Shown here piece by piece: positions 1 through 64,000 of a stretch of DNA of 64,000 nucleotides. Within the stretch, counting starts at the first letter, position 1; every line of letters begins with the position of its first letter. The DNA comes from Massilia sp. UBA2604 (GTDB lineage: Bacteria; Pseudomonadota; Gammaproteobacteria; Burkholderiales; Burkholderiaceae_D). The position numbers and the translations under genes are program-made. The stretch covers positions 1 through 64,000 of the forward strand of contig DDKG01000362.1 of the NCBI GenBank assembly GCA_002339265.1. The letters are read 5' to 3'. The notes beneath the pieces were generated by a model. It did no database searches, was not told the origin of the DNA, and was given only the letters and a program-made list of their open reading frames with translations.

Positions 1-888
1 GACGACCTGAAGCGCTTCATGGATTTCGGATGCAGACCCTCAGAGTACGGTCCGCGGGTCCGGGTCCATCCGCGCGCCTCGTGGCTGCGTCCGACGGCAG
101 CGAACCGGATGCAGGCGAAAAAGGGAGCGAAGTATGACTTTTCCGGCGTCAACCGGCAGACGACGGTCTTCAATGACGGGCCGGACGCAAAAGCCGGCCA
201 TACGAAGAATCTCGCCCATACGGAAGCTTTTCTGCAGAAGCTTGGTGCGGAAAAAGCTGAAAACGGGCGTCGTCATTCGGTGGTCTGGCGCGGTGTGCGG
301 TTCGCCGACATCAAAGCCTTCCTCGGCGGCTTCTCGTTTCACGAGAGTGCCCAGTTCTTCTCGGATCTGAAACCGTTTTTGGACTGGTACGGCAAAAACC
401 AGGAGAAAACCGGCTACGGCGCATGGAACGTAGTGGTGGCCGGCAATGCAGCTGACGGAACGCGGGACTGGAACGTGCCCGGCGGTACCGTCGGCCGGGT
501 TAACCGTACCCGCATGGTCGCAAGAAGCAGGCCGGGGGTCTCGGTATCGGTCGGTGTGCTGCGTGATCCTGCCGACCTGCTTGCGGACAGCCGCGCGGAA
601 GAACAGAGCGCTGCAAAGCCGACCAGGGACAACATAGCGGAACTGCGTACCGAAGGTGGAGTTGGCCGCGTGCCGCAGCTGCTGCTGTACCTGATCGACA
701 GAAACAGCAAACCGTCGCCGGACCGGAACGACCGCGCACCACTTGAGGCGAAGGAGCACATCGTGGGCATGAGCATCTGGCTGCCCGAAAGCGGACGCCA
801 GTCGGGGCAGTTCGCAACCCATCTGACGGTGAAAATTCCCGCCGCTATGGCGGACACAGGTGACGAAGCTGTGGAAACACAGGAGTAA
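1..888 (+). CDS. Z1 domain protein, C-terminal part (5' end outside window)
   Basis: The reading frame is open from base 1, so the gene starts to the left of the window; the ATG at 19 is internal. About 295 residues are visible. The stretch after residue 10 (PSEYGPRVRVHP) matches PPSQFGIRVRAHP in the complete Z1 protein at 8813-11542, and the later VVWRGVRFADIKAFLGGF matches FVWTGIPKARIAELLSGL there. I therefore read it as the C-terminal half of a second, divergent Z1 helicase-like protein. The Z1 domain is known from operons with GHKL ATPases that are predicted to act in restriction. The stop is 9 nt before the next gene's ATG, and five genes follow in one direction as an operon. The N-terminal motor motifs cannot be seen. 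Confidence 0.8.
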   Translation, partial: DDLKRFMDFGCRPSEYGPRVRVHPRASWLRPTAANRMQAKKGAKYDFSGVNRQTTVFNDGPDAKAGHTKNLAHTEAFLQKLGAEKAENGRRHSVVWRGVRFADIKAFLGGFSFHESAQFFSDLKPFLDWYGKNQEKTGYGAWNVVVAGNAADGTRDWNVPGGTVGRVNRTRMVARSRPGVSVSVGVLRDPADLLADSRAEEQSAAKPTRDNIAELRTEGGVGRVPQLLLYLIDRNSKPSPDRNDRAPLEAKEHIVGMSIWLPESGRQSGQFATHLTVKIPAAMADTGDEAVETQE

Positions 889-897
889 GGACAATTG

Positions 898-3042
898 ATG
901 AAGTACTTCACGCCCCCACAGGGACCCATGCAGGAATCGGGCGCCGCGCTGCTGCGGTCGATGCAGAACGTGGCGATGGTGCCGCTCGACCTGCTTGTCC
1001 GGGAGGCAGTCCAGAACAGCCTCGACGCGGCTCTTGAGAAAGACAGGGCTGGCGGCGAAGTGCACGTCGACTTTACGGTGCGGCGACACGAAACGGCAGC
1101 GATCGCGGAACTGCTGGGTGAACACATCAGTAGCAGCGTCCTCCGCTGGAAATTTCCGAAGGGTGGGCGCATGCTCGAGATCCGCGACTCGCGTACTGAA
1201 GGCCTGTCAGGACCCGTATCCATGGACCAGCTCGGCCGTGGCGACAGTCACGGCAACCTCATCAAGCTGATCTACGAAGTCGGCCGTACACGCAGCGACG
1301 AGGCCGCGGGCGGGTCGTGGGGACTGGGCAAGACCTGTTACTTCCGCATGGGTGCCGGACTCGTCTTCTATTACAGCCGCACCCACGCTGACGGCAGACC
1401 GGAAGAGCGGCTGGTCGCCAGCATGGTCGAGGATGAAAACGGCAGGGACAGGCTGCAGACCGACACCGCGACCGGTATCGGCTGGTGGGGCTGTACAGGC
1501 CGGAAAGGCGGGCCGGCCGCGATAACCGACAGCGCCACCATCCGGCGAATTCTGGCGACGCTGGAGGTGCGGCCCTTTGGCCCGAACGAAACCGGCACCG
1601 CGGTCATCATCCCTTTTCTCCGCAGTGATCTCGTCACCCTGCCGGCAGCGGACGACGATGCAGTCACGCCGTCCGGCAGCCTGCCGGCGTGGTGGTTCGC
1701 AAGCGATGAGAGCTATATCGAGGTGGCCCTGCAGCGCTGGTTCTGCGTACGGCTCGACAATCCGATGTTCCGTACCGGCCCGTGGCTGCATGCCAGCGTC
1801 AACGGCAAAAAGATCTGCCGTGAAGACATGCTTCCGTTATTCAAGGTCACCCAGTCGCTGTACAACCGGATCGGCAGTCGGGGACGCATGCCGGGAGACT
1901 ATCTCGGAAGGAGACGAGTACCGCTTGAAAACGTCCTCTGCGAACCTGTTGCGCTGAACAATGTCTACGAGCCGCCGGGGCCGGCCGGCTACCTTGTGGC
2001 AGTGCAGCTGACTGCGCGTCAGCTTGGCATCGGAGCGCCCGAGAACATCCCCGATCCCTATCTGTGCCTGTACGGGCGGCCCGAGAAGTCACCACCATTC
2101 CGGCCGCTCGTCACCTTCATGCGCAGTCCCGGCATGTCGATCCGCTGGGATGACAATACGTCCGGCCGGGGGTGGGCGCGCGGCCTGAAAGGCGCGCCGG
2201 ACGGGAAATACGTTGTGGCACTGTTTGTCCCCGAACCCGGAATGCGCCTCACGGCTGCGCTGCGCAAAAAGCTGGACCAGCCGCATGCGACGGTGGAATC
2301 GTACCTGCGCAGCTGCGAGCGCTCAGACCATCACCAGTGGGCCGATCTTTCGGGCTACAGCATTGCAGGGCGGATCCGTAACCACGTATCGAAGCACCTG
2401 CGTGACCATGTCATTCCGCCGCTGCAGGGAGCAGGGGAGGGGATTTCAATCGGGCTTGCGAGGCGTCTTGCCAACCTGCTGCTTCCCCAGCGCGGGCTTG
2501 GTCCTGACGGGCGTAACGGGAGTGCGTCGCCACGCCCGCCGGGTGTCCGGGGCAAAGGGGCAGGCGTGCCGGGAACGGGGCCCGGAGCCGGGGGCATGGG
2601 AACCGGGCGGGGACGTGGCACGGGAAAAGGAAGCCGCTTTGCGTTCGAGGTCACCGGTCAGCAGTACGGGCGCGACCGGATTACGGTGGACTGGCTGCTC
2701 GACTGGGGAACCGGAAGCGAAGCGCGCGAGATTACCGTGTCGGTCGACTCCGAACGTGGACCGGTTTCCGAACAGGTGTGGCATGAGAACGGACTGGGAA
2801 CCTTTCCCTTCCTGCTTGACGATGTCGTGCTCGAACAGCTGGCACCCAGTGCGGGTGCCCGTGTTCCCCTGAAAACCGAGCAGACAGCAGGCTGTCTGCG
2901 CCTGGTTCCGGACAGGCGTTCGAAACAGCAGCCCGATACCCTGGTACTGAAGGGCAGCTTCAGCATCGTGTTCCCGGATGCGGGTACCGGGGATCTGTGT
3001 CCGCTGGTAGAGGCCACGGCTGTCATGAAAGGTGCACTGTGA
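898..3042 (+). CDS. GHKL (Hsp90/MORC-like) ATPase of the plus-strand Z1 operon
   Basis: The protein has 714 residues. The GHKL ATP-binding motifs are visible: the N box REAVQNSLDA (E36, N40), the glycine-rich lid GGSWGLGKT near residue 140, and GTAVIIPF near 233. The usual DxGxG motif is present only as a weak DSRTEGL, which suggests a diverged subfamily. Residues about 540-585 form a Gly/Arg/Pro-rich linker before a C-terminal beta-rich domain. TTG at 895 is also possible, but ATG 898 fits the AAGG at 887-890 better. By analogy with MutL/MORC ATPases in restriction operons it probably acts as an ATP-driven DNA clamp working with the Z1 protein. It ends in a GTGA overlap with the next gene. 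Function is inferred from the family. Confidence 0.75.
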   Translation: MKYFTPPQGPMQESGAALLRSMQNVAMVPLDLLVREAVQNSLDAALEKDRAGGEVHVDFTVRRHETAAIAELLGEHISSSVLRWKFPKGGRMLEIRDSRTEGLSGPVSMDQLGRGDSHGNLIKLIYEVGRTRSDEAAGGSWGLGKTCYFRMGAGLVFYYSRTHADGRPEERLVASMVEDENGRDRLQTDTATGIGWWGCTGRKGGPAAITDSATIRRILATLEVRPFGPNETGTAVIIPFLRSDLVTLPAADDDAVTPSGSLPAWWFASDESYIEVALQRWFCVRLDNPMFRTGPWLHASVNGKKICREDMLPLFKVTQSLYNRIGSRGRMPGDYLGRRRVPLENVLCEPVALNNVYEPPGPAGYLVAVQLTARQLGIGAPENIPDPYLCLYGRPEKSPPFRPLVTFMRSPGMSIRWDDNTSGRGWARGLKGAPDGKYVVALFVPEPGMRLTAALRKKLDQPHATVESYLRSCERSDHHQWADLSGYSIAGRIRNHVSKHLRDHVIPPLQGAGEGISIGLARRLANLLLPQRGLGPDGRNGSASPRPPGVRGKGAGVPGTGPGAGGMGTGRGRGTGKGSRFAFEVTGQQYGRDRITVDWLLDWGTGSEAREITVSVDSERGPVSEQVWHENGLGTFPFLLDDVVLEQLAPSAGARVPLKTEQTAGCLRLVPDRRSKQQPDTLVLKGSFSIVFPDAGTGDLCPLVEATAVMKGAL

Positions 3043-4010
3043 GCAGGACCGCCATTTTCCCTTTCCGTACAATCGCCGCCGGCTTTCCCGACGGTCTTGA
3101 GGTATCCGCCATGCCGGTGTTCAGTTCGACCGGGCCGGATCCCGGTGCACACGCGAAGGACAGTGAATTCGCGCTTGGACGCGACAGTGACTGGAACGCT
3201 GACCTGCATGACATCACGATCCAGTGGACGCTGAAAGCGCCGGGCCTGAAGGCGCTGTTCGGTGCCGGCGGGATTGCCGGCGAACGCGCGGCGCTGCTTG
3301 TTGCGGCAGAGTGGACGTCGCCTGAGTCCGGCTACCGCGCGCTCGGTGAAGGCGTGGTGGTGCGTCTGGCGGACTGTTCGGCTAGGGCAGCGCCGCTGGT
3401 GCTGTCGCTGACCCTCGAACGCGGCACGCTGCGGGGTTCCGGCAGACTGTCGCTGCAGGTCTATCTCGAGAGCCGCGGACCCGGCTCCGTACGGCCTGGA
3501 ACGGCAGTCACGAAAGGTGCACGCCTTGGTACGCTGTGGGGACCGGTGACGGTCGTGATCGATGCCGACAGCTCCCTGTTTCCGATCGTGGAAGAGGATC
3601 TGGGAGCCGGGCGTCCGCTGTGGGACTTCCGTGAAAACTGGAAGGATGCGCTCACCGATCCGTTCTCGCCCGACCATGTTGCGCTGGTCATGAATACCGG
3701 TCATCCTGACGCCGCCGCGCTGCGCGACGTCCAGAATCCGGCTGCGGGGCTGACCCCGCTCATGAAGCAGGTGCTGGCGTGCTGGCTGGCCCATCTGGTT
3801 GCACGGGTGGCCGATGAAACCGGCGACAGTTTCAACCGCATTACCGGCGACGAGTACTGCATTTCCGAGCCCGGCAGTATCGCCCGTACCGTGGCGGGAC
3901 TGGTTAGTGCTGGTGAAATCGATACTGATTCGGCGCTGTCGCGACTACAGTCAGCCCAGCTGTGGCTCGACCGTCTGACACGCACGCAGGCGCAGGAGGC
4001 AGCAGAATGA
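3039..4010 (+). CDS. Unknown protein, third gene of the plus-strand Z1 operon
   Basis: I do not recognise this 323-residue protein. The GTG start at 3039 overlaps the ATPase stop as GTGA, so the two are likely translationally coupled; no better ATG exists. The N-terminal half is rich in short beta-like stretches (residues about 60-190). The C-terminal third is helical and carries a DPFSPDHVALVMNT segment. No signal peptide, membrane segment, Walker motif or nuclease motif is evident. Its position between the ATPase and the PD-(D/E)XK gene suggests a structural or DNA-binding subunit of the same complex. That is inference from context only. Confidence 0.65.
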   Translation: MSRTAIFPFRTIAAGFPDGLEVSAMPVFSSTGPDPGAHAKDSEFALGRDSDWNADLHDITIQWTLKAPGLKALFGAGGIAGERAALLVAAEWTSPESGYRALGEGVVVRLADCSARAAPLVLSLTLERGTLRGSGRLSLQVYLESRGPGSVRPGTAVTKGARLGTLWGPVTVVIDADSSLFPIVEEDLGAGRPLWDFRENWKDALTDPFSPDHVALVMNTGHPDAAALRDVQNPAAGLTPLMKQVLACWLAHLVARVADETGDSFNRITGDEYCISEPGSIARTVAGLVSAGEIDTDSALSRLQSAQLWLDRLTRTQAQEAAE

Positions 4011-4711
4011 AATGGATGGAAACCGACTGCGTTACCGCACAGCGGCGTTTTGCCGGGATGGAGGCGGCCGGACAGTTTGACCCGGGCACACTGACACCCG
4101 ACTATGCAGGGATCAGGGATGAACTGGTGGCCGTCCTGCCGTCTCCACCGGCCACCCGGACGGCAAGGGGTCGCTATGATGTCGAGGCCGGGCTGGCGCT
4201 GTACCGGATACTGGCGTGCCACGGTTTTACCCAGCGGCAGGCGGCGGCGGACGGTTTCTGGCGTCACCTGTCGCTTGAAGTGCTACCTGACGTGGTGGCG
4301 GCACGCTGGGAAGACCGCCAGCCGGCACGCTTCTGGTCCAGCCGCAGCCGGATCTGGTTGCGTGTGGTGTGGTGGTTCATTCACCTGTCCTGGCAGGGAA
4401 GCGAAGAGAAGACGCGCGACATCCTGGACGGCATCACGACCGACGACATGGTCCAGCTGGTCGAGCGTCCCGGCCGCCACGGTTTCCGCATCGGGCTGTA
4501 CCGTGCGATCATGCGCGCCCGCGGCGCGCGCAGGGCCCATGCGGCCGGCACTGAACAGTTCCGTGAAATCATGACGCTCAACACGGTAAAGGCCGTCATG
4601 ACGGAACCGGAGCTGCACGAGAAAGGCCTCGACGGGTACGTTGCCGGCCTGTATGCGGTACTGGCCGGCCGCAGCAGGAACGCAGGGCGCAGGGCAGCCC
4701 CGGCCCGGTGA
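4007..4711 (+). CDS. Unknown helical protein (possibly DUF6339-like), plus-strand Z1 operon
   Basis: The protein has 234 residues, starting at ATG 4007 in an ATGA overlap with the preceding stop and behind a good Shine-Dalgarno (CAGGAGG, 3992-3998). It is mostly helical, with many Arg and Trp in the middle (SRSRIWLRVVWWFIHLSW, about residues 108-125). I recall DUF6339 proteins of this size beside Z1 and PD-(D/E)XK genes, and the sequence could belong there, but I cannot confirm it. No catalytic motif is clear. The overlapping start and stop on both sides imply stoichiometric expression with its neighbours. Confidence 0.6.
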   Translation: MKWMETDCVTAQRRFAGMEAAGQFDPGTLTPDYAGIRDELVAVLPSPPATRTARGRYDVEAGLALYRILACHGFTQRQAAADGFWRHLSLEVLPDVVAARWEDRQPARFWSSRSRIWLRVVWWFIHLSWQGSEEKTRDILDGITTDDMVQLVERPGRHGFRIGLYRAIMRARGARRAHAAGTEQFREIMTLNTVKAVMTEPELHEKGLDGYVAGLYAVLAGRSRNAGRRAAPAR

Positions 4712-5646
4712 CAGACACGGAAATCATGGAACTTCTGAACGAAATCAGAACGGGGATGGCGAGCCTCGACACGGGCGGCTCGATGCTCAGGTTACAGTCC
4801 GACATGGACGGGTTCACTGCTTGGGTGTTTCGCGAGGATGACAGCTTCGGTGTCGCCGTGCCGGTGCCGGAGCACATATGCGTGTCCGAGCGCTTTGCCG
4901 GCGCCCGGCTGGTGACGGTGGACCGCGTGGTGTCCGGCGTGCTCCGCCGTCTGCTGCGTCTGGAATCGTCGTCGTACGCCCTGCGTAACGAGTTTGCGGT
5001 CGTGTGCTCGCAGATGGTCGATCCCGGACATGGCGGGGCCGCGCGGAATGCGCTGCTTGCGGACCCGCGCGGCTGGTGGCAGAACTGGCGCCAGCTGCTC
5101 GGCAATGCCGTCGTGAACGTCACGGCCTACAGCGTTCTGGGAGAGATGCTCGCGCTCGAGCACCTGCTCGTACAGGGGCTAAAGCCTGCCTGGAAGGGGC
5201 CGGCAAGCGGCTCCGTCGACATCGAGACACCGGGGGCATGGTATGAGGTCAAGTCGACCCTGACGCGTTACGACATGCATGTGCATGTTGCAGGGCAGTT
5301 TCAGCTGGCAGCCCCGGAGGGCACAGACCTGTACATGGTGCACCAGCGTCTCGAGCCCTCTCCGGAGGGCGAATCTGTCCATGCCGTTGCCGGCCGTCTC
5401 ACCGCGCTTGGGGCAGATCGTGGCAGGCTGGAACAGCTGCTGGAGATGTGCAGTCTGGAGCCGGGCAGTTCGGCACGCACCGAGACCTACAGACTGCTGG
5501 ATTCCCGGCTGTTTGCGGTGGACGCGTCGTTTCCGCGCATTACACCCGACAGTTTTGCCGGCGGCGCGCTGCCGGCAGGTGTTGTGAAAGTCGAATACAT
5601 GGTCGACCTGTCGGGGCTGGCCCACACCGCTTTCTGCAAATTCTGA
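4708..5646 (+). CDS. PD-(D/E)XK motif protein (DUF4420-type), end of plus operon
   Basis: The protein has 312 residues. GTG start 4708 overlaps the previous stop (GTGA). A full PD-(D/E)XK signature is visible: D171, then E180 and K182 within VDIETPGAWYEVKS, followed by a Ser/Thr. The family (PF14390-like) is a predicted restriction nuclease associated with Z1 and GHKL ATPases. It is the likely DNA-cutting subunit of this operon. Its counterpart in the minus-strand operon (7852-8826) has the same D-to-E spacing but a Thr in place of the Lys. The gene ends 104 bp from the stop of the convergent AIPR gene. Confidence 0.75.
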   Translation: MTDTEIMELLNEIRTGMASLDTGGSMLRLQSDMDGFTAWVFREDDSFGVAVPVPEHICVSERFAGARLVTVDRVVSGVLRRLLRLESSSYALRNEFAVVCSQMVDPGHGGAARNALLADPRGWWQNWRQLLGNAVVNVTAYSVLGEMLALEHLLVQGLKPAWKGPASGSVDIETPGAWYEVKSTLTRYDMHVHVAGQFQLAAPEGTDLYMVHQRLEPSPEGESVHAVAGRLTALGADRGRLEQLLEMCSLEPGSSARTETYRLLDSRLFAVDASFPRITPDSFAGGALPAGVVKVEYMVDLSGLAHTAFCKF

Positions 5647-5664
5647 AACCGCGCTATGCTGCAA

Positions 5665-5699
5665 GGCAGGAACAGCGGCCTTGACCCGTCGTTCCTGCC
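5665..5699. terminator. Inverted repeat between the two convergent Z1 operons
   Basis: GGCAGGAAC (5665-5673) and GTTCCTGCC (5691-5699) form a perfect 9-bp stem with a 17-nt loop in the 104-bp gap between the convergent stops. It could end transcription from both sides. There is no long T tract, so it may not be a classical intrinsic terminator. Confidence 0.4.
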
Positions 5700-5750
5700 C
5701 GGGGAACCACCGGGTACGTCACTTCCTGCCGTCAGCGCGGCTGCCCGACC

Positions 5751-7862
5751 CTACCGTGCCGGATGACGGAAACCCTCGGCCTCTGCCGACTGCTTCAGCA
5801 GTGCCAGTTTTTTCTGGTCCTTCAGTTGCGTAATTTTGAGGAATCCCGGCAGCGTGCTGGCCTTCAGTACCAGCGCCATGTCAGGCGGGGACAGATGCGT
5901 GGTTTTGCGTGACCAGGCATGCAGGGCAGTCCAGTAGCCGGACATGGTCATGTCAAGCAGCCTGGTCTGCAGTTCGATGCCGTCATCCACCTGGCCCTGC
6001 TTCCTGTCATCGGCCTTCTTCTCCGCAAACCGGCTCTTCGACACCGCAATCTGGCGCACGCTGCCGTCCCACGGCAGGTGCATTGCCGCGACGCTTTTCC
6101 AGCACTCTTCCTTCTTGCACCATTCGCCAACGTTCTTCACGCCCGGGGGCGGCAGCAGCAGGCATTCCTGTACGCGCTCCGCAAGCTGCTCGAGCCGGCT
6201 GGTCACCTCGGGCCCGGCGTCCTGGCGCGTCCAGATGCGCTCTAGGTCGATCTCGCCACGTGCCTGCCTGACGTCGTGGAACAGCTTTGCGACCGTATAG
6301 GTGACGATGTTGGCGCGGTAACCGCCCTCGTACCAGGAACCCCGTCCGGCATCGACGATCTCTTCCATCTTCTGCCAGATCAGGGCCACCGCAATGATGT
6401 TCCTGAAATAGCCGTCGCTATACTCCGGACTGATCCGTTCCCAGTACTCGGCCTCGGTTACCTCCGCGCTCCTGCTTGAGAACTGTCCCGCGAACCGGGA
6501 GAAATTCTTCTGCGCGCCAAGGCTGACCCAGTGCGGCTTCTCATCCCATGTATGGGCGTACTTGGCCAGGTCGGTCTTGCTGACCAGCTGGCTGGCCGGG
6601 TATTCATTCTCAAACGCGTTCTGCGCGGATTTGCTGAGATACAGGCGTTCGTTCTGGTACTGGCCGCGCGAGCGTTCGTAGAACCATTTGCTCTGGATAC
6701 GCTGGCCTGCCCTCGCAGGCGTCAGCAGACGCCGCGATATCTCTTCCATCCTGCGGTGGAACGGATGGTTCGCAAAGAAGTCGGCGGCAGCCACCTTGTT
6801 CTGGGTATTGGCAAATTCGGCAATCCGTGGAATCAGGTTCTGCGCCTGGTCCGGCAGCACGCGCGTCAGCTTCATCTGGACCGACACGCCCTTCAGGCTC
6901 AGTCTGTCCTTCTTGCGCGCGTTCAGGATGCTGGCGGTGGTCTGGCCGCCATTGACGATCTGCAGGTCAGTCAGCCCGGTGATCACCATCTGGCCGCCGC
7001 GCGACTCGACCGTGACGTCCGACGCGGTCGCCGCGATCCCGTTGTTATAGGCGAAGAACAGGTCCGGCACGTCCTGGATGGTCGCGCGGATTCCCTTGTT
7101 GACCCCGCCCTTCATGCCGAGGAAGGAGCGCACGTTACCTTCGAGCAGACGGCTGCCGTAGCGGTCGAACAGGTTGGCCAGCTGGTCGCCCTGTACCACG
7201 CAGAGATACGAGCGCAGGTCGTCCGAACGGGCCGCCTCGAGGCACGGAATGGCCATGCCCCCGAGTTCCCCGAGATCGATGTGAACGGCCTCGCGCTCGC
7301 GGCTCGATTCATACAGCGCGGCGAGGCGTTGCAGGTCCCAGATGTGGCGTTCGACAGGGATGCCGGCGATGTCGTCCAGCAGCTCCTCCTTAAACTTGCT
7401 GCTGAGCGTGAGGTTGGTGAAGATGTGCAGCCGGATGCGGCTGATCCTTGCCGCCTCGCTGTCCAGCTGCAGCGCCAGCTCGTAGGCGGGATTGGCTTCC
7501 GCAACGCGCTCGTGAAGACCGTTTTCGATCGCCTCGCGGACGAAGTTTTCCATCCATCCGGTCAGCTGTTCGACGGTCGCCGTGTTCAGCGTCGCCGGCG
7601 CCTCCAGCTCTTCCCAGCGGCCGAGCACGATGCCGATGCTGCCGTCGGCCTCGTCGAGCTTGGTGAAACCATGCAGCTTGAGCGTCCTGTTTTTAGGACC
7701 GGTTCCCTGGTATTCGACCGGCTCGAACTCGCCGAAGACCGGATCTTCCCCGAGCCGGTCGGCCACCTCCCGGACAAAGGCAAGGGTATCCACCAGGTGT
7801 TCCGCCTGGCTGCGGCGCGCTACCAGCTGGCGCAGTTCAGTAAGAAAATCGTCAGGCTGCAT
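5751..7862 (-). CDS. AIPR family protein (abortive infection phage resistance)
   Basis: The protein has 703 residues. The frame is open further upstream, but ATG 7862 gives the natural N terminus (MQPDDFLTEL) and overlaps the preceding gene by 11 bp. The AIPR core is clear: FFAYNNGIAAT near residue 268, IVNGGQTTASI near 305, then FANTQNKVAAADFFANHPFH. AIPR proteins occur in phage abortive-infection loci and as the last gene of GHKL-Z1-PD-(D/E)XK operons, as here. The role is presumably target recognition or nuclease activity in phage restriction; the mechanism is not settled. It is the last gene of the minus operon. Confidence 0.85.
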   Translation of the reverse strand: MQPDDFLTELRQLVARRSQAEHLVDTLAFVREVADRLGEDPVFGEFEPVEYQGTGPKNRTLKLHGFTKLDEADGSIGIVLGRWEELEAPATLNTATVEQLTGWMENFVREAIENGLHERVAEANPAYELALQLDSEAARISRIRLHIFTNLTLSSKFKEELLDDIAGIPVERHIWDLQRLAALYESSREREAVHIDLGELGGMAIPCLEAARSDDLRSYLCVVQGDQLANLFDRYGSRLLEGNVRSFLGMKGGVNKGIRATIQDVPDLFFAYNNGIAATASDVTVESRGGQMVITGLTDLQIVNGGQTTASILNARKKDRLSLKGVSVQMKLTRVLPDQAQNLIPRIAEFANTQNKVAAADFFANHPFHRRMEEISRRLLTPARAGQRIQSKWFYERSRGQYQNERLYLSKSAQNAFENEYPASQLVSKTDLAKYAHTWDEKPHWVSLGAQKNFSRFAGQFSSRSAEVTEAEYWERISPEYSDGYFRNIIAVALIWQKMEEIVDAGRGSWYEGGYRANIVTYTVAKLFHDVRQARGEIDLERIWTRQDAGPEVTSRLEQLAERVQECLLLPPPGVKNVGEWCKKEECWKSVAAMHLPWDGSVRQIAVSKSRFAEKKADDRKQGQVDDGIELQTRLLDMTMSGYWTALHAWSRKTTHLSPPDMALVLKASTLPGFLKITQLKDQKKLALLKQSAEAEGFRHPAR

Positions 7863-8826
7863 TGGAATGCTCCGGAATCTGGAATGCCCCGATCGAGGCG
7901 AGAAGAATGGTGTAGGTGACGTCCGGTATCCCGGCCGGCAGGGTCGCCGGGACCAGCCTGGGGAAACTGTCGCCCACCGCATAGTGCCGGGTCTCGAGCG
8001 GCACGAACGCGATGGTCTGGTAATGTTCGTGTTCGACATAGCCCGCCGCCAGCAGCCTGTCGTGCAGCGCGGCCATCGCACCCGGCACGTCGGCGAGCAT
8101 CTCCGCTGTGCGCGCCACCAGCAGCGGCAGGGTAAGTGCGCCCGGATCGCTTGGGGCGCTTTCGCGAAGCACGCAGAGGCGTAGCGTCAGCGGTACCGCG
8201 GCGTCCAGCTGCAGCGTCGACGCAATGCCGACGGTGCCGGCACCCGGCGGAACCGAGGTGACCTCGACCGCGCGGTCAGGGAAGACAAAGTCCTGGGCGG
8301 CGCCGGGATTCTTCCAGCAGGTGACCGGCTGCAGCGGGTCTTCCCGGCCCACACGGATGAATTCGCCGAGCGCGAGCAGTTCAGCGACCAGTTCGCGGAT
8401 CTTCTGTTTCTTCAGAAGCCCGAGACCACCATCTCTGAAAAGCCGCTTCCACAGCTGCAGGCGCGCGCGGAACAGGGAGACCAACGCCGCCTCGCCGGCG
8501 ACATCCGCTGCGGCGTCCGTGAGGTCCTGGCACAGGCGCCCGAACACACTTTCCAGTGCGGTTGCCGTCAGCCGGAGCCCTAGGAGGGTGCGGCCGCCGG
8601 CACGCGGCATCGTAAAATAGGTCAGGGCCTGGGTATCGGCATCGATGGCTGGCGGACGCACACCGACGCTGATGGCGAACAGGGCAGCCCCACCGCCATC
8701 GACCCCGGCGTAGATGTCGAACGGGTGCTCCAGGTCGATCCGCACCAGCTGCCAGCCGCCGGCGTCTCCGGGACTGCCCTTCACGCCTGAGCGCAGCGAT
8801 TCCCAGAGCTCTTCAATCCGTGTCAT
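7852..8826 (-). CDS. PD-(D/E)XK-like protein (DUF4420-type) with altered active site
   Basis: The protein has 324 residues. ATG 8826 (MTRIEELWESL) is chosen over earlier in-frame starts because the family begins this way and it gives a 14-bp overlap with the Z1 gene. It is recognised as the PD-(D/E)XK partner normally found between Z1 and AIPR genes. The motif region is DFVFPDRAVEVTS: D179, E188 and then T190 where the catalytic Lys is expected. The homologue at 4708-5646 has the same D-x8-E spacing and keeps Lys. It is therefore either a catalytically weak or dead subunit, or uses another Lys. The family assignment is good; activity is uncertain. Confidence 0.75.
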   Translation of the reverse strand: MTRIEELWESLRSGVKGSPGDAGGWQLVRIDLEHPFDIYAGVDGGGAALFAISVGVRPPAIDADTQALTYFTMPRAGGRTLLGLRLTATALESVFGRLCQDLTDAAADVAGEAALVSLFRARLQLWKRLFRDGGLGLLKKQKIRELVAELLALGEFIRVGREDPLQPVTCWKNPGAAQDFVFPDRAVEVTSVPPGAGTVGIASTLQLDAAVPLTLRLCVLRESAPSDPGALTLPLLVARTAEMLADVPGAMAALHDRLLAAGYVEHEHYQTIAFVPLETRHYAVGDSFPRLVPATLPAGIPDVTYTILLASIGAFQIPEHSNAA

Positions 8827-11542
8827 CGTCCTCGCCTTCGTCGTCACCGAACAGGTCGCGCAGCGCAACCCGGTTCAGCCTGTACACGACCTTCTCGCCA
8901 TTGGCCAACGGATCAAAGTTAGGGAAACTGAGGCTGACCGCAACCATCGGCTGCGTTCCCGCTTCCGCAGCACTCATCATCTTTTCAGCATTTTTCTCGG
9001 TCGGATCCTTTGCCTCGATGAAGGAGAGCGTCAGCAGCGGTCTGGAGCGGAACCGGCGGTACTGGTGGCCGGGCACGGCCCTTGTTTTCTGGTCCTTCTC
9101 GTTCTGCCGCAGCCAGTCCGCCTCGGCATCACGGATCTGGTCTTCAGTCATCAGCACCCGCTCGTCGCTGGCGTCGCCGACACGCTGCCTGTTGATTTTC
9201 AGGTGGGGCACATTTTTCGCGGTCTTTTCGAACTGCCGCTCGCGGCAGCGGATTTCGGCCGGCACGCCGCCATTCACCGGTACCAGCACGCCGGGCACGC
9301 CACGGCCCAGACCCTGCGGGATGCATAGATCCCATCTGTCCAGCGCTGCCTGGCCGTTTTCGGCAATGAAACGCAGCAGCGGCCGCACACCGTCCCGGGC
9401 GTCCGGCACGAACTGCATGTTCATGTTGCTGATGTCGAGGCCGGAAAGCAGTTCCGCAATCCGCGCTTTCGGAATGCCGGTCCATACGAACCGGCTGCCA
9501 GCCAGTGTGGCGGCGCCTTCGTCACGTATGAAGGCGGCAACGCGCTGCACGTTGGCGGCGTTCTGCGCCGCGACGCGCGGCAGGAAAGGCGTCTCGGCGC
9601 CCGACGCGCTGAACGAGACCGAGTGCGCAACATCCTTGCCGCTTCTCATCTTGATCTGCGCGGTCACGATCAGTGTGTCGGGATGCGCCCGGACCCGGAT
9701 GCCGAACTGCGACGGCGGCAGGCGGTTGGCGGCCATGCGCCGGAAATCGGTCCGCAGCTCCGCCACCGCTCCGGCGATGTGCGCATACCAGCTCTGGGCG
9801 TCGGCATCCATCCAGATGCGGAACAGGTCCTCATAGCCGGGCCGGTAGCCAAACCAGCGCCCCATCTGCAGCAGGGTGTCATAGGCCTTCGAGTTGCGGT
9901 AGAAGTAGCTGACGGCCAGTCCCTCGAGGGTCAGGCCGCGTGACAGCGTCAGGCCACCTACCGCAATGACGCGGCGGCCCATGCGGGTGTTCTGGTAGCG
10001 GGAATAGTCGAGTTTCTCGCCCTGTTCGGTCTTCTGGTTGACGGTCACCACCTTGATCGAAGCGACCGACTCGTGCAGGTTCTGGCGGATCGCGTCCCAC
10101 GCAATGCCGGTATCGGCGAACTCTTTGTTCCAGACCTGTTCGAGGTGCACGAGGTCCGGGTGCAGGCGCCACGAGCTGCCGGCGAGGTACTGGTGGATTT
10201 CCTGCTGCAGGCCGTACAGGAAGCTGCGGATCCTTTCCGAGACGCGCGACTGTACGTCGGTGAACCGGCTGACATTGACCAGCATCGAGCGGTGCCGCAG
10301 TTCCTCGCCGCGCAGGTCACGCACTGCGCAGCCCAGCAGGAACACCCTGACCGCCTCCTTCAGGCTGTCCGGCAGCGCGGGGACGGAATGGTCCTTTTTG
10401 TGCACGTAAGGGAAACTGGATTCGGCGTCGTTGATGTCGCGCAGCTGGTGATGGTGCTTCCCGTCCTCCAGAAAAATGCTGGCGGCGCCGATGTAGTGCG
10501 ACGGCGAATTCAGGCTGTAGATGAAATTCGACGGGAACAGGTCGGTTTCATTGTCCGGATTGATGAACACGTTCGCGAACGGGGTCGCGGTATAGGCCAC
10601 GTACGACGAGCGGGCAAACTTCGCGATGATGCCGCGGATGAGGCGGTTGATCGTGGCCGGTTCCTGCCCCTCTTTCCGCACGTTGACGGAGGCGTTGTCA
10701 GCCTCGTCGTCGACGATCAGTATAGGCAGCTGGTGGGTGTCGTGTCCGGACTGCTTGAGCTGGGCGTCCAGCCAGGCCGTCAGGTTCTCTAGCGGCGCCT
10801 TGTTCTTTTTCATGACGAACAGCAGCGGCTCGCTGATGTTGGCCAGCGGGATTCCGCCGAGGATCTTCGCGTTATTCGTCAGGAAATCGAAGTCGACCGA
10901 GGTCAGTACGTTGGCCGAGCGCTTTCTGTATTTTCCGGCGCCGATCGGATCGGCGCTGCGGCTGTTGCCGAATACGTCGCGGCTGTCGCGGCCGACAAAG
11001 CCCAGGTCGAGACGTTCCTGGGTCTGTCGCCGCAGGTCCTCGATCATGCCGGTCAGCAGGACGATGACGCGGTAACCGGCATCAGCCGCCTTGGCGATCA
11101 GTCCGCTGTAGCTGGCGGTCTTGCCCGACTGGACGTCGCCCATCACGAGGCCACGCAGGCTCCACGCACCTTCCCAGGCCGGGTTGCCGCACTCCGTCAG
11201 GATGTTGTCGGTGTCCTCGTCGAGTACCCGCACCACATCGCGGTTCCAGCCCTGGCTGGCTAGCAGCCGGGTATAGCTGTCCCAGTAGTTCCACGTGATT
11301 TCACCCTTCGCGTCCGACACCCATGGCGAGAAGCTGCTTTCCCGGACCACCTCGCCGACCGTCATACGGATGCCGATCGTCGACTCGAGCTTCCTGCGCA
11401 CGCCCCGCAGTCCATCCTGCCCGAGCCCGGGATCGAGCATCGCCAGCCGGCCAAGGACGTCCTCCAGCAGGGTGTCGGTAAGCGGACGGCCGTTGATGAT
11501 GCCCATGGCAATCCCGACGTGATCGAATGCGAAACCGTTCAT
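8813..11542 (-). CDS. Z1 domain protein, SF2 helicase-like
   Basis: The protein has 909 residues. ATG 11542 shares one base with the stop of the upstream ATPase gene (TGATG), indicating coupling. Helicase-like motifs are visible: Walker A GDVQSGKT near residue 134, the DDEAD box (LIVDDEADNASVN) near 280, YTATPFANV, and the motif V/VI region GGLTLSRGLTLEGL with LQMGRWFGYR. This is the classical Z1 architecture. It probably translocates on or remodels DNA together with the GHKL ATPase in a restriction-type defence. A partial paralogue lies at 1-888. The C-terminal region after about residue 650 carries the Z1-specific part. Confidence 0.85.
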   Translation of the reverse strand: MNGFAFDHVGIAMGIINGRPLTDTLLEDVLGRLAMLDPGLGQDGLRGVRRKLESTIGIRMTVGEVVRESSFSPWVSDAKGEITWNYWDSYTRLLASQGWNRDVVRVLDEDTDNILTECGNPAWEGAWSLRGLVMGDVQSGKTASYSGLIAKAADAGYRVIVLLTGMIEDLRRQTQERLDLGFVGRDSRDVFGNSRSADPIGAGKYRKRSANVLTSVDFDFLTNNAKILGGIPLANISEPLLFVMKKNKAPLENLTAWLDAQLKQSGHDTHQLPILIVDDEADNASVNVRKEGQEPATINRLIRGIIAKFARSSYVAYTATPFANVFINPDNETDLFPSNFIYSLNSPSHYIGAASIFLEDGKHHHQLRDINDAESSFPYVHKKDHSVPALPDSLKEAVRVFLLGCAVRDLRGEELRHRSMLVNVSRFTDVQSRVSERIRSFLYGLQQEIHQYLAGSSWRLHPDLVHLEQVWNKEFADTGIAWDAIRQNLHESVASIKVVTVNQKTEQGEKLDYSRYQNTRMGRRVIAVGGLTLSRGLTLEGLAVSYFYRNSKAYDTLLQMGRWFGYRPGYEDLFRIWMDADAQSWYAHIAGAVAELRTDFRRMAANRLPPSQFGIRVRAHPDTLIVTAQIKMRSGKDVAHSVSFSASGAETPFLPRVAAQNAANVQRVAAFIRDEGAATLAGSRFVWTGIPKARIAELLSGLDISNMNMQFVPDARDGVRPLLRFIAENGQAALDRWDLCIPQGLGRGVPGVLVPVNGGVPAEIRCRERQFEKTAKNVPHLKINRQRVGDASDERVLMTEDQIRDAEADWLRQNEKDQKTRAVPGHQYRRFRSRPLLTLSFIEAKDPTEKNAEKMMSAAEAGTQPMVAVSLSFPNFDPLANGEKVVYRLNRVALRDLFGDDEGEDDDTD

Positions 11543-12990
11543 CAGGCAAGCTCCTTCCGGATCTGTTCGTGGTACTGGGGAAAACGCGCAACCGGATCCA
11601 GCGACAGGACGGTGTCCAGACCGAGTCCGGTGACTTCCATCATTCTTGCGGCCAGCGCCGCCGTCTCCGCATACTGTGCCGGCTGCCCCGCGCCACGGCC
11701 GTCGCTGCACATATCCGAGTAGATCGATTCCAGTGGCAGCGCCGCAGCGGCGAGGTCGAGAACCTGCTGCAGCGCGTTCTGGGCAGCAGCGTCCAAGCCG
11801 TCCGAAAGGTGGCGGATGGCCGGGTGGTCCGGATTGAGCTGGTAGCGGAAACGGCCGCGTGACGGCTCGATCCTGTCCCAGAGCGGGACAAATCCCGCCT
11901 TCTGCCTCTGCCGGCGCCCGGGGTAGGTGATTGTGTTGCGGCTGGTTCCTGAAAAATGCGGGATGAGGTCGCGCAGTCGGTCGCGGATCACGTCCGGCGG
12001 GTAGGCGGCCGACTTTTTGATGTCGAGTGCCCACAGGTGGTCGAGGGTATTCGGGATGTCCACCTGGACGCGGGTCAGCTTGTAGAACTCCTCTTTCGGC
12101 ACCAGTCGAAACCAGGTACCCCAGATCACCAGTCTTCGGTTCCGGTACACATAAAAACCCTGCCTGCTGCGCAGGCCTTCACGGCCGCCGGCCTTGTCCG
12201 CCTCATCAGCGTCGAGATGGCTCATGTGGGGCAGGACATAAGGCTGTACGCTGATCCGCTCGCCGTCGACGCGGATCTCCTGACCTTCGAGCGGCTGGGT
12301 GAAGCTGTTGTCCTTCAGGAACGGGTCGAGCGCCTTCAGCTTCACGCCATTGATCCGGATGTTCACCGGCGCAAAGGTGCCTTCGCGCCGGGTATAGCGG
12401 TGAAATACGAACGACAGGTGGCTGTGCAGGTCCGCCATCCGCACCGTCATCTCTTCGGCAGGACGGGCCGAGCCCGACATCAGCCGGTCGAGCGACTGCC
12501 AGACCACGAGCGTACCGCTTGCCAGTGCCACCAGTTCCGCATACAGCGGCAGGTTCTTTAGTTCCTTCGGCGACGGTACGACGACTACCCAGCGGTTCTC
12601 CTGCTGGACGACATCCAGATCCCAGCAGCGGGCGTGCACCTGACCACCCTGGCTGCTGACCACCGTCAGGCGCCGGCACTGCGACAGCGATGCAGTCTTC
12701 AGGCCAAGGCCGAAACGCCCGAGATCCAGCGCGGAACGGGCATCAGTGGGGTTGCGGCTGCCGTGGCGCATGGCGCTGGTCAGTTCCGCGGCATCCATGC
12801 CGTGTCCGTTGTCAAGCAGCGCCACGAACGGCTCGCCTGCCGCATCGTATTCGATGCTGATTGCCGATGCGCCGGCGGAGATGCTGTTGTCGATGAGATC
12901 GGCAAGCGCGGTTTCGGGCGTGTAACCGATTGCACGCATGGATTCGATCAGGCTTACCGGATCGGGAAGCACTTCCAGAATTTCAGGCAA
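11542..12990 (-). CDS. GHKL ATPase (Hsp90/MORC-like), first gene of minus operon
   Basis: The protein has 482 residues with textbook GHKL motifs: DLIDNSISAGA (about 36-46), LLDNGHGMD (about 59-66) and GRFGLGLKTASLS (about 95-107). TTG 12990 is used as start; AGGAA lies about 8 nt upstream and no in-frame ATG precedes the ATPase domain. These MutL/MORC-like ATPases head restriction-related operons with Z1, PD-(D/E)XK and AIPR genes, exactly the order seen here. It is much closer to the family consensus than the ATPase at 898-3042. A DNA methyltransferase often accompanies such operons but none is present upstream on this strand. Confidence 0.85.
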   Translation of the reverse strand: MPEILEVLPDPVSLIESMRAIGYTPETALADLIDNSISAGASAISIEYDAAGEPFVALLDNGHGMDAAELTSAMRHGSRNPTDARSALDLGRFGLGLKTASLSQCRRLTVVSSQGGQVHARCWDLDVVQQENRWVVVVPSPKELKNLPLYAELVALASGTLVVWQSLDRLMSGSARPAEEMTVRMADLHSHLSFVFHRYTRREGTFAPVNIRINGVKLKALDPFLKDNSFTQPLEGQEIRVDGERISVQPYVLPHMSHLDADEADKAGGREGLRSRQGFYVYRNRRLVIWGTWFRLVPKEEFYKLTRVQVDIPNTLDHLWALDIKKSAAYPPDVIRDRLRDLIPHFSGTSRNTITYPGRRQRQKAGFVPLWDRIEPSRGRFRYQLNPDHPAIRHLSDGLDAAAQNALQQVLDLAAAALPLESIYSDMCSDGRGAGQPAQYAETAALAARMMEVTGLGLDTVLSLDPVARFPQYHEQIRKELA

Positions 12991-13551
12991 GGGGGATGTT
13001 CCTGCAAAGGTAAAGGTATGGATTACGGAAGGTCGTCATGGTCTCTCCATCACGGCTTTCCGGCGACGTCACGGATCGGCGGGTATGAGGTGCCGAAACC
13101 ATAATGCGTACGGAGCGGTTCGACTGCTGTGATGGCGAGGTCTTGGATGACATAGGCACGCTGCCGGAAAGCAACTGCAGTTTTTCCTAAAGATAATAGA
13201 ACGTTCTTGATTTCATGACAAGTTATTCAGCGTGGCTGTCGCAAAACTGGAGCTGCTGACCGGCCCCTAGCAGAGCTCCCTTCTTGAACTGTGCTTGTCC
13301 GGCTGTTTCTGTCACAGAGACATAAGTCTCGGGTAATGAAGCGACGGGCACTGTCGCGTTGCATCGCATACGCGCCCCCGTACAAAGGATGAACACAATG
13401 GCGCCGGATAGCCTGCTAGTGCCTGTTCAGTGTGCACTGGCTGCCGGGACCGTGTTCAATGCCGGCAGTGGCAGTTAGACGAGAAAAATTTGGAATGGGG
13501 GCTGACCGCGTATATTCTTGCGGCTAACAGAAAAATTAGCTTCTCTGACCA
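12991..13551. other. Intergenic region upstream of the minus Z1 operon
   Basis: This 561-bp region separates the minus operon from the plus-strand gene at 13552, so it should hold promoters in both directions. A weak sigma-70-like pair, TTGGAA (13490-13495) and TATATT (13511-13516) with a 15-bp spacer, precedes the plus gene. A 26-codon frame (13399-13479) follows an AAAGGATG sequence but has no other support. No tRNA or repeat was seen. Confidence 0.35.
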
Positions 13552-14787
13552 ATGACTCACAGTGTCGCTTCGGCCATTCCTGGCGCGGACGTAAAGTCCG
13601 CGATCTCTCCGCAGACGATGCAGGATCTTGCATCAGGATTCGATACTGGCCGGCTGCGCCATGACGACCATGAGGACGTCAGGGCCCAGCTCGCTCTGGA
13701 GGGCAAACGCCGTGTCGACGGTCTGGTTTTCGAAAAGCTGTTTCAGCGACGGCTGCTGGCCGTCAGCAGTGAACGGCAGGATCTGGTCGTAACAACTGGC
13801 TGGCATATCGGATACGACGACGACGGCATCGCCGCATACTGGTTCCGCCTGCAGAAAGATGAAGCTGACTGGAATGCCTGCGACGAAGCGGTAGCCGGAC
13901 GTGTGCTCGCAGACGGTAAGTCGGCGGGGTTGCCGGCACCAGAGGTCGTACAGGTGCGGTTCGACATGCAGCGAAACGGTTTTCTGGGGCGGATGTATGG
14001 CAGCGGGAAGTCAAGCGCCTACAATGCGCTTTCGAAAATACTCGATACGCTCCCACGGAAGAAAGCCGGCGGCCAACCACGCTCCATGGACGCGCCCGCC
14101 GGCCTCTGCGCACCAGCTGTGACGAAGCTTGCTGCAATGGATGTGGAAGATATGGCATGGCTGTCGGTCCAGCGCAGGTTTTTCAACTGTGTGCTTGGCG
14201 CTGCACTCGGTGCGGATCCCGCCGACATTTATGCCTTCGTGCTGAATTCACGGGCGGAGCTGAGGCAGGTCGAGTTCAAGCCGAAGTATCCGTCCCGTAC
14301 TTATGCCCTCACAATTGACAGGTATCCGCATGTAGGAACTGTTGACCTCATGACAAAGCTGGGTATTACCCCGCTGCTGGTGCTGTTGGTCGCGCCATTC
14401 TGGACAAAAGAAGGCGAGCCCGTTCTGTGGCTCAACACAGTTTCCACTCATAACCGATGGAGGTGGCTAGCAGCCGTCCTGGGAGGGCCCGGGACCTATG
14501 CCTGTGAAGATTCTGAAGGCGGCGCACAGGGTGAGCCGGCACCCGACGGGCACACGGTAACGCAGACGTCAGACAGGGATAGTGGTCACCGCGGCCTCGT
14601 ACGGAGGCAGTGGGCAGTGAGCTGGGAGCGCCTGCGCCTTTTGCACGAGGGGCTGCGGCTTGGGCAGAAAGGGGGAGCTACGCTGGCAGCGATACTGGAC
14701 TATGGTCATACTGATGGCCTGCCCGTTATCAGCGGGGACGATCTGGCCAGTTTGAAGCTCCCTGTAACCTACAGGTATTCCACCTGA
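13552..14787 (+). CDS. Unknown 411-residue protein, possible nuclease fold
   Basis: I do not recognise the family. The start is ATG 13552. There is no signal peptide. The segment RQVEFKPKYPS around residues 240-250 contains an E-x-K with an Asp about 18 residues upstream, followed by hydrophobic strands (LLVLLVAPFW). This arrangement can occur in PD-(D/E)XK folds, but it is weak evidence. GRMYGSGKSS near residue 145 resembles a P-loop yet has the wrong spacing. It stands alone between the minus Z1 operon and another orphan, on the same strand as the latter. It is probably an accessory defence-island gene. Confidence 0.55.
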   Translation: MTHSVASAIPGADVKSAISPQTMQDLASGFDTGRLRHDDHEDVRAQLALEGKRRVDGLVFEKLFQRRLLAVSSERQDLVVTTGWHIGYDDDGIAAYWFRLQKDEADWNACDEAVAGRVLADGKSAGLPAPEVVQVRFDMQRNGFLGRMYGSGKSSAYNALSKILDTLPRKKAGGQPRSMDAPAGLCAPAVTKLAAMDVEDMAWLSVQRRFFNCVLGAALGADPADIYAFVLNSRAELRQVEFKPKYPSRTYALTIDRYPHVGTVDLMTKLGITPLLVLLVAPFWTKEGEPVLWLNTVSTHNRWRWLAAVLGGPGTYACEDSEGGAQGEPAPDGHTVTQTSDRDSGHRGLVRRQWAVSWERLRLLHEGLRLGQKGGATLAAILDYGHTDGLPVISGDDLASLKLPVTYRYST

Positions 14788-14942
14788 CGCCAGTGATTGG
14801 CAGTGTCGGGGAATGTTCTAGAGCCTTAGAGGCTGACTGTTTCAAATGTTTCAGATTCTGTTGTCTTGCTGGCAGTCCGCATCGACAATGATTTCCGTTT
14901 GGATAGTGAATTTTCAACCAGCACTGAAGAGGCAGATGACCC

Positions 14943-15503
14943 ATGACAGCAAAGCCGGCCCGAAGAATCGTGTTAATGGCCCTGCCACGGCCACAGAAGC
15001 CCGCATCACCCCGTCGGCCATCCGCTACGGCAGCGCAGCACAGGAACGCCACGCCGGACGCTGCCCCTGACGCTCCCACGTTTGGTCTCATGCTCGCGCT
15101 CGAAGATTTACAGGTTCTGGCAGGCCATGTGTCTGCCCTCCTGGATGACGCGGCATTGAATGACATCGGGATAGGAAGCTGGCTGGGTGAGCTGGACAAT
15201 GTTCTGGGCGCCATTAGAAGCGCGATTGGAAAAGGCTGGATCATTTCCAGGGAGGATCTGAGCATTGAGGATGAGGGCGCAGCGGATCTGCATGAAGTAC
15301 TGGCGCGACGCCCTTCCGCGGAAGATGTCGATTGGCCGGAGACAGGCCAGAGCCGGCTGCTCGTCAGGCTGGTCGATTACTGGCTTGATCAGATTGGCGA
15401 ACGTGGCCATTCGCTCCTGCATCTTCTGATTGGCGCTGACGATGTGCTCGAGGCGGCCAGATCGCTCACAGCGCTCGGTGGCATCCGCTATCCGTTCCGG
15501 TGA
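14943..15503 (+). CDS. Unknown 186-residue protein
   Basis: The start is ATG 14943 behind GAAGAGG (14926-14932). The first 45 residues are Ala/Pro/Arg-rich and probably disordered. The rest is predicted to be helical (LALEDLQVLAGHVSALL and LLVRLVDYWLDQIG). No known motif is visible. It lies 155 bp after the previous orphan on the same strand and may share its transcript. The stop falls inside a 9-bp inverted repeat (CCGGTGATC 15497-15505 and GATCACCGG 15533-15541). Confidence 0.5.
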   Translation: MTAKPARRIVLMALPRPQKPASPRRPSATAAQHRNATPDAAPDAPTFGLMLALEDLQVLAGHVSALLDDAALNDIGIGSWLGELDNVLGAIRSAIGKGWIISREDLSIEDEGAADLHEVLARRPSAEDVDWPETGQSRLLVRLVDYWLDQIGERGHSLLHLLIGADDVLEAARSLTALGGIRYPFR

Positions 15504-15905
15504 TCCCGTCCTTCGCCCTGATACGGAGGTGAGATCACCGGTCTACGCTGGCATCGCTGACGGGGCAAAAGGGCAGGGCGATTTATTTCCGGGAAATCAG
15601 GCGGCAACGTCCGTTGACCCGGATAGTCAATATCCGGGAGAGGCCTGACGGCGCTGGAGCATAAGCTGCAGGGGACACTGGCGCACGCCGCTGACAGCAT
15701 GGCCGCTGCCGCACGCCGAAGGGTAACTGGAGGAGCTCCCCCGCGTGGGGAGCCAGCATGAACATAGTTCGGAGCCGTATGAAATTCGATAAGGACCGCT
15801 CTCTTGACGTGCACCGCCATCCGGCACTGTGTGGAGCAGTGTCGTGGTGCCGGAAGTGACCTGCAGACATGTCGGGAACACAGACTGTTTTTGGGAGCAG
15901 CATCG
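15504..15905. other. Intergenic region with short palindromes
   Basis: These 402 bp hold no convincing gene. Two hairpins stand out: CCCGGATA/TATCCGGG (15618-15638) with a 5-nt loop, and GCTCCCC/GGGGAGC (15735-15753) with a 5-nt loop. Neither is followed by a T tract. Their role is unknown. Confidence 0.4.
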
Positions 15906-16391
15906 ATGGCTGAAGCACTGAAAGAACCGCTGGAATTTGTCTTTTTGTGGTGGTCCGACAGCGATCACGGGGTGATCCTCACCAGGGCATACCACACGCT
16001 GGTAAGCAGGTTTCACCTCGCGCGCGGAACCGCACGCACATGGGGAGAATTCCTCGACATGTTAGGCGAGGACGCAGACTACCTTGAGGACTTCATGCAG
16101 TCCGACGAAACCGAACCGCAGGACGGGGATCTGCTTGGGAACCTCCACGGGGTCTGGGTGCTGGATGATGCCGAATTTCCGCTTACCCAGTGCGCACAGG
16201 AGAGTTTTCAGTTCTACGGGCATCATTTTCCGGAGTGCGAAGGAACCGTCACGATCCGCACTGAATATGGCATGGCACTGCGGCTTTTTCCGAAAAACGC
16301 CTACCTTGCCCTCAAGGACCATATGGCGAAACTGGGGCACCGCATGTCCGAAGAGGTGGCGACGTTCCCGATGCACATCTACCCGTACTAG
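15906..16391 (+). CDS. Unknown acidic 161-residue protein
   Basis: ATG 15906 is preceded by GGGAG (15893-15897). The protein is rich in Asp and Glu in its middle (about residues 45-75, including EDADYLEDF and ETEPQDGDLL) and has no membrane segment. Nothing identifies the family. Small acidic proteins in such islands may be antitoxins, inhibitors or DNA mimics, but there is no specific evidence here. The gene converges on the 16473-17684 gene with 81 bp between stops; a short GC hairpin (CCCGG CGG CCGGG) lies just after the stop. Confidence 0.5.
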   Translation: MAEALKEPLEFVFLWWSDSDHGVILTRAYHTLVSRFHLARGTARTWGEFLDMLGEDADYLEDFMQSDETEPQDGDLLGNLHGVWVLDDAEFPLTQCAQESFQFYGHHFPECEGTVTIRTEYGMALRLFPKNAYLALKDHMAKLGHRMSEEVATFPMHIYPY

Positions 16392-16472
16392 ATCTCCCGG
16401 CGGCCGGGCGGGAAATGTTAAGTCCGCACCCGGGTACGCTGCCGTCACCGTCATGATGCCGGTACAGGGATT

Positions 16473-17684
16473 TCAGACCGGATCTTTTGCCAGTTCCGGA
16501 AACGCGCGGTCAGCCTGCCGCGTATCCGCTGCAGGGCCTGCCGGGGTGACCTTGCTGTAGGGTCCTCCCTGTGCGTGTTCACCCGCGTGCCCGTCTTCTG
16601 CGGGGAGAAATATGTAACAGCCGCCGGTTTCCAGGTCGGCGCCGAGCCGGGCCACGAATTCCTGCTGCTGGCCCGGCAGCAGGTCATGTTCGGCAAAATA
16701 GGCATACTGGGACACATAGCCCTGCAGGATACGGTCGCGGGCACAGAATTTCCTGACGAGTTCAGTCCCCAGCCTGTCGGTGGTGCCAAGGCCGAAGCGG
16801 GGCAGCCGGAAACCTGCGGACTGTTCCCGCAGCGCGTCGATCCAGTCGATGCCGTGCTGTGTCCCGTGCGCGAAATCCAGCCAGTCGACCAGCTCCGCCG
16901 TCTTCACGGTGCCGTAAGCCGGCGTCAGGAAACGTTCCGGGCTGGCGAGAATGACTTCGGTGCTGATGCGGCGCGCGCTGGACAGCCATAGCTGATAGGT
17001 CGTTTCTAGCTCGGCAGCGGCAGCTGCCTGCATACCGAGCTCGGCAGTGCACAGCGCATGGGCGAGGGCGGTTACCGAAAAGTACTCCTCCACCGCCAGG
17101 AACTCCTCGACGGTACGGACCGTCTCCAGCTGCCCGCGGTAGCGCTGGTGGATGGAGCCAACTGTCTGGCGCGCATTCACAAGAAGGGGAATACGGATTT
17201 TCTCGTCCTGGCCGGGCGGGAGCATCGCGAGCGTCTGCAGTGCACTGCCCAGCGATGCCCGTTCCTGCGAAGCGAGGAATGTGTGAATCGCCCTGATCTC
17301 CTTCGCCAGCTCACCAAGCTTCCTGTCCAGACGGCCGAGCCGGCTGGACAGGAACGCGAAACCGCCAACGCTTGCGGCGAGCGTAAGTCCTGACAGCAGA
17401 GCGGTACTCTGTGCAAGGCTTACCAGCTGCGCGGTTACCGCCTCGATCGAGGCGACCGACCTGCCAATCCGGTACAGCTGGGTCATGTTGACGACTTCAG
17501 CAGCGGCGGACAACGGAGTGACGCTGGCAATGCTGGCGCCGCTGTTGATCAGGTGGGCGACAATCTGCCCCGACGGATTGCGCACGACTCCGCCGCAGAC
17601 CTGGTATGCGCCCGTAAGGATGCCGGCAAGGCAGTGGTCCGGGATAGTACGTGAAAGGACGAGACCGGGCAGTTCTGTGAGCAT
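16473..17684 (-). CDS. Unknown protein with a hydrophobic helix and helical C-terminal domain
   Basis: The protein has 403 residues from ATG 17684. One hydrophobic helix (LLSGLTLAASVGGFAFL, about residues 95-111) is followed by a charged helix (RLGRLDRKLGELAKEIRAI) that looks like a coiled coil next to a membrane. The remaining 280 residues appear helical without a recognised motif. It could be a membrane-anchored sensor or effector. It is the only minus-strand gene in this orphan stretch, and its promoter probably lies in the AT-rich patch near 17729. Confidence 0.5.
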   Translation of the reverse strand: MLTELPGLVLSRTIPDHCLAGILTGAYQVCGGVVRNPSGQIVAHLINSGASIASVTPLSAAAEVVNMTQLYRIGRSVASIEAVTAQLVSLAQSTALLSGLTLAASVGGFAFLSSRLGRLDRKLGELAKEIRAIHTFLASQERASLGSALQTLAMLPPGQDEKIRIPLLVNARQTVGSIHQRYRGQLETVRTVEEFLAVEEYFSVTALAHALCTAELGMQAAAAAELETTYQLWLSSARRISTEVILASPERFLTPAYGTVKTAELVDWLDFAHGTQHGIDWIDALREQSAGFRLPRFGLGTTDRLGTELVRKFCARDRILQGYVSQYAYFAEHDLLPGQQQEFVARLGADLETGGCYIFLPAEDGHAGEHAQGGPYSKVTPAGPAADTRQADRAFPELAKDPV

Positions 17685-17723
17685 GGTATGGCGGGGCTGG
17701 ATATGGCAGGGCGCAATTGCTAG

Positions 17724-17751
17724 TCGACATTATATTGTTAAAATGTATGAT
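17724..17751 (+). promoter_or_regulatory. AT-rich candidate promoter region, possibly bidirectional
   Basis: On the plus strand TCGACA (17724-17729) and TATGAT (17746-17751) have a 16-bp spacer. On the minus strand a perfect TATAAT lies at 17734-17729, 45 bp upstream of the 17684 start, but without a clear -35. The plus gene starts 200 bp away. This is a pattern match only. Confidence 0.3.
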
Positions 17752-17954
17752 GCCGGCGTTGAAATGGTATTTATCGTTACGCTGACTTGCTCCGGTCTGT
17801 GTTTCTGATATAAGACCTATCTGAGATTCCCTTGTAGTACAAGGCATGTAATGGGCCGATTGCGTATCGACAGGGCATGCTATCGTCACTTGATCGAGAA
17901 TTGCGTTGTGCCAGATATTCAGCTGCGCCGCAGTTACACTTGAAGTAAGAACAC

Positions 17955-18455
17955 ATGGATGAGATTGAACATCTGAAACAACAGAACGCCAACCTTTTGC
18001 TGGCCCTCCAGCAGACCAGAAACGCGACGCTGGAGGAAGCAGCCATGGTCTGTGACCGGGAATCGAACCAGAATCCTGGCCATAACGAACTTGCAACCGC
18101 CATTCGGTCCATGAAGGACGACACACGCGTTGCCGCCAGCGCAGCCGGGTTGATAGGTGACTGGCAGGTGGTAATGGACGAGGTAAGGCGGGCAACGCAC
18201 AAGTTCCCCACCTGGCCGAATGATCCGCTTCATGCCGTTGCGATATTAGGCGAGGAATTCGGCGAACTGACAAAGGCCGTACTTCAGACCACCTATGAAC
18301 CGCACAAGGTACAGGAAGGCGAACTGCGAACCGAGGCGATCCAGACGGCGGCTATGGCCCTGCGATTCCTGGCGAGCCTTGACCGGTACGAGTTCGCCCC
18401 ATGTGCACAGCATGAGCAGTCTCCCGGCAATGCCGGCAACGCCTGGTCCCGTTAG
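17955..18455 (+). CDS. MazG-like nucleotide pyrophosphohydrolase-related protein
   Basis: The protein has 166 residues from ATG 17955. The C-terminal part (residues about 85-145) carries a MazG-like pattern: HAVAILGEEFGELTKAVLQ followed by ELRTEAIQTAAMALRFL. The two Glu-rich helices match the metal-binding ExxE and ExxD helices of all-alpha NTP pyrophosphohydrolases. The N terminus is a helical or coiled-coil region (EHLKQQNANLLLALQQ). Such small proteins are common in phages and islands, where they may hydrolyse nucleotides or signalling molecules. The substrate is unknown. A likely terminator overlaps its end. Confidence 0.55.
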   Translation: MDEIEHLKQQNANLLLALQQTRNATLEEAAMVCDRESNQNPGHNELATAIRSMKDDTRVAASAAGLIGDWQVVMDEVRRATHKFPTWPNDPLHAVAILGEEFGELTKAVLQTTYEPHKVQEGELRTEAIQTAAMALRFLASLDRYEFAPCAQHEQSPGNAGNAWSR

Positions 18456-18475
18456 GCAGGGGGCGCCGGCTTTTT
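18432..18475 (+). terminator. Probable intrinsic terminator after the MazG-like gene
   Basis: GCCGGC at 18432-18437 pairs with GCCGGC at 18465-18470, directly followed by TTTTT (18471-18475). The stem includes the stop codon of the gene at 17955-18455. The loop is long, so efficiency is uncertain. Confidence 0.45.
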
Positions 18476-18616
18476 CATGCAGATTGGTACGGAACCGGTG
18501 TTATGTCACCACACCGGAAACCTGCTCAGTCTTATCGCTACCATCCACCCGTTTCCGCAGGTACTGGCCAAAGCCGCTGTGTGGGTACGAACAACCGAAA
18601 CCATAGAGACTGGTAC

Positions 18617-18946
18617 ATGCAAAAAACGGATTTCTGGAGAGAACTGGCCGTCCTTTCGGGGACGAGCCTTAAAACTTTGGGGCGTGGAAACGGGTTCGAT
18701 ATCGTCAGCATTGATGAGAAGAGCGTTGTCATACGCCCGCACGGGTCAGGGACTGAAAGGACAATAGCGCGGAGAGCGTTCGAAGAAGCTTTTAATGCGA
18801 TTTGCTCGCGCGGATCTCTGGATCTGAAGGGCATTCGCACATTTAACGAGATGAACCCGGTGTACATCGCTGCCATGCTTGCACAGCTTCCCTATATCAG
18901 GTCGTGTTCGAAGCCGAAGATCGTGCTGCGTCATGTTATACGCTAA
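18617..18946 (+). CDS. Unknown small protein, 109 residues
   Basis: ATG 18617 is the most natural start (MQKTDFWRELAVLSG); the frame is open further upstream but without a good start signal. The C-terminal part reads IRTFNEMNPVYIAAMLAQLP, a pattern I associate with small domains in helicase or restriction proteins, though I cannot name it. No catalytic residues are evident. It may be a free-standing version of such a domain or a regulator. Confidence 0.45.
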   Translation: MQKTDFWRELAVLSGTSLKTLGRGNGFDIVSIDEKSVVIRPHGSGTERTIARRAFEEAFNAICSRGSLDLKGIRTFNEMNPVYIAAMLAQLPYIRSCSKPKIVLRHVIR

Positions 18947-19247
18947 GGATCTCACGCATTCCGGAGCTCTCCGACTGCAGATCTTTCCGAATAAGAAATC
19001 GCGGCTGTGTCAGTCATCCAGCCGAACTGCACAAGAGTCGTCGCGGGCAGTGCGCTGGAAGCGATACGACATAGGCTTCATAGCTGCCGATGGCTAAGTA
19101 CAGAACCGGAGCAAATGGCAGCATGCCCCTCCTGTAACCGCAAATTTTTTCAGCGCCCCGTTAACCTCATGTTCCTCTAATCTTCGGTAGCGGTATTTCG
19201 CGACATGAACATTCTATCTTCACTGCACTAGCCAGGGACCTGAATAG
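18947..19247. other. Intergenic region before the 19248 gene
   Basis: These 301 bp are AT-richer than the flanking genes and hold no convincing frame. The final 100 bp presumably contain the promoter of the 19248 gene; CAGGGA at 19232-19237 could serve as a ribosome site. Confidence 0.3.
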
Positions 19248-20429
19248 ATGGAACGGCACTTTTCACGTCAGCACCTGCACGAACTTGTATGGAGCGAACC
19301 GCGGGCAGCCCTCGCAAAGCGGCTCGGCATATCGGATACTGGCCTGGCAAAAGTGTGTATCAGGGCCGGGATACCGATGCCGCCGCGCGGATACTGGGCA
19401 CGCCTGGCTGCCGGAAAGCCGGTGGACAAGGCGGATCTGCCACGCAGGGGACTTGGCCAGTCCGACCTTATACAGATCGGCCGGCCCAACCTTGGAACAT
19501 CAACCGGCAGCGAACCGGAGGAGGTGCCGCCGGAACCCCGTTTCGAGGAAACATTAGAAACCGTACGTGCACGTGCGCAGGCCATGCTGCTGGGCTGCAG
19601 GGTCCCGAAGGGATTGCAGAACGCGCACCCGCTTATTGCCGCGCTGATCGCAGAGGACGATGCGCGTCGCAGGGAGACCGAAAAGAACAGGTTCTCGTGG
19701 CAGCAGCCCAGATTTGACTCGCGGATTGGCCAGCGGCGCCTGCGCATTGCGAATGCCCTTTTCACCGTGATGGCGCACGCTGGATCTACTGCGTCCCTCA
19801 GCAGCAGGGAGCTGGACAGGATTGGATTCCGGATAGGCGATACCTTCATTGAGGTTGAGATCACGGGCTCCCAGGCGAAACGACGTGTCGGGAAACGGGA
19901 CAGCGAAACGCCGAACGACAGCATCGCGCTGAAAACGGCGCCGTGGCCCCGCCTAACGGGCGCTCCCGAGGCATGGTCCGACACCGCGTCCCGGCCTCTT
20001 GAAACGCGAATCGCTGAAATTGCATGCGACCTTCTGGTGACGGGCGAACTTGCCTACCGCGAATCCGTCCGGAAACATCATGAATGGTGCAAGGAGCGCA
20101 GGCAAAAGTGGGAGGCTGACATCCATGAAGCCCGTGAACGGATGGAACGGGAAGCGCGTGAACGGCGCCAGCGGCAGGAGACGGAGCAACGCGAATGGCT
20201 GCTTGGGCAGGCTGCAAACTGCCGCCATGCCGACGACATACGCGCGCTCGTCCGTACTGCCGACAGGCGGCATCTGGATTCAACGGAAGGGGCTGCCCAA
20301 GGCGTTTACGGGCGCTGGAGATCATGGGCGCTCATGCAGGCGGACCGGCTTGATCCATGTTTGGGAGCGCTCGATGCACTGGTCGGTCCTCCAGTGGAAG
20401 AGTTGTCGAAGCCTGATTCCGCAGGCTGA
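19248..20429 (+). CDS. Unknown protein with N-terminal helix-turn-helix and coiled coil
   Basis: The protein has 393 residues from ATG 19248. Residues about 5-55 resemble a DNA-binding helix-turn-helix (LVWSEPRAALAKRLGISDTG followed by a Pro/Gly-rich YWARLAAGKP). Residues about 285-325 form a strongly charged coiled coil full of Arg and Glu. The middle has no clear motif. Genes with this N terminus are common, uncharacterised cargo in bacterial islands. It is convergent with the membrane gene at 20591-21526. Confidence 0.6.
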   Translation: MERHFSRQHLHELVWSEPRAALAKRLGISDTGLAKVCIRAGIPMPPRGYWARLAAGKPVDKADLPRRGLGQSDLIQIGRPNLGTSTGSEPEEVPPEPRFEETLETVRARAQAMLLGCRVPKGLQNAHPLIAALIAEDDARRRETEKNRFSWQQPRFDSRIGQRRLRIANALFTVMAHAGSTASLSSRELDRIGFRIGDTFIEVEITGSQAKRRVGKRDSETPNDSIALKTAPWPRLTGAPEAWSDTASRPLETRIAEIACDLLVTGELAYRESVRKHHEWCKERRQKWEADIHEARERMEREARERRQRQETEQREWLLGQAANCRHADDIRALVRTADRRHLDSTEGAAQGVYGRWRSWALMQADRLDPCLGALDALVGPPVEELSKPDSAG

Positions 20430-20522
20430 CGCATCACGAGCCCGGCGGTGTAACTCAATGCTGCGGTTATTGAACAGGAAAAGATGATGCGGCACTGGGC
20501 ATGACAGACCGCTGTGAAAGTG

Positions 20523-20550
20523 GCAAAAGGAACCGTAGAGTCCCTTTTGC
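20523..20550. terminator. Hairpin between convergent genes
   Basis: GCAAAAGG (20523-20530) and CCTTTTGC (20543-20550) form a perfect 8-bp stem with a 12-nt loop, between the stops at 20429 and 20591. The A/T-rich arms supply a short A tract on one side and a T run on the other, so it may act in both directions. Confidence 0.4.
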
Positions 20551-20590
20551 AGACCGTCTCACAGGAACGTTGACATGTTGCCTGATTACG

Positions 20591-21526
20591 TCAGCCGGAG
20601 CGTCTCTGGTCATGATCACTTGTCCGACTCTCGCCCTGGAATGTGCCGACAAACCCGGACACTTGCTGGCTCAGCTGGTCAAGTGCCTCGGTCTGGGCTG
20701 GTGTCAAGGGTTCACGGCGAAGCAGCGCCAGGATTTTCTGCTTGAGCACGCTTAAGATTCCGAAAGGGCGGATAATTTTGATGAGCCTCGTGGCTGTAAT
20801 TCGGAAGTTGTCGCAGATTCTGGCAATTTCGAGTTTCTTTTGCTGGGTCATCTCCAGTACACCCGGCAGGATAACCAGATGTTTTTCCTGCTCGACGATG
20901 ACCTTCTCGAGCTTGACCGTTTCCTCCTGAATTTCATTTGCCTTTTTGTGAGTGCTGTAGCTGGCGATTGCAATAAGCGGAACCGCGACTATGCCTCCCA
21001 GCACGGCCATGCCACCGCTTACACCAGCGCCGCCTGCAGCCAGGGTGCCGCCACCCAACCACGCCAATGTTGCGTTAGTGGCTGCCGCACCGGACAGCCC
21101 GGAGATCGCGGCGCCAGTCCCGGCCGACCCGAGCGCACCGACGAGCGCCCATGAGCCAACGGCCAGGGAGCCACCAGCGACCGTGCCGGCTCCGATGCCG
21201 ATCGCGGCATTAAATTCACTGTGAAATTTTTCGACGTTGCTGATGGTCTTGAGGGCATAAGGGAATCTTACGCTGTTCGCGTTACCTACAGCGGTCTTAA
21301 GAACCCGTTCACATTTCGTCAGCACAGGACGAATGGCAGTCAACGATTCACCAATGGCGGAAACGTTGGCATCAATCTTTACCTTGAAACGCCGGGTCTC
21401 CCTGCAGAGCTTCTCGTGTTCGGAGTATCTCGTCTGGTAACCTGCCTTTGCTTCCTCCAGTCTGTATGCCCCGCCAAGCGTTGCAATGTTGCTGATGACG
21501 TTTATGGTGCCCTTGATAAATCCCAT
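20591..21526 (-). CDS. Unknown membrane-inserting protein with glycine-rich helices
   Basis: The protein has 311 residues from ATG 21526 (MGFIKGTINV). A start at 21571 would add 15 residues and cannot be excluded. Residues about 110-205 are a long Gly/Ala/Ser-rich hydrophobic region, including LVGALGSAGTGAAISGLSGA, with glycine-zipper spacing. It is flanked by charged helices (about 35-80 and 205-235). This layout occurs in membrane-disrupting and dynamin-associated proteins. It may be a membrane effector of the island, but no partner gene is adjacent. Function is inferred from composition only. Confidence 0.55.
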   Translation of the reverse strand: MGFIKGTINVISNIATLGGAYRLEEAKAGYQTRYSEHEKLCRETRRFKVKIDANVSAIGESLTAIRPVLTKCERVLKTAVGNANSVRFPYALKTISNVEKFHSEFNAAIGIGAGTVAGGSLAVGSWALVGALGSAGTGAAISGLSGAAATNATLAWLGGGTLAAGGAGVSGGMAVLGGIVAVPLIAIASYSTHKKANEIQEETVKLEKVIVEQEKHLVILPGVLEMTQQKKLEIARICDNFRITATRLIKIIRPFGILSVLKQKILALLRREPLTPAQTEALDQLSQQVSGFVGTFQGESRTSDHDQRRSG

Positions 21527-22069
21527 GTTGTTAAAAGTAGATGATGTTGGCGACAACCTGTAAATCTGCATGACCTGGTAAATCAGGTGGCAGCGACAGG
21601 GACAGCATTATGCGGTGCGTTGTTTATAGTTTCGAAAAGGGCATGAATTACGCTGGGAGACCGGAACGCTAAACGAGGCTGACGAACAATTTCTTCACAT
21701 GGGTACAGCATACTTTTATCGAATCGCTCAGTATTCAATTATGATAATGTCCGCAACCGGTTGATTAATTGCACTCAGTAAATTCTATCCTAATGAAGAA
21801 ATATGTATAACTTCTTTTAGCATGCAATTTTCAAGCCCCTGACTCCTTGAAACACTCGGCTACTTCTGGGGCTCACTCGTGCTCACATGCTCTGCAGAAG
21901 TTGAGGGGTTTACGGTGCCTCGACACGCAGTATTGACGTGAGAATGGGTGAGTTTCGCCAACTACTAGTTCGCGTACAATCCGAGACAGCAATATCACGT
22001 TGATAAGTTGTTGTTGAATCTCGCAATATACATCGAGCCGGTACTGCCGGCATTGACCGGAGTAAATTT
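21527..22069. other. AT-rich intergenic region upstream of mcrB
   Basis: These 543 bp contain no supported gene. The region has long AT-rich patches around 21700-21830 and a small imperfect palindrome ACCTG/CAGGT at 21573-21588, just before the minus-strand start. It separates two divergent genes, so promoters for both should lie here. I could not pick a single convincing -35/-10 pair. Confidence 0.35.
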
Positions 22070-24115
22070 TTGAACAGTATGAGGGCCTTGCAGATTGTCG
22101 AGGCCATGGTAGCCGACGGCAGGGTTGTACGAGTCAGTTCGTCCAGACGCAAGACCAAGGCCTTCATCTTCCGCACCGCCGCGTCGGCGCGGCATTTTGC
22201 GGTCGAGGTCAATGACGTCGTGTCGAGGGGTTACGCACAGCAGGTCAAGCTGGTATTCGAGCGCCAGCCCAGCGGAAGTGCAATCGACTGGAGCAAAGCC
22301 AACGATATTGAAGGTGTTGCGACGATCGACCGCCAGTTCAAAAACAGCGCTTACACATTAAAAGGCGCGAGCCTTGAGTACGGCAAGCAGATGGCGTTGC
22401 TCGTTGCAAGCGAGCAGGCGGTCGTGCAGCTGATCGACTGGTATGCAAGCGCAGCCGGGCAGGGCGCGACGAGCGCAGCCCTCCTCAATCACCACCAGAA
22501 AGTGCAACCCGAGCCTATGTCATTACCTGTCCAGTCCGCAACAAATCTGATCCTTTACGGCCCGCCGGGCACCGGCAAAACCTACGAGACCGCTGCAGCG
22601 GCGGTGCGTCTTTGCATTGGAGAAGCGCAGGCAGCGCCCCTGCTGGCGGAAGAGCGTCGTGCAGATCTGATGGCGACCTATCGCATGCTGGCCGACGCTG
22701 GGCGCATCGATTTTGTCACGTTCCACCAATCGTATTCATACGAGGATTTCGTTGAAGGATTGCGCCCCACAACAGATTCGGCCGAGTTACCCGGCGAAGC
22801 GCTCGCCCTGGCGGCCGAACAGGAAGCAGCAGCAGGTGTGGCGCAGGTGGCTGGAGGATTTCGGCTGCGTAGCGAGGATGGTGTGTTCAAGCGTATCTGC
22901 AAGCGCGCGCGTCTGGACCGCGGCGACAGGCACGACGACCGCCGCCTCGACCGCGACCGGCCGATCTTCAAGATGGCGCTTGGACGCAGGGGCATTGAAG
23001 AAAACCGTATTGCAGAAGGCCTGAGCAAGAGCCTGATCCACCTCGGCTGGGGCGGCGACATCGACTGGTCGGATGAACGCTTCGACGACTTTGAGGAAAT
23101 TCGCCGCGAATGGCGCGAGCACAAAGACGGTACGGCTGGAGGCAAGGACCCAAATATCGAGATGACGTTTTCGTTCCGTTCGCAGATGCAGATCGGGGAC
23201 TACGTGGTCCTTTCTGACGGCCGCGACTCGGTACGTGCTTTCGGCCGGGTAACGGGCGAGTATTATTTTGACGCAGGCGCTACCTATCATCCGCACCGGC
23301 GCAAGGTGGAATGGCTTTGGCAGGACGAGGAGGGTGCGGATCGCGATCTATTCTACAAGAACATGTTCCGGCGCCAGTCTGTGTATCGGCTGGCTCCGCA
23401 GATTATCGACTGGGACGCCCTGGAATCGATCGTGTTCGGCGCGGACCTGCTGCAGCCCGCTGTAACGGCACGGCCATACGTGCTGGTAATTGATGAAATC
23501 AACCGCGCCAACATTTCCAAGGTTTTCGGTGAACTGATCACCCTGCTTGAGCCGGACAAGCGCCTGGGTCAGATCAACGAACTCAGGGTGAAGCTACCAT
23601 ATTCCGATGAGCCGCCGTTCGGAGTGCCCCCCAACCTGCACATCGTCGGCACCATGAACACGGCCGACCGCTCGATCGCTCTGCTGGACACGGCATTGCG
23701 TCGTCGGTTCGAGTTCCGTGAGCTGATGCCAAATCCGGAATTGTTGCGGCCAGTAGACGGCATTGATCTGGCTGCGTTGCTGGCCACGATCAATGCCCGA
23801 ATCGAATACCTTTACGATCGCGAACACCAGATCGGCCATGCTTACTTCATTCACTGCAGGTCGCGCGGCGACATCGACGACGTCATGCGCAACCGGGTTA
23901 TTCCGTTGCTGGCAGAGTATTTTTATGAGGACTGGAGCAAGGTCGCTGCAGTCCTCGGCGATGCTGCAGGCGGCGATGGCGACCGCCAGGGGGGCTTCCT
24001 CGACCGTAAGAAACTGGTGGCGCCAAAAGGACTGGATAGCGACGAGGACGGAATTCCGCGTTTTCGCTGGCGCGTGCGGGACCGGTTCGATTACGCAGGG
24101 CTGATCCAGGGATGA
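22070..24115 (+). CDS. mcrB: McrB-type AAA+ GTPase with an inserted EVE-like domain
   Basis: The protein has 681 residues. TTG 22070 is preferred because GGAG (22059-22062) is 7 nt upstream; ATG 22079 would be too far from it. Motifs: Walker A ILYGPPGTGKT (about 162-172), Walker B VLVIDEINRANIS (about 470-483), sensor IVGTMNTADRSI (about 524-536) and the RRRFEF arginine region. Residues 1-125 form an N-terminal recognition domain. About 165 residues (277-445) are inserted between Walker A and B. They contain MQIGDYVVLSDG and VRAFGRVTGEYY, resembling EVE/PUA-like modified-base readers. McrB drives the McrC nuclease to cut DNA with modified cytosines. It overlaps mcrC by 4 bp. Confidence 0.85.
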   Translation: MNSMRALQIVEAMVADGRVVRVSSSRRKTKAFIFRTAASARHFAVEVNDVVSRGYAQQVKLVFERQPSGSAIDWSKANDIEGVATIDRQFKNSAYTLKGASLEYGKQMALLVASEQAVVQLIDWYASAAGQGATSAALLNHHQKVQPEPMSLPVQSATNLILYGPPGTGKTYETAAAAVRLCIGEAQAAPLLAEERRADLMATYRMLADAGRIDFVTFHQSYSYEDFVEGLRPTTDSAELPGEALALAAEQEAAAGVAQVAGGFRLRSEDGVFKRICKRARLDRGDRHDDRRLDRDRPIFKMALGRRGIEENRIAEGLSKSLIHLGWGGDIDWSDERFDDFEEIRREWREHKDGTAGGKDPNIEMTFSFRSQMQIGDYVVLSDGRDSVRAFGRVTGEYYFDAGATYHPHRRKVEWLWQDEEGADRDLFYKNMFRRQSVYRLAPQIIDWDALESIVFGADLLQPAVTARPYVLVIDEINRANISKVFGELITLLEPDKRLGQINELRVKLPYSDEPPFGVPPNLHIVGTMNTADRSIALLDTALRRRFEFRELMPNPELLRPVDGIDLAALLATINARIEYLYDREHQIGHAYFIHCRSRGDIDDVMRNRVIPLLAEYFYEDWSKVAAVLGDAAGGDGDRQGGFLDRKKLVAPKGLDSDEDGIPRFRWRVRDRFDYAGLIQG

Positions 24116-25422
24116 TCCGCCGTACCATCCTGGAGTGGGAAAAGATCGATTACGGCCCGGACCCGGAGAACGTACGGACAATTCCGCAGCAGGCCGCCGA
24201 CCGCCTCGCCGCAGTCGCCGCCGCCTCGCCACTGGCCGGACGCGGCGGTAGTGGTGTGCTTGAGCACGGGCGCAAGGGATTGCGGGCGCGCGGCGTTGTC
24301 GGTGTCATCGCGAGCGCCGATGCGGCCCTGGAAATCCTGCCAAAGATCGATGTGCCCTGCAAAGATTCCCAGGAGAGGGATGGCCGCATTCGGGCCCGGC
24401 TCGTGCATATGCTGGCAGTGGCGCTTGACATCCGGATCGATGCCGGCCAGGTGACTGCGCTGGACTGGCAACGCGAAACACTGCTCGAGATCCTTATACG
24501 CATCTTTTCCGGAAAACTGGCCGACGCCGTTCGCGAAGGCATGCCGCGCAGGTACGCTGGACACGAGGACGATCTGGCTGTCCTGCGGGGACGGCTCGAC
24601 GTAAGGCGCCAGTTTACGAAGCACGCCGCGCATCCCGCGCGGCTCGCGTGCCGCTACGATGCGCTGACGCCTGATATTTCAATGAACCGCATCCTGAAGG
24701 CCGCGATCATCCGTCTGGCCGGCATCAGCCGATCCAGTGCCAATCAGCGCCGCCTGCGCGAACTCGCATTCGTCTTCGCGGACATCGCCACGGTTCCAGT
24801 GGCGGCGTTGCGCTGGGACGATGTGGTTCTCGACCGTACCAATTTACGCTGGCGCGAACTGCTGAACATGGCCCGGCTGTTGCTCGGCGAACGATTCCAG
24901 TCCACCTCGTCCGGCAGCAGCAGTGGCTTTTCACTGCTGTTCGAGATGCACGCTTTATTCGAGGAATACATTGCGCGCATGGTCAGAAGGGCGCTTGCCG
25001 GCACCTCCCTCCACGTGGTCAGCCAGGGTGGGCGGATCTACTGCCTGGACAGCGAGCACGGCAAACTGTTCCAGACCAGGCCGGACATCCTGGTGAAAGA
25101 TGGGCCTACGGTCGTGCAGGTGATCGACACCAAGTGGAAGCGCATCGCTTCCCGGGTCGACGATAGCAGGCAGGGCGTTTCCCAAGCCGATATCTACCAG
25201 ATGATGGCATATGGTCGCCTGTACGGTTGCGATCGTTTGACGCTGCTGTATCCGCACCACGCCGGCCTGCCCGGCGCCGATGGCATGCAGTCGTCCCACG
25301 GCATAACGAATTCGGACCATCGCCTCGAGGTTGTGACTTTCAACGTAGCGGACGCAGATCGCGTAGTAGAGCGACTGCGTACGCTCGCCAGCGGTGGTGC
25401 TGTAACGGTCACCTCGACTTGA
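24112..25422 (+). CDS. mcrC: McrC nuclease subunit
   Basis: The protein has 436 residues from ATG 24112, in an ATGA overlap with mcrB. The C-terminal nuclease domain shows RPDILVKDG (about 322-330) and VIDTKWKR (about 338-345), that is D-x(n)-D-x-K, the PD-(D/E)XK site of McrC proteins. The N-terminal half is the usual McrB-binding region. With McrB it forms a modification-dependent restriction complex. No methyltransferase is needed or present. Confidence 0.88.
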   Translation: MIRRTILEWEKIDYGPDPENVRTIPQQAADRLAAVAAASPLAGRGGSGVLEHGRKGLRARGVVGVIASADAALEILPKIDVPCKDSQERDGRIRARLVHMLAVALDIRIDAGQVTALDWQRETLLEILIRIFSGKLADAVREGMPRRYAGHEDDLAVLRGRLDVRRQFTKHAAHPARLACRYDALTPDISMNRILKAAIIRLAGISRSSANQRRLRELAFVFADIATVPVAALRWDDVVLDRTNLRWRELLNMARLLLGERFQSTSSGSSSGFSLLFEMHALFEEYIARMVRRALAGTSLHVVSQGGRIYCLDSEHGKLFQTRPDILVKDGPTVVQVIDTKWKRIASRVDDSRQGVSQADIYQMMAYGRLYGCDRLTLLYPHHAGLPGADGMQSSHGITNSDHRLEVVTFNVADADRVVERLRTLASGGAVTVTST

Positions 25423-25469
25423 GCTGCGGTTGGTCTAAGTAATCACGCAGAATTTATTGTGAACTTATT

Positions 25470-26548
25470 TCCAGGGTCGCGATGTCGAACGCAACGGTGA
25501 CCGCGCGACCGTCATTCACCAGCGCTCGCACCATATCGCGCAGGTAGTCATGCGCCGGGTCGCTGCGACCGACCAGCACATCCAGATCGGCCTGTAGCAG
25601 ATAGGGCGTGCGGCAGGCTTCAAACCAGGCAAAGATAGCGGACAAGGGCGCACTGTTGGCAGCGTGCGTTGCCGGATCGTTTTATCCCAGACATTTGGCA
25701 TTGAGCCGCGAGCAGTTGTCGGCACCGGATGGCGCTTCATCCATTCCTTGCGCTCTCAGGGCAATCCCTTCGGACCGCAGTAGAGCGAGATCGCCAGAAG
25801 TGTACTGGCGCAGGAAGCTGTCCACCCTTGAATCGAGCGTCCGGGCGACTTCATGAAATGGTCTAGGCATGGCCAGTTGCGCACCAGCTGCCGCACCTGC
25901 TCGGCGACAATGCCTGCCTCCATGGCGCAAGACTTGATCAACAAGGTGCAGTCAGGCGGATCCGCAGGCCGACACTCAAAGCCCAGCAGGTAACAAGCGC
26001 TTTCGAACCTGAACTGTCGATCGTGGCGCGCTCTACCCGCTACGTAAGTTCGAATCCGGCGCGTTGCAGTACCTTGTGCAGGGAGCGCTTGGGACGGTGG
26101 AGCCTGACCAGCTGGCGGCCGCTCTTGCGATGCCGATTACCCCATCTGAACGCTGTCTCGGGGGCGGCGCTAGTGGCTGCGTCCGGCTGCGCTTCAGACG
26201 TCGCGATCCAGCGAGCGAATCCCGGAGGGCAGACTGGCACGAGCACACGGCTCTCACGCGTCACGGCACAGCGCAGCTGCCCCACCACGCCAAGCATGTC
26301 CGCGTGCTCGAGCAGGCAGATCACGCGGGTGCACGACCATGTCGAGTGGACCGTCCGCCAATGCCTGGTCGGAATTGGTCGCCGTCATCAGCATGGCAGA
26401 CGAGGCTGGCGAGCAGCTTGGATCCGGCTCGTAAGCGACGATGCTATGCCCTTGGGCGGCAAGCTGGCGGCTGAGTTCCCCTTTGCCGCACCCAAAGGGC
26501 CAACACAGGTTGGCGAGGCAAGCTGGACACCATCGCCAGCATCTTGCT
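25470..26548 (-). pseudogene. Decayed partial copy of the giant glycosyltransferase/methyltransferase gene
   Basis: This segment aligns with 34000-35095, inside the giant gene, in the same orientation at roughly 85% identity by eye. The intact copy is offset by 8528 bp at the left end and 8555 bp at the right end, so about 27 bp of net indels have accumulated. Only scattered frames survive, for example ACRTPYLLQADLDVLVGRSD near the left end. The region corresponds to the methyltransferase and the following GT-like domain. It starts 50 bp after mcrC and ends about 75 bp before the DUF3800 gene. It is not expected to make a protein. Divergence suggests an old duplication or a second related gene. 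Confidence 0.85.
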
Positions 26549-26622
26549 CCTCCGTCACATGTTCTGAGCAATAACAATCCGTGTGCTTGGCGCTCCGGTG
26601 AATAGTCCTGGCAGTACTGTTG

Positions 26623-27774
26623 CTAGCTGATCGCGTCCAGGTCCAGCATCTGGCGCAGCTTCCTGAAACGCTCCTCTTCAAGGAAGTTTACCTGCCCGGC
26701 GCTCCCAAGATCAAAAATTTGGTTCGCCCGTTTCAATCGTTGGAGCAGTGGAAGCACGATTCCGTCCACCAGTTCGGCAAAGCCCACGATGTCCGCATAC
26801 GAAGACGGTATCTTGTAACCTTTTGGAGAGCTAGCAATGATCACGTCGCGGTCTCTCAGTTTCGAGATCACATTGGAACGAAGATAGTGCTTATTCACTT
26901 CCAAGAATCCATACGCGTGGAGATGGTCGACTAATTCCTGAGTAGAAATAAAATCCTCTTCCGCTGGGAGCTGCGCTCGAAATAAAAGATAGCTTAGAAC
27001 AGTGTGCTGGATTTGCAGTTCCGGATCTGCTGTATCCGCGTATGCTGTGAGAAACGCTGCTGCCGTATGCGAGGAAATCTCCCTGACACGGCGATCTTGG
27101 TCATTCGCATCAATCCCGGCACTTTGCGGCGCTTCAAATCTCGGAGGCCATTCGTCGATGCGGATCCGTTTCTTCGCGAGAAACTCAAGGAAAACCTTGC
27201 GTGACTCGACCGTAACCTTTTCCTCATAGACTTTCGCTGTGGTCCCGACGAGGAAATCCGCTAACTGGACCAGGATCTGGCTCTTGCTGTCCACGATTTC
27301 AAGCTGCGGACGCGAGAACAGATCGGGGACGTGGTTGGTTTCGATATACCGCTTGAAGCTCTGGATAAATTCGTTCCCGCCATGACCGTCCGCATAGACG
27401 GTCAGCTCGGGCAGCTGTTGAAAGAGGGCGTTGCAGAGGCGTCCGTTAGTGAATTTGATGAATGACTTCTTATATGTCAGCCCGCTATCCCGATGAAGCC
27501 GGGCTTTGTCGACAGCGACCGCATAGAAACGGAAGTCGAGGGGATCCAAGGCCTTCAGAACGCGAATTCTGCGATCTTCTGTCACCCGGCTCGATTTCAT
27601 CTCTCCTAGACCGAAGAATTCCGACTTAATTTCTTCAATCGCCGCCTTGAGAGCCGGGACTTTGGTCTGCTCGACGACAACTGCTAAGATGAGAAAATAT
27701 TTAGACGCACCGTTTTTCCCAGTTCCTAAATCGTGGTTCCCTGACTCATCAATGTAAGCTGCATAACGGCTCAT
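26623..27774 (-). CDS. DUF3800 domain protein
   Basis: The protein has 383 residues. ATG 27774 (MSRYAAYIDESGNHD) is preceded by GGAG; the longer open frame upstream is not needed. The DUF3800 signature is present: YIDESGN at residues 7-13 and QLADFLVG near 172. The family is predicted to be an RNase H-like nuclease fold and is frequent in defence islands. Residues 220-383 form an extra C-terminal helical domain. It lies downstream of gajA and gajB on the same strand and could be an accessory gene of that operon or an independent passenger. Confidence 0.75.
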   Translation of the reverse strand: MSRYAAYIDESGNHDLGTGKNGASKYFLILAVVVEQTKVPALKAAIEEIKSEFFGLGEMKSSRVTEDRRIRVLKALDPLDFRFYAVAVDKARLHRDSGLTYKKSFIKFTNGRLCNALFQQLPELTVYADGHGGNEFIQSFKRYIETNHVPDLFSRPQLEIVDSKSQILVQLADFLVGTTAKVYEEKVTVESRKVFLEFLAKKRIRIDEWPPRFEAPQSAGIDANDQDRRVREISSHTAAAFLTAYADTADPELQIQHTVLSYLLFRAQLPAEEDFISTQELVDHLHAYGFLEVNKHYLRSNVISKLRDRDVIIASSPKGYKIPSSYADIVGFAELVDGIVLPLLQRLKRANQIFDLGSAGQVNFLEEERFRKLRQMLDLDAIS

Positions 27775-27862
27775 TGTCGCTCCACAATAGGTTTTCAACA
27801 GTCTACATAGCTGCGGATAGAAGGCAAGTGCATCAACCGCGTGGCTTAAATTCGCTGTCTTC

Positions 27863-28135
27863 TTATCCAATAATCTTGAAGTCGCGCCAGACGGCAGGAA
27901 GGTAGCGCAGACACTGCCGAGAAAGTTGCAGTGACTCAACCTCATTAGCACCGATTGCCATTGCGCGAGCCAACTGGAACAGCGCATGCGTAACTTGACG
28001 CGAGCTCGGACAGAAAATCGGGAATGTATCAGGGCCGAGGAGCCGCGGCGGAACTCTGTACTCTAGAACGGCATTGCCTGGCCGGAGCGTATCTTGCCAA
28101 TGTTCTCGCTCGCATAGAAAAGCTGAGCGTAGCAT
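27863..28135 (-). CDS. Small ORF between gajB and the DUF3800 gene
   Basis: The frame encodes 90 residues, starting 17 nt after the gajB stop. I do not recognise it. The C-terminal half is helical (ALFQLARAMAIGANEVESLQ). The other 120 bp of this 378-bp gap show nothing. It could be a real operon member or a chance frame; the tight spacing favours the former. Confidence 0.4.
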   Translation of the reverse strand: MLRSAFLCEREHWQDTLRPGNAVLEYRVPPRLLGPDTFPIFCPSSRQVTHALFQLARAMAIGANEVESLQLSRQCLRYLPAVWRDFKIIG

Positions 28136-28152
28136 GCGCCATGGAACGGGAT

Positions 28153-29967
28153 CTATTCTTCTGGAAGAAGTAGCGCACAGATGTCGTCCTCTGGCGTTAA
28201 TATGGTTGTCTGGCGCTTTCCTCTGGTGACGCTGACCCGAAAATTCTGGCGTGCTTGGTCGTCAATTTGCTCTTTAGCGTTGAATCTTACAATGCGGTCT
28301 GGGTTAGCGACTATCTTTCCCTTCACGCGCCTAGGCCAACCTTCAAAGATGATCACCTCGTCGAATTGCTTACCTTTTGCCTTGTGCATGTTCATAACGA
28401 CCACGCCCGTCTCTGGTTTAGTACCTGTAGAGAAGTGCTCCTCAATGAAAGCCTGCCGCGTGATGGCCAACGCGTTGCGATATTTGTGGTCTCTCCAGTC
28501 CTGAGAAAGGTATTGCCGAAGTTGTGTCCCACGGTCGAGCACCCGGAGATTCTTGACCTCTTCCGCAACCCCTTTTAGGCGTCTGCATGCACCGTTCTCT
28601 AATACCTGTCGCACAGCTCGCCAGTCTTGGTCCGGGTCTCCTATTAAGACGAGAGCCCGCACCTGATCGTATACAGCTAACAGATTCACGAGAAGGCTGT
28701 TTTTGCGAATAGATTTGCCTTTTGCTTGGAGTGCCAATAGCTCTTCATAAGCCGCTCGAATCCTTGTGGCCTCTGTAAGGGAACCTTGCGTCGGTTCATT
28801 TCCGTCTTTGCCTTGGAAATAGTTGCACAGCAATTCGATGAACTGTGTAAAGTGGCGACCGTCGTTTGGAGGTTGGATCAAGAGAGCAATTATTTCTGCT
28901 CCAAGAATCGCGGCCCCCATCTCGATTGCCGCAGTGTGCGATACCTCCGCCATTCCAGCAGGCGGACTGCGCAACGCGTCGGACACTAAACGTGTCATCT
29001 TCTTGGTCGGAACAAGGATCGCTAACGACCAGTTGTTGGTGTTCTGCGCGACCAGCCGTTGCCGCGAAGCGTAGGTCGTTGTCACGAGCTTCGTCATCGC
29101 TGCGTCAGGGTATGAGGCAAACGTATCAAACTCGATCCCTTTATATTCCTTCTGACGAAATCGACCGGTCAAAATGTCGTTGCCAAACACGGCGATATCT
29201 GTACCGGCGCTTCGATGGTTGTCAGTACTTAGATCGACCTCGACTGGATTGAACGCGTCGCGGAAATGATCGAGGCGGGCGGGGTCAGCACCAATCCAGT
29301 CATAAATTCGTTGCTCCGGGTCAGCAAGTGCAATAAGTCTTGAAAACTTTCCCAACGTACGAACCACATCCCACTGTGGACCATTTGTATCCTGAAATTC
29401 ATCGAGAATGATGACCGGATACATAGTAGACAGCAGGCGACAGACGCGTTCGCTACCTCGCAGAATATCCCCTACATAAGTGGCAAATAGATCAAAGCAT
29501 ATGAGCCCCTTGTCATGTGCTAGTCGGGTACGTTCTTGGGCTTCAGCTACTTTCTTTTCTGTTTTTTGCTCCTCCGAAAGATTTCTCCCTGAAAACCTTG
29601 ATCTGATTTCTGAGAGTGCAATGGCCTCGTTAGGTGGAGTGAGAATGCCTAAGCGACGGGGCAGGCCAACTAGATAGCCGTGCGCTTTTAACACCCGCCA
29701 AAAAAAAGCATGATAAGTATCGACTTCAATCAGGCGTTTCGCGGCAATGGGGATGTTTCGTTCATATTCGATAGCCTCTACCACCCGGGAAATGGTCGCG
29801 CGAGCAAAGCTAAGAAACAGAATCTTTTGGCCCGGACGAATATCTGTTTCAGTGACCTGTGCGGCTTTAATAATAGATACGGTCGTCTTGCCTGAGCCAG
29901 GACCGCCGGTGACGAGCAGGTGCCCAGCTGCTTCCAGTACGTCTCGTTGGCCCTTAGTTAAGTCCAT
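28153..29967 (-). CDS. gajB: Gabija protein GajB, UvrD/Rep-like helicase
   Basis: The protein has 604 residues from ATG 29967, overlapping gajA by 14 bp. SF1 helicase motifs are visible: Walker A TGGPGSGKTT (20-29), Walker B ILDEFQDTNGPQWD (about 180-193), NMHKAKGKQFDEVI (about 524-537) and SVTRGKRQT near 575. The gene order gajA-gajB and the overlap match the Gabija anti-phage system. In that system GajA is a nucleotide-gated nuclease and GajB senses DNA ends and ATP/GTP. The length is slightly above the best-known GajB (about 500), but the architecture fits. Confidence 0.85.
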   Translation of the reverse strand: MDLTKGQRDVLEAAGHLLVTGGPGSGKTTVSIIKAAQVTETDIRPGQKILFLSFARATISRVVEAIEYERNIPIAAKRLIEVDTYHAFFWRVLKAHGYLVGLPRRLGILTPPNEAIALSEIRSRFSGRNLSEEQKTEKKVAEAQERTRLAHDKGLICFDLFATYVGDILRGSERVCRLLSTMYPVIILDEFQDTNGPQWDVVRTLGKFSRLIALADPEQRIYDWIGADPARLDHFRDAFNPVEVDLSTDNHRSAGTDIAVFGNDILTGRFRQKEYKGIEFDTFASYPDAAMTKLVTTTYASRQRLVAQNTNNWSLAILVPTKKMTRLVSDALRSPPAGMAEVSHTAAIEMGAAILGAEIIALLIQPPNDGRHFTQFIELLCNYFQGKDGNEPTQGSLTEATRIRAAYEELLALQAKGKSIRKNSLLVNLLAVYDQVRALVLIGDPDQDWRAVRQVLENGACRRLKGVAEEVKNLRVLDRGTQLRQYLSQDWRDHKYRNALAITRQAFIEEHFSTGTKPETGVVVMNMHKAKGKQFDEVIIFEGWPRRVKGKIVANPDRIVRFNAKEQIDDQARQNFRVSVTRGKRQTTILTPEDDICALLLPEE

Positions 29968-31819
29968 CAGCGCCGGCCTTCAGATCAGCTCCTGCTTCAG
30001 CATGAGCATCAGCTCCGCCAGCAGAAGTAACGGGAATGCACGCAGCCTTTAATGCCTGTGCAGCCTCACGAAGCCATATTGGGATCTCTGCTTCACTACA
30101 TTGAGCAAGGAAATCGGCAATACCCCAGTTCCCCTTAGCCCAAGAGAAATATTCTCCTAGTGCAGCATTAGCGTTTGCTACTGGGTCAGGGTATTTCTGC
30201 AGCAAATGCTGGGGCCAATCTACCTGTCCTGCAAATCTTTTCAGAGCATCTTCAGTAGTGCCTTTTAAAATTAGATCCTCGAAACCTTTTTCCTCATGCA
30301 TTAAAAGACGTTCAACTTGGCCTTCGATTAGTTCCTTATTCACGTCGCCTTGCTTATCGCAAATTGCGAAAGTCCGCTTTCCCAGTTCCTTGTACAGCTG
30401 TGCCATACCAGGAACATTTTTCTCACCGTCTGCATCTACTATGCATATTCCAAGCGCCTCCAAAGACAGGTAATTTCCGGGGTTGAGTTCGGCAAGGCGG
30501 CGGCACACTACTGGGAACGCCGAATACTCGGTCGGGCCTTCTGCGACGAGAATACGGCGGGCGAGCAACCCTTCACAGAAGCGGGTGCGAAACTCTTGTC
30601 TGTATCTTTTCGGTTTGACATTATCGGGCAGGGCAATCGACATTTGTCTCAATAGCCCCCCACTATCCCGGGTGAGCACGACCGTTTCTTCTGTTGCGAA
30701 TTCCTCCAAAACATAGGGGGAATGCGACGTAAAAAGCGCCTGCGAGGCCAGCGTGCGCACTTCGTGGACGATTCGTTTCTGCGCATAGGGGGGAATGGCC
30801 GTCTCTGGCTCTTCCATAGCGAAAATTACGTTCTGCTTGCTCTCAGCGATTTGAGAAAGCATTGCCAAAACGAGCATATTTATCGTGCCGGTGCCCTGAC
30901 GGTAGAACGGGGCCGCATGCATTCCGTCGCCTGTCGCGATGAATGCGGTAATCACCTTGCGCAAATGTTCACGTGTCAGCGACGATATCTTGAGATGAGG
31001 ATCGACACCCCATTCCTTTGGGACATACTTTTTTAATGCAGCATTAATGCTCTCCAAGATAGGCGAAATGCCTAACGCCGGATCGCTGGCCACTGTAATG
31101 CTGGAAATCGTGGAGAGAGTATCCTCCCACATTTGCGGCCTCACATCTTTCAGGCGCAGGATGATGTCGAGCAAACTGCCGCGCTCAAGACTTAGGGCGC
31201 GGGAACCTGTGCGAACAGTGCGCAGATATAAAAAGCCGCAAAGCTGCTTATCCTTTCGTGAGAACAGCTGTGGTTTCTCGCCTTCGTTGAGACTTCGAGT
31301 GAAGTAAGTTACACCTTCGAAGTCATCCTCTTCGTCGTCGTACCATCCGTGGAAAGTAACCCGTAGCGCCTCTGCTATAGTGGCGGCATCAACGCCAGCT
31401 GGATTCGGCGCATCATAAAAGGTGTCGGCTGCTGTGTCCCAGAATTCAATATAGTCACCAAATCTTCCCTTTTGCTCCTCGGTCAGGTCAACAATCGTGA
31501 CTTCTATAACGATTCTCGGTGCCGGCATTTCTGCAGCTTCTGCACTTGACTCGTCCGGAGGAGGCGGCTCTGTGATGACTTGTTGGCCAGGCTCTTCGCC
31601 ACCAGCAGGACGTGCCCTGTAAACTCCTCCGTAGAAATCATGCTCGTCGATTACTGGCTGCCGGTTTAGACGATCAGGTCCGAGCACCAAATCCAAGGCC
31701 TCCAGAATTGTTGTCTTGCCGGTGTTGTTGTCTCCAATAAGAACGCCATGCTTGGGCAGCAGCATTCGAGCCTGCTTTACCCCTCGAAAATTTTGAATTT
31801 CTACACAGATGACACGCAT
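29954..31819 (-). CDS. gajA: Gabija protein GajA, OLD-like ATPase/TOPRIM nuclease
   Basis: The protein has 621 residues. ATG 31819 is preferred over 31825 because GGGGA lies at a proper distance. The ABC-type ATPase half shows Walker A IGDNNTGKTTILEAL (28-42) and the Walker B/signature region MEEPETAIPP near 331. The TOPRIM nuclease half shows ILVAEGPTE near 420, DADGEK near 463 and ICDKQGD shortly after. This is the OLD-family layout of GajA. A TATGAT-like hexamer sits on this strand at 31858-31853, about 35 nt upstream of the start, but the -35 is poor. It heads the gajA-gajB operon. Confidence 0.87.
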   Translation of the reverse strand: MRVICVEIQNFRGVKQARMLLPKHGVLIGDNNTGKTTILEALDLVLGPDRLNRQPVIDEHDFYGGVYRARPAGGEEPGQQVITEPPPPDESSAEAAEMPAPRIVIEVTIVDLTEEQKGRFGDYIEFWDTAADTFYDAPNPAGVDAATIAEALRVTFHGWYDDEEDDFEGVTYFTRSLNEGEKPQLFSRKDKQLCGFLYLRTVRTGSRALSLERGSLLDIILRLKDVRPQMWEDTLSTISSITVASDPALGISPILESINAALKKYVPKEWGVDPHLKISSLTREHLRKVITAFIATGDGMHAAPFYRQGTGTINMLVLAMLSQIAESKQNVIFAMEEPETAIPPYAQKRIVHEVRTLASQALFTSHSPYVLEEFATEETVVLTRDSGGLLRQMSIALPDNVKPKRYRQEFRTRFCEGLLARRILVAEGPTEYSAFPVVCRRLAELNPGNYLSLEALGICIVDADGEKNVPGMAQLYKELGKRTFAICDKQGDVNKELIEGQVERLLMHEEKGFEDLILKGTTEDALKRFAGQVDWPQHLLQKYPDPVANANAALGEYFSWAKGNWGIADFLAQCSEAEIPIWLREAAQALKAACIPVTSAGGADAHAEAGADLKAGADGLN

Positions 31820-32299
31820 GTTCATTCCCCAAGCAGTGTTGCTCACTGAAACATCATACCTTTGTGGCAACACTGTTGGCTAATCATTTAGCATCTTTTG
31901 GTGATGCGAAACTCATCTTTGACGGCAGTGCCCAAGATACTGCAGTTGGTTTCGGGCGCCTTACCGCTCCGGATTCAGCATGCTTTCTAGTGACTACTCG
32001 ACAGCTTTTTTCGTTGCCTGAGAGGCGGGTTCGTGCCTGTCAAAGGGGGATGCAAGCGATTTTAATGCTATCTAGCATGGTGCTGATTCAGGGCTCTGAC
32101 CGTTGAGGTTTGCTCGTATATCATTCTCCGCTCACTATCATCAATGGTACGGGGTGTGCGAAGCAGATGAACAGCGCTTTGATGTAGACCGGTGCCTGCT
32201 TACTGCAGCCGGGCAGAACGCTGGCGCCGAGCAGCGCGGTCAGGATGATCCCTTGCATACCAGATCACTACATGTTGGCGGTCTAGGATGTTGCACGAC
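31820..32299. other. Junction region between Gabija and the LOG gene
   Basis: These 480 bp hold the presumed gajA promoter (31853-31858 on the minus strand) and a short lipoprotein-like frame (32121-32258, listed separately). A plus-strand frame at 31864-32106 lacks any start signal or recognisable sequence. The region looks like a join between two insertions rather than a normal gene gap. Confidence 0.35.
32121..32258 (-). pseudogene. Short lipoprotein-like remnant
   Basis: A 45-residue frame begins MQGIILTALLGASVLPGCSK, which is a plausible lipoprotein signal peptide with a lipobox ending LPGC at Cys18. After about residue 27 the sequence loses any lipoprotein character and stops. No ribosome site is clear. 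I read it as the 5' end of a lipoprotein gene cut by insertion of the neighbouring DNA. A genuine small lipoprotein cannot be excluded. Confidence 0.35.
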
Positions 32300-32902
32300 T
32301 TATCGACCATCCGCAGTTCGGGCTGCCTCAATGCGGTAATGAACCTTGTTGTATCGAGGCAGCCAACATGTGAGCAGGTCCATCGCCAGCGCGGCACTGT
32401 CGGCAGCAAAGACCTGATCGTCCGGCAAGTCTGGATAACGTACGCGCCCGTCGATCGGTCGTCCTGCCAGCAGTTCGCTCGAACCACCGCATCGCAAGCC
32501 GATGACTAGCCGCCCATAGGCCCACGCCAGCGCCATTTCGGATAGGGTGCCGGCGCCGCCGCCAATCGCGATCACCGCCGCGGAATGGGCTACGATCACG
32601 TTGCGTGCGTGGTCCAGTCCAGTCGGTATCGCGATGTCGACAAACTGATTTGCCTGACGGGTGTCGGAGCCCGGCAGAATGCCTATCCCAGCGCCGTCGA
32701 ACCAGTTGAGTGAGTCGCGCGCACCCTTGTGCGCGGCTTCCATCACACCACCCATACCGCCGGTAACCACCCGGTAGCCTGCGTCGACCAGCCCACGACC
32801 GATCGACTCCGCCAGGTTTCGTCGGGGATCGTCGCGAGCCAGCCTGGCGTCGCCAATAACCGCGATGCAGGGGCGTATCGGGCGAATGATCTCGGCGCTC
32901 AT
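32300..32902 (-). CDS. LOG/TIGR00725-family protein (SLOG fold)
   Basis: The protein has 200 residues from ATG 32902, in a 4-bp ATGA overlap with the end of the giant gene, so the two are coupled. LOG-family motifs are present: CIAVIGDARL, VVTGGMGGVMEAA, GIGILPG and GGGAGTLSEMALAWAYGR, a variant of the PGGxGTxxE loop. LOG and SLOG proteins bind or hydrolyse nucleotides or nucleosides; some release cytokinins, and others sit in conflict systems as nucleotide sensors. Its role beside a glycosyltransferase-kinase-methyltransferase protein is unknown. Confidence 0.75.
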   Translation of the reverse strand: MSAEIIRPIRPCIAVIGDARLARDDPRRNLAESIGRGLVDAGYRVVTGGMGGVMEAAHKGARDSLNWFDGAGIGILPGSDTRQANQFVDIAIPTGLDHARNVIVAHSAAVIAIGGGAGTLSEMALAWAYGRLVIGLRCGGSSELLAGRPIDGRVRYPDLPDDQVFAADSAALAMDLLTCWLPRYNKVHYRIEAARTADGR

Positions 32903-35900
32903 GCCGCGTCCTCCAGTCGGGCCGTGCCGGCTCTCATACGCTCCAAAGGCGCCCGCGCGATCAGCGCCGCGATTACATGCTCCCGCTGCTGGATCGTCAC
33001 TGGGTCGCGTGCGCCTCCAGGTTCGTGCAGGTACAGGGCTCGTTCGATCCAGCGTGGCGATTCCGCGAGCTCGGCCATTGGCAGCATGAGTGCCCAGTCG
33101 CTGGCAAGCTCCACATAGTCTCCATCGAGACGCAGGTATTCGTCCGGGATGGCTTCGAACAGGGATTTTCTGAAGCTGCGCAGGTGTTGCCATACATTCC
33201 CGCCCCGGTGCGCACGTGGTTGTTCAAAACAGGCGGGGTAGTAGGCCTTCTTGTCCGTCCTGCACATCGACCCGACCGTCATGTCCGCGCCGTTCGCATA
33301 CTCGGCGTCCAGAATGTCAAGGACGTCGCTGCCTATGAGGCAATCGTCAGCGTCCAGGGTGATCATCACGGAGTCCGGCCGCCCGCAATGCACCCGGATC
33401 GCTTCGACAGTATTGGTCAGCAGGCCGCGCCGATGGGGATTCCTGATGAAGGTAATGCGTGACGGATGCGCGCTACACAAATCCTGTTGAATCTCCGACC
33501 AGGCTGGATGAGAGGCGTCATCGAAGACGACCGCACCCCAATCCCTCTGTTCCTGGCGCAGCACCGAATCAAGGCAACGTTGGAATCGAGCGGGGTCGAC
33601 GTTTCGGCCAGAAATGATGAAGACAAAACGTTCAAACCGCGTGGGGCGAATCCACTGTTCGGATGTACCGACCAGGTTCACGGCGCCGAACTGGCTTGGG
33701 TCGACCTGGCCTCTTCCAACGCGGTCTGCAATGCGGGACAGCGCGATCGTATCCGCTTTACGGTCATTGGTCGGGTGAATGAAGAAGGAACGCCGGTCGC
33801 CACCGCGCAAGGAATGCGCGAGCCCGGATTCCACCGACGCGTCCAGCGCCCGGTGCCAAGCAGGAAGGTGCCCGAGCGACGTCGATGGCGGCAACTTCAA
33901 AGGCAGGATGGCCGCGAGGCGGCGCATTTCCAACAGACAGAATCGGGTTTCGACCCGCCACGGTCCAGTCTCGCTGCTGGCGGAATAGGGACGATCGCCG
34001 GTCTGTGCGATGTTGAACGCAACGGTGACCGCGCACTCATCATCCACCAGCGCCTGCACCATATCGCGCAGATAGTCATGCGCCGGGTCGCTGCGACCGA
34101 CCAGCACATCCAGGTCGGCCTGTAGCAGATAGGGCGTGCGGCAGGCTTCGAACCCTGCAAAGATAGCCGACAGCGGTGCACCGTTGGCGGCATGCGTCGC
34201 CGGATCGTTTTGTCCCAGCCATCTGGCATTGAGCCGCGAACATTCGCCAGCATCGGTTGGCGCTTCAACCACACGATCGATCCATCCTTGCTCTTTCAGC
34301 GCCATGGCTTCGGACCGCAGAAGGGCGAGATCGCTAGCTGTGTACTGGCGCAGGAAGCCGTCCACCCTGGAATCGAGGGTCAGGACGACCTCATGGAATG
34401 GCCTGGGTATGGCCAGTTGCTGCACCAGGCGCCGCACCTGCTCGGCGACAGTGCCGGCCTCCATGGCGCAAGCCTTGATCAACAAGGTGCAGTCTGGCGG
34501 ATCTGTAGGGCGGCATTCGAAGACCAGCAAATCGCATGTGTTTTCAAACCTGAACTGGTCGATCGTTGCGCGCTCTACCCGTCGTGTAAGCTCGAATCCG
34601 GCACGTTGCAGCACCTTACGCAGGGAGCGCTCGGGACGGTAGAACTCGACCAGATGGCGGCCGCTCTTGCGATGCCGTTTAACCCATCTGAACGCCGTGT
34701 CGGGGTCGGCGCCCGAAGCTGCGTCCGGCTGCGCTTCCGGTGTCGCGATCCAGGGAGCGAATCCCGGGTGGCAGACCGCCACCAGCACACGGCCTTCTCG
34801 CATCACGGCACGGCGCAGCTGCGCCACCACGCCAAGCATATCCGCATGGTCGAGCAGGCAGATCACGCGCCGGCACACGACCAGGTCGAATGGACCGTCC
34901 GCCATTGCCTGGTCGAAATCAGTCGCCGTCATCAGCATGGGCGATGCGAGGCTGGCGAGTCGCCCAGCGAGCGCCGGATCCGGATCGTAAGCGACGACGC
35001 TATGCCCTTGGGCGGCAAGCTGGCGGCTGAGTTCCGCCTTGCCGCACCCGAAGTCCAGCACACGCTGGCGCGGCAAGCCGGACACCATCGCCAGCACCGG
35101 ATCCTGCACAGGGGCCCGGCCGGTGGTTTGCCAGACGGCTTCCATGAAGCAGTCCCTGAAACCTGTGAGTTCGGGCATGTTCTGGTCGCTCAGGCTGGCG
35201 CGCAGCAATTCGGCCAGATCAGGCCTGTGCCAGAATCGCCAGGACAGATAAGCCCTGCGGCACATCAGCTCGAATTCCCACTCGAAGTCATCGAGCTCGC
35301 ACGCGAATGCCAGGTCGCCGCCATAATCGATGAGCCTGACGGCCGTGCCAACAGTACGCAGGTTCTTCGGGTGGATGTTTCGGCAAATCAGACCGTTCGC
35401 GTAGCAGTCGGCCATCAGGTCGACCATGCCCGGGCCGTCTCCGCCGCGATAGGGCAGGCTCTCCTCAAAGGGGTAGACGATGACGTTGTCGAGGCGCTCT
35501 GTCATGAAACGGATAATGCCGTACAGGCCAGCGCCGGTACGCCAGCGTCCCACCAGTTCACCGAGCCGCTGCCGGGCACGTTGTGACGCGGCGGGTTTCC
35601 AGTAGTCGATCGCTTTAAATACCGACGTCTCATCGGTCAGCACAACCCCTTCAACGCCATCGCCCAGCCAGCGCAGGCGAAGCGGGCGCTCTGTGTCGCT
35701 GTGGGTCACGCGCATGACCGTAGCGATAGCGTTGCGAACCCGTTGTTCGCGCAATTGGTCATGGATGAGGACTGCGGAGGCAATACAGCGCTGATGCTGC
35801 ACGATCAGATCGGGCAACCGATCGTAGAAGTCTACTGCCCGTTTCGCATCGAGTCTGGCGACAGCCTGTGTCACGCGAGTGAGCATCGCGTCGTCGATGC

Positions 35901-38088
35901 GTGCCAGGACGGCGCGCGCAAATGCAGCAAGCGCTGTGGAGTGCCCCGCCAAAGCGCCGGGCGCCTGAGCGATTCCGGCAAGCTCGGTGGCCAGTCCACG
36001 GATGCGGTGCACTGCAAGCCGAAAGGCGGCAAGGCGCTCATTCCGCAATTTCTCGGCACGATCGCCCAGGTCGACGCAGGCAACGGCTGCGTGATCCTGA
36101 AGTGCAGAAAAAAGGGCGAAGCCGCAAATATCATCGACCAGGCATTGTTCATGTTCTTCGGGGGTACCGTGTTGTGACTCCCGTGCGTGGTAGACGCCCA
36201 GTGGGACCGACACGATCTTCCGCTGGCAGCGGCTGCGTTGCATCAAGGCCCAGATCATGTCGGACCGACGGGTAGCACGGCCGCCGATGTCAGGTACCGC
36301 GTTCGGCACATCGGCAAGCGCATCGGGATTGAGAACGAAGGTGTTGCCGCCCCGGTGCAAGGCCTCGCTCGATTCGAAAGCGTGAGCTGCTGCGGCATCG
36401 AGCACGAGGGGGCGGAACAGCTGTTGTCCGTCCAGAATGCGCTCGAGGTTCGTGCACAGGCGTTCGCAGGCTGCATGGACAGTCTCCGCTTCATGCGCCT
36501 GCTCCAGCCAGAACGGCGTCTCGAGGCGATCCGTCTCCTGGTGCGACAGGTCGTAATAGAAATCGCGGCGTGCCGCGCGCGCGGCAGCGTTGCATGCTGA
36601 CCTGTCGGGCAGCGAGGCGTCCGGCGCCAGGGTCGCCAGCCAGCGCAGGTTCGCCAGTAGATCTACCATTTGCACACGCAGGGTGGACAGGGCGGGCAAG
36701 GGTGCCGCGCCAGTGTAGTTGCCGATGGCGATGTCCACGCCATCCTCGCGCAGGCGCCCAAGAAGGGGGATGAGCGGCATGCGCTGGCGCCTGATAGTTC
36801 CGCCCGCAGATACGAGCGGATCGAGGCGCATGTCGTCGTCCAGTATCCATGCAACGGCACCGCGGCGCGGCTTGAGGAAGTGGTAGAGATAGGTCTGCAA
36901 GGCCGTGCGCGCTGGGCCGATGGGTAGCCGCCCGGGCCTGGATGGCGACAGTTCGCCCGCCAGCATCGCGCGCAGCCTTGCTTCCTGCGTGATCACATGC
37001 ACCCGCAAGCCCTGCACACGCCATCGGTCTGCGGCTGGTTCCAGGCCCTCGGCACATACCGCGTCGGACACATCGTTTTCAAGGACGACCACATCGAGAC
37101 CAACCAATCCCGGCGTGTCCTGAAGCGCCAGCAGGTCACCCATCAAGCCGTCCAGCGCGCCCAGCCGGTTTTGATCCGTGATCAGACCGACGACGAGATG
37201 GATTTCGGCTGCTGCATGTTCAACGGGTGGGGCAGGCGCGGACAACGTCTGCGCTGGCGCGCCTGATCGGTTCGCACCCGGTGCCTGCCATCTAAACAGC
37301 CGCGCTGCACGCGATTCGGCCTCAAGCGCCTGGCCTGCCGTCATGTGCACGCGGTGCTTGGCGAAGAAAGCATCCAGGCCTGCCAGCCGTTGCGGCGAAC
37401 CCGGAGTGGACAAGCGGTCGCGGTCGCTGCACGCGAAGTGGCGAACCGTGTTCACCCCCGTCGAGCGGTAGCCGAGCGTAGAGATGCGCAGCAACCTGAT
37501 CAGGAGGTCGCGATCCGTACAGCTGGGCAAGGCTTCGTCGAACAGCCCCGCCTTGAGCAGGCGGTCGAGGCGGACCATCATGCTGCTGGGCTGCACCCCT
37601 GGATTGCCGACGTAGAACGTTCCCACATCGAGGTTCACGGGCGGCATGATTTCCTCGTCAGGCAAACCTTTCACGGCACGCGTAAAACCCGAGGCGATCA
37701 GCGTCGCGCCATTGGCAGCGGCGTCGCAACAGTGCGCCAGGTGGGCTGGCGACCATGAATCGTCGTCATCGAGGAACGCGACATAGGTACTGCGAGGATC
37801 GGCGGTGTTGCGCGCCAAGTGGTCCAGTCCGGTGTTCCATGCACCGGAAGCGCCCCGGGTGCGGCGATTTCGCAGCGCCGATACGGGCAGACCGAGGTCT
37901 TCGGCGATGTTCCGCGTCCGTTCGATGGACGACGGATCCAGCGAATCGTCGACCAGAATTAACTCGTCACAGCAGCGCTGTTGTGCCGCAATGGATGGTA
38001 GGGAGCGAGTTGCCAGCAGTGCCGGACGATCTTTGGATGCGACAAGCGCGACCACACGAAATGTCGCCGAAGGCGCAATGTGAGACAT
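32899..38088 (-). CDS. Giant protein: glycosyltransferase-like, kinase-like and methyltransferase domains
   Basis: ATG 38088 is chosen because GGAG lies 6 nt upstream; a longer frame to 38202 lacks a ribosome site. The product has 1729 residues. Domains in order: a GT2-like domain with AFLDDDDS near residue 104; a second GT-A-like region with AWILDDDMRLD near 415; a kinase-like domain with WLGDGVEGVV near 803, VFKAIDYW, RNIHPKNL near 905 and LIDYGGDL near 920; a SAM methyltransferase with VLDFGCGKAEL near 1010; a third GT-like part with LLQADLDVLVG near 1320; and a last GT2 domain with ITLDADDCL near 1575. No membrane segment or signal peptide is visible, so it is probably cytoplasmic. Part of it is duplicated as a pseudogene at 25470-26548. 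The substrate is unknown. Confidence 0.75.
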   Translation of the reverse strand: MSHIAPSATFRVVALVASKDRPALLATRSLPSIAAQQRCCDELILVDDSLDPSSIERTRNIAEDLGLPVSALRNRRTRGASGAWNTGLDHLARNTADPRSTYVAFLDDDDSWSPAHLAHCCDAAANGATLIASGFTRAVKGLPDEEIMPPVNLDVGTFYVGNPGVQPSSMMVRLDRLLKAGLFDEALPSCTDRDLLIRLLRISTLGYRSTGVNTVRHFACSDRDRLSTPGSPQRLAGLDAFFAKHRVHMTAGQALEAESRAARLFRWQAPGANRSGAPAQTLSAPAPPVEHAAAEIHLVVGLITDQNRLGALDGLMGDLLALQDTPGLVGLDVVVLENDVSDAVCAEGLEPAADRWRVQGLRVHVITQEARLRAMLAGELSPSRPGRLPIGPARTALQTYLYHFLKPRRGAVAWILDDDMRLDPLVSAGGTIRRQRMPLIPLLGRLREDGVDIAIGNYTGAAPLPALSTLRVQMVDLLANLRWLATLAPDASLPDRSACNAAARAARRDFYYDLSHQETDRLETPFWLEQAHEAETVHAACERLCTNLERILDGQQLFRPLVLDAAAAHAFESSEALHRGGNTFVLNPDALADVPNAVPDIGGRATRRSDMIWALMQRSRCQRKIVSVPLGVYHARESQHGTPEEHEQCLVDDICGFALFSALQDHAAVACVDLGDRAEKLRNERLAAFRLAVHRIRGLATELAGIAQAPGALAGHSTALAAFARAVLARIDDAMLTRVTQAVARLDAKRAVDFYDRLPDLIVQHQRCIASAVLIHDQLREQRVRNAIATVMRVTHSDTERPLRLRWLGDGVEGVVLTDETSVFKAIDYWKPAASQRARQRLGELVGRWRTGAGLYGIIRFMTERLDNVIVYPFEESLPYRGGDGPGMVDLMADCYANGLICRNIHPKNLRTVGTAVRLIDYGGDLAFACELDDFEWEFELMCRRAYLSWRFWHRPDLAELLRASLSDQNMPELTGFRDCFMEAVWQTTGRAPVQDPVLAMVSGLPRQRVLDFGCGKAELSRQLAAQGHSVVAYDPDPALAGRLASLASPMLMTATDFDQAMADGPFDLVVCRRVICLLDHADMLGVVAQLRRAVMREGRVLVAVCHPGFAPWIATPEAQPDAASGADPDTAFRWVKRHRKSGRHLVEFYRPERSLRKVLQRAGFELTRRVERATIDQFRFENTCDLLVFECRPTDPPDCTLLIKACAMEAGTVAEQVRRLVQQLAIPRPFHEVVLTLDSRVDGFLRQYTASDLALLRSEAMALKEQGWIDRVVEAPTDAGECSRLNARWLGQNDPATHAANGAPLSAIFAGFEACRTPYLLQADLDVLVGRSDPAHDYLRDMVQALVDDECAVTVAFNIAQTGDRPYSASSETGPWRVETRFCLLEMRRLAAILPLKLPPSTSLGHLPAWHRALDASVESGLAHSLRGGDRRSFFIHPTNDRKADTIALSRIADRVGRGQVDPSQFGAVNLVGTSEQWIRPTRFERFVFIISGRNVDPARFQRCLDSVLRQEQRDWGAVVFDDASHPAWSEIQQDLCSAHPSRITFIRNPHRRGLLTNTVEAIRVHCGRPDSVMITLDADDCLIGSDVLDILDAEYANGADMTVGSMCRTDKKAYYPACFEQPRAHRGGNVWQHLRSFRKSLFEAIPDEYLRLDGDYVELASDWALMLPMAELAESPRWIERALYLHEPGGARDPVTIQQREHVIAALIARAPLERMRAGTARLEDAA

Positions 38089-38396
38089 GTGACTCCAGGA
38101 TGTGGATGGGATTGAATCGGCCTCGTGATCCTTGGATATGCAAGGTGTCAGACGATCCAGGGAGTGCTTCATCCAGGCATCCGAAGGGTCAAACCTTGCC
38201 ATCCGCAGGCACGATGAACTGCTACGTCATTCGAGTATATCCGCGGTTATGTGATCCAGGGCAGTATTGATCATCGATTGGGACCTGAGCCGCCGGTCCG
38301 GCAACATCGTGACGTCAGGCGCCCGGTGGAGTCGCAGCCATTGACTAGCGGGTAGGCGGAAAATGTGCTTTGATATATTATCATTTCCCCGTTGCA

Positions 38397-40037
38397 ATGA
38401 TTGCGAGCCACTCAATGGTATCCCCGGCAGAATACAGGCAACACAACGACCTCATCAACGCGCAGATTTTTCGGCAGGGACCCGCATTATTCGAGGCAGT
38501 CAAGCTGGCTGTCCTCGACAAGGCCACGGTTCCCCTAGGTGTCTATGACGCGGCGGCCCATCGGGCCAACCAGTCCATTCTCCTCGCCACCATTGACAGC
38601 GTGTGCGCCCATGGTCAGTGGCGGCCGGAGATTGACGCCGCAAGCTTCTGGGAGCTGGCGTGGGGGCGCATTGCTTATCAGGGCACCCGCGCCGACAAAG
38701 CGTCGAAGGAAATCGATCTGATGCCCAAGCAGATTCCGCTCTTTGCGGACTTCCGCGCCTATGACCGAGACGCGTATCAGTTTAACAAGAACGAATGGAA
38801 GCGCTTCTCTCAGCACTGGAAGCGCCGCTTCGCGTGGTTCAAGCTGGTGCGTCGTTACCGTGCCCGGCTGGCTGCGGAAATCGGGACTGCAGACCTTGAT
38901 TTGCTCGCCAGTATGGCTTTGGACGTGTCCGTGAAGGAAATGGGTGCCGTCCTGTGGGGAGAGGGCGCCGAGGACTGGCTGGCCCTGACCCGGAAGTGGG
39001 CCGACAGCCGCGCCAGGTTCACCGATTGGCTCTCGTTTGCAAAGGCCCAGAACGAACTGTGGGAGCAAAGCCTTGCCCTGTTCGCCCATCCCCAATCCGA
39101 AGCGCTCGCGATCATGACCAAGAGCGGACGTTACGAGGGCATCAGTTTTTCGGCGCATCACGAAAAGATGGTGAAGTACCTGGCGGTTGCAGATTTTCTG
39201 AAGAACTTCAAGGGCAGGCATGTGCTTGAGTACTATACCGGAGCAGATTACGCGCATATCCCTGAGCATCAGAACGGCGAGTCCTACCGGCTCGAGCGCA
39301 CCCGCTTCCAACACGTGCATGCGCGCTTTGCAGGGCATTTCGGACCGATCACTTCGCTGCATCTGATGATGGACCTCGGGTTCAAGACCGTGAAGCCGGA
39401 CCGTGTGCTGACCTATCTCTTCTCCCAGTTGGGATGGCTGATGACCTTGCCTGCCGATGCCTCGCAGAAGCAGGTACTCAAGGTGTATACGAATAGTGCA
39501 GTAGTGAGCGAGGTGCTCTACCGTGCCGATGTCCTCGCCGCCGCGATCGCGCCTCACGTCTCCGTGCCGTCCGTCCACCGTCTGCTCGACATCTGGCTCG
39601 TCAAGTTCGGACAGGAACCGGAAGAGAAATTCGGCATCACCATCCGGCTCGAAGGGGAGGACGGCGCGGGTCTCAAGGAGATTTATGAAGCGGTGAAAGA
39701 ACGTCTCGGCGACCAGGCCGTCCCGATGGGGGGCGAGGCGGCATCTTTCGAATGCTGCTGGCCGGTAGGAGAGATCTGGACGGCACGGGTCCGCATGCCG
39801 GGGGAAGGAGAGCCGGCCAAGCGCAGGCAGCCCAGGATTAGCGCCACGCCTGCGCCGACAACTAGGTACAGCCGAGAAGAGGCCGAAAAAATCTTTGTGG
39901 CGACCTGGCGCGCGGACCTGTCTGCCGTTCCGCGCCGTTATCCAGACCGCATCGACAACGGGCCGAAGGAAGCCATCATTCGTCTCATTGAGCGCGGCGC
40001 GGATCCGGCCACGGCGTTTTCCGCGTGCATAAACTGA
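38397..40037 (+). CDS. Unknown protein with helix-hairpin-helix glycosylase-like signature
   Basis: The protein has about 546 residues. ATG 38397 is used; ATG 38415 is equally possible, and TTG 38370 lies in an AT-rich promoter-like stretch. Residues about 310-350 contain HFGPITSLHLMMDLGF followed by VKPDRVLTYLF. This resembles the helix-hairpin-helix plus Gly/Pro...Asp segment of HhH-GPD DNA glycosylases, where the Asp is catalytic. RLLDIWLVKFGQEP follows about 70 residues later. The N-terminal 280 residues are helical and unrecognised. The gene is followed after 10 nt by a second gene, so they probably form a unit. DNA binding or base excision is a guess from the motif. Confidence 0.6.
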   Translation: MIASHSMVSPAEYRQHNDLINAQIFRQGPALFEAVKLAVLDKATVPLGVYDAAAHRANQSILLATIDSVCAHGQWRPEIDAASFWELAWGRIAYQGTRADKASKEIDLMPKQIPLFADFRAYDRDAYQFNKNEWKRFSQHWKRRFAWFKLVRRYRARLAAEIGTADLDLLASMALDVSVKEMGAVLWGEGAEDWLALTRKWADSRARFTDWLSFAKAQNELWEQSLALFAHPQSEALAIMTKSGRYEGISFSAHHEKMVKYLAVADFLKNFKGRHVLEYYTGADYAHIPEHQNGESYRLERTRFQHVHARFAGHFGPITSLHLMMDLGFKTVKPDRVLTYLFSQLGWLMTLPADASQKQVLKVYTNSAVVSEVLYRADVLAAAIAPHVSVPSVHRLLDIWLVKFGQEPEEKFGITIRLEGEDGAGLKEIYEAVKERLGDQAVPMGGEAASFECCWPVGEIWTARVRMPGEGEPAKRRQPRISATPAPTTRYSREEAEKIFVATWRADLSAVPRRYPDRIDNGPKEAIIRLIERGADPATAFSACIN

Positions 40038-40047
40038 AAGGATGTGT

Positions 40048-40764
40048 GTGAACGATCGATTCGATGTTCGCTATCGCGACGTGCAATGGCTAGCGTGGAA
40101 CCGGAGCTTTGATCCGGCGCAGCAGTTGGCTCTGTGCGCGTCGCAGCTCGAGATTCTGCGCAGCACCTTGGGCTCGAAATGGCCGCTCCTCGATAAGCCG
40201 AGGGTGAGGCAGGCTGGCGTGGCCGAAGCAAAGTTCCTCGCCAAGCATCTGATTCGTGTGGCCAGCGAGTCGGTGGATTTCTATGCGACTGTCGACTTCA
40301 TCACCAATGACGCATACGATCGGCTCGACGACATGCGTCGCGCGAGCGGAGCCCGTTCGCTGATCGGGCACCTGAAAAACTGGGACAGGCTGACTCACGA
40401 ACATATGGTGCCGGGGACCGCAGTCTTGCATGCGCTATGCGGGCTGAAGCCGGACGAGCCGGTCCTGCCGGTGCTGGACGCCCTGAGCTTCCGCGCGCTC
40501 GTTTCCGGGACCAAGCGCAAAAATGCCGGCAGGAGCGCGACCGATGCCTACCTGTTGGACGTCGAATACGGGCTGAAGAGCAAGCTTCCGTCTGCCCTTC
40601 CGGCCAGGTTGCGCAACCTTGGTCTGCATGAGTGGAGCCAGGTGCCTTTTCGTTACTGGCCCTTGACGCGCTATGAAGCAGCGGGCCTGCTTTCGGCACT
40701 CATCCCGGTGACCGAGCGTGCCCGTACCCTGCTGGATGCGTACGAGAGGGTGCGGTTGGAATGA
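40048..40764 (+). CDS. Unknown protein with an HNH-like EHxxP motif
   Basis: The protein has 238 residues with GTG 40048 as start; AAGG (40038-40041) is correctly spaced for it and too close to the ATG at 40042. Residues about 115-125 read DRLTHEHMVPG, which resembles the first histidine strand of HNH nucleases (EHxxP). No matching downstream His/Asn is obvious, so the nuclease assignment is weak. The protein is basic and helical. It lies 10 nt after the preceding gene and is probably co-expressed with it. Confidence 0.55.
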   Translation: MNDRFDVRYRDVQWLAWNRSFDPAQQLALCASQLEILRSTLGSKWPLLDKPRVRQAGVAEAKFLAKHLIRVASESVDFYATVDFITNDAYDRLDDMRRASGARSLIGHLKNWDRLTHEHMVPGTAVLHALCGLKPDEPVLPVLDALSFRALVSGTKRKNAGRSATDAYLLDVEYGLKSKLPSALPARLRNLGLHEWSQVPFRYWPLTRYEAAGLLSALIPVTERARTLLDAYERVRLE

Positions 40765-41945
40765 GATGACACCGCCCAGGTTGACCACCCGCGTATTCGC
40801 GTGCAGGTGTTCGTCTTGACGCGTTACGCCTTCGTGCCTGCAAGGCTTGCTGGCCACGGGAAGGGCGGCAACGAAAGGCGCAGCTCCTCGTCGGTTTGTC
40901 CCGGCACCGTGCGCAGGTCTAGCACCCATCGGTGGGGGCACGCGGCCGGCGACGATCTCGATCACGATCTCTTCGTCGTAAAACGTCCGGGGCGGAAACC
41001 CCGTGGCCCGCCGCTCGCCACGCCACCCTCACGAAGCCGCTGAACCAGGCCGCTGGCCCCGCGCCGTGCCGCTCCGCAAACTGCCGAGCCAGCGGCTCCT
41101 TACTGAGCTGCGTGAGTACAGCGCGTCGTGGACGATCGCCCAAGTGGCGACATAGCCGTTCTGGCGCCAGGGCGTGGGCAGCAGGGCGGGGCGCTCCGGC
41201 AGCGCCGCGAGGCAGGCGTCGTACGGGGATTCATCGATCGCATAGCGGACGCCTGGCGCAGTGCTACTGCGAGTGAAGCCGCGAGCGCGCGGGACGCTAC
41301 ACCAAAGATGCGCATAAGCTAGTCTGGCGCGCTGAGTATTTCTCGAGGTGAATGACCAGCATGCTGCACACCTTTGGGAATGCCCCGCCGCTCCAGCGCG
41401 ACGTGCAGCGCCCGAGCTGGAGAACGTGGTGGGCATCACTAGCGCTTGCGACTGCGCTGGCAGAGAATTATGTGGCGCATTCCGAGAGACTGGGACAATT
41501 TCACAACGCGCGCATGGCTGCGGGTACGGGCCGATCTGTCAGTTGCCATTGTCCCTTTTTGTGAGGCCTGCTCGCCAAAGGTAAAGCCGATGAGTACACT
41601 TCGCTGGTGTGTTCGCCGTTTTTCGGCGTTCGCCTTCGCGGTGATGCCGAATCAGGATACATGGCGCGTAGAGGCGGAGGTCACCTCATCACGTCTGGGT
41701 CGCATTCATCGCGGTGGGAGAGGAGGCTTTGCATTGATTTCATTGATGAGATACGGCCAGCAAAGCCGTATGGCTGAGCGGGAAGAGGCTAAGTCGAGCC
41801 AGTTCGGATGCATGGTATCGGCCATGGCATTGACGAGGCTGGCGCTAAAAAATTACCGTTGATTCAATTGCTTAGCTCATCCATTGATGATCGAGTGGGA
41901 GTGATTCCCAGCTCGGCCGGGGCTAGCAAGCTCAGTCACTAGCAG
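40765..41945. other. Decayed region without a clear gene
   Basis: The minus strand from about 41320 to 40800 has protein-like stretches in changing frames, for example ESPYDACLAALPERPALL, then ARQFAERHGAGPAAWFSGF, then WVLDLRTVPGQTDEELRLSL. This looks like a frameshifted gene of unknown family. From 41350 to 41945 base composition drops and only frames without start signals are present. I assign no function to any of them. Confidence 0.35.
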
Positions 41946-41951
41946 TAATGG

Positions 41952-41979
41952 AAGCCCCTGATTTCAGGGGCTTTTTTTT
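41952..41979 (+). terminator. Strong intrinsic terminator
   Basis: AAGCCCCTGATTTCAGGGGC is followed by eight T residues. The stem AAGCCCCTGA/TTCAGGGGCTT with a tiny loop is a textbook Rho-independent terminator. No complete gene ends immediately upstream on the plus strand, so it probably belonged to a lost or displaced gene. Intron-like sequence begins right after the T run. Confidence 0.75.
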
Positions 41980-41980
41980 G

Positions 41981-42125
41981 GTGCGCCCAGCATGGGCGCA
42001 CTGTTGCGGGTGCAAGTCCCGCCGCGAGCTGACCACAGCGAGCGAAGTGAAGCGAAACTGCGAGCCGATGTACAAGAATCGGATATAAAGCGCTGCCGAG
42101 CAGGGCAAGCGTGCAACTGGCGGTT
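41981..42125 (+). mobile_element. Probable 5' fragment of a group II intron
   Basis: Immediately after the terminator T run the sequence begins GTGCGCCCAGCATGGGCGCA, which fits the GUGYG 5' end and first stem of bacterial group II introns. It continues with GTGCAAGTCCCGCCGCGAGC and GCGAAACTGCGAGCCG, also typical of domain I. The resemblance fades near 42125. No reverse transcriptase gene or 3' end is present, so it is a remnant. Group IIC introns are known to insert just downstream of intrinsic terminators, which matches this position. The right-hand end is approximate. Confidence 0.55.
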
Positions 42126-42231
42126 CATTCTCGATCACGCAGCAAGAAAACTATATGGTCAAGATTCTGGTACCGCACAGCCGTTCCATGATCGCCAATC
42201 GACGTGCGAAGTCGATCTTCAATGGATCCTG

Positions 42232-42855
42232 CTAGAGGCAGGGCGTCCCCTCCGGCATCGAGCCAAACGATTCGACTGCTCGAATGGTCGTTGCCTTGGA
42301 CAGCGCCAGGGGAAACGAGATCAGCGGCAGAAATGGCCGGTAGATGACGGCGTTACACGTGCGCTGATTGGCCTCATTGCAGATACTTGCACTGACGAAG
42401 CGGATGCAATTCTCGGCGTTCGGATTGGCCATGCAGATCTCGCGGTTTCTCCTTGCACACGTTGGCAGCGAAGCAGTGGGTATCTCCTGAAGCGCAAGGG
42501 TGCCATCCCCAGCGCGCGGAAGCGCAAAATAGCTGAACCTGACGCTTTCATTGCTGACGGGCGCGGACAGCAGCAAGGCGCCCGGAGCGTTGCGGAACAC
42601 GGCGCGCTGCCGGATGGCGGCCAGCGCCGTCGTGTCGGCATGGCTGGTGACCGCTGCTGCGTTCGCGGCATGGCGGGTGACTTCGTACAGGGTATTGACG
42701 ACGAACATCGCCCGCGCCAGTTCGATCACGCTCAGGACCAGCGTAAAGAAAACGATCGCCAGAATTGCGAACTCGACCGCGGCCACTCCCGCCTGGCGCG
42801 ATCGAGCCCGCGCGGCATTCCCGTGTCCGCTAGCGCGCCATATACCGCATCTCAT
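42232..42855 (-). CDS. TadE-like pilus protein (second copy)
   Basis: The protein has 207 residues from ATG 42855, overlapping the upstream tadE-like gene by 26 bp, with GGAG upstream. A positively charged N terminus is followed by QAGVAAVEFAILAIVFFTLV, the TadE/TadF class III signal region with the conserved Glu after the cleavage site and one membrane helix. The remaining 150 residues are periplasmic and contain several Cys. TadE-like pseudopilins are minor components of the Flp/Tad pilus. The gene ends about 100 bp from the intron remnant. Confidence 0.8.
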   Translation of the reverse strand: MRCGIWRASGHGNAARARSRQAGVAAVEFAILAIVFFTLVLSVIELARAMFVVNTLYEVTRHAANAAAVTSHADTTALAAIRQRAVFRNAPGALLLSAPVSNESVRFSYFALPRAGDGTLALQEIPTASLPTCARRNREICMANPNAENCIRFVSASICNEANQRTCNAVIYRPFLPLISFPLALSKATTIRAVESFGSMPEGTPCL

Positions 42856-43297
42856 ATTGAGCTCCGATCTCCAGACCATAGCGGCCCAGGTCCATCCCAA
42901 ATATCGGGTCATGCACATTTATTCTCACTAGTACGCCTACAGTTTCCGGAAGTGTGCTGCCGCGCACGCCGACGCAGGGGTATCCTCCGCAGGCAACCTG
43001 GATCATGATGTTGTTATCACCGCCAGGGTTTAGTTGCTCTAATTCCATGGCCGCGATTTGAGTCGCGATGTCCGCAGCGGCAACTGTCAGCGCAGGCTCA
43101 CGCATTTCCTGTGCAGAGATCGTGGACAGATATCTGGCGGCGTCGTGTGCGGCTTTCTGCGCCGCCGTGTAGTGCCACAGGCACCGCCCCAGCAGAAGCG
43201 GAAATATCATCACGACCACAAATATAGGGATGAGGAGAGCGAACTCGACGGCTGCTGCACCGCGCTGCAGCCGGCCGGGCAAGGAATATTTTTTCAT
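42830..43297 (-). CDS. TadE-like pilus protein (first copy)
   Basis: The protein has 155 residues from ATG 43297, in an ATGA overlap with the TadG-like gene. The N terminus reads RGAAAVEFALLIPIFVVVMI, a TadE signal/membrane helix with the conserved Glu. The rest is a short periplasmic domain with a Cys pair (VACGGYPC). It probably acts as a minor pseudopilin with its neighbours in Flp pilus assembly. The core tad genes (cpaB-F, tadA-C) are not in this window. Confidence 0.82.
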   Translation of the reverse strand: MKKYSLPGRLQRGAAAVEFALLIPIFVVVMIFPLLLGRCLWHYTAAQKAAHDAARYLSTISAQEMREPALTVAAADIATQIAAMELEQLNPGGDNNIMIQVACGGYPCVGVRGSTLPETVGVLVRINVHDPIFGMDLGRYGLEIGAQYEMRYMAR

Positions 43298-44772
43298 GGG
43301 TAGAGTACGACCTCGCCAAGTAACTGGTTTTCAGGAACAATTCCGCTGAATTCGGCATAGACGCCCGCTTCATCTGCCGGCGCCGTCATGAAGAATTTTC
43401 CGATTGCCAGAGCGGTTGCTCCAACGTTGGGACCAGACGGGACCGGACAGGCAAGCAGGGGAACGTGGAGGACACGCCGTTCGATCACCGCAAGCGCGAG
43501 ATGCAGGTCGTCCGCCGGGCGGGCGTAATACGCGCCGCTGGCCGGCTGGTAGGGCTGGGGGCTGGGATAACTGGTCGACCCTGCTGCAGGAGCGCCTGGG
43601 TACAGCGTAGTCCAATCGGCTGGCGCGAACTTGGCATAACCATTGCGAGGTTCGTTCGCCCCTGGCGTGTACGACGAAAACTTGACGGCTCTCGAATAAG
43701 CCCACAGTGGTCCGTACATGTCACCTGTGGTCCCGGTGGGTGGCGCGGGAAGGTCGGCGATCGTCTGCAGCCGTCCTCCGGCTACCGACTCCAGCGCGCT
43801 CTGGCGGGTCGGCCGCGGGTTCATCCAGGCCGCGCCTCCGTCTGCGCCGTGTGTGTATGCCTTGATATTGAAGTCAGGCGGCGCGCCATTGGGACTGCAC
43901 GCACCACTGTCGTACTGATCGAACCGGGAATTGAGTTCCCGGTACAGCGAGGCAATGGGAAAAGGCGAGCCTACGCGGATGGCGCCGCCGGTCAGGCGCG
44001 GGATCCACAGGCGGCCGGCGCACACGAATGGCGCGATCGCGGAGGCGCTGGTGTTCGACGCCGACCCGATGCCTCCCGGAGGCGCAAGCGGATCCAGGGC
44101 AAAGTTTGCTGGTTCGATGCCGTCCGGGTTGAGCCGCATCAGATTGTAGGTGACGCCGCGGCGAAAGCCGTATTCGACCAGCTCGACCGCGGCCGGCGAC
44201 CCAGGATTCGAGCGTGAAGCTCCTGCGGCGGCTGACATCGCGCAAATTGCCAGCGGCATAACGTGGATGGTCGACCGGCCCGCAATCGCGGTGTGGCCGA
44301 TACTGGCGCTAGGCATCATGCTCCAGAATAGCGGCAGGATATAGGCGCGAACACTGCCTACCTCATCGGCCAGCGCGCTGGTATCGACTTTTGCGTAGAA
44401 CCGCCTGGCTGCGGAGGCCCGTGCAGCGTCCGCACTGACCCATTCCGCGCCGGCTGCTGGCGAATTGCTGAAAGTAATGGCGCCGCTGTCCCATGGAAGC
44501 CGGAGCTTGTGCCGGTACTTCAGCCGGCGGGCTTCTTCGCTCGCCTGCAGAAGGGCGGCATCGACCCCGGCAGCCGTGCCATCGAGTTCGCGGGCTGCAG
44601 CCAATGCAATGCTTCCTGCAATTCCCTGTAGTTCCGCCTTTCGGTTGTAGATGACCGCCGCGTCGATGGCAAGGCCGGAAAAGGCCAGCATGACGACCAG
44701 AAGAATTGCGAACATGGCGGCGAAGGCGCCGGACTGCCTGCGTCCGGCAGGAATGCTGGATGCTTGATGCAT
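43294..44772 (-). CDS. TadG-like Flp pilus assembly protein
   Basis: The protein has 492 residues from ATG 44772, with AAAGGA upstream. The N terminus has the TadG-type helix RRQSGAFAAMFAILLVVMLA followed by FSGLAIDAAVIYNRKAELQ, as in TadE/G-like membrane proteins (TadG-type putative Flp pilus assembly family). The long periplasmic part is poorly conserved. It heads a three-gene set with overlapping stops and starts. About 225 bp of promoter DNA separate it from the frameshifted REC-GGDEF gene. Confidence 0.75.
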   Translation of the reverse strand: MHQASSIPAGRRQSGAFAAMFAILLVVMLAFSGLAIDAAVIYNRKAELQGIAGSIALAAARELDGTAAGVDAALLQASEEARRLKYRHKLRLPWDSGAITFSNSPAAGAEWVSADAARASAARRFYAKVDTSALADEVGSVRAYILPLFWSMMPSASIGHTAIAGRSTIHVMPLAICAMSAAAGASRSNPGSPAAVELVEYGFRRGVTYNLMRLNPDGIEPANFALDPLAPPGGIGSASNTSASAIAPFVCAGRLWIPRLTGGAIRVGSPFPIASLYRELNSRFDQYDSGACSPNGAPPDFNIKAYTHGADGGAAWMNPRPTRQSALESVAGGRLQTIADLPAPPTGTTGDMYGPLWAYSRAVKFSSYTPGANEPRNGYAKFAPADWTTLYPGAPAAGSTSYPSPQPYQPASGAYYARPADDLHLALAVIERRVLHVPLLACPVPSGPNVGATALAIGKFFMTAPADEAGVYAEFSGIVPENQLLGEVVLYP

Positions 44773-44999
44773 CCTGATCCTTTGCCCACGCCGGGTGATA
44801 TGGCACGGCGGCATTGGGGTCACCACGGCTACTCCTGTCCTGGATTCATGGCGTCTACAGAACAATTGTAGGATTAACCGGCCTGCGGAAATTGATCGCG
44901 TACAAACATGGAGCGCATGTGCAGCCGACAGCGGGTCGTGCTGCCGAGCGACTGTGCAGCCTTGTGTAAAGGCCGAACGCCAGGACGCCTACGGCCTGG

Positions 45000-45871
45000 C
45001 TACTTCCTGAATCTGCGGCGTGACGAAGCAGTAGCGTGCGCCGCCGTTGCGCTTGCGTGGTACGTCGCGATGTCGGCGTTGCGCAGCAGCGTGTCGGGAT
45101 CGGCGCCGTCGCCGGTGAAGATTGCCATCCCGATGCTGGGCATGATGTGCTGCTCGCTGCCCTCGATCTTGCAGGCTTCCGACAGGATGGCGATGATCTT
45201 TTCGGCCACCAGCCTCGACCAGCATCACCACGAATTCGTCGCCGCCGACCCGCGCCACGGTATCGCCCTCGCGCATGCTGGCCGCCAGGCGTTCGGTCAC
45301 CACCTGCAGCAGGCGGTCGCCAGCCGTGTGTCCAAGGGTGTCGTTGACTTCCTTGAAGTGGTCCAGGTCCAGGTCCAGGTCCAGGAACAGCACCGCGACC
45401 TGGGCGCGCTGGCGGTCACGGTGCTGCGCTCGTGCGCGTCATCGATGAAGGCCTGCACCTTGGCCTCGAGCACTTCGGGCGCTACCGGCATGAACACATG
45501 GTCGCTCGCGCCGACCTCGACGCCCCGGCTGCAATCGAGGTCGCTGGCGCGGTGCGACGTCGGGAACGCGATCGGCGTGGTGCGCGAACGCGGACGGGCG
45601 CGCACGAGGCGCGCGGTCTCGAAGCCGTCCAGGCCGGCCATCTTGACGCCCATCAGGATGACGCAGAAGTCCTGCTTGCTGGAACTGGCGGTAACGATGT
45701 CGGCGTCCAGGTCGCAGAGCACGCTGCGCAGGGCGAACAGCGCGCCGGGGTCGTCGTGACCAGCAGGATCGACAGCTCCGCCTGGTTCGCGGCGGGGTCG
45801 ATGCGGGTAGGGCGCCGCGGGCCCGGCAGATTGAGGCGCGCTCGGCCAAGCTTCGCGAAAAGGTCTATCAT
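45000..45871 (-). pseudogene. Frameshifted response regulator with GGDEF domain
   Basis: Pieces of one protein lie in different frames. The start [15 protein letters not shown] (45871) runs to about 45755. A receiver-like part (DFCVILMGVKMAGLDGFETA) runs to about 45430. A GGDEF part with [18 protein letters not shown] and [12 protein letters not shown] runs to about 45215. The C-terminal end [20 protein letters not shown] closes it at 45000. At least three frameshifts are needed to join them. A four-fold GTCCAG repeat (45361-45384) lengthens the usual LDLD before HFK. It was a REC-GGDEF diguanylate cyclase. It is either a pseudogene or an error-prone stretch of the assembly. Confidence 0.7.
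45361..45384. repeat. Hexanucleotide repeat (GTCCAG)4
   Basis: Four exact GTCCAG units code for alternating Leu-Asp on the minus strand, directly before the HFKEVND motif of the GGDEF domain. The unit keeps the frame, so the repeat alone does not explain the frameshifts. Confidence 0.85.
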
Positions 45872-45901
45872 GGACGTTTTACCACCCGAACCTTGATGCT
45901 C

Positions 45902-47347
45902 ATGACGACTTCCAGCTATCCCGACATCCGCCTCCTGATCGCCAACGAATGGGTCGACGCCACCGGCGGCAAGACCATTCCCGTGGTCAACCCGGCCACC
46001 GGACAGCCGATCGGCACCGTGGCCCACGCCGCCATCGCCGACCTGGACCGCGCACTGGCCGCAGCTAAGCAAGGCTTCGAGGCCTGGCGCGTCGTTCCCG
46101 CCGCCGAGCGCGCCGCCACTATGCGCCGCGCCGCCAATCTGCTGCGCGAGCGCGCCGGCGACATCGCGCGCCTGCTGACCCAGGAACAGGGCAAGCCCCT
46201 GGCCGAAGCGAAGATGGAAGCGATGGCCGGCGCCGAGATCATCGACTGGTTCGCCGCCGAAGGCATGCGCGTGTATGGCCGCATCGTCCCGTCGCGCAAC
46301 CCGGCGGCCCAGCAACTGGTGCTGAAGGAGCCGGTCGGCCCGGTCGCCGCCTTCACGCCGTGGAACTTCCCGATCAACCAGGTGGTGCGCAAGCTGGCCG
46401 CGGCGCTGGCTACCGGCTGCTCCTTCCTGTGCAAGGCGCCCGAAGAAACCCCGGCCTCGCCGGCCGCGCTGTTCCAGTGCTTCGTCGACGCCGGCGTGCC
46501 GCCTGGCGTGGTGGGCCTGGTGTTCGGCGACCCGGCCGAGATCTCGGGCTACCTGATCCCGCATCCGGTCATCCGCAAGGTCACCTTCACCGGCTCGACC
46601 CCGGTCGGCAAGCAGCTGGCCGCCCTGGCCGGCGCCCACATGAAGCGCGTGACGATGGAGCTGGGCGGCCATGCGCCGGTGATCGTCGCGGCCGACGCCG
46701 ACGTCGCGCTGGCGGTCAAGGCCGCCGGCGGCGCCAAGTTCCGCAACGCCGGCCAGGTGTGCATCTCGCCGACCCGCTTCCTGGTGCACAACGCGGTCAA
46801 GGACGAGTTTACGCGCGCCCTGGTCAAGCATGCCGAGAGCCTCAAGCTGGGCGACGGCCTGCAGGAAGGCACCACCCTGGGGCCACTGGCCAATCCGCGC
46901 CGCCTGACGGCGATGTCGCAGCTGGTCGACGACGCGCGCGCCAAGGGCGCCGTGATCGCCACCGGCGGCGAGCGCGTCGGCGACGCCGGCAACTTCTTCG
47001 CGCCGACCATCCTGGCCGACGTGCCACTGGAGGCGAGCGTGTTCAACGACGAGCCGTTCGGCCCGGTGGCGGCGATCCGCGGCTTCGACAGCCTCGAGGA
47101 TGCGATCGCGGAAGCCAACCGCCTGCCGTTCGGGCTGGCCGGCTATGCCTTCACCAGCTCGATCAAGAACGCCCAGCTCCTGATGAACAGGGTCGAAGTG
47201 GGCATGTTGTGGATCAACCAGCCGGCGACGCCGAGCGCCGAGCTGCCGTTCGGCGGCATCAAGGATTCGGGCTACGGTTCCGAAGGCGGACCGGAGGCGC
47301 TGGAATCCTACCTCAACACCAAGGCCGTTTCGATGGTCGGTGTGTGA
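45902..47347 (+). CDS. NAD(P)-dependent aldehyde dehydrogenase (succinate/ketoglutarate semialdehyde type)
   Basis: The protein has 481 residues; ATG 45902 gives the family's usual N terminus, while TTG 45893 and ATG 45896 are also in frame. Signatures: [31 protein letters not shown], the Glu in MELGGHAP and the catalytic Cys in [10 protein letters not shown]. The closest groups are succinate-semialdehyde and 2-oxoglutarate-semialdehyde dehydrogenases; sequence alone does not decide. Beside arabinose-releasing GH43 enzymes, the oxidative L-arabinose route (2-oxoglutarate semialdehyde) is attractive but unproven. Its last 43 bp are repeated 147 bp downstream. Confidence 0.85.
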
Positions 47348-47497
47348 TCCGTAGGGTGGACGGCTTCGCCGTCCACGCGTTCAGATCACGTCGGTCCTAT
47401 GGCAAATCAGATGTTGTTTGAACGCGTGGACGGCAAGCCGTCCACCCTACATCGCTACCTCGACACCAAGGCCGTTTCGATGGTCGGGGTGTAATCC
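47308..47497. repeat. Duplicated gene end flanking a 104-bp insertion
   Basis: 47308-47350 and 47455-47497 are 43-bp direct repeats with three mismatches. The first is the actual end of the aldehyde dehydrogenase gene with its TGA. The second would encode the same ending with TAA. Between them lie 104 bp (47351-47454) made mostly of the inverted REP-like arms listed separately. Confidence 0.85.
47351..47450. repeat. REP/REPIN-like inverted repeat pair
   Basis: The arm at 47351-47382 (starting GTAGGGTGGACGGC) is the reverse complement of the arm at 47420-47450, with one single-base indel. Each arm is itself a hairpin (GTGGACGGC...GCCGTCCAC). Two inverted REP-like palindromes separated by about 37 bp are the form of a REPIN, which is mobilised by RAYT transposases. 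No RAYT gene is in the window. Confidence 0.75.
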
Positions 47498-48451
47498 TCA
47501 ATTGTTCTTGCAGCCCGGCGCCGGATTGGCCGCCGGGCCATTACGGGTCTGGGCGATGTGGGGTATCGCGCCGTCCTTCCCGTAGCTGAATTCCTCCACC
47601 GCGACCGAGCGGCGGTAGTCGGCGTTCGAGATCATCTCGTTGTGATAGAACACATAGGACTTGCCGTTGAAGTCGGCGAAGGCCTGGTGGATCGTGTGCG
47701 TCACCTTGTTCTTGTCCATGATCACGCCGCGATAGGTCCAGGGGCCGGTCGGGCTGGGGCCCGTCGCGTAGGCGATCACCTCGGGCAGGCCGCTCGCATA
47801 GCTCAGGTAATACACGCCGTCGCGCTTGTGCAGCCACGGCGCTTCCTCGAAGTTGAACAGGCCCACGGTCTGGATCGGGCCATCGAGCTCGATCATGTTC
47901 GGCTTGAGCTTGACATATTTGAGCACCTTGTTCCCGAAGTACATATAGGCCTGGCCGTCGTCGTCGATGAACACGGCCGGGTCGATATCGTCCCAGCCGT
48001 TCGGCGTCTCGCGCGTCATGTCGTTGGTCACCAGCGCCGATCCGCGCGCATCCTTGAACGGGCCGGTCGGCGTGCTTGATACGCCGACGCCGATGGCGAA
48101 GCCGGGAATCGTGGAATGCTTGACCGGCGCGTACAGGTAGTATTTTCCCTTGTGCTTGACGACGTCGGCGGCGAAGGCGTCGGCCTTGGCCCAGGCGAAG
48201 GTCTTGACTGTCGCCGCGACGCCGTGATCGGTCCAGTTGCGCATGTCGCAGGTCGAGAACACGCGCCACTCGTTCATCTTGTAGGTCGTCTCGCCCGGCT
48301 TGGCTTCATCGCGGCCCGTGTACAGGTAAAGGCGGTTGCCATCCACGACCACGGCCGGGTCGGCGGTGAAGATGTCGCTCACGATCGGATTGGCGGCGTA
48401 TGCGCTCGATACGATGGTGAACAGGAGGGCAGGCAGCAGATGTCGCTTCAT
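47498..48451 (-). CDS. GH43 family glycoside hydrolase (single domain)
   Basis: The protein has 317 residues with a signal peptide (MKRHLLPALLFTIVSSAYA). It follows the larger GH43 gene in an ATGA overlap. The GH43 five-bladed-propeller catalytic triad is visible: Asp in FTADPAVVVD, Asp in DDIDPAVFIDDDGQ and Glu in FNFEEAPWLHKR. Such enzymes remove or cut arabinose or xylose units; alpha-L-arabinofuranosidase or arabinanase are the likely roles here. It is exported to the periplasm. Confidence 0.82.
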   Translation of the reverse strand: MKRHLLPALLFTIVSSAYAANPIVSDIFTADPAVVVDGNRLYLYTGRDEAKPGETTYKMNEWRVFSTCDMRNWTDHGVAATVKTFAWAKADAFAADVVKHKGKYYLYAPVKHSTIPGFAIGVGVSSTPTGPFKDARGSALVTNDMTRETPNGWDDIDPAVFIDDDGQAYMYFGNKVLKYVKLKPNMIELDGPIQTVGLFNFEEAPWLHKRDGVYYLSYASGLPEVIAYATGPSPTGPWTYRGVIMDKNKVTHTIHQAFADFNGKSYVFYHNEMISNADYRRSVAVEEFSYGKDGAIPHIAQTRNGPAANPAPGCKNN

Positions 48452-50379
48452 GGCTGATTCGCTTTGGTTGGTGCGGCGGCCGGCCACCTGGCCTGGATGC
48501 GCCGGTATTCGTCGGTGCTGATATTCAGGATGGAGCCGTGGCGCTTCTTGGTGCGGCCATAATCGATCCTGGACGGGTCCGCACGCCGGAAGCGCTCGGG
48601 CCGGGACAGGTCGTCGCTGGTCAGGGCCAGGTAGCCGGCCTTGCGCGCATACTGGTCGACCCACATGCCCCATTCACCGGTTTGCGCGAGCCTGAACAGG
48701 ATCGGCCCTTCGACGTCCTTTCCGGTCAGCCCCAGCGGCCGCAGGTCGCCCAGGACGTCCCACTGGCCCAGCAGCTCATTGGCGCCTTCCAGCGTCAGCT
48801 GTCCGTCGCCGGAGGCGCGCACATAGCGGTAGCGCGATCGTGGGTCGTCGAGCTTGACGATCTGGGTGTCGATCAGGCCGTGCGTGCCGGGCCGGTCGAT
48901 GTACAGGGCGGCCGGCGAGAAGGTGACGAAGTCGCGCGTGCGCGAGTAATAAATGCGTGGCTTGGTGACGCCGTCGGCCGGTGAGATAGTGGCCCAGTAC
49001 ACCAGGTAGTCGCCGCGGCTTTCGTCGTAGATGGCTTCGGGCGCCCAGGCGTTGCCGGCGTCGGGAATCGCGCCGGCCACGTCCACCAGGCGCGGCGCCG
49101 ACCAGTCGACCAGGTTGGTGGATTCCCAGATCACCAGTTTCGTGCTGCCCTTGTGCATGGCGGCTTGCCAGCCCTTGCCGCTGGCGATGCGCAGGTCGGT
49201 CGCGAGGATCCAGAACTTGTCGCCCTGTGGCGAGCGCACGATCGCCGGATCGCGCACGCCCTGTTCGCCCAGCGTGCTGCGCAGGACCGGCTTCGAGTCA
49301 TTCAGGTCGGTCCACCGGTAGCCGTCCTGGCTCGTGGCGAAGTAGATTTGCTCACCGTCGGTGGTCTCGCTGGTGAAGTGCGCCAGCAGGTAATTGGGCC
49401 GGTCCGGCTGGCCTTTGCCGTCGACGATCGGCTCGCCGGCGTCGCCAGGCCGGAAGGCCGGCTGCATCGGATCCATCGGCAGGATGTTGCCGTCGGCGTC
49501 GAAGTGCATCTTCGCCAGCACCGTCTGGCGCTGGTAGCCGTTGCCGTCCGGGATGGCGTGGCGGTGGTAGGCGACGTACCAGCGGTCGGTGCCGGGCACC
49601 TGCACCACGCTGTGGTGGGCGGTGCCGACCGCCGCGCCGTTCTTTTGCAGGACGATGAAGTTCTTCTCGGCCGCCTTGACCGGTCCCAGGGGCGAATCCG
49701 CCGTGCCCCAGCCGACGCGATAATTCGGGCTGCGCGCATCGTCGATCGACCACATGAAGTAGTACTTGCCCTGGCGCTTGAAGACCACCACGCCTTCGCG
49801 GAAGTCCTTCATCGGGATGCGATGCACCTCGCCCTCGACGGTGATCATGTCCGGCTTGAGCTTGTAGGCGTTGGCCTCAATGCCGTTGCCCCAGTACAGA
49901 TAGGCCTGGCCGTCGTCGTCGATGAAGGGGTAGGGGTCGATCGTATTCGTCGTCATCTTGGCGCTGCGGACCAGCAGCGGCGCGCCGAGGGCGTCGACGA
50001 ATGGTCCGGTGGGCGACTTGGCGGTGGCCACACCGATCTTGTGATCGGCGCTGAAGTAGAAGTAATAGGTGCCGCCCCGTTCGATGGCGTCCGGCGCCCA
50101 GGCCTTGATATTGGCCCACTTCAGGTCGCGGCTGACGTCCAGCACCATGCGCTCCTTGGTCCACTCAATGAGGTTCTTCGAGGACCAGACCGAGAAGTCG
50201 GTGGTCATCCAGTTCGGCTTGTCGGAAGTCGGATAGAGGTAATAGGTGTCGCCGAAGACCCGGATCGACGGGTCGGCGGTGAAGCCTTCGAGCGCAGCTG
50301 CGGGCGCCAGGTTCTGCGCCTGCACCGAGAGCAGGGCGGTGGCCACGAATGCGATGGTCGACGATACGAGACGATGCAT
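48448..50379 (-). CDS. Tandem GH43-like glycoside hydrolase
   Basis: The protein has 643 residues; ATG 50379 starts a signal peptide (MHRLVSSTIAFVATALLSVQ). The first domain (about 25-325) has FTADPSIRVFGDTYYLYP, TIDPYPFIDDDGQAYLYWGN and DFREGVVVFKRQGKYYF, giving the Asp-Asp-Glu set. The second (about 330-640) has VRDPAIVRSPQGDKFW and NAWAPEAIYDESRGDY, a second propeller of the same superfamily. It is divergent from the next GH43 gene, with 180 bp between the starts. It likely trims arabinose-containing side chains in the periplasm. Confidence 0.82.
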   Translation of the reverse strand: MHRLVSSTIAFVATALLSVQAQNLAPAAALEGFTADPSIRVFGDTYYLYPTSDKPNWMTTDFSVWSSKNLIEWTKERMVLDVSRDLKWANIKAWAPDAIERGGTYYFYFSADHKIGVATAKSPTGPFVDALGAPLLVRSAKMTTNTIDPYPFIDDDGQAYLYWGNGIEANAYKLKPDMITVEGEVHRIPMKDFREGVVVFKRQGKYYFMWSIDDARSPNYRVGWGTADSPLGPVKAAEKNFIVLQKNGAAVGTAHHSVVQVPGTDRWYVAYHRHAIPDGNGYQRQTVLAKMHFDADGNILPMDPMQPAFRPGDAGEPIVDGKGQPDRPNYLLAHFTSETTDGEQIYFATSQDGYRWTDLNDSKPVLRSTLGEQGVRDPAIVRSPQGDKFWILATDLRIASGKGWQAAMHKGSTKLVIWESTNLVDWSAPRLVDVAGAIPDAGNAWAPEAIYDESRGDYLVYWATISPADGVTKPRIYYSRTRDFVTFSPAALYIDRPGTHGLIDTQIVKLDDPRSRYRYVRASGDGQLTLEGANELLGQWDVLGDLRPLGLTGKDVEGPILFRLAQTGEWGMWVDQYARKAGYLALTSDDLSRPERFRRADPSRIDYGRTKKRHGSILNISTDEYRRIQARWPAAAPTKANQP

Positions 50380-50559
50380 GCTGGGTCGGACTCCAGGCAG
50401 GATTGACAGACTGCCATTATGGGTGATGTGTTGCAGGCCGAGCCGGGGCAAAGGCGAATGCTCAGCATGTTGATCGGATGGTTGTCAACCGAGGGGGCAG
50501 TCGGCTCTTATACTGCCGACCGTAGGCCCGAAGCGTCGGGCGCCCACCATGGAGATCCA

Positions 50560-52083
50560 ATGATCGAAACTATTCGCCGAGGCGGCTGCCGGCTCGCCTG
50601 CCTGGCGTTGGTGCTGGCTGCGGCCGGCGCTGACGCCTCGCCTGCCGCCGACACTACCATCCGCAACGGCGTCTTCTGGAAGGACACCGCCGGCACGCCG
50701 ATCTACTCGCAGGGGGGCGGCATGCTCAAGGTCGGCGCGAAGTATTACTGGTATGGCGTGAAGTATGCCGAAGCAGTGAGCTACGCCGACGCACCCGGAA
50801 AGCACGCTGCGCAGGCGACCTTCAGCGCGGTCACCGCCTATTCGTCGCTTGATCTGGTGAACTGGACCTTCGAGGGCGACGTACTCACGCCGGAAGGGCT
50901 GGGGAAGCAGCACGATCCGAAGGCCTGGCTGGGACGCATGGGCGTGGTGTACCACAAGGCGACCCGCAAATACGTGCTGCTCACCCAGTACGGCAGCAAG
51001 GGCAAGGGCGCGGGCGTGCTGTTCGCCACCAGCGACAGTCCAAACGGCCCCTTCGTATTCGAGCGGCTGCAGGCGAGCATCGAGAATGTCGCTACGCCTA
51101 CTTCAGGCGACCAGACCGTTTTCACCGACGACGACGGCCAGCCTTACCTGATTTTCAGCAGCAACGGCGACCGGCGCCAGTTGTACGTGGCGCCGCTGCG
51201 GCCGTCCGACTTCCTGCACGTCGGCGCTGCCACGAACATCCACAGCGCGCCGGCGGGCGGGCGCGAAGGCAATGCGATGTTCAAGCACGGGGGCCTGTAC
51301 TATTTCTGCTCGTCCGACCTGCATGGCTGGAACGCCTCGCGCAGCTTCTACATGACGTCGCCGAACATCCTTGGGCCATACACGCCGGAGCGGATCATCG
51401 AGGGGAGCGAGGCGGACTTCTCGCACGTGTCGCAGAACGGCTTCTTCATTCCGGTCCAGGGCAGCGCCGGCACCACGGTCCTGTATGCGGGCGACCGTTG
51501 GAGCAATTTTGCCGGCAACGGGCATGGCTACCATATCTGGACGCCATTGTCGTTCGAGGGCACGGCGCCGCGATTCAACTCGCTCAGCGAATTCACGCTG
51601 GACGCCGCGCGCGGCGCCTGGTCCGTCGGGAGGGGGAACAACTACATACTTAACCCCGGCTTCGAGGCCGACCGGGTGCGTCAGACGAGCGTCGCCGGCT
51701 GGGTCAGCAGCTGGACCAGCATCAAGGGCGACGCGCCGATCATGAACGTGCTGGATGGCCGCACCGGCCGCTGGGCCTTGAGCCTGCGCCATGCGGGACA
51801 GACGATGGGCAGCGCGATCCAGAACGTCACGCTGCCGAATGGCCGCTACACGCTCAGGGCGTGGGTGAAAAGCAGCGGCGGCCAGCGGGTGGCGCGCGTG
51901 TATGCGGCTGGCCATGGCGGCGCCGAGATCGCCAGATCCTTGCCGGACCCGCTAGCCGAGTGGACCGAGATCACACTGTCCGGCATCGAGGTCGCCACCG
52001 GCAGCCTGCAGGTCGGCGTCTACTCGGAAGGGAAGGATGGCGACTGGCTCACCCTCGACGACTTCAGCCTGGTGCGCGAATGA
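50560..52083 (+). CDS. GH43 subfamily 24-like exo-beta-1,3-galactanase with carbohydrate-binding module
   Basis: The protein has 507 residues; ATG 50560 follows GGAG (50551-50554) and opens a signal peptide ending ADASPA. The catalytic part has IYSQGGGMLKVGAKYYWYG, TVFTDDDGQPYLIFSSN and REGNAMFKHGGLYYFCSSD. This pattern is nearer to exo-beta-1,3-galactanases (GH43_24) than to arabinanases. Residues about 360-507 (NYILNPGFEADR onward) form a beta-sandwich binding module of the CBM4/9 or CBM35/6 type. It overlaps the GH2 gene by 4 bp, consistent with joint attack on galactan backbones. The substrate is inferred. Confidence 0.75.
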   Translation: MIETIRRGGCRLACLALVLAAAGADASPAADTTIRNGVFWKDTAGTPIYSQGGGMLKVGAKYYWYGVKYAEAVSYADAPGKHAAQATFSAVTAYSSLDLVNWTFEGDVLTPEGLGKQHDPKAWLGRMGVVYHKATRKYVLLTQYGSKGKGAGVLFATSDSPNGPFVFERLQASIENVATPTSGDQTVFTDDDGQPYLIFSSNGDRRQLYVAPLRPSDFLHVGAATNIHSAPAGGREGNAMFKHGGLYYFCSSDLHGWNASRSFYMTSPNILGPYTPERIIEGSEADFSHVSQNGFFIPVQGSAGTTVLYAGDRWSNFAGNGHGYHIWTPLSFEGTAPRFNSLSEFTLDAARGAWSVGRGNNYILNPGFEADRVRQTSVAGWVSSWTSIKGDAPIMNVLDGRTGRWALSLRHAGQTMGSAIQNVTLPNGRYTLRAWVKSSGGQRVARVYAAGHGGAEIARSLPDPLAEWTEITLSGIEVATGSLQVGVYSEGKDGDWLTLDDFSLVRE

Positions 52084-54434
52084 TGAATATGACGATGATC
52101 CCGATCGGCGCGGCTCGCCTGCTGCTGGCGCTGGCGCTGTCCGCACCGGCACTGGCGGCGGAATTGAACCTGAACGCATCCTGGCAGTTCTATCGCGACG
52201 AGGGTGGCCAGGTCGCCAGCGTGGACAAGGTGCCGGACGGCGCCTGGACCAGGGTGGACCTGCCGCACGCGGCGCGCCTCGAGCCGCGCGTGCCCACGGC
52301 GCCCTGGCAGGGCACGGTGTTCTACAAGAAGCGCCTGGATGTCAAGCTGCAGCCTGGCGAACGCGCCATCCTGCGCTTCGAGGGCGTGATGAACGTGGCC
52401 GACGTCTGGCTGAACGGCCGCCACCTGGGGCAGCACCTGGGCGGCTACCTGCCGTTCGCCCTCGACATCACCGATGCGTTACGGTCCACGGGCGGGAACG
52501 AACTCGTGGTGCGCGCCAATAATGAAGACAATCCGATCACCGGCCCCAAGCCGCTCAAGCAGCTCGACTACATCCAGCATGGCGGCATCTACCGCGACGT
52601 GCGGCTCGTGATAAAGCCGGCGGTGCATGTCACCTACGAGATGCTGTCGGCAACGCCGGGCGGCGGAGGGGTGTTCGTCACCTATCCGCGCGCCGACAAG
52701 CGCGAGGCGGTGGTGCAGGTCAAGGCCGAAGTCAGCAACACGTCAAGCAGCGCGCAGGTGGTCACCGTGCGCCACGCGCTGGCCTGGGAGGGCCGGCAGG
52801 TCGCGCACGCCGAGCAGCAGCTGCGCCTGGCGGCGGGCGAACGCCGCCACGTCACCACGCCGCTCACCTTGCGCGCGCCGCACCTGTGGTCGCCGCAGAC
52901 GCCCAATCTGTACCGGTTGGAGACGAGGGTTTCTGCCGCCGGCCGCGAAGACGTGGTCGCGACCCGCATCGGCGTGCGCCGCCTCGCCTTCGAGGGCGGT
53001 CGCCTGCTGCTCAATGGCGAGCCGCTGCGGCTGCGTGGCGTCAACCGCCACCAGGAATATCCCTATGTCGGCTATGCGCTGTCGCCGCAGGCCGATGCGC
53101 GCGACGCGCTCTTGATCAAGCGCCATGGCTTCGACTTCGTGCGCCTGTCGCACTATCCGCAGTCGCCGGCCTTCATGGCGGCGGCAGACGAATTGGGCCT
53201 GATGGTCTTGCCCGCCATCCCCGGCTGGCAGTTCCATAATCCCGACCCGGCCTTCGCGCGCCAGGCAGTGCGCACCTGCGCCGACATGATCCGGCGCGAC
53301 CGCAACCATCCGAGCGTCGTGGCCTGGGAGTGCTCGCTCAACGAGACCGATATGCCGGATCCGCTGGTGCGCGCGCTGCACGCCACCGTGCACCAGGAGT
53401 ACCCAGGCGACCAGGCCTGGTCCGCTGGCTGGGTGCCGCAGACCTATGACCTGTATCTGCAGGCGCGTCAGCACAGGATTGGCAGCAAGCACGCGCTGCC
53501 TGCCAAGCCGCTGATCGTGTCCGAGTACGGCGACTGGGAATACTACGCGATGAACGCGGGCCTGAACCAGGACGCCTGGGCCGACCTCAAGCCGGTCGAC
53601 CGCTCGAGCCGCCAGGCGCTGGGCAGCGGCGAAACGCGGCTGCTGCAGCAGGCGCGCAATGTGGCCGAGGCCCACGACGATAATGCGTCCACCCCGGCCT
53701 TCGCCGACGGCTACTGGGTGATGTTCGACTATGCGCGCGGCTATGCGCCGGACCTCGAGGAATCCGGGCTTTTGAATATCGAGCGCGTGCCGAAGTTCGC
53801 GGCCGAGTTCTTCCGCTCGCAGCGCAGCGCGGATGAGCGTTCCGCGCGCTGGGGCGGCGGCCCGATGGTCTTCATCGCCAGCTACTGGCAGCCCGGCTCC
53901 AGCCCGCGTGTACGCGTGTTCAGCAATGCCGAGGAAGTCGAGCTGCGCCTGAACGGCAAGTCGCTGGGACGCCAGAAGGGCGCCTCCAGTACCCACCCGC
54001 GCCTGGCGCATCCACCGCGCGAATTCGACACCGGCGGCTTCGTGCCGGGCGAACTGGTGGCGCTGGCCTATGCCGGCGGCCAGGTCGTGGCCGAGCACCG
54101 CGTGCGCACGCCGGGCCAGCCAGCAACGCTGGCGCTGGAGCTCGACGACCTTGGCGTGCCTGTGGTCGATGGCGACCTGGTGTTCCTGCGCGCGCGCCTG
54201 CGCGACGCCAACGCCACCACGGTCCCCGTGAGCGGTACCGAAGTCGCGTTTTCCGGGGTCGAAGGCGCGGAGATCGTCGGCAGTCAGGTCGTAACAACCG
54301 AAGCCGGCATCGCCAGCGTGCTGGTGCGCGTCAAGGGACCGCGCGCCAGCATCACTGCCCGGGCGCAGGCGGGCGGCCTGCATGGCACGCTCGCCGACAG
54401 CCCCGGCCCCTCAGAACTTGTACGCCATCCCTAA
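52080..54434 (+). CDS. GH2 family beta-galactosidase
   Basis: The protein has 784 residues from ATG 52080 (ATGA overlap); ATG 52083 is possible. A signal peptide (LLLALALSAPALAA) precedes the GH2 sugar-binding sandwich, the immunoglobulin-like domain, and the TIM barrel with GVNRHQEYPYVG. The acid/base Glu is in WECSLNETDMP and the nucleophile Glu in IVSEYGDWEYY. A C-terminal domain with an invasin-like DUF4982 or Big-type fold follows. It probably releases galactose from galactan side chains in the periplasm. Its end overlaps the convergent TonB receptor by 24 bp. Confidence 0.85.
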   Translation: MMNMTMIPIGAARLLLALALSAPALAAELNLNASWQFYRDEGGQVASVDKVPDGAWTRVDLPHAARLEPRVPTAPWQGTVFYKKRLDVKLQPGERAILRFEGVMNVADVWLNGRHLGQHLGGYLPFALDITDALRSTGGNELVVRANNEDNPITGPKPLKQLDYIQHGGIYRDVRLVIKPAVHVTYEMLSATPGGGGVFVTYPRADKREAVVQVKAEVSNTSSSAQVVTVRHALAWEGRQVAHAEQQLRLAAGERRHVTTPLTLRAPHLWSPQTPNLYRLETRVSAAGREDVVATRIGVRRLAFEGGRLLLNGEPLRLRGVNRHQEYPYVGYALSPQADARDALLIKRHGFDFVRLSHYPQSPAFMAAADELGLMVLPAIPGWQFHNPDPAFARQAVRTCADMIRRDRNHPSVVAWECSLNETDMPDPLVRALHATVHQEYPGDQAWSAGWVPQTYDLYLQARQHRIGSKHALPAKPLIVSEYGDWEYYAMNAGLNQDAWADLKPVDRSSRQALGSGETRLLQQARNVAEAHDDNASTPAFADGYWVMFDYARGYAPDLEESGLLNIERVPKFAAEFFRSQRSADERSARWGGGPMVFIASYWQPGSSPRVRVFSNAEEVELRLNGKSLGRQKGASSTHPRLAHPPREFDTGGFVPGELVALAYAGGQVVAEHRVRTPGQPATLALELDDLGVPVVDGDLVFLRARLRDANATTVPVSGTEVAFSGVEGAEIVGSQVVTTEAGIASVLVRVKGPRASITARAQAGGLHGTLADSPGPSELVRHP

Positions 54435-57401
54435 GGCGAAGGTTCGTCCCGAGTGCGCGTACAGCAGCGTGTCGTTGCGCTGCGAGTCGCGCCCGTAGCG
54501 CAGCGGCTCGTCGGTCAGGTTGGAACCCTCGAGCGTGACGCGCAGTTGCGGCGTCAGGTTATAGGACATCGAAAAGTCCAGGTTGGTGGCGGCGTCCACA
54601 AAAGTGAAGTCGTGGCCGTTGACGTCGCCCAGCACATTGAACAGGTACTCGGAGCGGTGCGCCGCCGAGATCCGTGCGCTGAACTTCGGATCCTCGTAGT
54701 ACAGGGTCAGGTTGCCGGCCTTGGGCGACATGCCGACCAGGTTTGCGTCCATCGACAGCTGGGGCAGGGTGGCGGTCGCGGTGCGCGTGATATAGGTGAT
54801 GGTCGATTTCACGCGCGTATAGTTGGCCAGCAGGCCGAAGTTGCGCCACACGCCGGGCAGGAAGTTGAACGGCGCCTGCAGGTTGAACTCGAAGCCGTTG
54901 AGCGGCCCGCCCGGCGTGTTCACCGCGCGCCGCACGGTCACCAGCGTATCCGGCAGCGTGGGGCAGGCCGGCGTGCCGCCCGTGATCGAGCAGCCGGGAC
55001 CTTCCAGCAGCGAATCGGGCAGGCCCAGCGAGTTGTACGGGACGCGCTCGCCGACGCTCTGGATATAGGTGTCGATCTCCTTGCGGAAGAAGCCCAATGA
55101 CACCATGGCGTTCTTGTCGTAATACCACTCGGCCTGCAGGTCATAGGTCTTGGCGCGGATCGGGTCGAGTTCCGGGTTGCCGATGCCGACGGTCTGCGCC
55201 TGCACATTGATGGCCGCCGACGGCGCCAGGTCCATGTACTCGGGACGCGACAAGGTCTTGCCGGCCGAGAAGCGCAGGAATACGTCGCGCGGCAGCTGCG
55301 CGGTCAGGTTCAGCGCCGGCAGGTAGTCGCGGTAGGTCTTCTCGAAGCTGAGTTCTTCCAGGCGCCCGCCGGCATTGACCAGGGCCGCGGCCGTGGCTTT
55401 GGTCTCGGCGGCGCGCACGCCGGCATTGCCGCGCAGCGTGACGGGACCGACGTCGTAGTGGAAGTCCGCCGACAGGTAGAGCGCGTCGATCTTCTCGAGC
55501 ACCCGGCGGTTGGCCTGGTTCAGCATATTGAATTCCGAACCGGGGACCGCGGCGCAGTGGCACTCGATGTCCCAGACCTTGCGGAACTTGTCGAGGTCGA
55601 TGGCCACCCACTGGCCGGGATAGCCGCTGCCTTCCAGGCCGCGGCCGAAGTTGCTGATCATGCGCGTGACGCTGTCCATCCGGAAGCCGGCCGGATTGGG
55701 CAAGCCGTTCGGCGCGCCGGAGCCGACCTCGAAGTTGGTCCAGGTGTTCTCGCGTGTCGACCACCCGGTGCGCAGGGTCAGGTGGTCGTTGACGTCCCAG
55801 CTGCCATCGAGGGCATGGGTCTTGAGCTTGTTGCCGGTTTCGAGCTTGCGACCGACGAACTGGCCGTGCACCGTGCCGTCCGGGTCGACCGGGCCCCAGC
55901 TGAAGTTGTCCGGATTGGCGACGTCGATGCCGAAATCGATGGCGGGGACGTTGCGGTTGCCGCGGAAGTCGTAGGAAAAGCCGTTGACGTTGGGCGCGTC
56001 GATCTGCACCGTGGCGCGCATCGGCGAATCGAGCGTCGAGCGCGACACGCCGCTCATGAAGTCGAGTTTGATGGTGTCGGTCAGCTTGTGGCTGCCCGAG
56101 AAGACGTGCTGGCGGAACTCGGTATTGTTCACGTCGAGCAGGCCTTCGGAGCGCACGTCGACGCCGTTGAAGCGGCCGTATTCCCAGCTGCCATTCTGGT
56201 TGAACGAGGTCTCGAGGATCGAGGTCTGCGGCTTGCCGTTGGCGGCGGCGAGGCTGCGGCCGAACGAGATCGCCGAGATGTAGTTGTCGTAGCGGTCGTT
56301 CTTGAAGTCGCCGCCCAGCAGGTCGAGATTGAGCTCGGTGCCGGCGGCGGGGCGCCACTGGAAGGCCGCGGTCAGGCCGGCGCGTTCGTACTCGGCCACC
56401 GAGCGGCGGTAGCGCGGGATGCGCGGATGGAAGGCACCGGAGCCGGGCGCCGGCGTCGCCACCGTATTGCCATAGCTGTCGGTGCGGCCGAACACGTCGT
56501 CGTAGGCGGCGTCGGTCGAGGTGCGCGGCAGGCCGAAGCCGCAGTTGCCCCGCGTGATGCCCTTCACGCCCGAGTTGACGGGGTTTTGCGGCGCTGCTCC
56601 CAGCGGCGAGCAGAAGCCGCCGTCGGAGTCGGCGGACAGCAGTTCGACCGCCTCATAGCCTTCCTCGGTCGCATGGCGCTTGGAGTAGGCGGCCGAGACC
56701 AGGAAGCCCACCTTGCCGATTCCGGTATCCCACCGATTCGAGTATAGCGCTGTGGCGCGCGGGGCAGGGCGGTGGGCGAGCGTGTTGTACGACTGCTGGC
56801 CGCCGATGCTGATGGTCTCGCCCTTGAAGTCGAACGGCCGCGCAGCGCGCAGGTCGACCGTGGCGCCGAGCGAGCCTTCTTCGATATTGGCCTGCGAGGT
56901 CTTGCGCACTTCCAGGCTGTTGAACAGTTCGGAGGCGAACACCGAGAAGTCGAAGGCGCGCGAGCGGTTGGTGCTGCCGTTGATGTCCGAGGCGCCGGTT
57001 GCCGATATCGCCTCGATGCCGTTGATGCGCACCCGGGTAAAGCCCGCGTTCAGGCCGCGCACGCTGATCTGCTTGCCCTCGCCGCCATCGCCGCGCACCA
57101 GCGACACCCCGGGTACGCGCTGCAGCGATTCGGCCAGGTTCGCGTCCGGGAACTTGGCGACGTCTTCGGCCTTGATGACGTCGACGATGCCGTCCGAGTT
57201 CTTCTTGGTGTTCAGCGCGCTGTTCAAGCTGGCGCGAAAGCCGGTGACGACCACGGTTTCGAGGGCCTGGTCGTCGGCTGGGGGCGGCGTGGTCTCCTGG
57301 GCCCGGGCATCGAGCGCCGCGAGCATGCCGAGCACGCCGAGGCTGGTCAGGCTGCGGTGGAGTAACGCCGCGCGGGGGGAAAGCTGGTGTCTGGATTTCA
57401 T
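54411..57401 (-). CDS. TonB-dependent receptor (Xanthomonas/Caulobacter carbohydrate type)
   Basis: The protein has 996 residues from ATG 57401 (MKSRHQLSPRAALL), with a signal peptide ending DARAQ. A TonB-box-like ETVVVTGFRASLNSALNTKK is followed by the plug: FPDANLAESLQRVPGVSLVR and ISVRGLNAGFTRVRINGIE. The C terminus ends in Phe (TFALGMAYKF), as for outer-membrane beta-barrels. This TonB-Xanth-Caul type imports oligosaccharides. It sits between the galactan-degrading enzymes and the ECF sigma gene, and is transcribed away from the latter. It is likely the outer-membrane importer for this locus. Confidence 0.88.
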   Translation of the reverse strand: MKSRHQLSPRAALLHRSLTSLGVLGMLAALDARAQETTPPPADDQALETVVVTGFRASLNSALNTKKNSDGIVDVIKAEDVAKFPDANLAESLQRVPGVSLVRGDGGEGKQISVRGLNAGFTRVRINGIEAISATGASDINGSTNRSRAFDFSVFASELFNSLEVRKTSQANIEEGSLGATVDLRAARPFDFKGETISIGGQQSYNTLAHRPAPRATALYSNRWDTGIGKVGFLVSAAYSKRHATEEGYEAVELLSADSDGGFCSPLGAAPQNPVNSGVKGITRGNCGFGLPRTSTDAAYDDVFGRTDSYGNTVATPAPGSGAFHPRIPRYRRSVAEYERAGLTAAFQWRPAAGTELNLDLLGGDFKNDRYDNYISAISFGRSLAAANGKPQTSILETSFNQNGSWEYGRFNGVDVRSEGLLDVNNTEFRQHVFSGSHKLTDTIKLDFMSGVSRSTLDSPMRATVQIDAPNVNGFSYDFRGNRNVPAIDFGIDVANPDNFSWGPVDPDGTVHGQFVGRKLETGNKLKTHALDGSWDVNDHLTLRTGWSTRENTWTNFEVGSGAPNGLPNPAGFRMDSVTRMISNFGRGLEGSGYPGQWVAIDLDKFRKVWDIECHCAAVPGSEFNMLNQANRRVLEKIDALYLSADFHYDVGPVTLRGNAGVRAAETKATAAALVNAGGRLEELSFEKTYRDYLPALNLTAQLPRDVFLRFSAGKTLSRPEYMDLAPSAAINVQAQTVGIGNPELDPIRAKTYDLQAEWYYDKNAMVSLGFFRKEIDTYIQSVGERVPYNSLGLPDSLLEGPGCSITGGTPACPTLPDTLVTVRRAVNTPGGPLNGFEFNLQAPFNFLPGVWRNFGLLANYTRVKSTITYITRTATATLPQLSMDANLVGMSPKAGNLTLYYEDPKFSARISAAHRSEYLFNVLGDVNGHDFTFVDAATNLDFSMSYNLTPQLRVTLEGSNLTDEPLRYGRDSQRNDTLLYAHSGRTFALGMAYKF

Positions 57402-57688
57402 GGGGATTCCTGTCTCCGATATGAGTGTCATGCATCCTGGGGAAGTGGCCGGCTTTCGGCGCCTTCGACCGGGGCGATATGCCGACCACCGCTTGAATGA
57501 CGAACCCAGGCTCTGTTCCCGCCGCTGCCGGCTGTAAAGATCAAGTTGTTGAGCGATTGGGGGCGATGCCTTGCTGGATCGGGGAACGATGCATGTCGGG
57601 TTGATCGAACGGAGTAATCGGTGTAAATACTGGTGGGCCAGTAACGCCTCGGCCCGTCGGTCGACGCAACGTGAGGAGCCGATGCACC
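57402..57688. promoter_or_regulatory. Divergent promoter region of the TonB receptor and ECF sigma genes
   Basis: These 287 bp separate the two divergent genes. On the plus strand TTGATC (57601-57606) and TAAATA (57624-57629) with a 17-bp spacer could start the sigma gene. No clear sigma-70 pair was found for the receptor, so the receptor may be read by the ECF sigma factor itself. That last point is inference. Confidence 0.35.
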
Positions 57689-58198
57689 ATGCAGTTGAAC
57701 AGCCGCTGGATCACCGTCAACGTCGTGCCCTTCGAGGCGGAGCTGCGCGCCCGCGTCCGGCGCCTGTGCGCATCGCAGGATGAAGTCGATGACCTGATCC
57801 AGGAGGTGTACTGCCGGCTGCTGCGCACCGCCGCGGTCGACCGCATCGCCACGCCCAGGGCGTTCGTGATGCAGGTCGCGAAGAACATCATGCTGGACCG
57901 CTTCCGGCGCGACAGCGCGCTGCGGATCGATATCCTGGCCAGCCTGGACGGCGTCGGCACGCTGGACAACAGCCCGTCGACCGAGCGCGTCGCCATGGCG
58001 CGCTCCGAGCTGCGCTGGGTGCTGCGCCTGATCGACCAGCTTCCGCGCCGCTGCAGGCAGGTCTACCGGGCGCGCAGGATCCACGGACTGTCGCAGCTCG
58101 AGACCGCCGTCAGCCTGGGACTGTCGGAGAACGTCGTCGAGAAGGAGATGATGAAGGGCGCGCGCTTGCTGGCCGAGATGAATCGATCCAATGCGTGA
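57689..58198 (+). CDS. ECF RNA polymerase sigma factor (FecI-like)
   Basis: The protein has 169 residues. ATG 57689 is preferred over GTG 57671 because the GTGAGGAG at 57671-57678 is its ribosome site. Sigma region 2 is seen in EVDDLIQEVYCRLLRTAAVD and VAKNIMLDRFRRD; region 4 in IHGLSQLETAVSLGLSENVV. It is typical of FecI-like factors that control TonB receptors and sugar loci. There is no FecR-type anti-sigma gene next to it, which is unusual. It likely activates the neighbouring receptor or enzyme genes. Confidence 0.88.
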   Translation: MQLNSRWITVNVVPFEAELRARVRRLCASQDEVDDLIQEVYCRLLRTAAVDRIATPRAFVMQVAKNIMLDRFRRDSALRIDILASLDGVGTLDNSPSTERVAMARSELRWVLRLIDQLPRRCRQVYRARRIHGLSQLETAVSLGLSENVVEKEMMKGARLLAEMNRSNA

Positions 58199-58252
58199 TT
58201 ATTTCAGGCAGGGGAGCGCGAGGCGCGCCGCACGGCTCCATAATCGGTCGCA

Positions 58253-58264
58253 CTGATATATCAG
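58253..58264. promoter_or_regulatory. Perfect 12-bp palindrome before the lyase gene
   Basis: CTGATATATCAG is a perfect palindrome ending 13 nt before the TTG start at 58278. It could be a regulator site or overlap a -10-like ATAT element. It may also be chance. Confidence 0.25.
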
Positions 58265-58277
58265 ATGGAGACGCCGC

Positions 58278-61055
58278 TTGCCCCAGTTCCTTCCTTCCCG
58301 CAGGCGCTTTGTACAAATGGCGGCCGCGCTGGCCGCCGTGCCGGGCACGCCGATCAACTCCCAGGCCGCCACCGCGAATGTCGGCGGCAAGGGCAAGCCG
58401 GTCGCCGGCACCGCGCTGCGCTGGCTCGACGGCCAGCCGCCGGCGCGCTTCGAAGGCGCCACGCTCGGCGTCCCCTGGCCGCGCGGCGCCATGCGCCTGC
58501 CGGCCGACAAGGCGCTGCGCTTCACGCTGGGCAGCAATGGTCCGGCGCTGCAATCGTGGTCGCTGGCCTACTGGCCGGACGGCTCGCTCAAGTGGACGGC
58601 GCATGCGGTGGCCGGCGGCGCCCCCGCATCGGGCTGGAAGCTGGAGACTGGCGCGGGCGTGGACAAAGGCGGCGTGTCGGTCACGCAGTCCGGCAGCGCA
58701 TTCACGGTCACCGCGGGCGACCTGGCATGGACCGTGCCGACGGGCGGCGAGTACCTGGTCGAGCGCGCGACCCACGCCGGCCGGGTGACGATGCAGCACC
58801 TGCGCCTGGTGGCGCTGCGCCAGGATGGCGCCGAGCCGGAAGGGGCGGGCAGCGTCCGGCGCGAGGCATTTACCAGCAAGGTCACGCATGTGGCGCTGGA
58901 GCAGGACGGTCCGGTACGGGCAGTCATCAAGCTCGATGGCGTGCATGTCGCACGCGCGGGCGCCGAGCGCGCCTGGTTGCCGTTCTCGGTGCGCCTGTAC
59001 TTCTATGCCGGGTCGGACAGCGTGCGCATCAATCACTCCTTTATCTATGACGGCGACCCGGCGCGCGATTTCATCGGAGGACTCGGCGTGACGGCGCAGG
59101 TGCCGATGAGTGACGCCACCCACGACCGCCACGTGCGCTTTTCCGGCGAAGGCGTCGGCGTATGGGGCGAGGCGGTGCGCCCGGTGACCGGCCTGCGGCG
59201 CGACCCCGGCCAGGAATACAAGGACGCGCAGGTGGCCGGCAAGGCGCTGCCACCGCTCTCCGGCATGGCCAAGCCGGTGCAGGACGGCCTGCGCTGGATT
59301 CCCGAATGGGGCGACTTCACGCTGGCGCAGCCGACCCCGGACGGCTTCGCGCTGCGCAAGCGCACCCGCAGCGGCCATGCCTGGATCGACGCCAACGCCG
59401 GCGCGCGCACCAAGGGCCTGGTGTATGCGGGCGGGGCTTCGGGCGGCGTGGCGCTCGGCTTCAAGGATTTCTGGCAGCGCACGCCGAGCCAGCTCGACGT
59501 GCGCAACGCGGCGACGGACATGGCCGACGTCACCGCCTGGCTATGGTCGCCTTCAAGCCCGGCGATGGACATGCGCTCCTACCGCTCGGCCGACGGCATG
59601 GACACCTTCGAGGCGCAGATCGCGGGCCTGAACATCACCTATGAAGATTACGAGCCGGGCTGGGACGCCTCGCCCGGCGTGGCGCGCACCACCGAGCTGC
59701 AGCTGTGGGTGCTGGGCGCCACGCCCTCGCATCAAGACTTCTCCGATATGGCCGAACAGGTGGCCAACCCGGCCCGGCTGGTGCTGGAGCCGGCCCGCAT
59801 CCATGCCTGCGGCGTGTTCGGCGACTGGGACGTGCTTGACCGCAGCACGCCGGCGCGCCTGCTGATCGAGGATCACCTGGCGATTCGCCTCGACCAGTAC
59901 CTGCGCGAAGTCGAGCAGCACCGCTGGTACGGCTTCTGGTCGTATGGCGACGTGATGCACGCCTACGACAACGACCGCCATATGTGGCGCTACGATATCG
60001 GCGGCTATGCCTGGGACAATTCGGAGCTGTCGACCGACCTGTGGCTGTGGTACAGCTACCTGCGCACCGGCCGCGCCGACATCTTCAAGTTCGCCGAGGC
60101 GATGACGCGGCATACGGGCGAGGTGGACGTGTATCACTCCGGGCCGTTCAAGGGCTTCGGCACGCGCCATGGCGTGCAGCACTGGTCCGATTCGTCCAAG
60201 CAGCCGCGCGTGTCGACCGCCGCCTATCGCCGCATCTATTACTTCCTCACCGCCGACGAGCGCACGGGCGACCTGATGCGCGAGCTGCTCGATTCCGACT
60301 CCGACCTGCACAAGGTCGACATCGGTCGCAAGCTGCGGCCCGGGGCCAAGCCCGGCGCGCTGCCGTCTGCCGGCAAGTCGGCCGATGCGCCGGCGCTGGT
60401 CGACGCCTCGTTTGGCACCGTCTGGGGTTCGCTGGTAGCGGCATGGCTGGCCGAGTGGGAACGCACCGGCGACACCCGCTGGCGCGACAAGATCGTCAAT
60501 GGCATGCGCACCATCGGCGCGCTCGAGCGGCGCTGGTTCGCGTCCGCCGCGCCCTACGATCCGAAGACCGGCAAGTTCAGCGGGCCGGGCGACCAGGTGC
60601 GTATCTCGCAACTGAACGGCGTGTTCGGCGTGGTCGAAATGAGTTCCGAGCTCCTGACCCTGGTCGACGAACCGGGCTATCGCAAGGCCTGGCTCGAATA
60701 CTGCCGCTACTACAACGCGCCGAAGGAGCAGCTGATCGCGTTGCTGGGCAGTGAGCCGCGTGGCCGGGCCCAGCCCGACTCGCACTCGCGCCTGACCGCC
60801 TACGTGGCTTACCACGAGCGCGACCGGGCACTGGCCCTGCGCGCCTGGCGCGAGCTGTTCGCCTCGAACTTCATCGAGTCGCATGCGGCGGCGCGCAAGG
60901 TCGGCGGCGTGGCCGTCCTGCGCGAGCTGCACGAGCTGCCGAACATCGGCACCAATGGCTCGGCGCAGTGGAGCCTGGCCTCGATCCAGAACATGGCGCT
61001 GGTCGGGGACTCGCTGGACGAGGCGGCGCGCGCCGCCGGCCTGGTGGGATCATAA
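58278..61055 (+). CDS. Exo-rhamnogalacturonan lyase-like exported protein
   Basis: The protein has 925 residues from TTG 58278, with GGAG (58267-58270) upstream. The N terminus (SRRRFVQMAAALAA) is a twin-arginine signal, so it should be folded before export. The rest resembles the PcRGLX/Y-like exo-rhamnogalacturonan lyase group (PL26-like). It has a beta-rich N-terminal part (RWLDGQPPARFEGATLGVPW) and a later helical part with YAWDNSELSTDLWLWYSYLR. Such enzymes cleave rhamnogalacturonan I from the end. The assignment is by family resemblance; the active residues were not identified. Confidence 0.72.
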   Translation: MPQFLPSRRRFVQMAAALAAVPGTPINSQAATANVGGKGKPVAGTALRWLDGQPPARFEGATLGVPWPRGAMRLPADKALRFTLGSNGPALQSWSLAYWPDGSLKWTAHAVAGGAPASGWKLETGAGVDKGGVSVTQSGSAFTVTAGDLAWTVPTGGEYLVERATHAGRVTMQHLRLVALRQDGAEPEGAGSVRREAFTSKVTHVALEQDGPVRAVIKLDGVHVARAGAERAWLPFSVRLYFYAGSDSVRINHSFIYDGDPARDFIGGLGVTAQVPMSDATHDRHVRFSGEGVGVWGEAVRPVTGLRRDPGQEYKDAQVAGKALPPLSGMAKPVQDGLRWIPEWGDFTLAQPTPDGFALRKRTRSGHAWIDANAGARTKGLVYAGGASGGVALGFKDFWQRTPSQLDVRNAATDMADVTAWLWSPSSPAMDMRSYRSADGMDTFEAQIAGLNITYEDYEPGWDASPGVARTTELQLWVLGATPSHQDFSDMAEQVANPARLVLEPARIHACGVFGDWDVLDRSTPARLLIEDHLAIRLDQYLREVEQHRWYGFWSYGDVMHAYDNDRHMWRYDIGGYAWDNSELSTDLWLWYSYLRTGRADIFKFAEAMTRHTGEVDVYHSGPFKGFGTRHGVQHWSDSSKQPRVSTAAYRRIYYFLTADERTGDLMRELLDSDSDLHKVDIGRKLRPGAKPGALPSAGKSADAPALVDASFGTVWGSLVAAWLAEWERTGDTRWRDKIVNGMRTIGALERRWFASAAPYDPKTGKFSGPGDQVRISQLNGVFGVVEMSSELLTLVDEPGYRKAWLEYCRYYNAPKEQLIALLGSEPRGRAQPDSHSRLTAYVAYHERDRALALRAWRELFASNFIESHAAARKVGGVAVLRELHELPNIGTNGSAQWSLASIQNMALVGDSLDEAARAAGLVGS

Positions 61056-61095
61056 GAAAATGCAGCGTGCCCGATCGGCACAAGGAGACAAGATC

Positions 61096-62394
61096 ATGCC
61101 GCACACCGATGCCAATCGCCGGCGCCTGACACTGTCGCTGATGGCGGCGCCATTCTGGGCCGGCGCCGTGCCGGCCTTTGCCGCCACTTCCAATCGGTCC
61201 GATATCACCGGGTACGGCGCCGTGGCCGACGACAAGACGGTCAATACTGCCGCTATCCAGAAGACCATCGATATGCTGGCGGCGAACGGCGGCGGCACGG
61301 TGCTCGTGCCGCGCGGCGTCTTCGTCAGTGGAGCGCTGTTCTTCAAGCCCGGCGTCCACCTGCACCTGGCCAAGGGAGCGGTCCTCAAGTGCTCGACGGA
61401 CCTGAAGCATTTCCCGGTCCGGCGGACTCGGATCGAGGGCCACTTCGCCGAGAACTTCAATCCGGCGCTGGTCAACGCCGACGGCTGCGACGGTTTCCAC
61501 GTCAGCGGAGAAGGCACGCTCGACGGCGCGGGCCGGCCGATCTGGGACCGCTTCTGGAAGCTGCGCAATGCCTACAAGGACCCCGGCAACTTCCCGAACA
61601 TCAGCGTCCCCCGCGCGCGCCTGGCCCTGATCGAGCGCTCGCGCGGCGTCACGGTCGAAGGCGTGACCTTCAAGGATTCGCAGTTCTGGAACCTGCACCT
61701 GTACCGCTGCCAGGACGTGACGGTGAAGAATGCGCGCTTCGTGGTGCCGGACGACTACAAGCAGGCGCCGAGCACCGATGGAATCGACCTGGACAGCTGC
61801 CAGCGGGTGACGATCGAGGGCTGCTATTTCTCGGTCACCGACGACTGTATCGCCGCCAAGGGTTCCAAGGGGCCGTTCGCGCTGCAGGACAAGGACAGCC
61901 CGCCAGTCACCAACGTCCATGTGCGCGACTGCGAGTTCCGGCGCGGCCACAGCGTGATGACCCTGGGCAGCGAAGCGACGCTGGTGCGCGACATCCTGGT
62001 CGAGGATTGTCGGGTGACGGGCCACGTGCTGAATGTGGCGGTGCTCAAGCTGCGCCCGGACACGCCCCAGCACTACGAGAACGTCCACCTGCGCAATCTG
62101 AGCCTGCAGTCCGAGCGCGGCGCCATCGTGTCGGTGCAGCCGTGGACGCAGTACGTGGACCTCAAGGGCGCGCCGCCGCCGAAGTCCATCGTGCGCAATA
62201 TCCGGCTGGAGGGCATCACAGGCAGCTACGGTGGATTTGGACGCATCCGGCCGAACCCCGGCCAGACCGAGATCAGCGACATCGTGTTCAAGGATATCGC
62301 GCTCACGCTGCGCGAGCCCAAGCCCGACATCGCCGGCGCCAGCGGCGTCCGGCTGGAGAACGTGGTCGTCAACGGCAAGACGATCACACTGTAA
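61096..62394 (+). CDS. GH28 family glycoside hydrolase (polygalacturonase-like)
   Basis: The protein has 432 residues from ATG 61096 behind AAGGAGA (61082-61088). RRRLTLSLMAAPFWAGAVPA looks like a Tat- or Sec-type signal. The beta-helix GH28 motifs are present: STDGIDLDSC, VTDDCIAAKG and RRGHSVMTLGSE. The usual GHG and RIK elements are changed to GHS and LRP, so substrate preference may differ from polygalacturonase. Beside an exo-RG lyase, it may be an RG hydrolase or a rhamnosyl- or galacturonosyl-releasing enzyme. It converges on galK with a 3-bp gap. Confidence 0.78.
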   Translation: MPHTDANRRRLTLSLMAAPFWAGAVPAFAATSNRSDITGYGAVADDKTVNTAAIQKTIDMLAANGGGTVLVPRGVFVSGALFFKPGVHLHLAKGAVLKCSTDLKHFPVRRTRIEGHFAENFNPALVNADGCDGFHVSGEGTLDGAGRPIWDRFWKLRNAYKDPGNFPNISVPRARLALIERSRGVTVEGVTFKDSQFWNLHLYRCQDVTVKNARFVVPDDYKQAPSTDGIDLDSCQRVTIEGCYFSVTDDCIAAKGSKGPFALQDKDSPPVTNVHVRDCEFRRGHSVMTLGSEATLVRDILVEDCRVTGHVLNVAVLKLRPDTPQHYENVHLRNLSLQSERGAIVSVQPWTQYVDLKGAPPPKSIVRNIRLEGITGSYGGFGRIRPNPGQTEISDIVFKDIALTLREPKPDIAGASGVRLENVVVNGKTITL

Positions 62395-62397
62395 GGT

Positions 62398-63555
62398 CTA
62401 CAGCCTTCCGGCGCCGGCCGCCGCACGGCAGACGTGCACGGTGGCTTGCTCGCCGTTGGGCGCCCGGTAGTCGCGGGCTACGGCCTGGCGTGCGGCCTCC
62501 ACCAGTTCTTCCGGCACCAAGGCAACCACGCAGCCGCCGAAGCCGCCGCCGGTCATGCGCACGCCGCCGGCCGGTCCGATCGCGGCCTTGACGATGTCGA
62601 CCAGGAGATCGATGGCGGGCACGGTGATCTCGAAGTCGTCGCGCATCGACACGTGCGAGTCTGCCATCAGCTCGCCCATGCGTGGCAGGTCGCCGGCGGC
62701 CAGCGCCGCCGCTGCTGCGGCGACGCGCTCGTTCTCGCTGACCACGTGGCGCGCGCGGCGCAGCGTGACCGGGTCGAGGCCGGCGCCTTTTTCCGCAAGC
62801 AGGGCCAGGTCGACGTCGCGCAGCGCCGGCACCCCGAGATAGCGCGCAGCTTCCTCGCATTGGGCGCGGCGCGTGTTGTACTCGCTGTCGACCAGGCCGC
62901 GGGTGATGTGCGATTCGATGATCATGATCGCCGCGCCGGCCGGGATCGGCACCGGTTTCACTTCGAGCGAGCGGCAATCGATCAGCAGCGCATGGTCCTG
63001 CACCCCGCAGGCGGAGCTGATCTGGTCCATATTGCCGCATTTGCAGCCGACGAAGTCGTTCTCGGCGCGCTGGGCCACCAGTGCCGCCTCGATCGGGCCG
63101 AGGCCCGGGGAGTCGGATGCGAACAGCGTGCACACCGCCACTGACAGCGAGGCCGACGACGACAGGCCGGCGCCCTGCGGCACGTCGCCGGCGACGACCA
63201 TGTCCATGCCGCGCAACGCCGGCCCTGAATCGCGCTGCAGCAGCTCGTGCACCACGCCGCGCACGTAATTGGCCCACATCGGCGCCGTCAGGCGTTCGAT
63301 CGGCGCGTCGAGCGAATACTCGTCGACGGCGTCGTCGTAGTCGGCCGCCACCACCCGCATCAGGCGGTCGGCGCGCGGCCGCGCCACGATCACCGTGCGG
63401 TAGCCGATGGCACAGGGCAGCACCAGGCCGCCGTTGTAATCGGTATGCTCGCCGATCAGGTTGACCCGGCCCGGGGCCTGGACCTGGATCGTGGCAGGCT
63501 GGCCGAAGGCGGCCAGGAAGACGTCGGCCGCTCTGGCCGTCAAAATATCGATCAT
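62398..63555 (-). CDS. galK: Galactokinase
   Basis: The protein has 385 residues; ATG 63555 ([15 protein letters not shown]) fits the family better than the in-frame ATG at 63585, which lies inside galT. The GHMP-kinase motifs are clear: the galactokinase signature [15 protein letters not shown], the ATP loop [15 protein letters not shown] and the C-terminal [11 protein letters not shown]. It phosphorylates galactose to galactose-1-phosphate in the Leloir pathway. It follows galT after a 7-nt gap and serves the galactose released by the neighbouring enzymes. Confidence 0.93.
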
Positions 63556-63562
63556 CGTGCGC

Positions 63563-64000
<438 letters not shown>

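Follow-up and report, generated by a model that had tools for sequence, protein, structure and literature searches.

A giant mosaic protein and a LOG-like partner, encoded by overlapping genes in Massilia sp. UBA2604 (GCA_002339265.1, contig DDKG01000362.1), form a deeply conserved unit for which we found no description in the literature searched, most subscription journals lying outside our reach. We propose, with about even confidence, that the two genes make up a single, exchangeable cassette belonging to a mosaic biosynthetic system not yet described, whose product is a glycosylated, nucleotide-derived metabolite on mobile elements. A sequence-only reading of the locus had already put the pair forward as an undescribed system, and its interpretation is supported in part. 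The window, the whole stretch of 64,000 nt that was analysed (positions 1 to 64,000, forward strand), also holds Gabija (GajA, GajB) and McrBC as neighbours of the pair, together with the decayed remnant of another giant gene that is 84.4% identical in DNA, over 1091 bp, to positions 34007-35096 of the intact one (Table 1). The giant reading frame is open from 38202, and the start was chosen at 38088, consistent with the length of the family.

Table 1. Features of the giant-LOG locus in window coordinates; residue numbers are those of the giant protein.
Feature	Position	Strand	Remarks
Giant mosaic protein	32899..38088	-	1729 aa + stop; 449 homologues
D1, GT2-type GT-A domain	37279..38061	-	residues 10-270; DDDD 107-110, TDRD 191-194
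D2, GT75/MtdL-like GT-A + helical domain	35719..37221	-	residues 290-790; DDD 417-419, R471, R607xxD610, [HQ]634xR636
D3, kinase-like	35113..35706	-	residues 795-992; K825, N909, D921 kept; N904 at the catalytic Asp position
D4, SAM methyltransferase	34501..35112	-	residues 993-1196
D5, GT-A-like	33637..34503	-	residues 1196-1484; D1325xD1327; confident model
D6, GT2	32944..33636	-	residues 1485-1715; D1579xDD1582
LOG/SLOG cluster 4 (TIGR00725) partner	32300..32902	-	200 aa; 4-bp overlap with giant gene
Decayed fragment, second giant gene (D4-D5 region)	25479..26541	-	pieces in several frames

The LOG gene is a genuine and usual co-inherited partner of the giant. Among 60 other loci, bacterial and archaeal, it follows the giant gene in 43 of the 56 that were testable, so that the conservation of the pair for which the sequence-only reading had advised looking is indeed present. 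A giant-LOG pair also occurs in Rubrivivax. In 27 of the 43 paired loci the two genes overlap, by either 4 or 1 bp, and the 4-bp overlap claimed for Massilia is borne out by the coordinates. Distances between giants are correlated with those between their LOG proteins (Mantel r 0.78, 0/2000 permutations, n=37), and in one family, represented by 295 genomes, no member of the LOG subfamily (292 bits) lies anywhere but next to a giant, the next match scoring 80 bits. Four Chloroflexota genomes with a LOG-less giant carry LOG-like paralogues without the signature of the partner, and three Planctomycete loci (L100, L101 and L102) have a LOG gene and no giant, the first two amid mixed neighbours. 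The giant is patchily distributed, in 2/295 genomes of that set (the second copy being cut off by a contig end) and in 10/392 of another, and in a Planctomycete element an integrase lies near its locus. These observations speak for mobility, as do the plasmid setting of a sister cassette (below) and the decayed copy in the window. Genes of the relatives were called by our own codon-usage script rather than by an annotation program, and many relatives are metagenome bins, for which single taxon labels may be wrong.

Structure prediction divides the giant into six domains of confident fold: GT2-type, GT75/MtdL-like, kinase-like, SAM methyltransferase, GT-A-like and GT2. Judged by sequence and model, one protein unites a methyltransferase and a pseudokinase-like domain with four domains of GT-A type, much as had been suggested. 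D1 and D6 match Pfam Glycos_transf_2 (96.4 bits for the whole giant, in two stretches; cut-off 23.3), and D5 and D6 each match a domain of chondroitin polymerase 2z86 in structure; compared with the PDB by sequence, D2 and D5 gave no relevant match. The proposal of a kinase-like domain holds for the fold of D3, which has a profile match to the kinase CDKL5 (E 2.2e-6), but not for an active kinase: D3 is probably a pseudokinase, because the catalytic Asp position (N904) is Asn in 49/49 aligned sequences.

The partner belongs with SLOG cluster 4, passing both TIGR00725 (114 bits; NCBIfam cut-off 106.9) and Pfam LDcluster4 (116.8 bits; cut-off 26.3), and it fails the canonical LOG model TIGR00730 (47.2 bits; cut-off 96.35). 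Aligned with 5zi9, it has the Arg and Glu of the LOG site (GGxGTxxE region); these residues, R100 and E122, which we take to be the catalytic residues of LOG enzymes, are kept in 43/43.

Proteins that share D1 and D2 sit in sister cassettes with genes for GTP cyclohydrolase II, NADAR, asparagine synthase and NAT-like proteins. Four such cassettes carry the first three of these genes without LOG, and one sister cassette is on a plasmid with a marine Pseudoalteromonas host, in the tra region beside traC. A plasmid search for further examples returned only this same record at high coverage, a viral scan returned none, and the literature searched held no description of a cassette joining the D1-D2 core to GTP cyclohydrolase II and NADAR. 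Like LOG, NADAR is a family of nucleotide N-glycosidases. GTP cyclohydrolase II and NADAR, a riboflavin-intermediate N-glycosidase, are a known pair, and since both enzymes are found in the sister cassettes, these would likewise cleave the N-glycosidic bond of a nucleotide; the earlier suggestion that LOG acts on a nucleotide has gained support for this reason. L102 offers a variation in the style of a natural-product pathway: a lone D2-like ORF stands beside LOG in an operon that also encodes NAT-like, EvdO2-like oxygenase and M20-like proteins, and two further genes of this run gave no useful PDB match; EvdO2 is presumably an everninomicin enzyme. This run of D2-like, LOG and NAT-like genes lends more weight both to the biosynthetic cassette that we favour and to a nucleoside antibiotic, a rival weighed below.

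What might such a cassette make? From the pairing, and from a domain make-up read by sequence or fold, we infer steps of sugar transfer, methylation, scaffolding and LOG cleavage. A link to nucleotides is suggested by the relatives of D1 (AvpGT) and D2 (MtdL) in nucleoside pathways, by R100 and E122 of LOG and by the sister cassettes. In some lineages NDP-sugars would be supplied via neighbouring dehydrogenase or epimerase genes, and the GT75-like D2 could possibly turn them to the furanose form. D1, D5 and D6 would then add sugars in series to a small, soluble acceptor that derives from a nucleotide, D4 would methylate the chain or the acceptor, and D3 would be a scaffold that binds a nucleotide or a sugar. 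Other lineages would have a deacetylase that frees an amine and a histidine phosphatase that takes off a phosphate. The LOG partner would split a nucleoside 5'-monophosphate at its N-glycosidic bond. This could happen ahead of assembly, with ribose 5-phosphate or the free base serving as primer, or afterwards, as a release step, and in the sister cassette GTP cyclohydrolase II and NADAR would perform the equivalent step. The outcome would be a glycosylated metabolite derived from a nucleotide, its pathway carried by mobile elements.

Beyond LOG, the neighbours of the giant vary between loci. We scanned 148 of 205 neighbouring genes (57 left out). Genes of <90 or >1300 aa had been dropped beforehand, as had ten sources, made up of the window, short fragments, viral loci and a pair of near-duplicate loci from Planctomycetes. 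The recurrent extras point to sugar chemistry: a histidine-phosphatase-type tail on 11/48 giants and a deacetylase-type tail on 6/48, a family of NDP-sugar dehydrogenases (UDPG_MGDP_dh) that is the commonest among neighbours in the Pfam scan (6/148), and an epimerase-type cluster present in 6 loci. In L014 LOG is fused to a deacetylase, and in L042 a deacetylase gene lies between giant and LOG. The dehydrogenase, epimerase and deacetylase associations would also suit a surface-glycan enzyme, with the giant making or capping a short repeat on a polysaccharide that is either lipid-linked or exported, in the manner of WbdD or chondroitin polymerase and LOG being incidental, as would the resemblance of its GT-A domains to WrtF, RmlT, TarP, chondroitin polymerase and heparosan synthase and a weak WbdD methyltransferase match (E 0.007-0.009). 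We nevertheless think this unlikely: in the Pfam scan of the 148 neighbours, the families with two or more matches include no glycosyltransferase, flippase or polymerase, LOG is kept with the giant across bacteria and archaea, and GTP-derived metabolism appears in the sister cassettes. O-antigen or capsule loci, which the sequence-only reading had named as the regular setting that would count against it, do not recur as a cluster among these neighbours.

The pair could also serve phage defence, its product or a modification it makes blocking phage growth, which would be compatible with the biosynthetic cassette. Gabija and McrBC adjoin it in the window, its distribution is patchy, and it is found near the integrase of the Planctomycete element and, in sister form, within the plasmid tra region; against this, none of GajA, GajB, McrC, DUF3800 and the two upstream ORFs in the window has a relative in the stretches available for the other 60 loci. 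PADLOC families are scattered (raw counts of at most 4/148 neighbours for any one family), and mobile cargo has many functions; we give defence a similarly low probability. No PADLOC model fitted the pair as such, the only matches being to mad2 over the methyltransferase region of the giant (E 6.7e-10) and, for LOG, weakly to PsyrA (E 0.006). A nucleoside antibiotic aimed at competitors, from which the same cassette protects its host, would fit domain relatives drawn from nucleoside-antibiotic and nucleoside-glycoside pathways and the EvdO2-like oxygenase and NAT-like genes beside LOG in L102, but it seems to us very unlikely, with no resistance or export gene recurrent among the neighbours and a neighbourhood that is mostly variable.

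Returning to the biosynthetic cassette, we can sketch, as a doubtful extension, a superfamily of mosaic nucleotide-to-glycoside assembly proteins built on the D1-D2 core, with swappable tailoring functions (pseudokinase, methyltransferase, deacetylase, phosphatase, GTP cyclohydrolase II, NADAR, asparagine synthase, NAT) and, as a rule, a step in which LOG or NADAR serves as nucleotide N-glycosidase. Plasmids and phage-like elements would have carried it through bacteria and archaea, and its products, a new class of nucleotide-derived glycosides, would act in microbial conflict. If the cassette is what we propose, a family so far labelled 'glycosyltransferase', 'methylase' or 'hypothetical protein' would stand at the centre of a modular pathway, found in bacteria and archaea and carried about by mobile elements, whose logic is like that of other mosaic synthases. 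LOG-like and NADAR proteins would gain a biosynthetic role, nucleoside-type glycosides would have a new source, and protection from phages or rivals by such a compound would become directly testable.

Several known systems resemble parts of the pair. The best PDB profile match of D1 is AvpGT, a nucleoside 3'-O-glucosyltransferase (PMC11959488). D1 has its fold in common with AvpGT, NucGT and ScaGT, nucleoside 3'-O-glycosyltransferases of GT2; these, however, are single-domain Streptomyces enzymes with 22-25% identity to D1, and WrtF is structurally equally close. D2 resembles MtdL, an enzyme of the A201A nucleoside antibiotic (PMC9937993), in structure comparison, and its model has the GT75 layout of GT-A, core and helical domain. 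Alignments with the GT75 NDP-pyranose mutases (MtdL, Hyg20, plant UAM/RGP) extend over 290-294 residues, the helical part included, and DDD, a candidate Arg (R471), RxxD and [HQ]xR follow in identical order; DDD and R471 are found in 49/49 sequences, residue 634 is His in 31/49 and Gln in 18/49, and their equivalence to GT75 residues is assigned by order and spacing. Unlike those mutases, D2 is part of a mosaic protein and does not always keep the metal-site (Mn-binding) His. The Pfam RGP model matched none of 25 members, and GT75 membership by profile was rejected (hhalign probability 0.1% against 10 RGP sequences), leaving a relation that is, on the predicted model, one of fold likeness. The weak hhalign alignment of D2 with RGP falls in the register expected from the motifs.

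With the O9a chain terminator WbdD, the giant shares kinase-type and methyltransferase domains in a single protein, but it lacks the catalytic Asp and has four GT-A-type domains in addition; the order of domains in WbdD presumably differs as well. As a WbdD-type chain terminator the giant was rejected, since it has the methyltransferase but, with Asn for Asp, not the active kinase. Chondroitin polymerase K4CP and heparosan synthase 2 likewise have two GT-A domains per chain, and we know of no methyltransferase or kinase domain in either; D5 and D6 match K4CP domain by domain, whereas the rmsd over both domains is 21 A, so that their arrangement differs. The LOG partner, finally, has sequence relatives in the PDB among the cytokinin riboside 5'-monophosphate phosphoribohydrolases (LOG) and the Moco carrier proteins, and it is set apart from both by a C-terminal signature, D151xR153 preceded by W(S), the W being present in 41/43.

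The frame encoding the giant is a real gene, as the sequence-only reading had proposed: of 7991 candidates scored in a homologue search, 449 protein matches pass at E ≤ 0.001, and among the matches listed alignment coverage is at least 91% in 117 of 120 homologues. From the preferred methionine start the protein has 1729 residues. Pfam assigns it GT2 and methyltransferase domains and places the LOG partner in SLOG cluster 4, while NCBIfam assigns the partner to TIGR00725. The proposed 4-bp overlap between the two genes is likewise borne out (junction GCATGAGC).

Features of the window and of related loci (D1, GT2-type; D2, GT75/MtdL-like; D3, kinase-like)
Feature	Position	Strand	Remarks
Giant ORF	32899-38202	-	open frame; start taken at 38088
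Decayed remnant of second giant gene	25479-26541	-	84% DNA identity, ~1 kb
Adjoining ORFs, 555 and 240 aa	38370-40037, 40042-40764	+	divergent from giant gene
L102 ORF run	6057-12691	-	M20-like, EvdO2-like, NAT-like, D2-like, LOG and two more ORFs
L102 D2-like ORF, 466 aa	8532-9932	-	LOG match immediately after, at 8538-8014
L101 partner-type LOG without giant	9237-10263	-	beside cytidine-deaminase-family and peptidase M54 genes
L004 (giant locus without LOG), long ORF	17913-22187	-	weak NADAR match; 2.6 kb downstream, opposite strand
L103 sister cassette			D1-D2 protein, GTP cyclohydrolase II-NADAR fusion, asparagine synthase, NAT-like, deacetylase genes
L105 sister cassette			D1-D2-GTP cyclohydrolase II, NADAR, asparagine synthase, NAT-like, DUF4915-like (below cut-off), deacetylase genes
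L106 sister cassette			D1-D3-D2, GTP cyclohydrolase II-NADAR, asparagine synthase; contig end reached there
L107 sister cassette, Pseudoalteromonas donghaensis plasmid	11989-18511		four genes: D1-D3-D2 GT, GTP cyclohydrolase II-NADAR, asparagine synthase, NAT

Giant and LOG form one unit, judging from comparison of their sequences and loci. The 60 giant loci (56 from a genome-contig scan, 4 from a viral-contig scan) span Pseudomonadota, Planctomycetota, Myxococcota, Chloroflexota, Thermoplasmatota, Methanobacteriota and others, taxa being read from record titles. A LOG gene follows the giant in 43 of the 60, or 43 of 56 when testable loci alone are counted (L026, L046 and L050 stop at most 361 bases from the giant gene; L060 holds just a fragment like D6, the GT2 domain), and the genes overlap by 4 or 1 bp in 27 of the 43. 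Giant and LOG distances are correlated (Mantel r 0.78, 0 of 2000 permutations, n = 37), a result compatible with either co-evolution or common descent. Across 295 genomes from one family, the giant occurs in two and the LOG subfamily (292 bits) in one, the next-best LOG match scoring 80 bits; in the second giant-bearing genome the contig stops within the giant gene. In the Planctomycete set (392 genomes), matches to the giant family occur in 10 genomes, covering nearly the whole giant in 5, and LOG matches of at least 172 bits in 8, at most 1 kb from a whole giant in 5 of these. The pair is conserved, often overlapping and patchy in its spread, and includes a mosaic GT protein. Among the 13 testable loci lacking LOG, L003 and L051 show just 1.3-1.5 kb downstream, L048 differs in architecture and L033 is split into two ORFs. 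When LOG presence is mapped onto a tree of 49 giants built with FastTree, it takes 4 changes, as would suit an ancient partner that has been lost on a few occasions. LOG is therefore a usual partner, not an obligatory one.

Partial matches to the giant lead to sister cassettes that share its D1-D2 core; a wider mosaic superfamily surrounds it. The stretches of all four (L103, L105, L106, L107) gave no LOG match; the L103 genome has a weaker one elsewhere, outside the cassette. The L107 cassette repeats the gene order of L106, ends in NAT and lies directly after traC, and the L103 deacetylase is akin to the giants' tails. The L105 protein, used as a query, has 232 relatives; of the best 120, 5 carry GTP cyclohydrolase II, 6 asparagine synthase and NAT, and 12 a methyltransferase, 10 of these also a deacetylase. 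One listed relative, P0227 (926 aa, D1-D2-like), has a PF00590 (tetrapyrrole methylase) match and is possibly a further tailoring variant. L102, a Planctomycete LOG locus without a giant, links the giant/LOG loci and the sister cassettes. Its same-strand run contains genes like arylamine NAT (E 8.6e-8), the EvdO2/SnoK oxygenases (E 1.5e-14) and M20-type hydrolases (E 1.4e-11), the two additional ORFs giving no useful match; the run represents the system in unfused form.

The giant loci also hold clues to sugar chemistry. Among 48 giants, 11 have tails of 201-208 aa and 6 tails of 275-287 aa; alignment of 11 of these 17 types the short ones as histidine-phosphatase and the long ones as polysaccharide-deacetylase, the remaining 6, all short, being assigned from length and kinship. 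Pfam scores lie above cut-off for four tails (L017, L041, L012, L030) and below it for the L024 tail and for a 224-aa gene that stands on its own in L027. The LOG protein of L014 is fused to a deacetylase domain (Pfam score just over cut-off); L042 has a deacetylase gene sitting between giant and LOG. In 9 loci, including 7 from archaea, an NDP-sugar dehydrogenase cluster gene lies 5' of the giant, and 6 loci have an epimerase-type cluster, with Pfam identity taken from two scanned members of each. Among 148 scanned neighbours the top Pfam families are UDPG_MGDP_dh (6), Epimerase (3) and protein kinases (3); none of the families matched twice is typical of polysaccharide clusters.

What, then, is the product? 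LOG enzymes cleave nucleoside monophosphates. YbiA-type NADAR proteins, according to parts of two reports, cleave the N-glycosidic bond in riboflavin intermediates (PMC11125620, PMC11543638). Given these substrates, the same D1-D2 core is accompanied by two different nucleotide N-glycosidase families, and mainly for this reason we favor a nucleotide reading, in which the product would be glycosylated and nucleotide-derived.

In the window, GajA and GajB (Gabija) lie 3' of the pair on the same strand, with McrB- and McrC-type genes beyond them. The second-giant remnant, in pieces in several frames, is flanked by McrC and a DUF3800 gene. The two divergent ORFs have no match in Pfam or NCBIfam; the 555-aa one has a weak PADLOC OGG match (E 9e-5). 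Planctomycete loci L017, L019 and L036 and viral contigs L057-L059 have a neighbour set in common. In L057 an integrase (PHROG match, invertase-type domain) starts ~1 kb past LOG, followed by a sigma factor, and L019 has a Sak4-like gene. Because of these genes, the L107 plasmid, the low genome frequency and the decayed window copy, the giant system has the look of mobile accessory cargo. Cargo of this sort is often defensive, a general statement rather than a result on this pair.

Searches of family libraries, PADLOC and the literature found no description of the system, and on these grounds we consider giant/LOG novel, at the system level only: its single domains are of known kinds.
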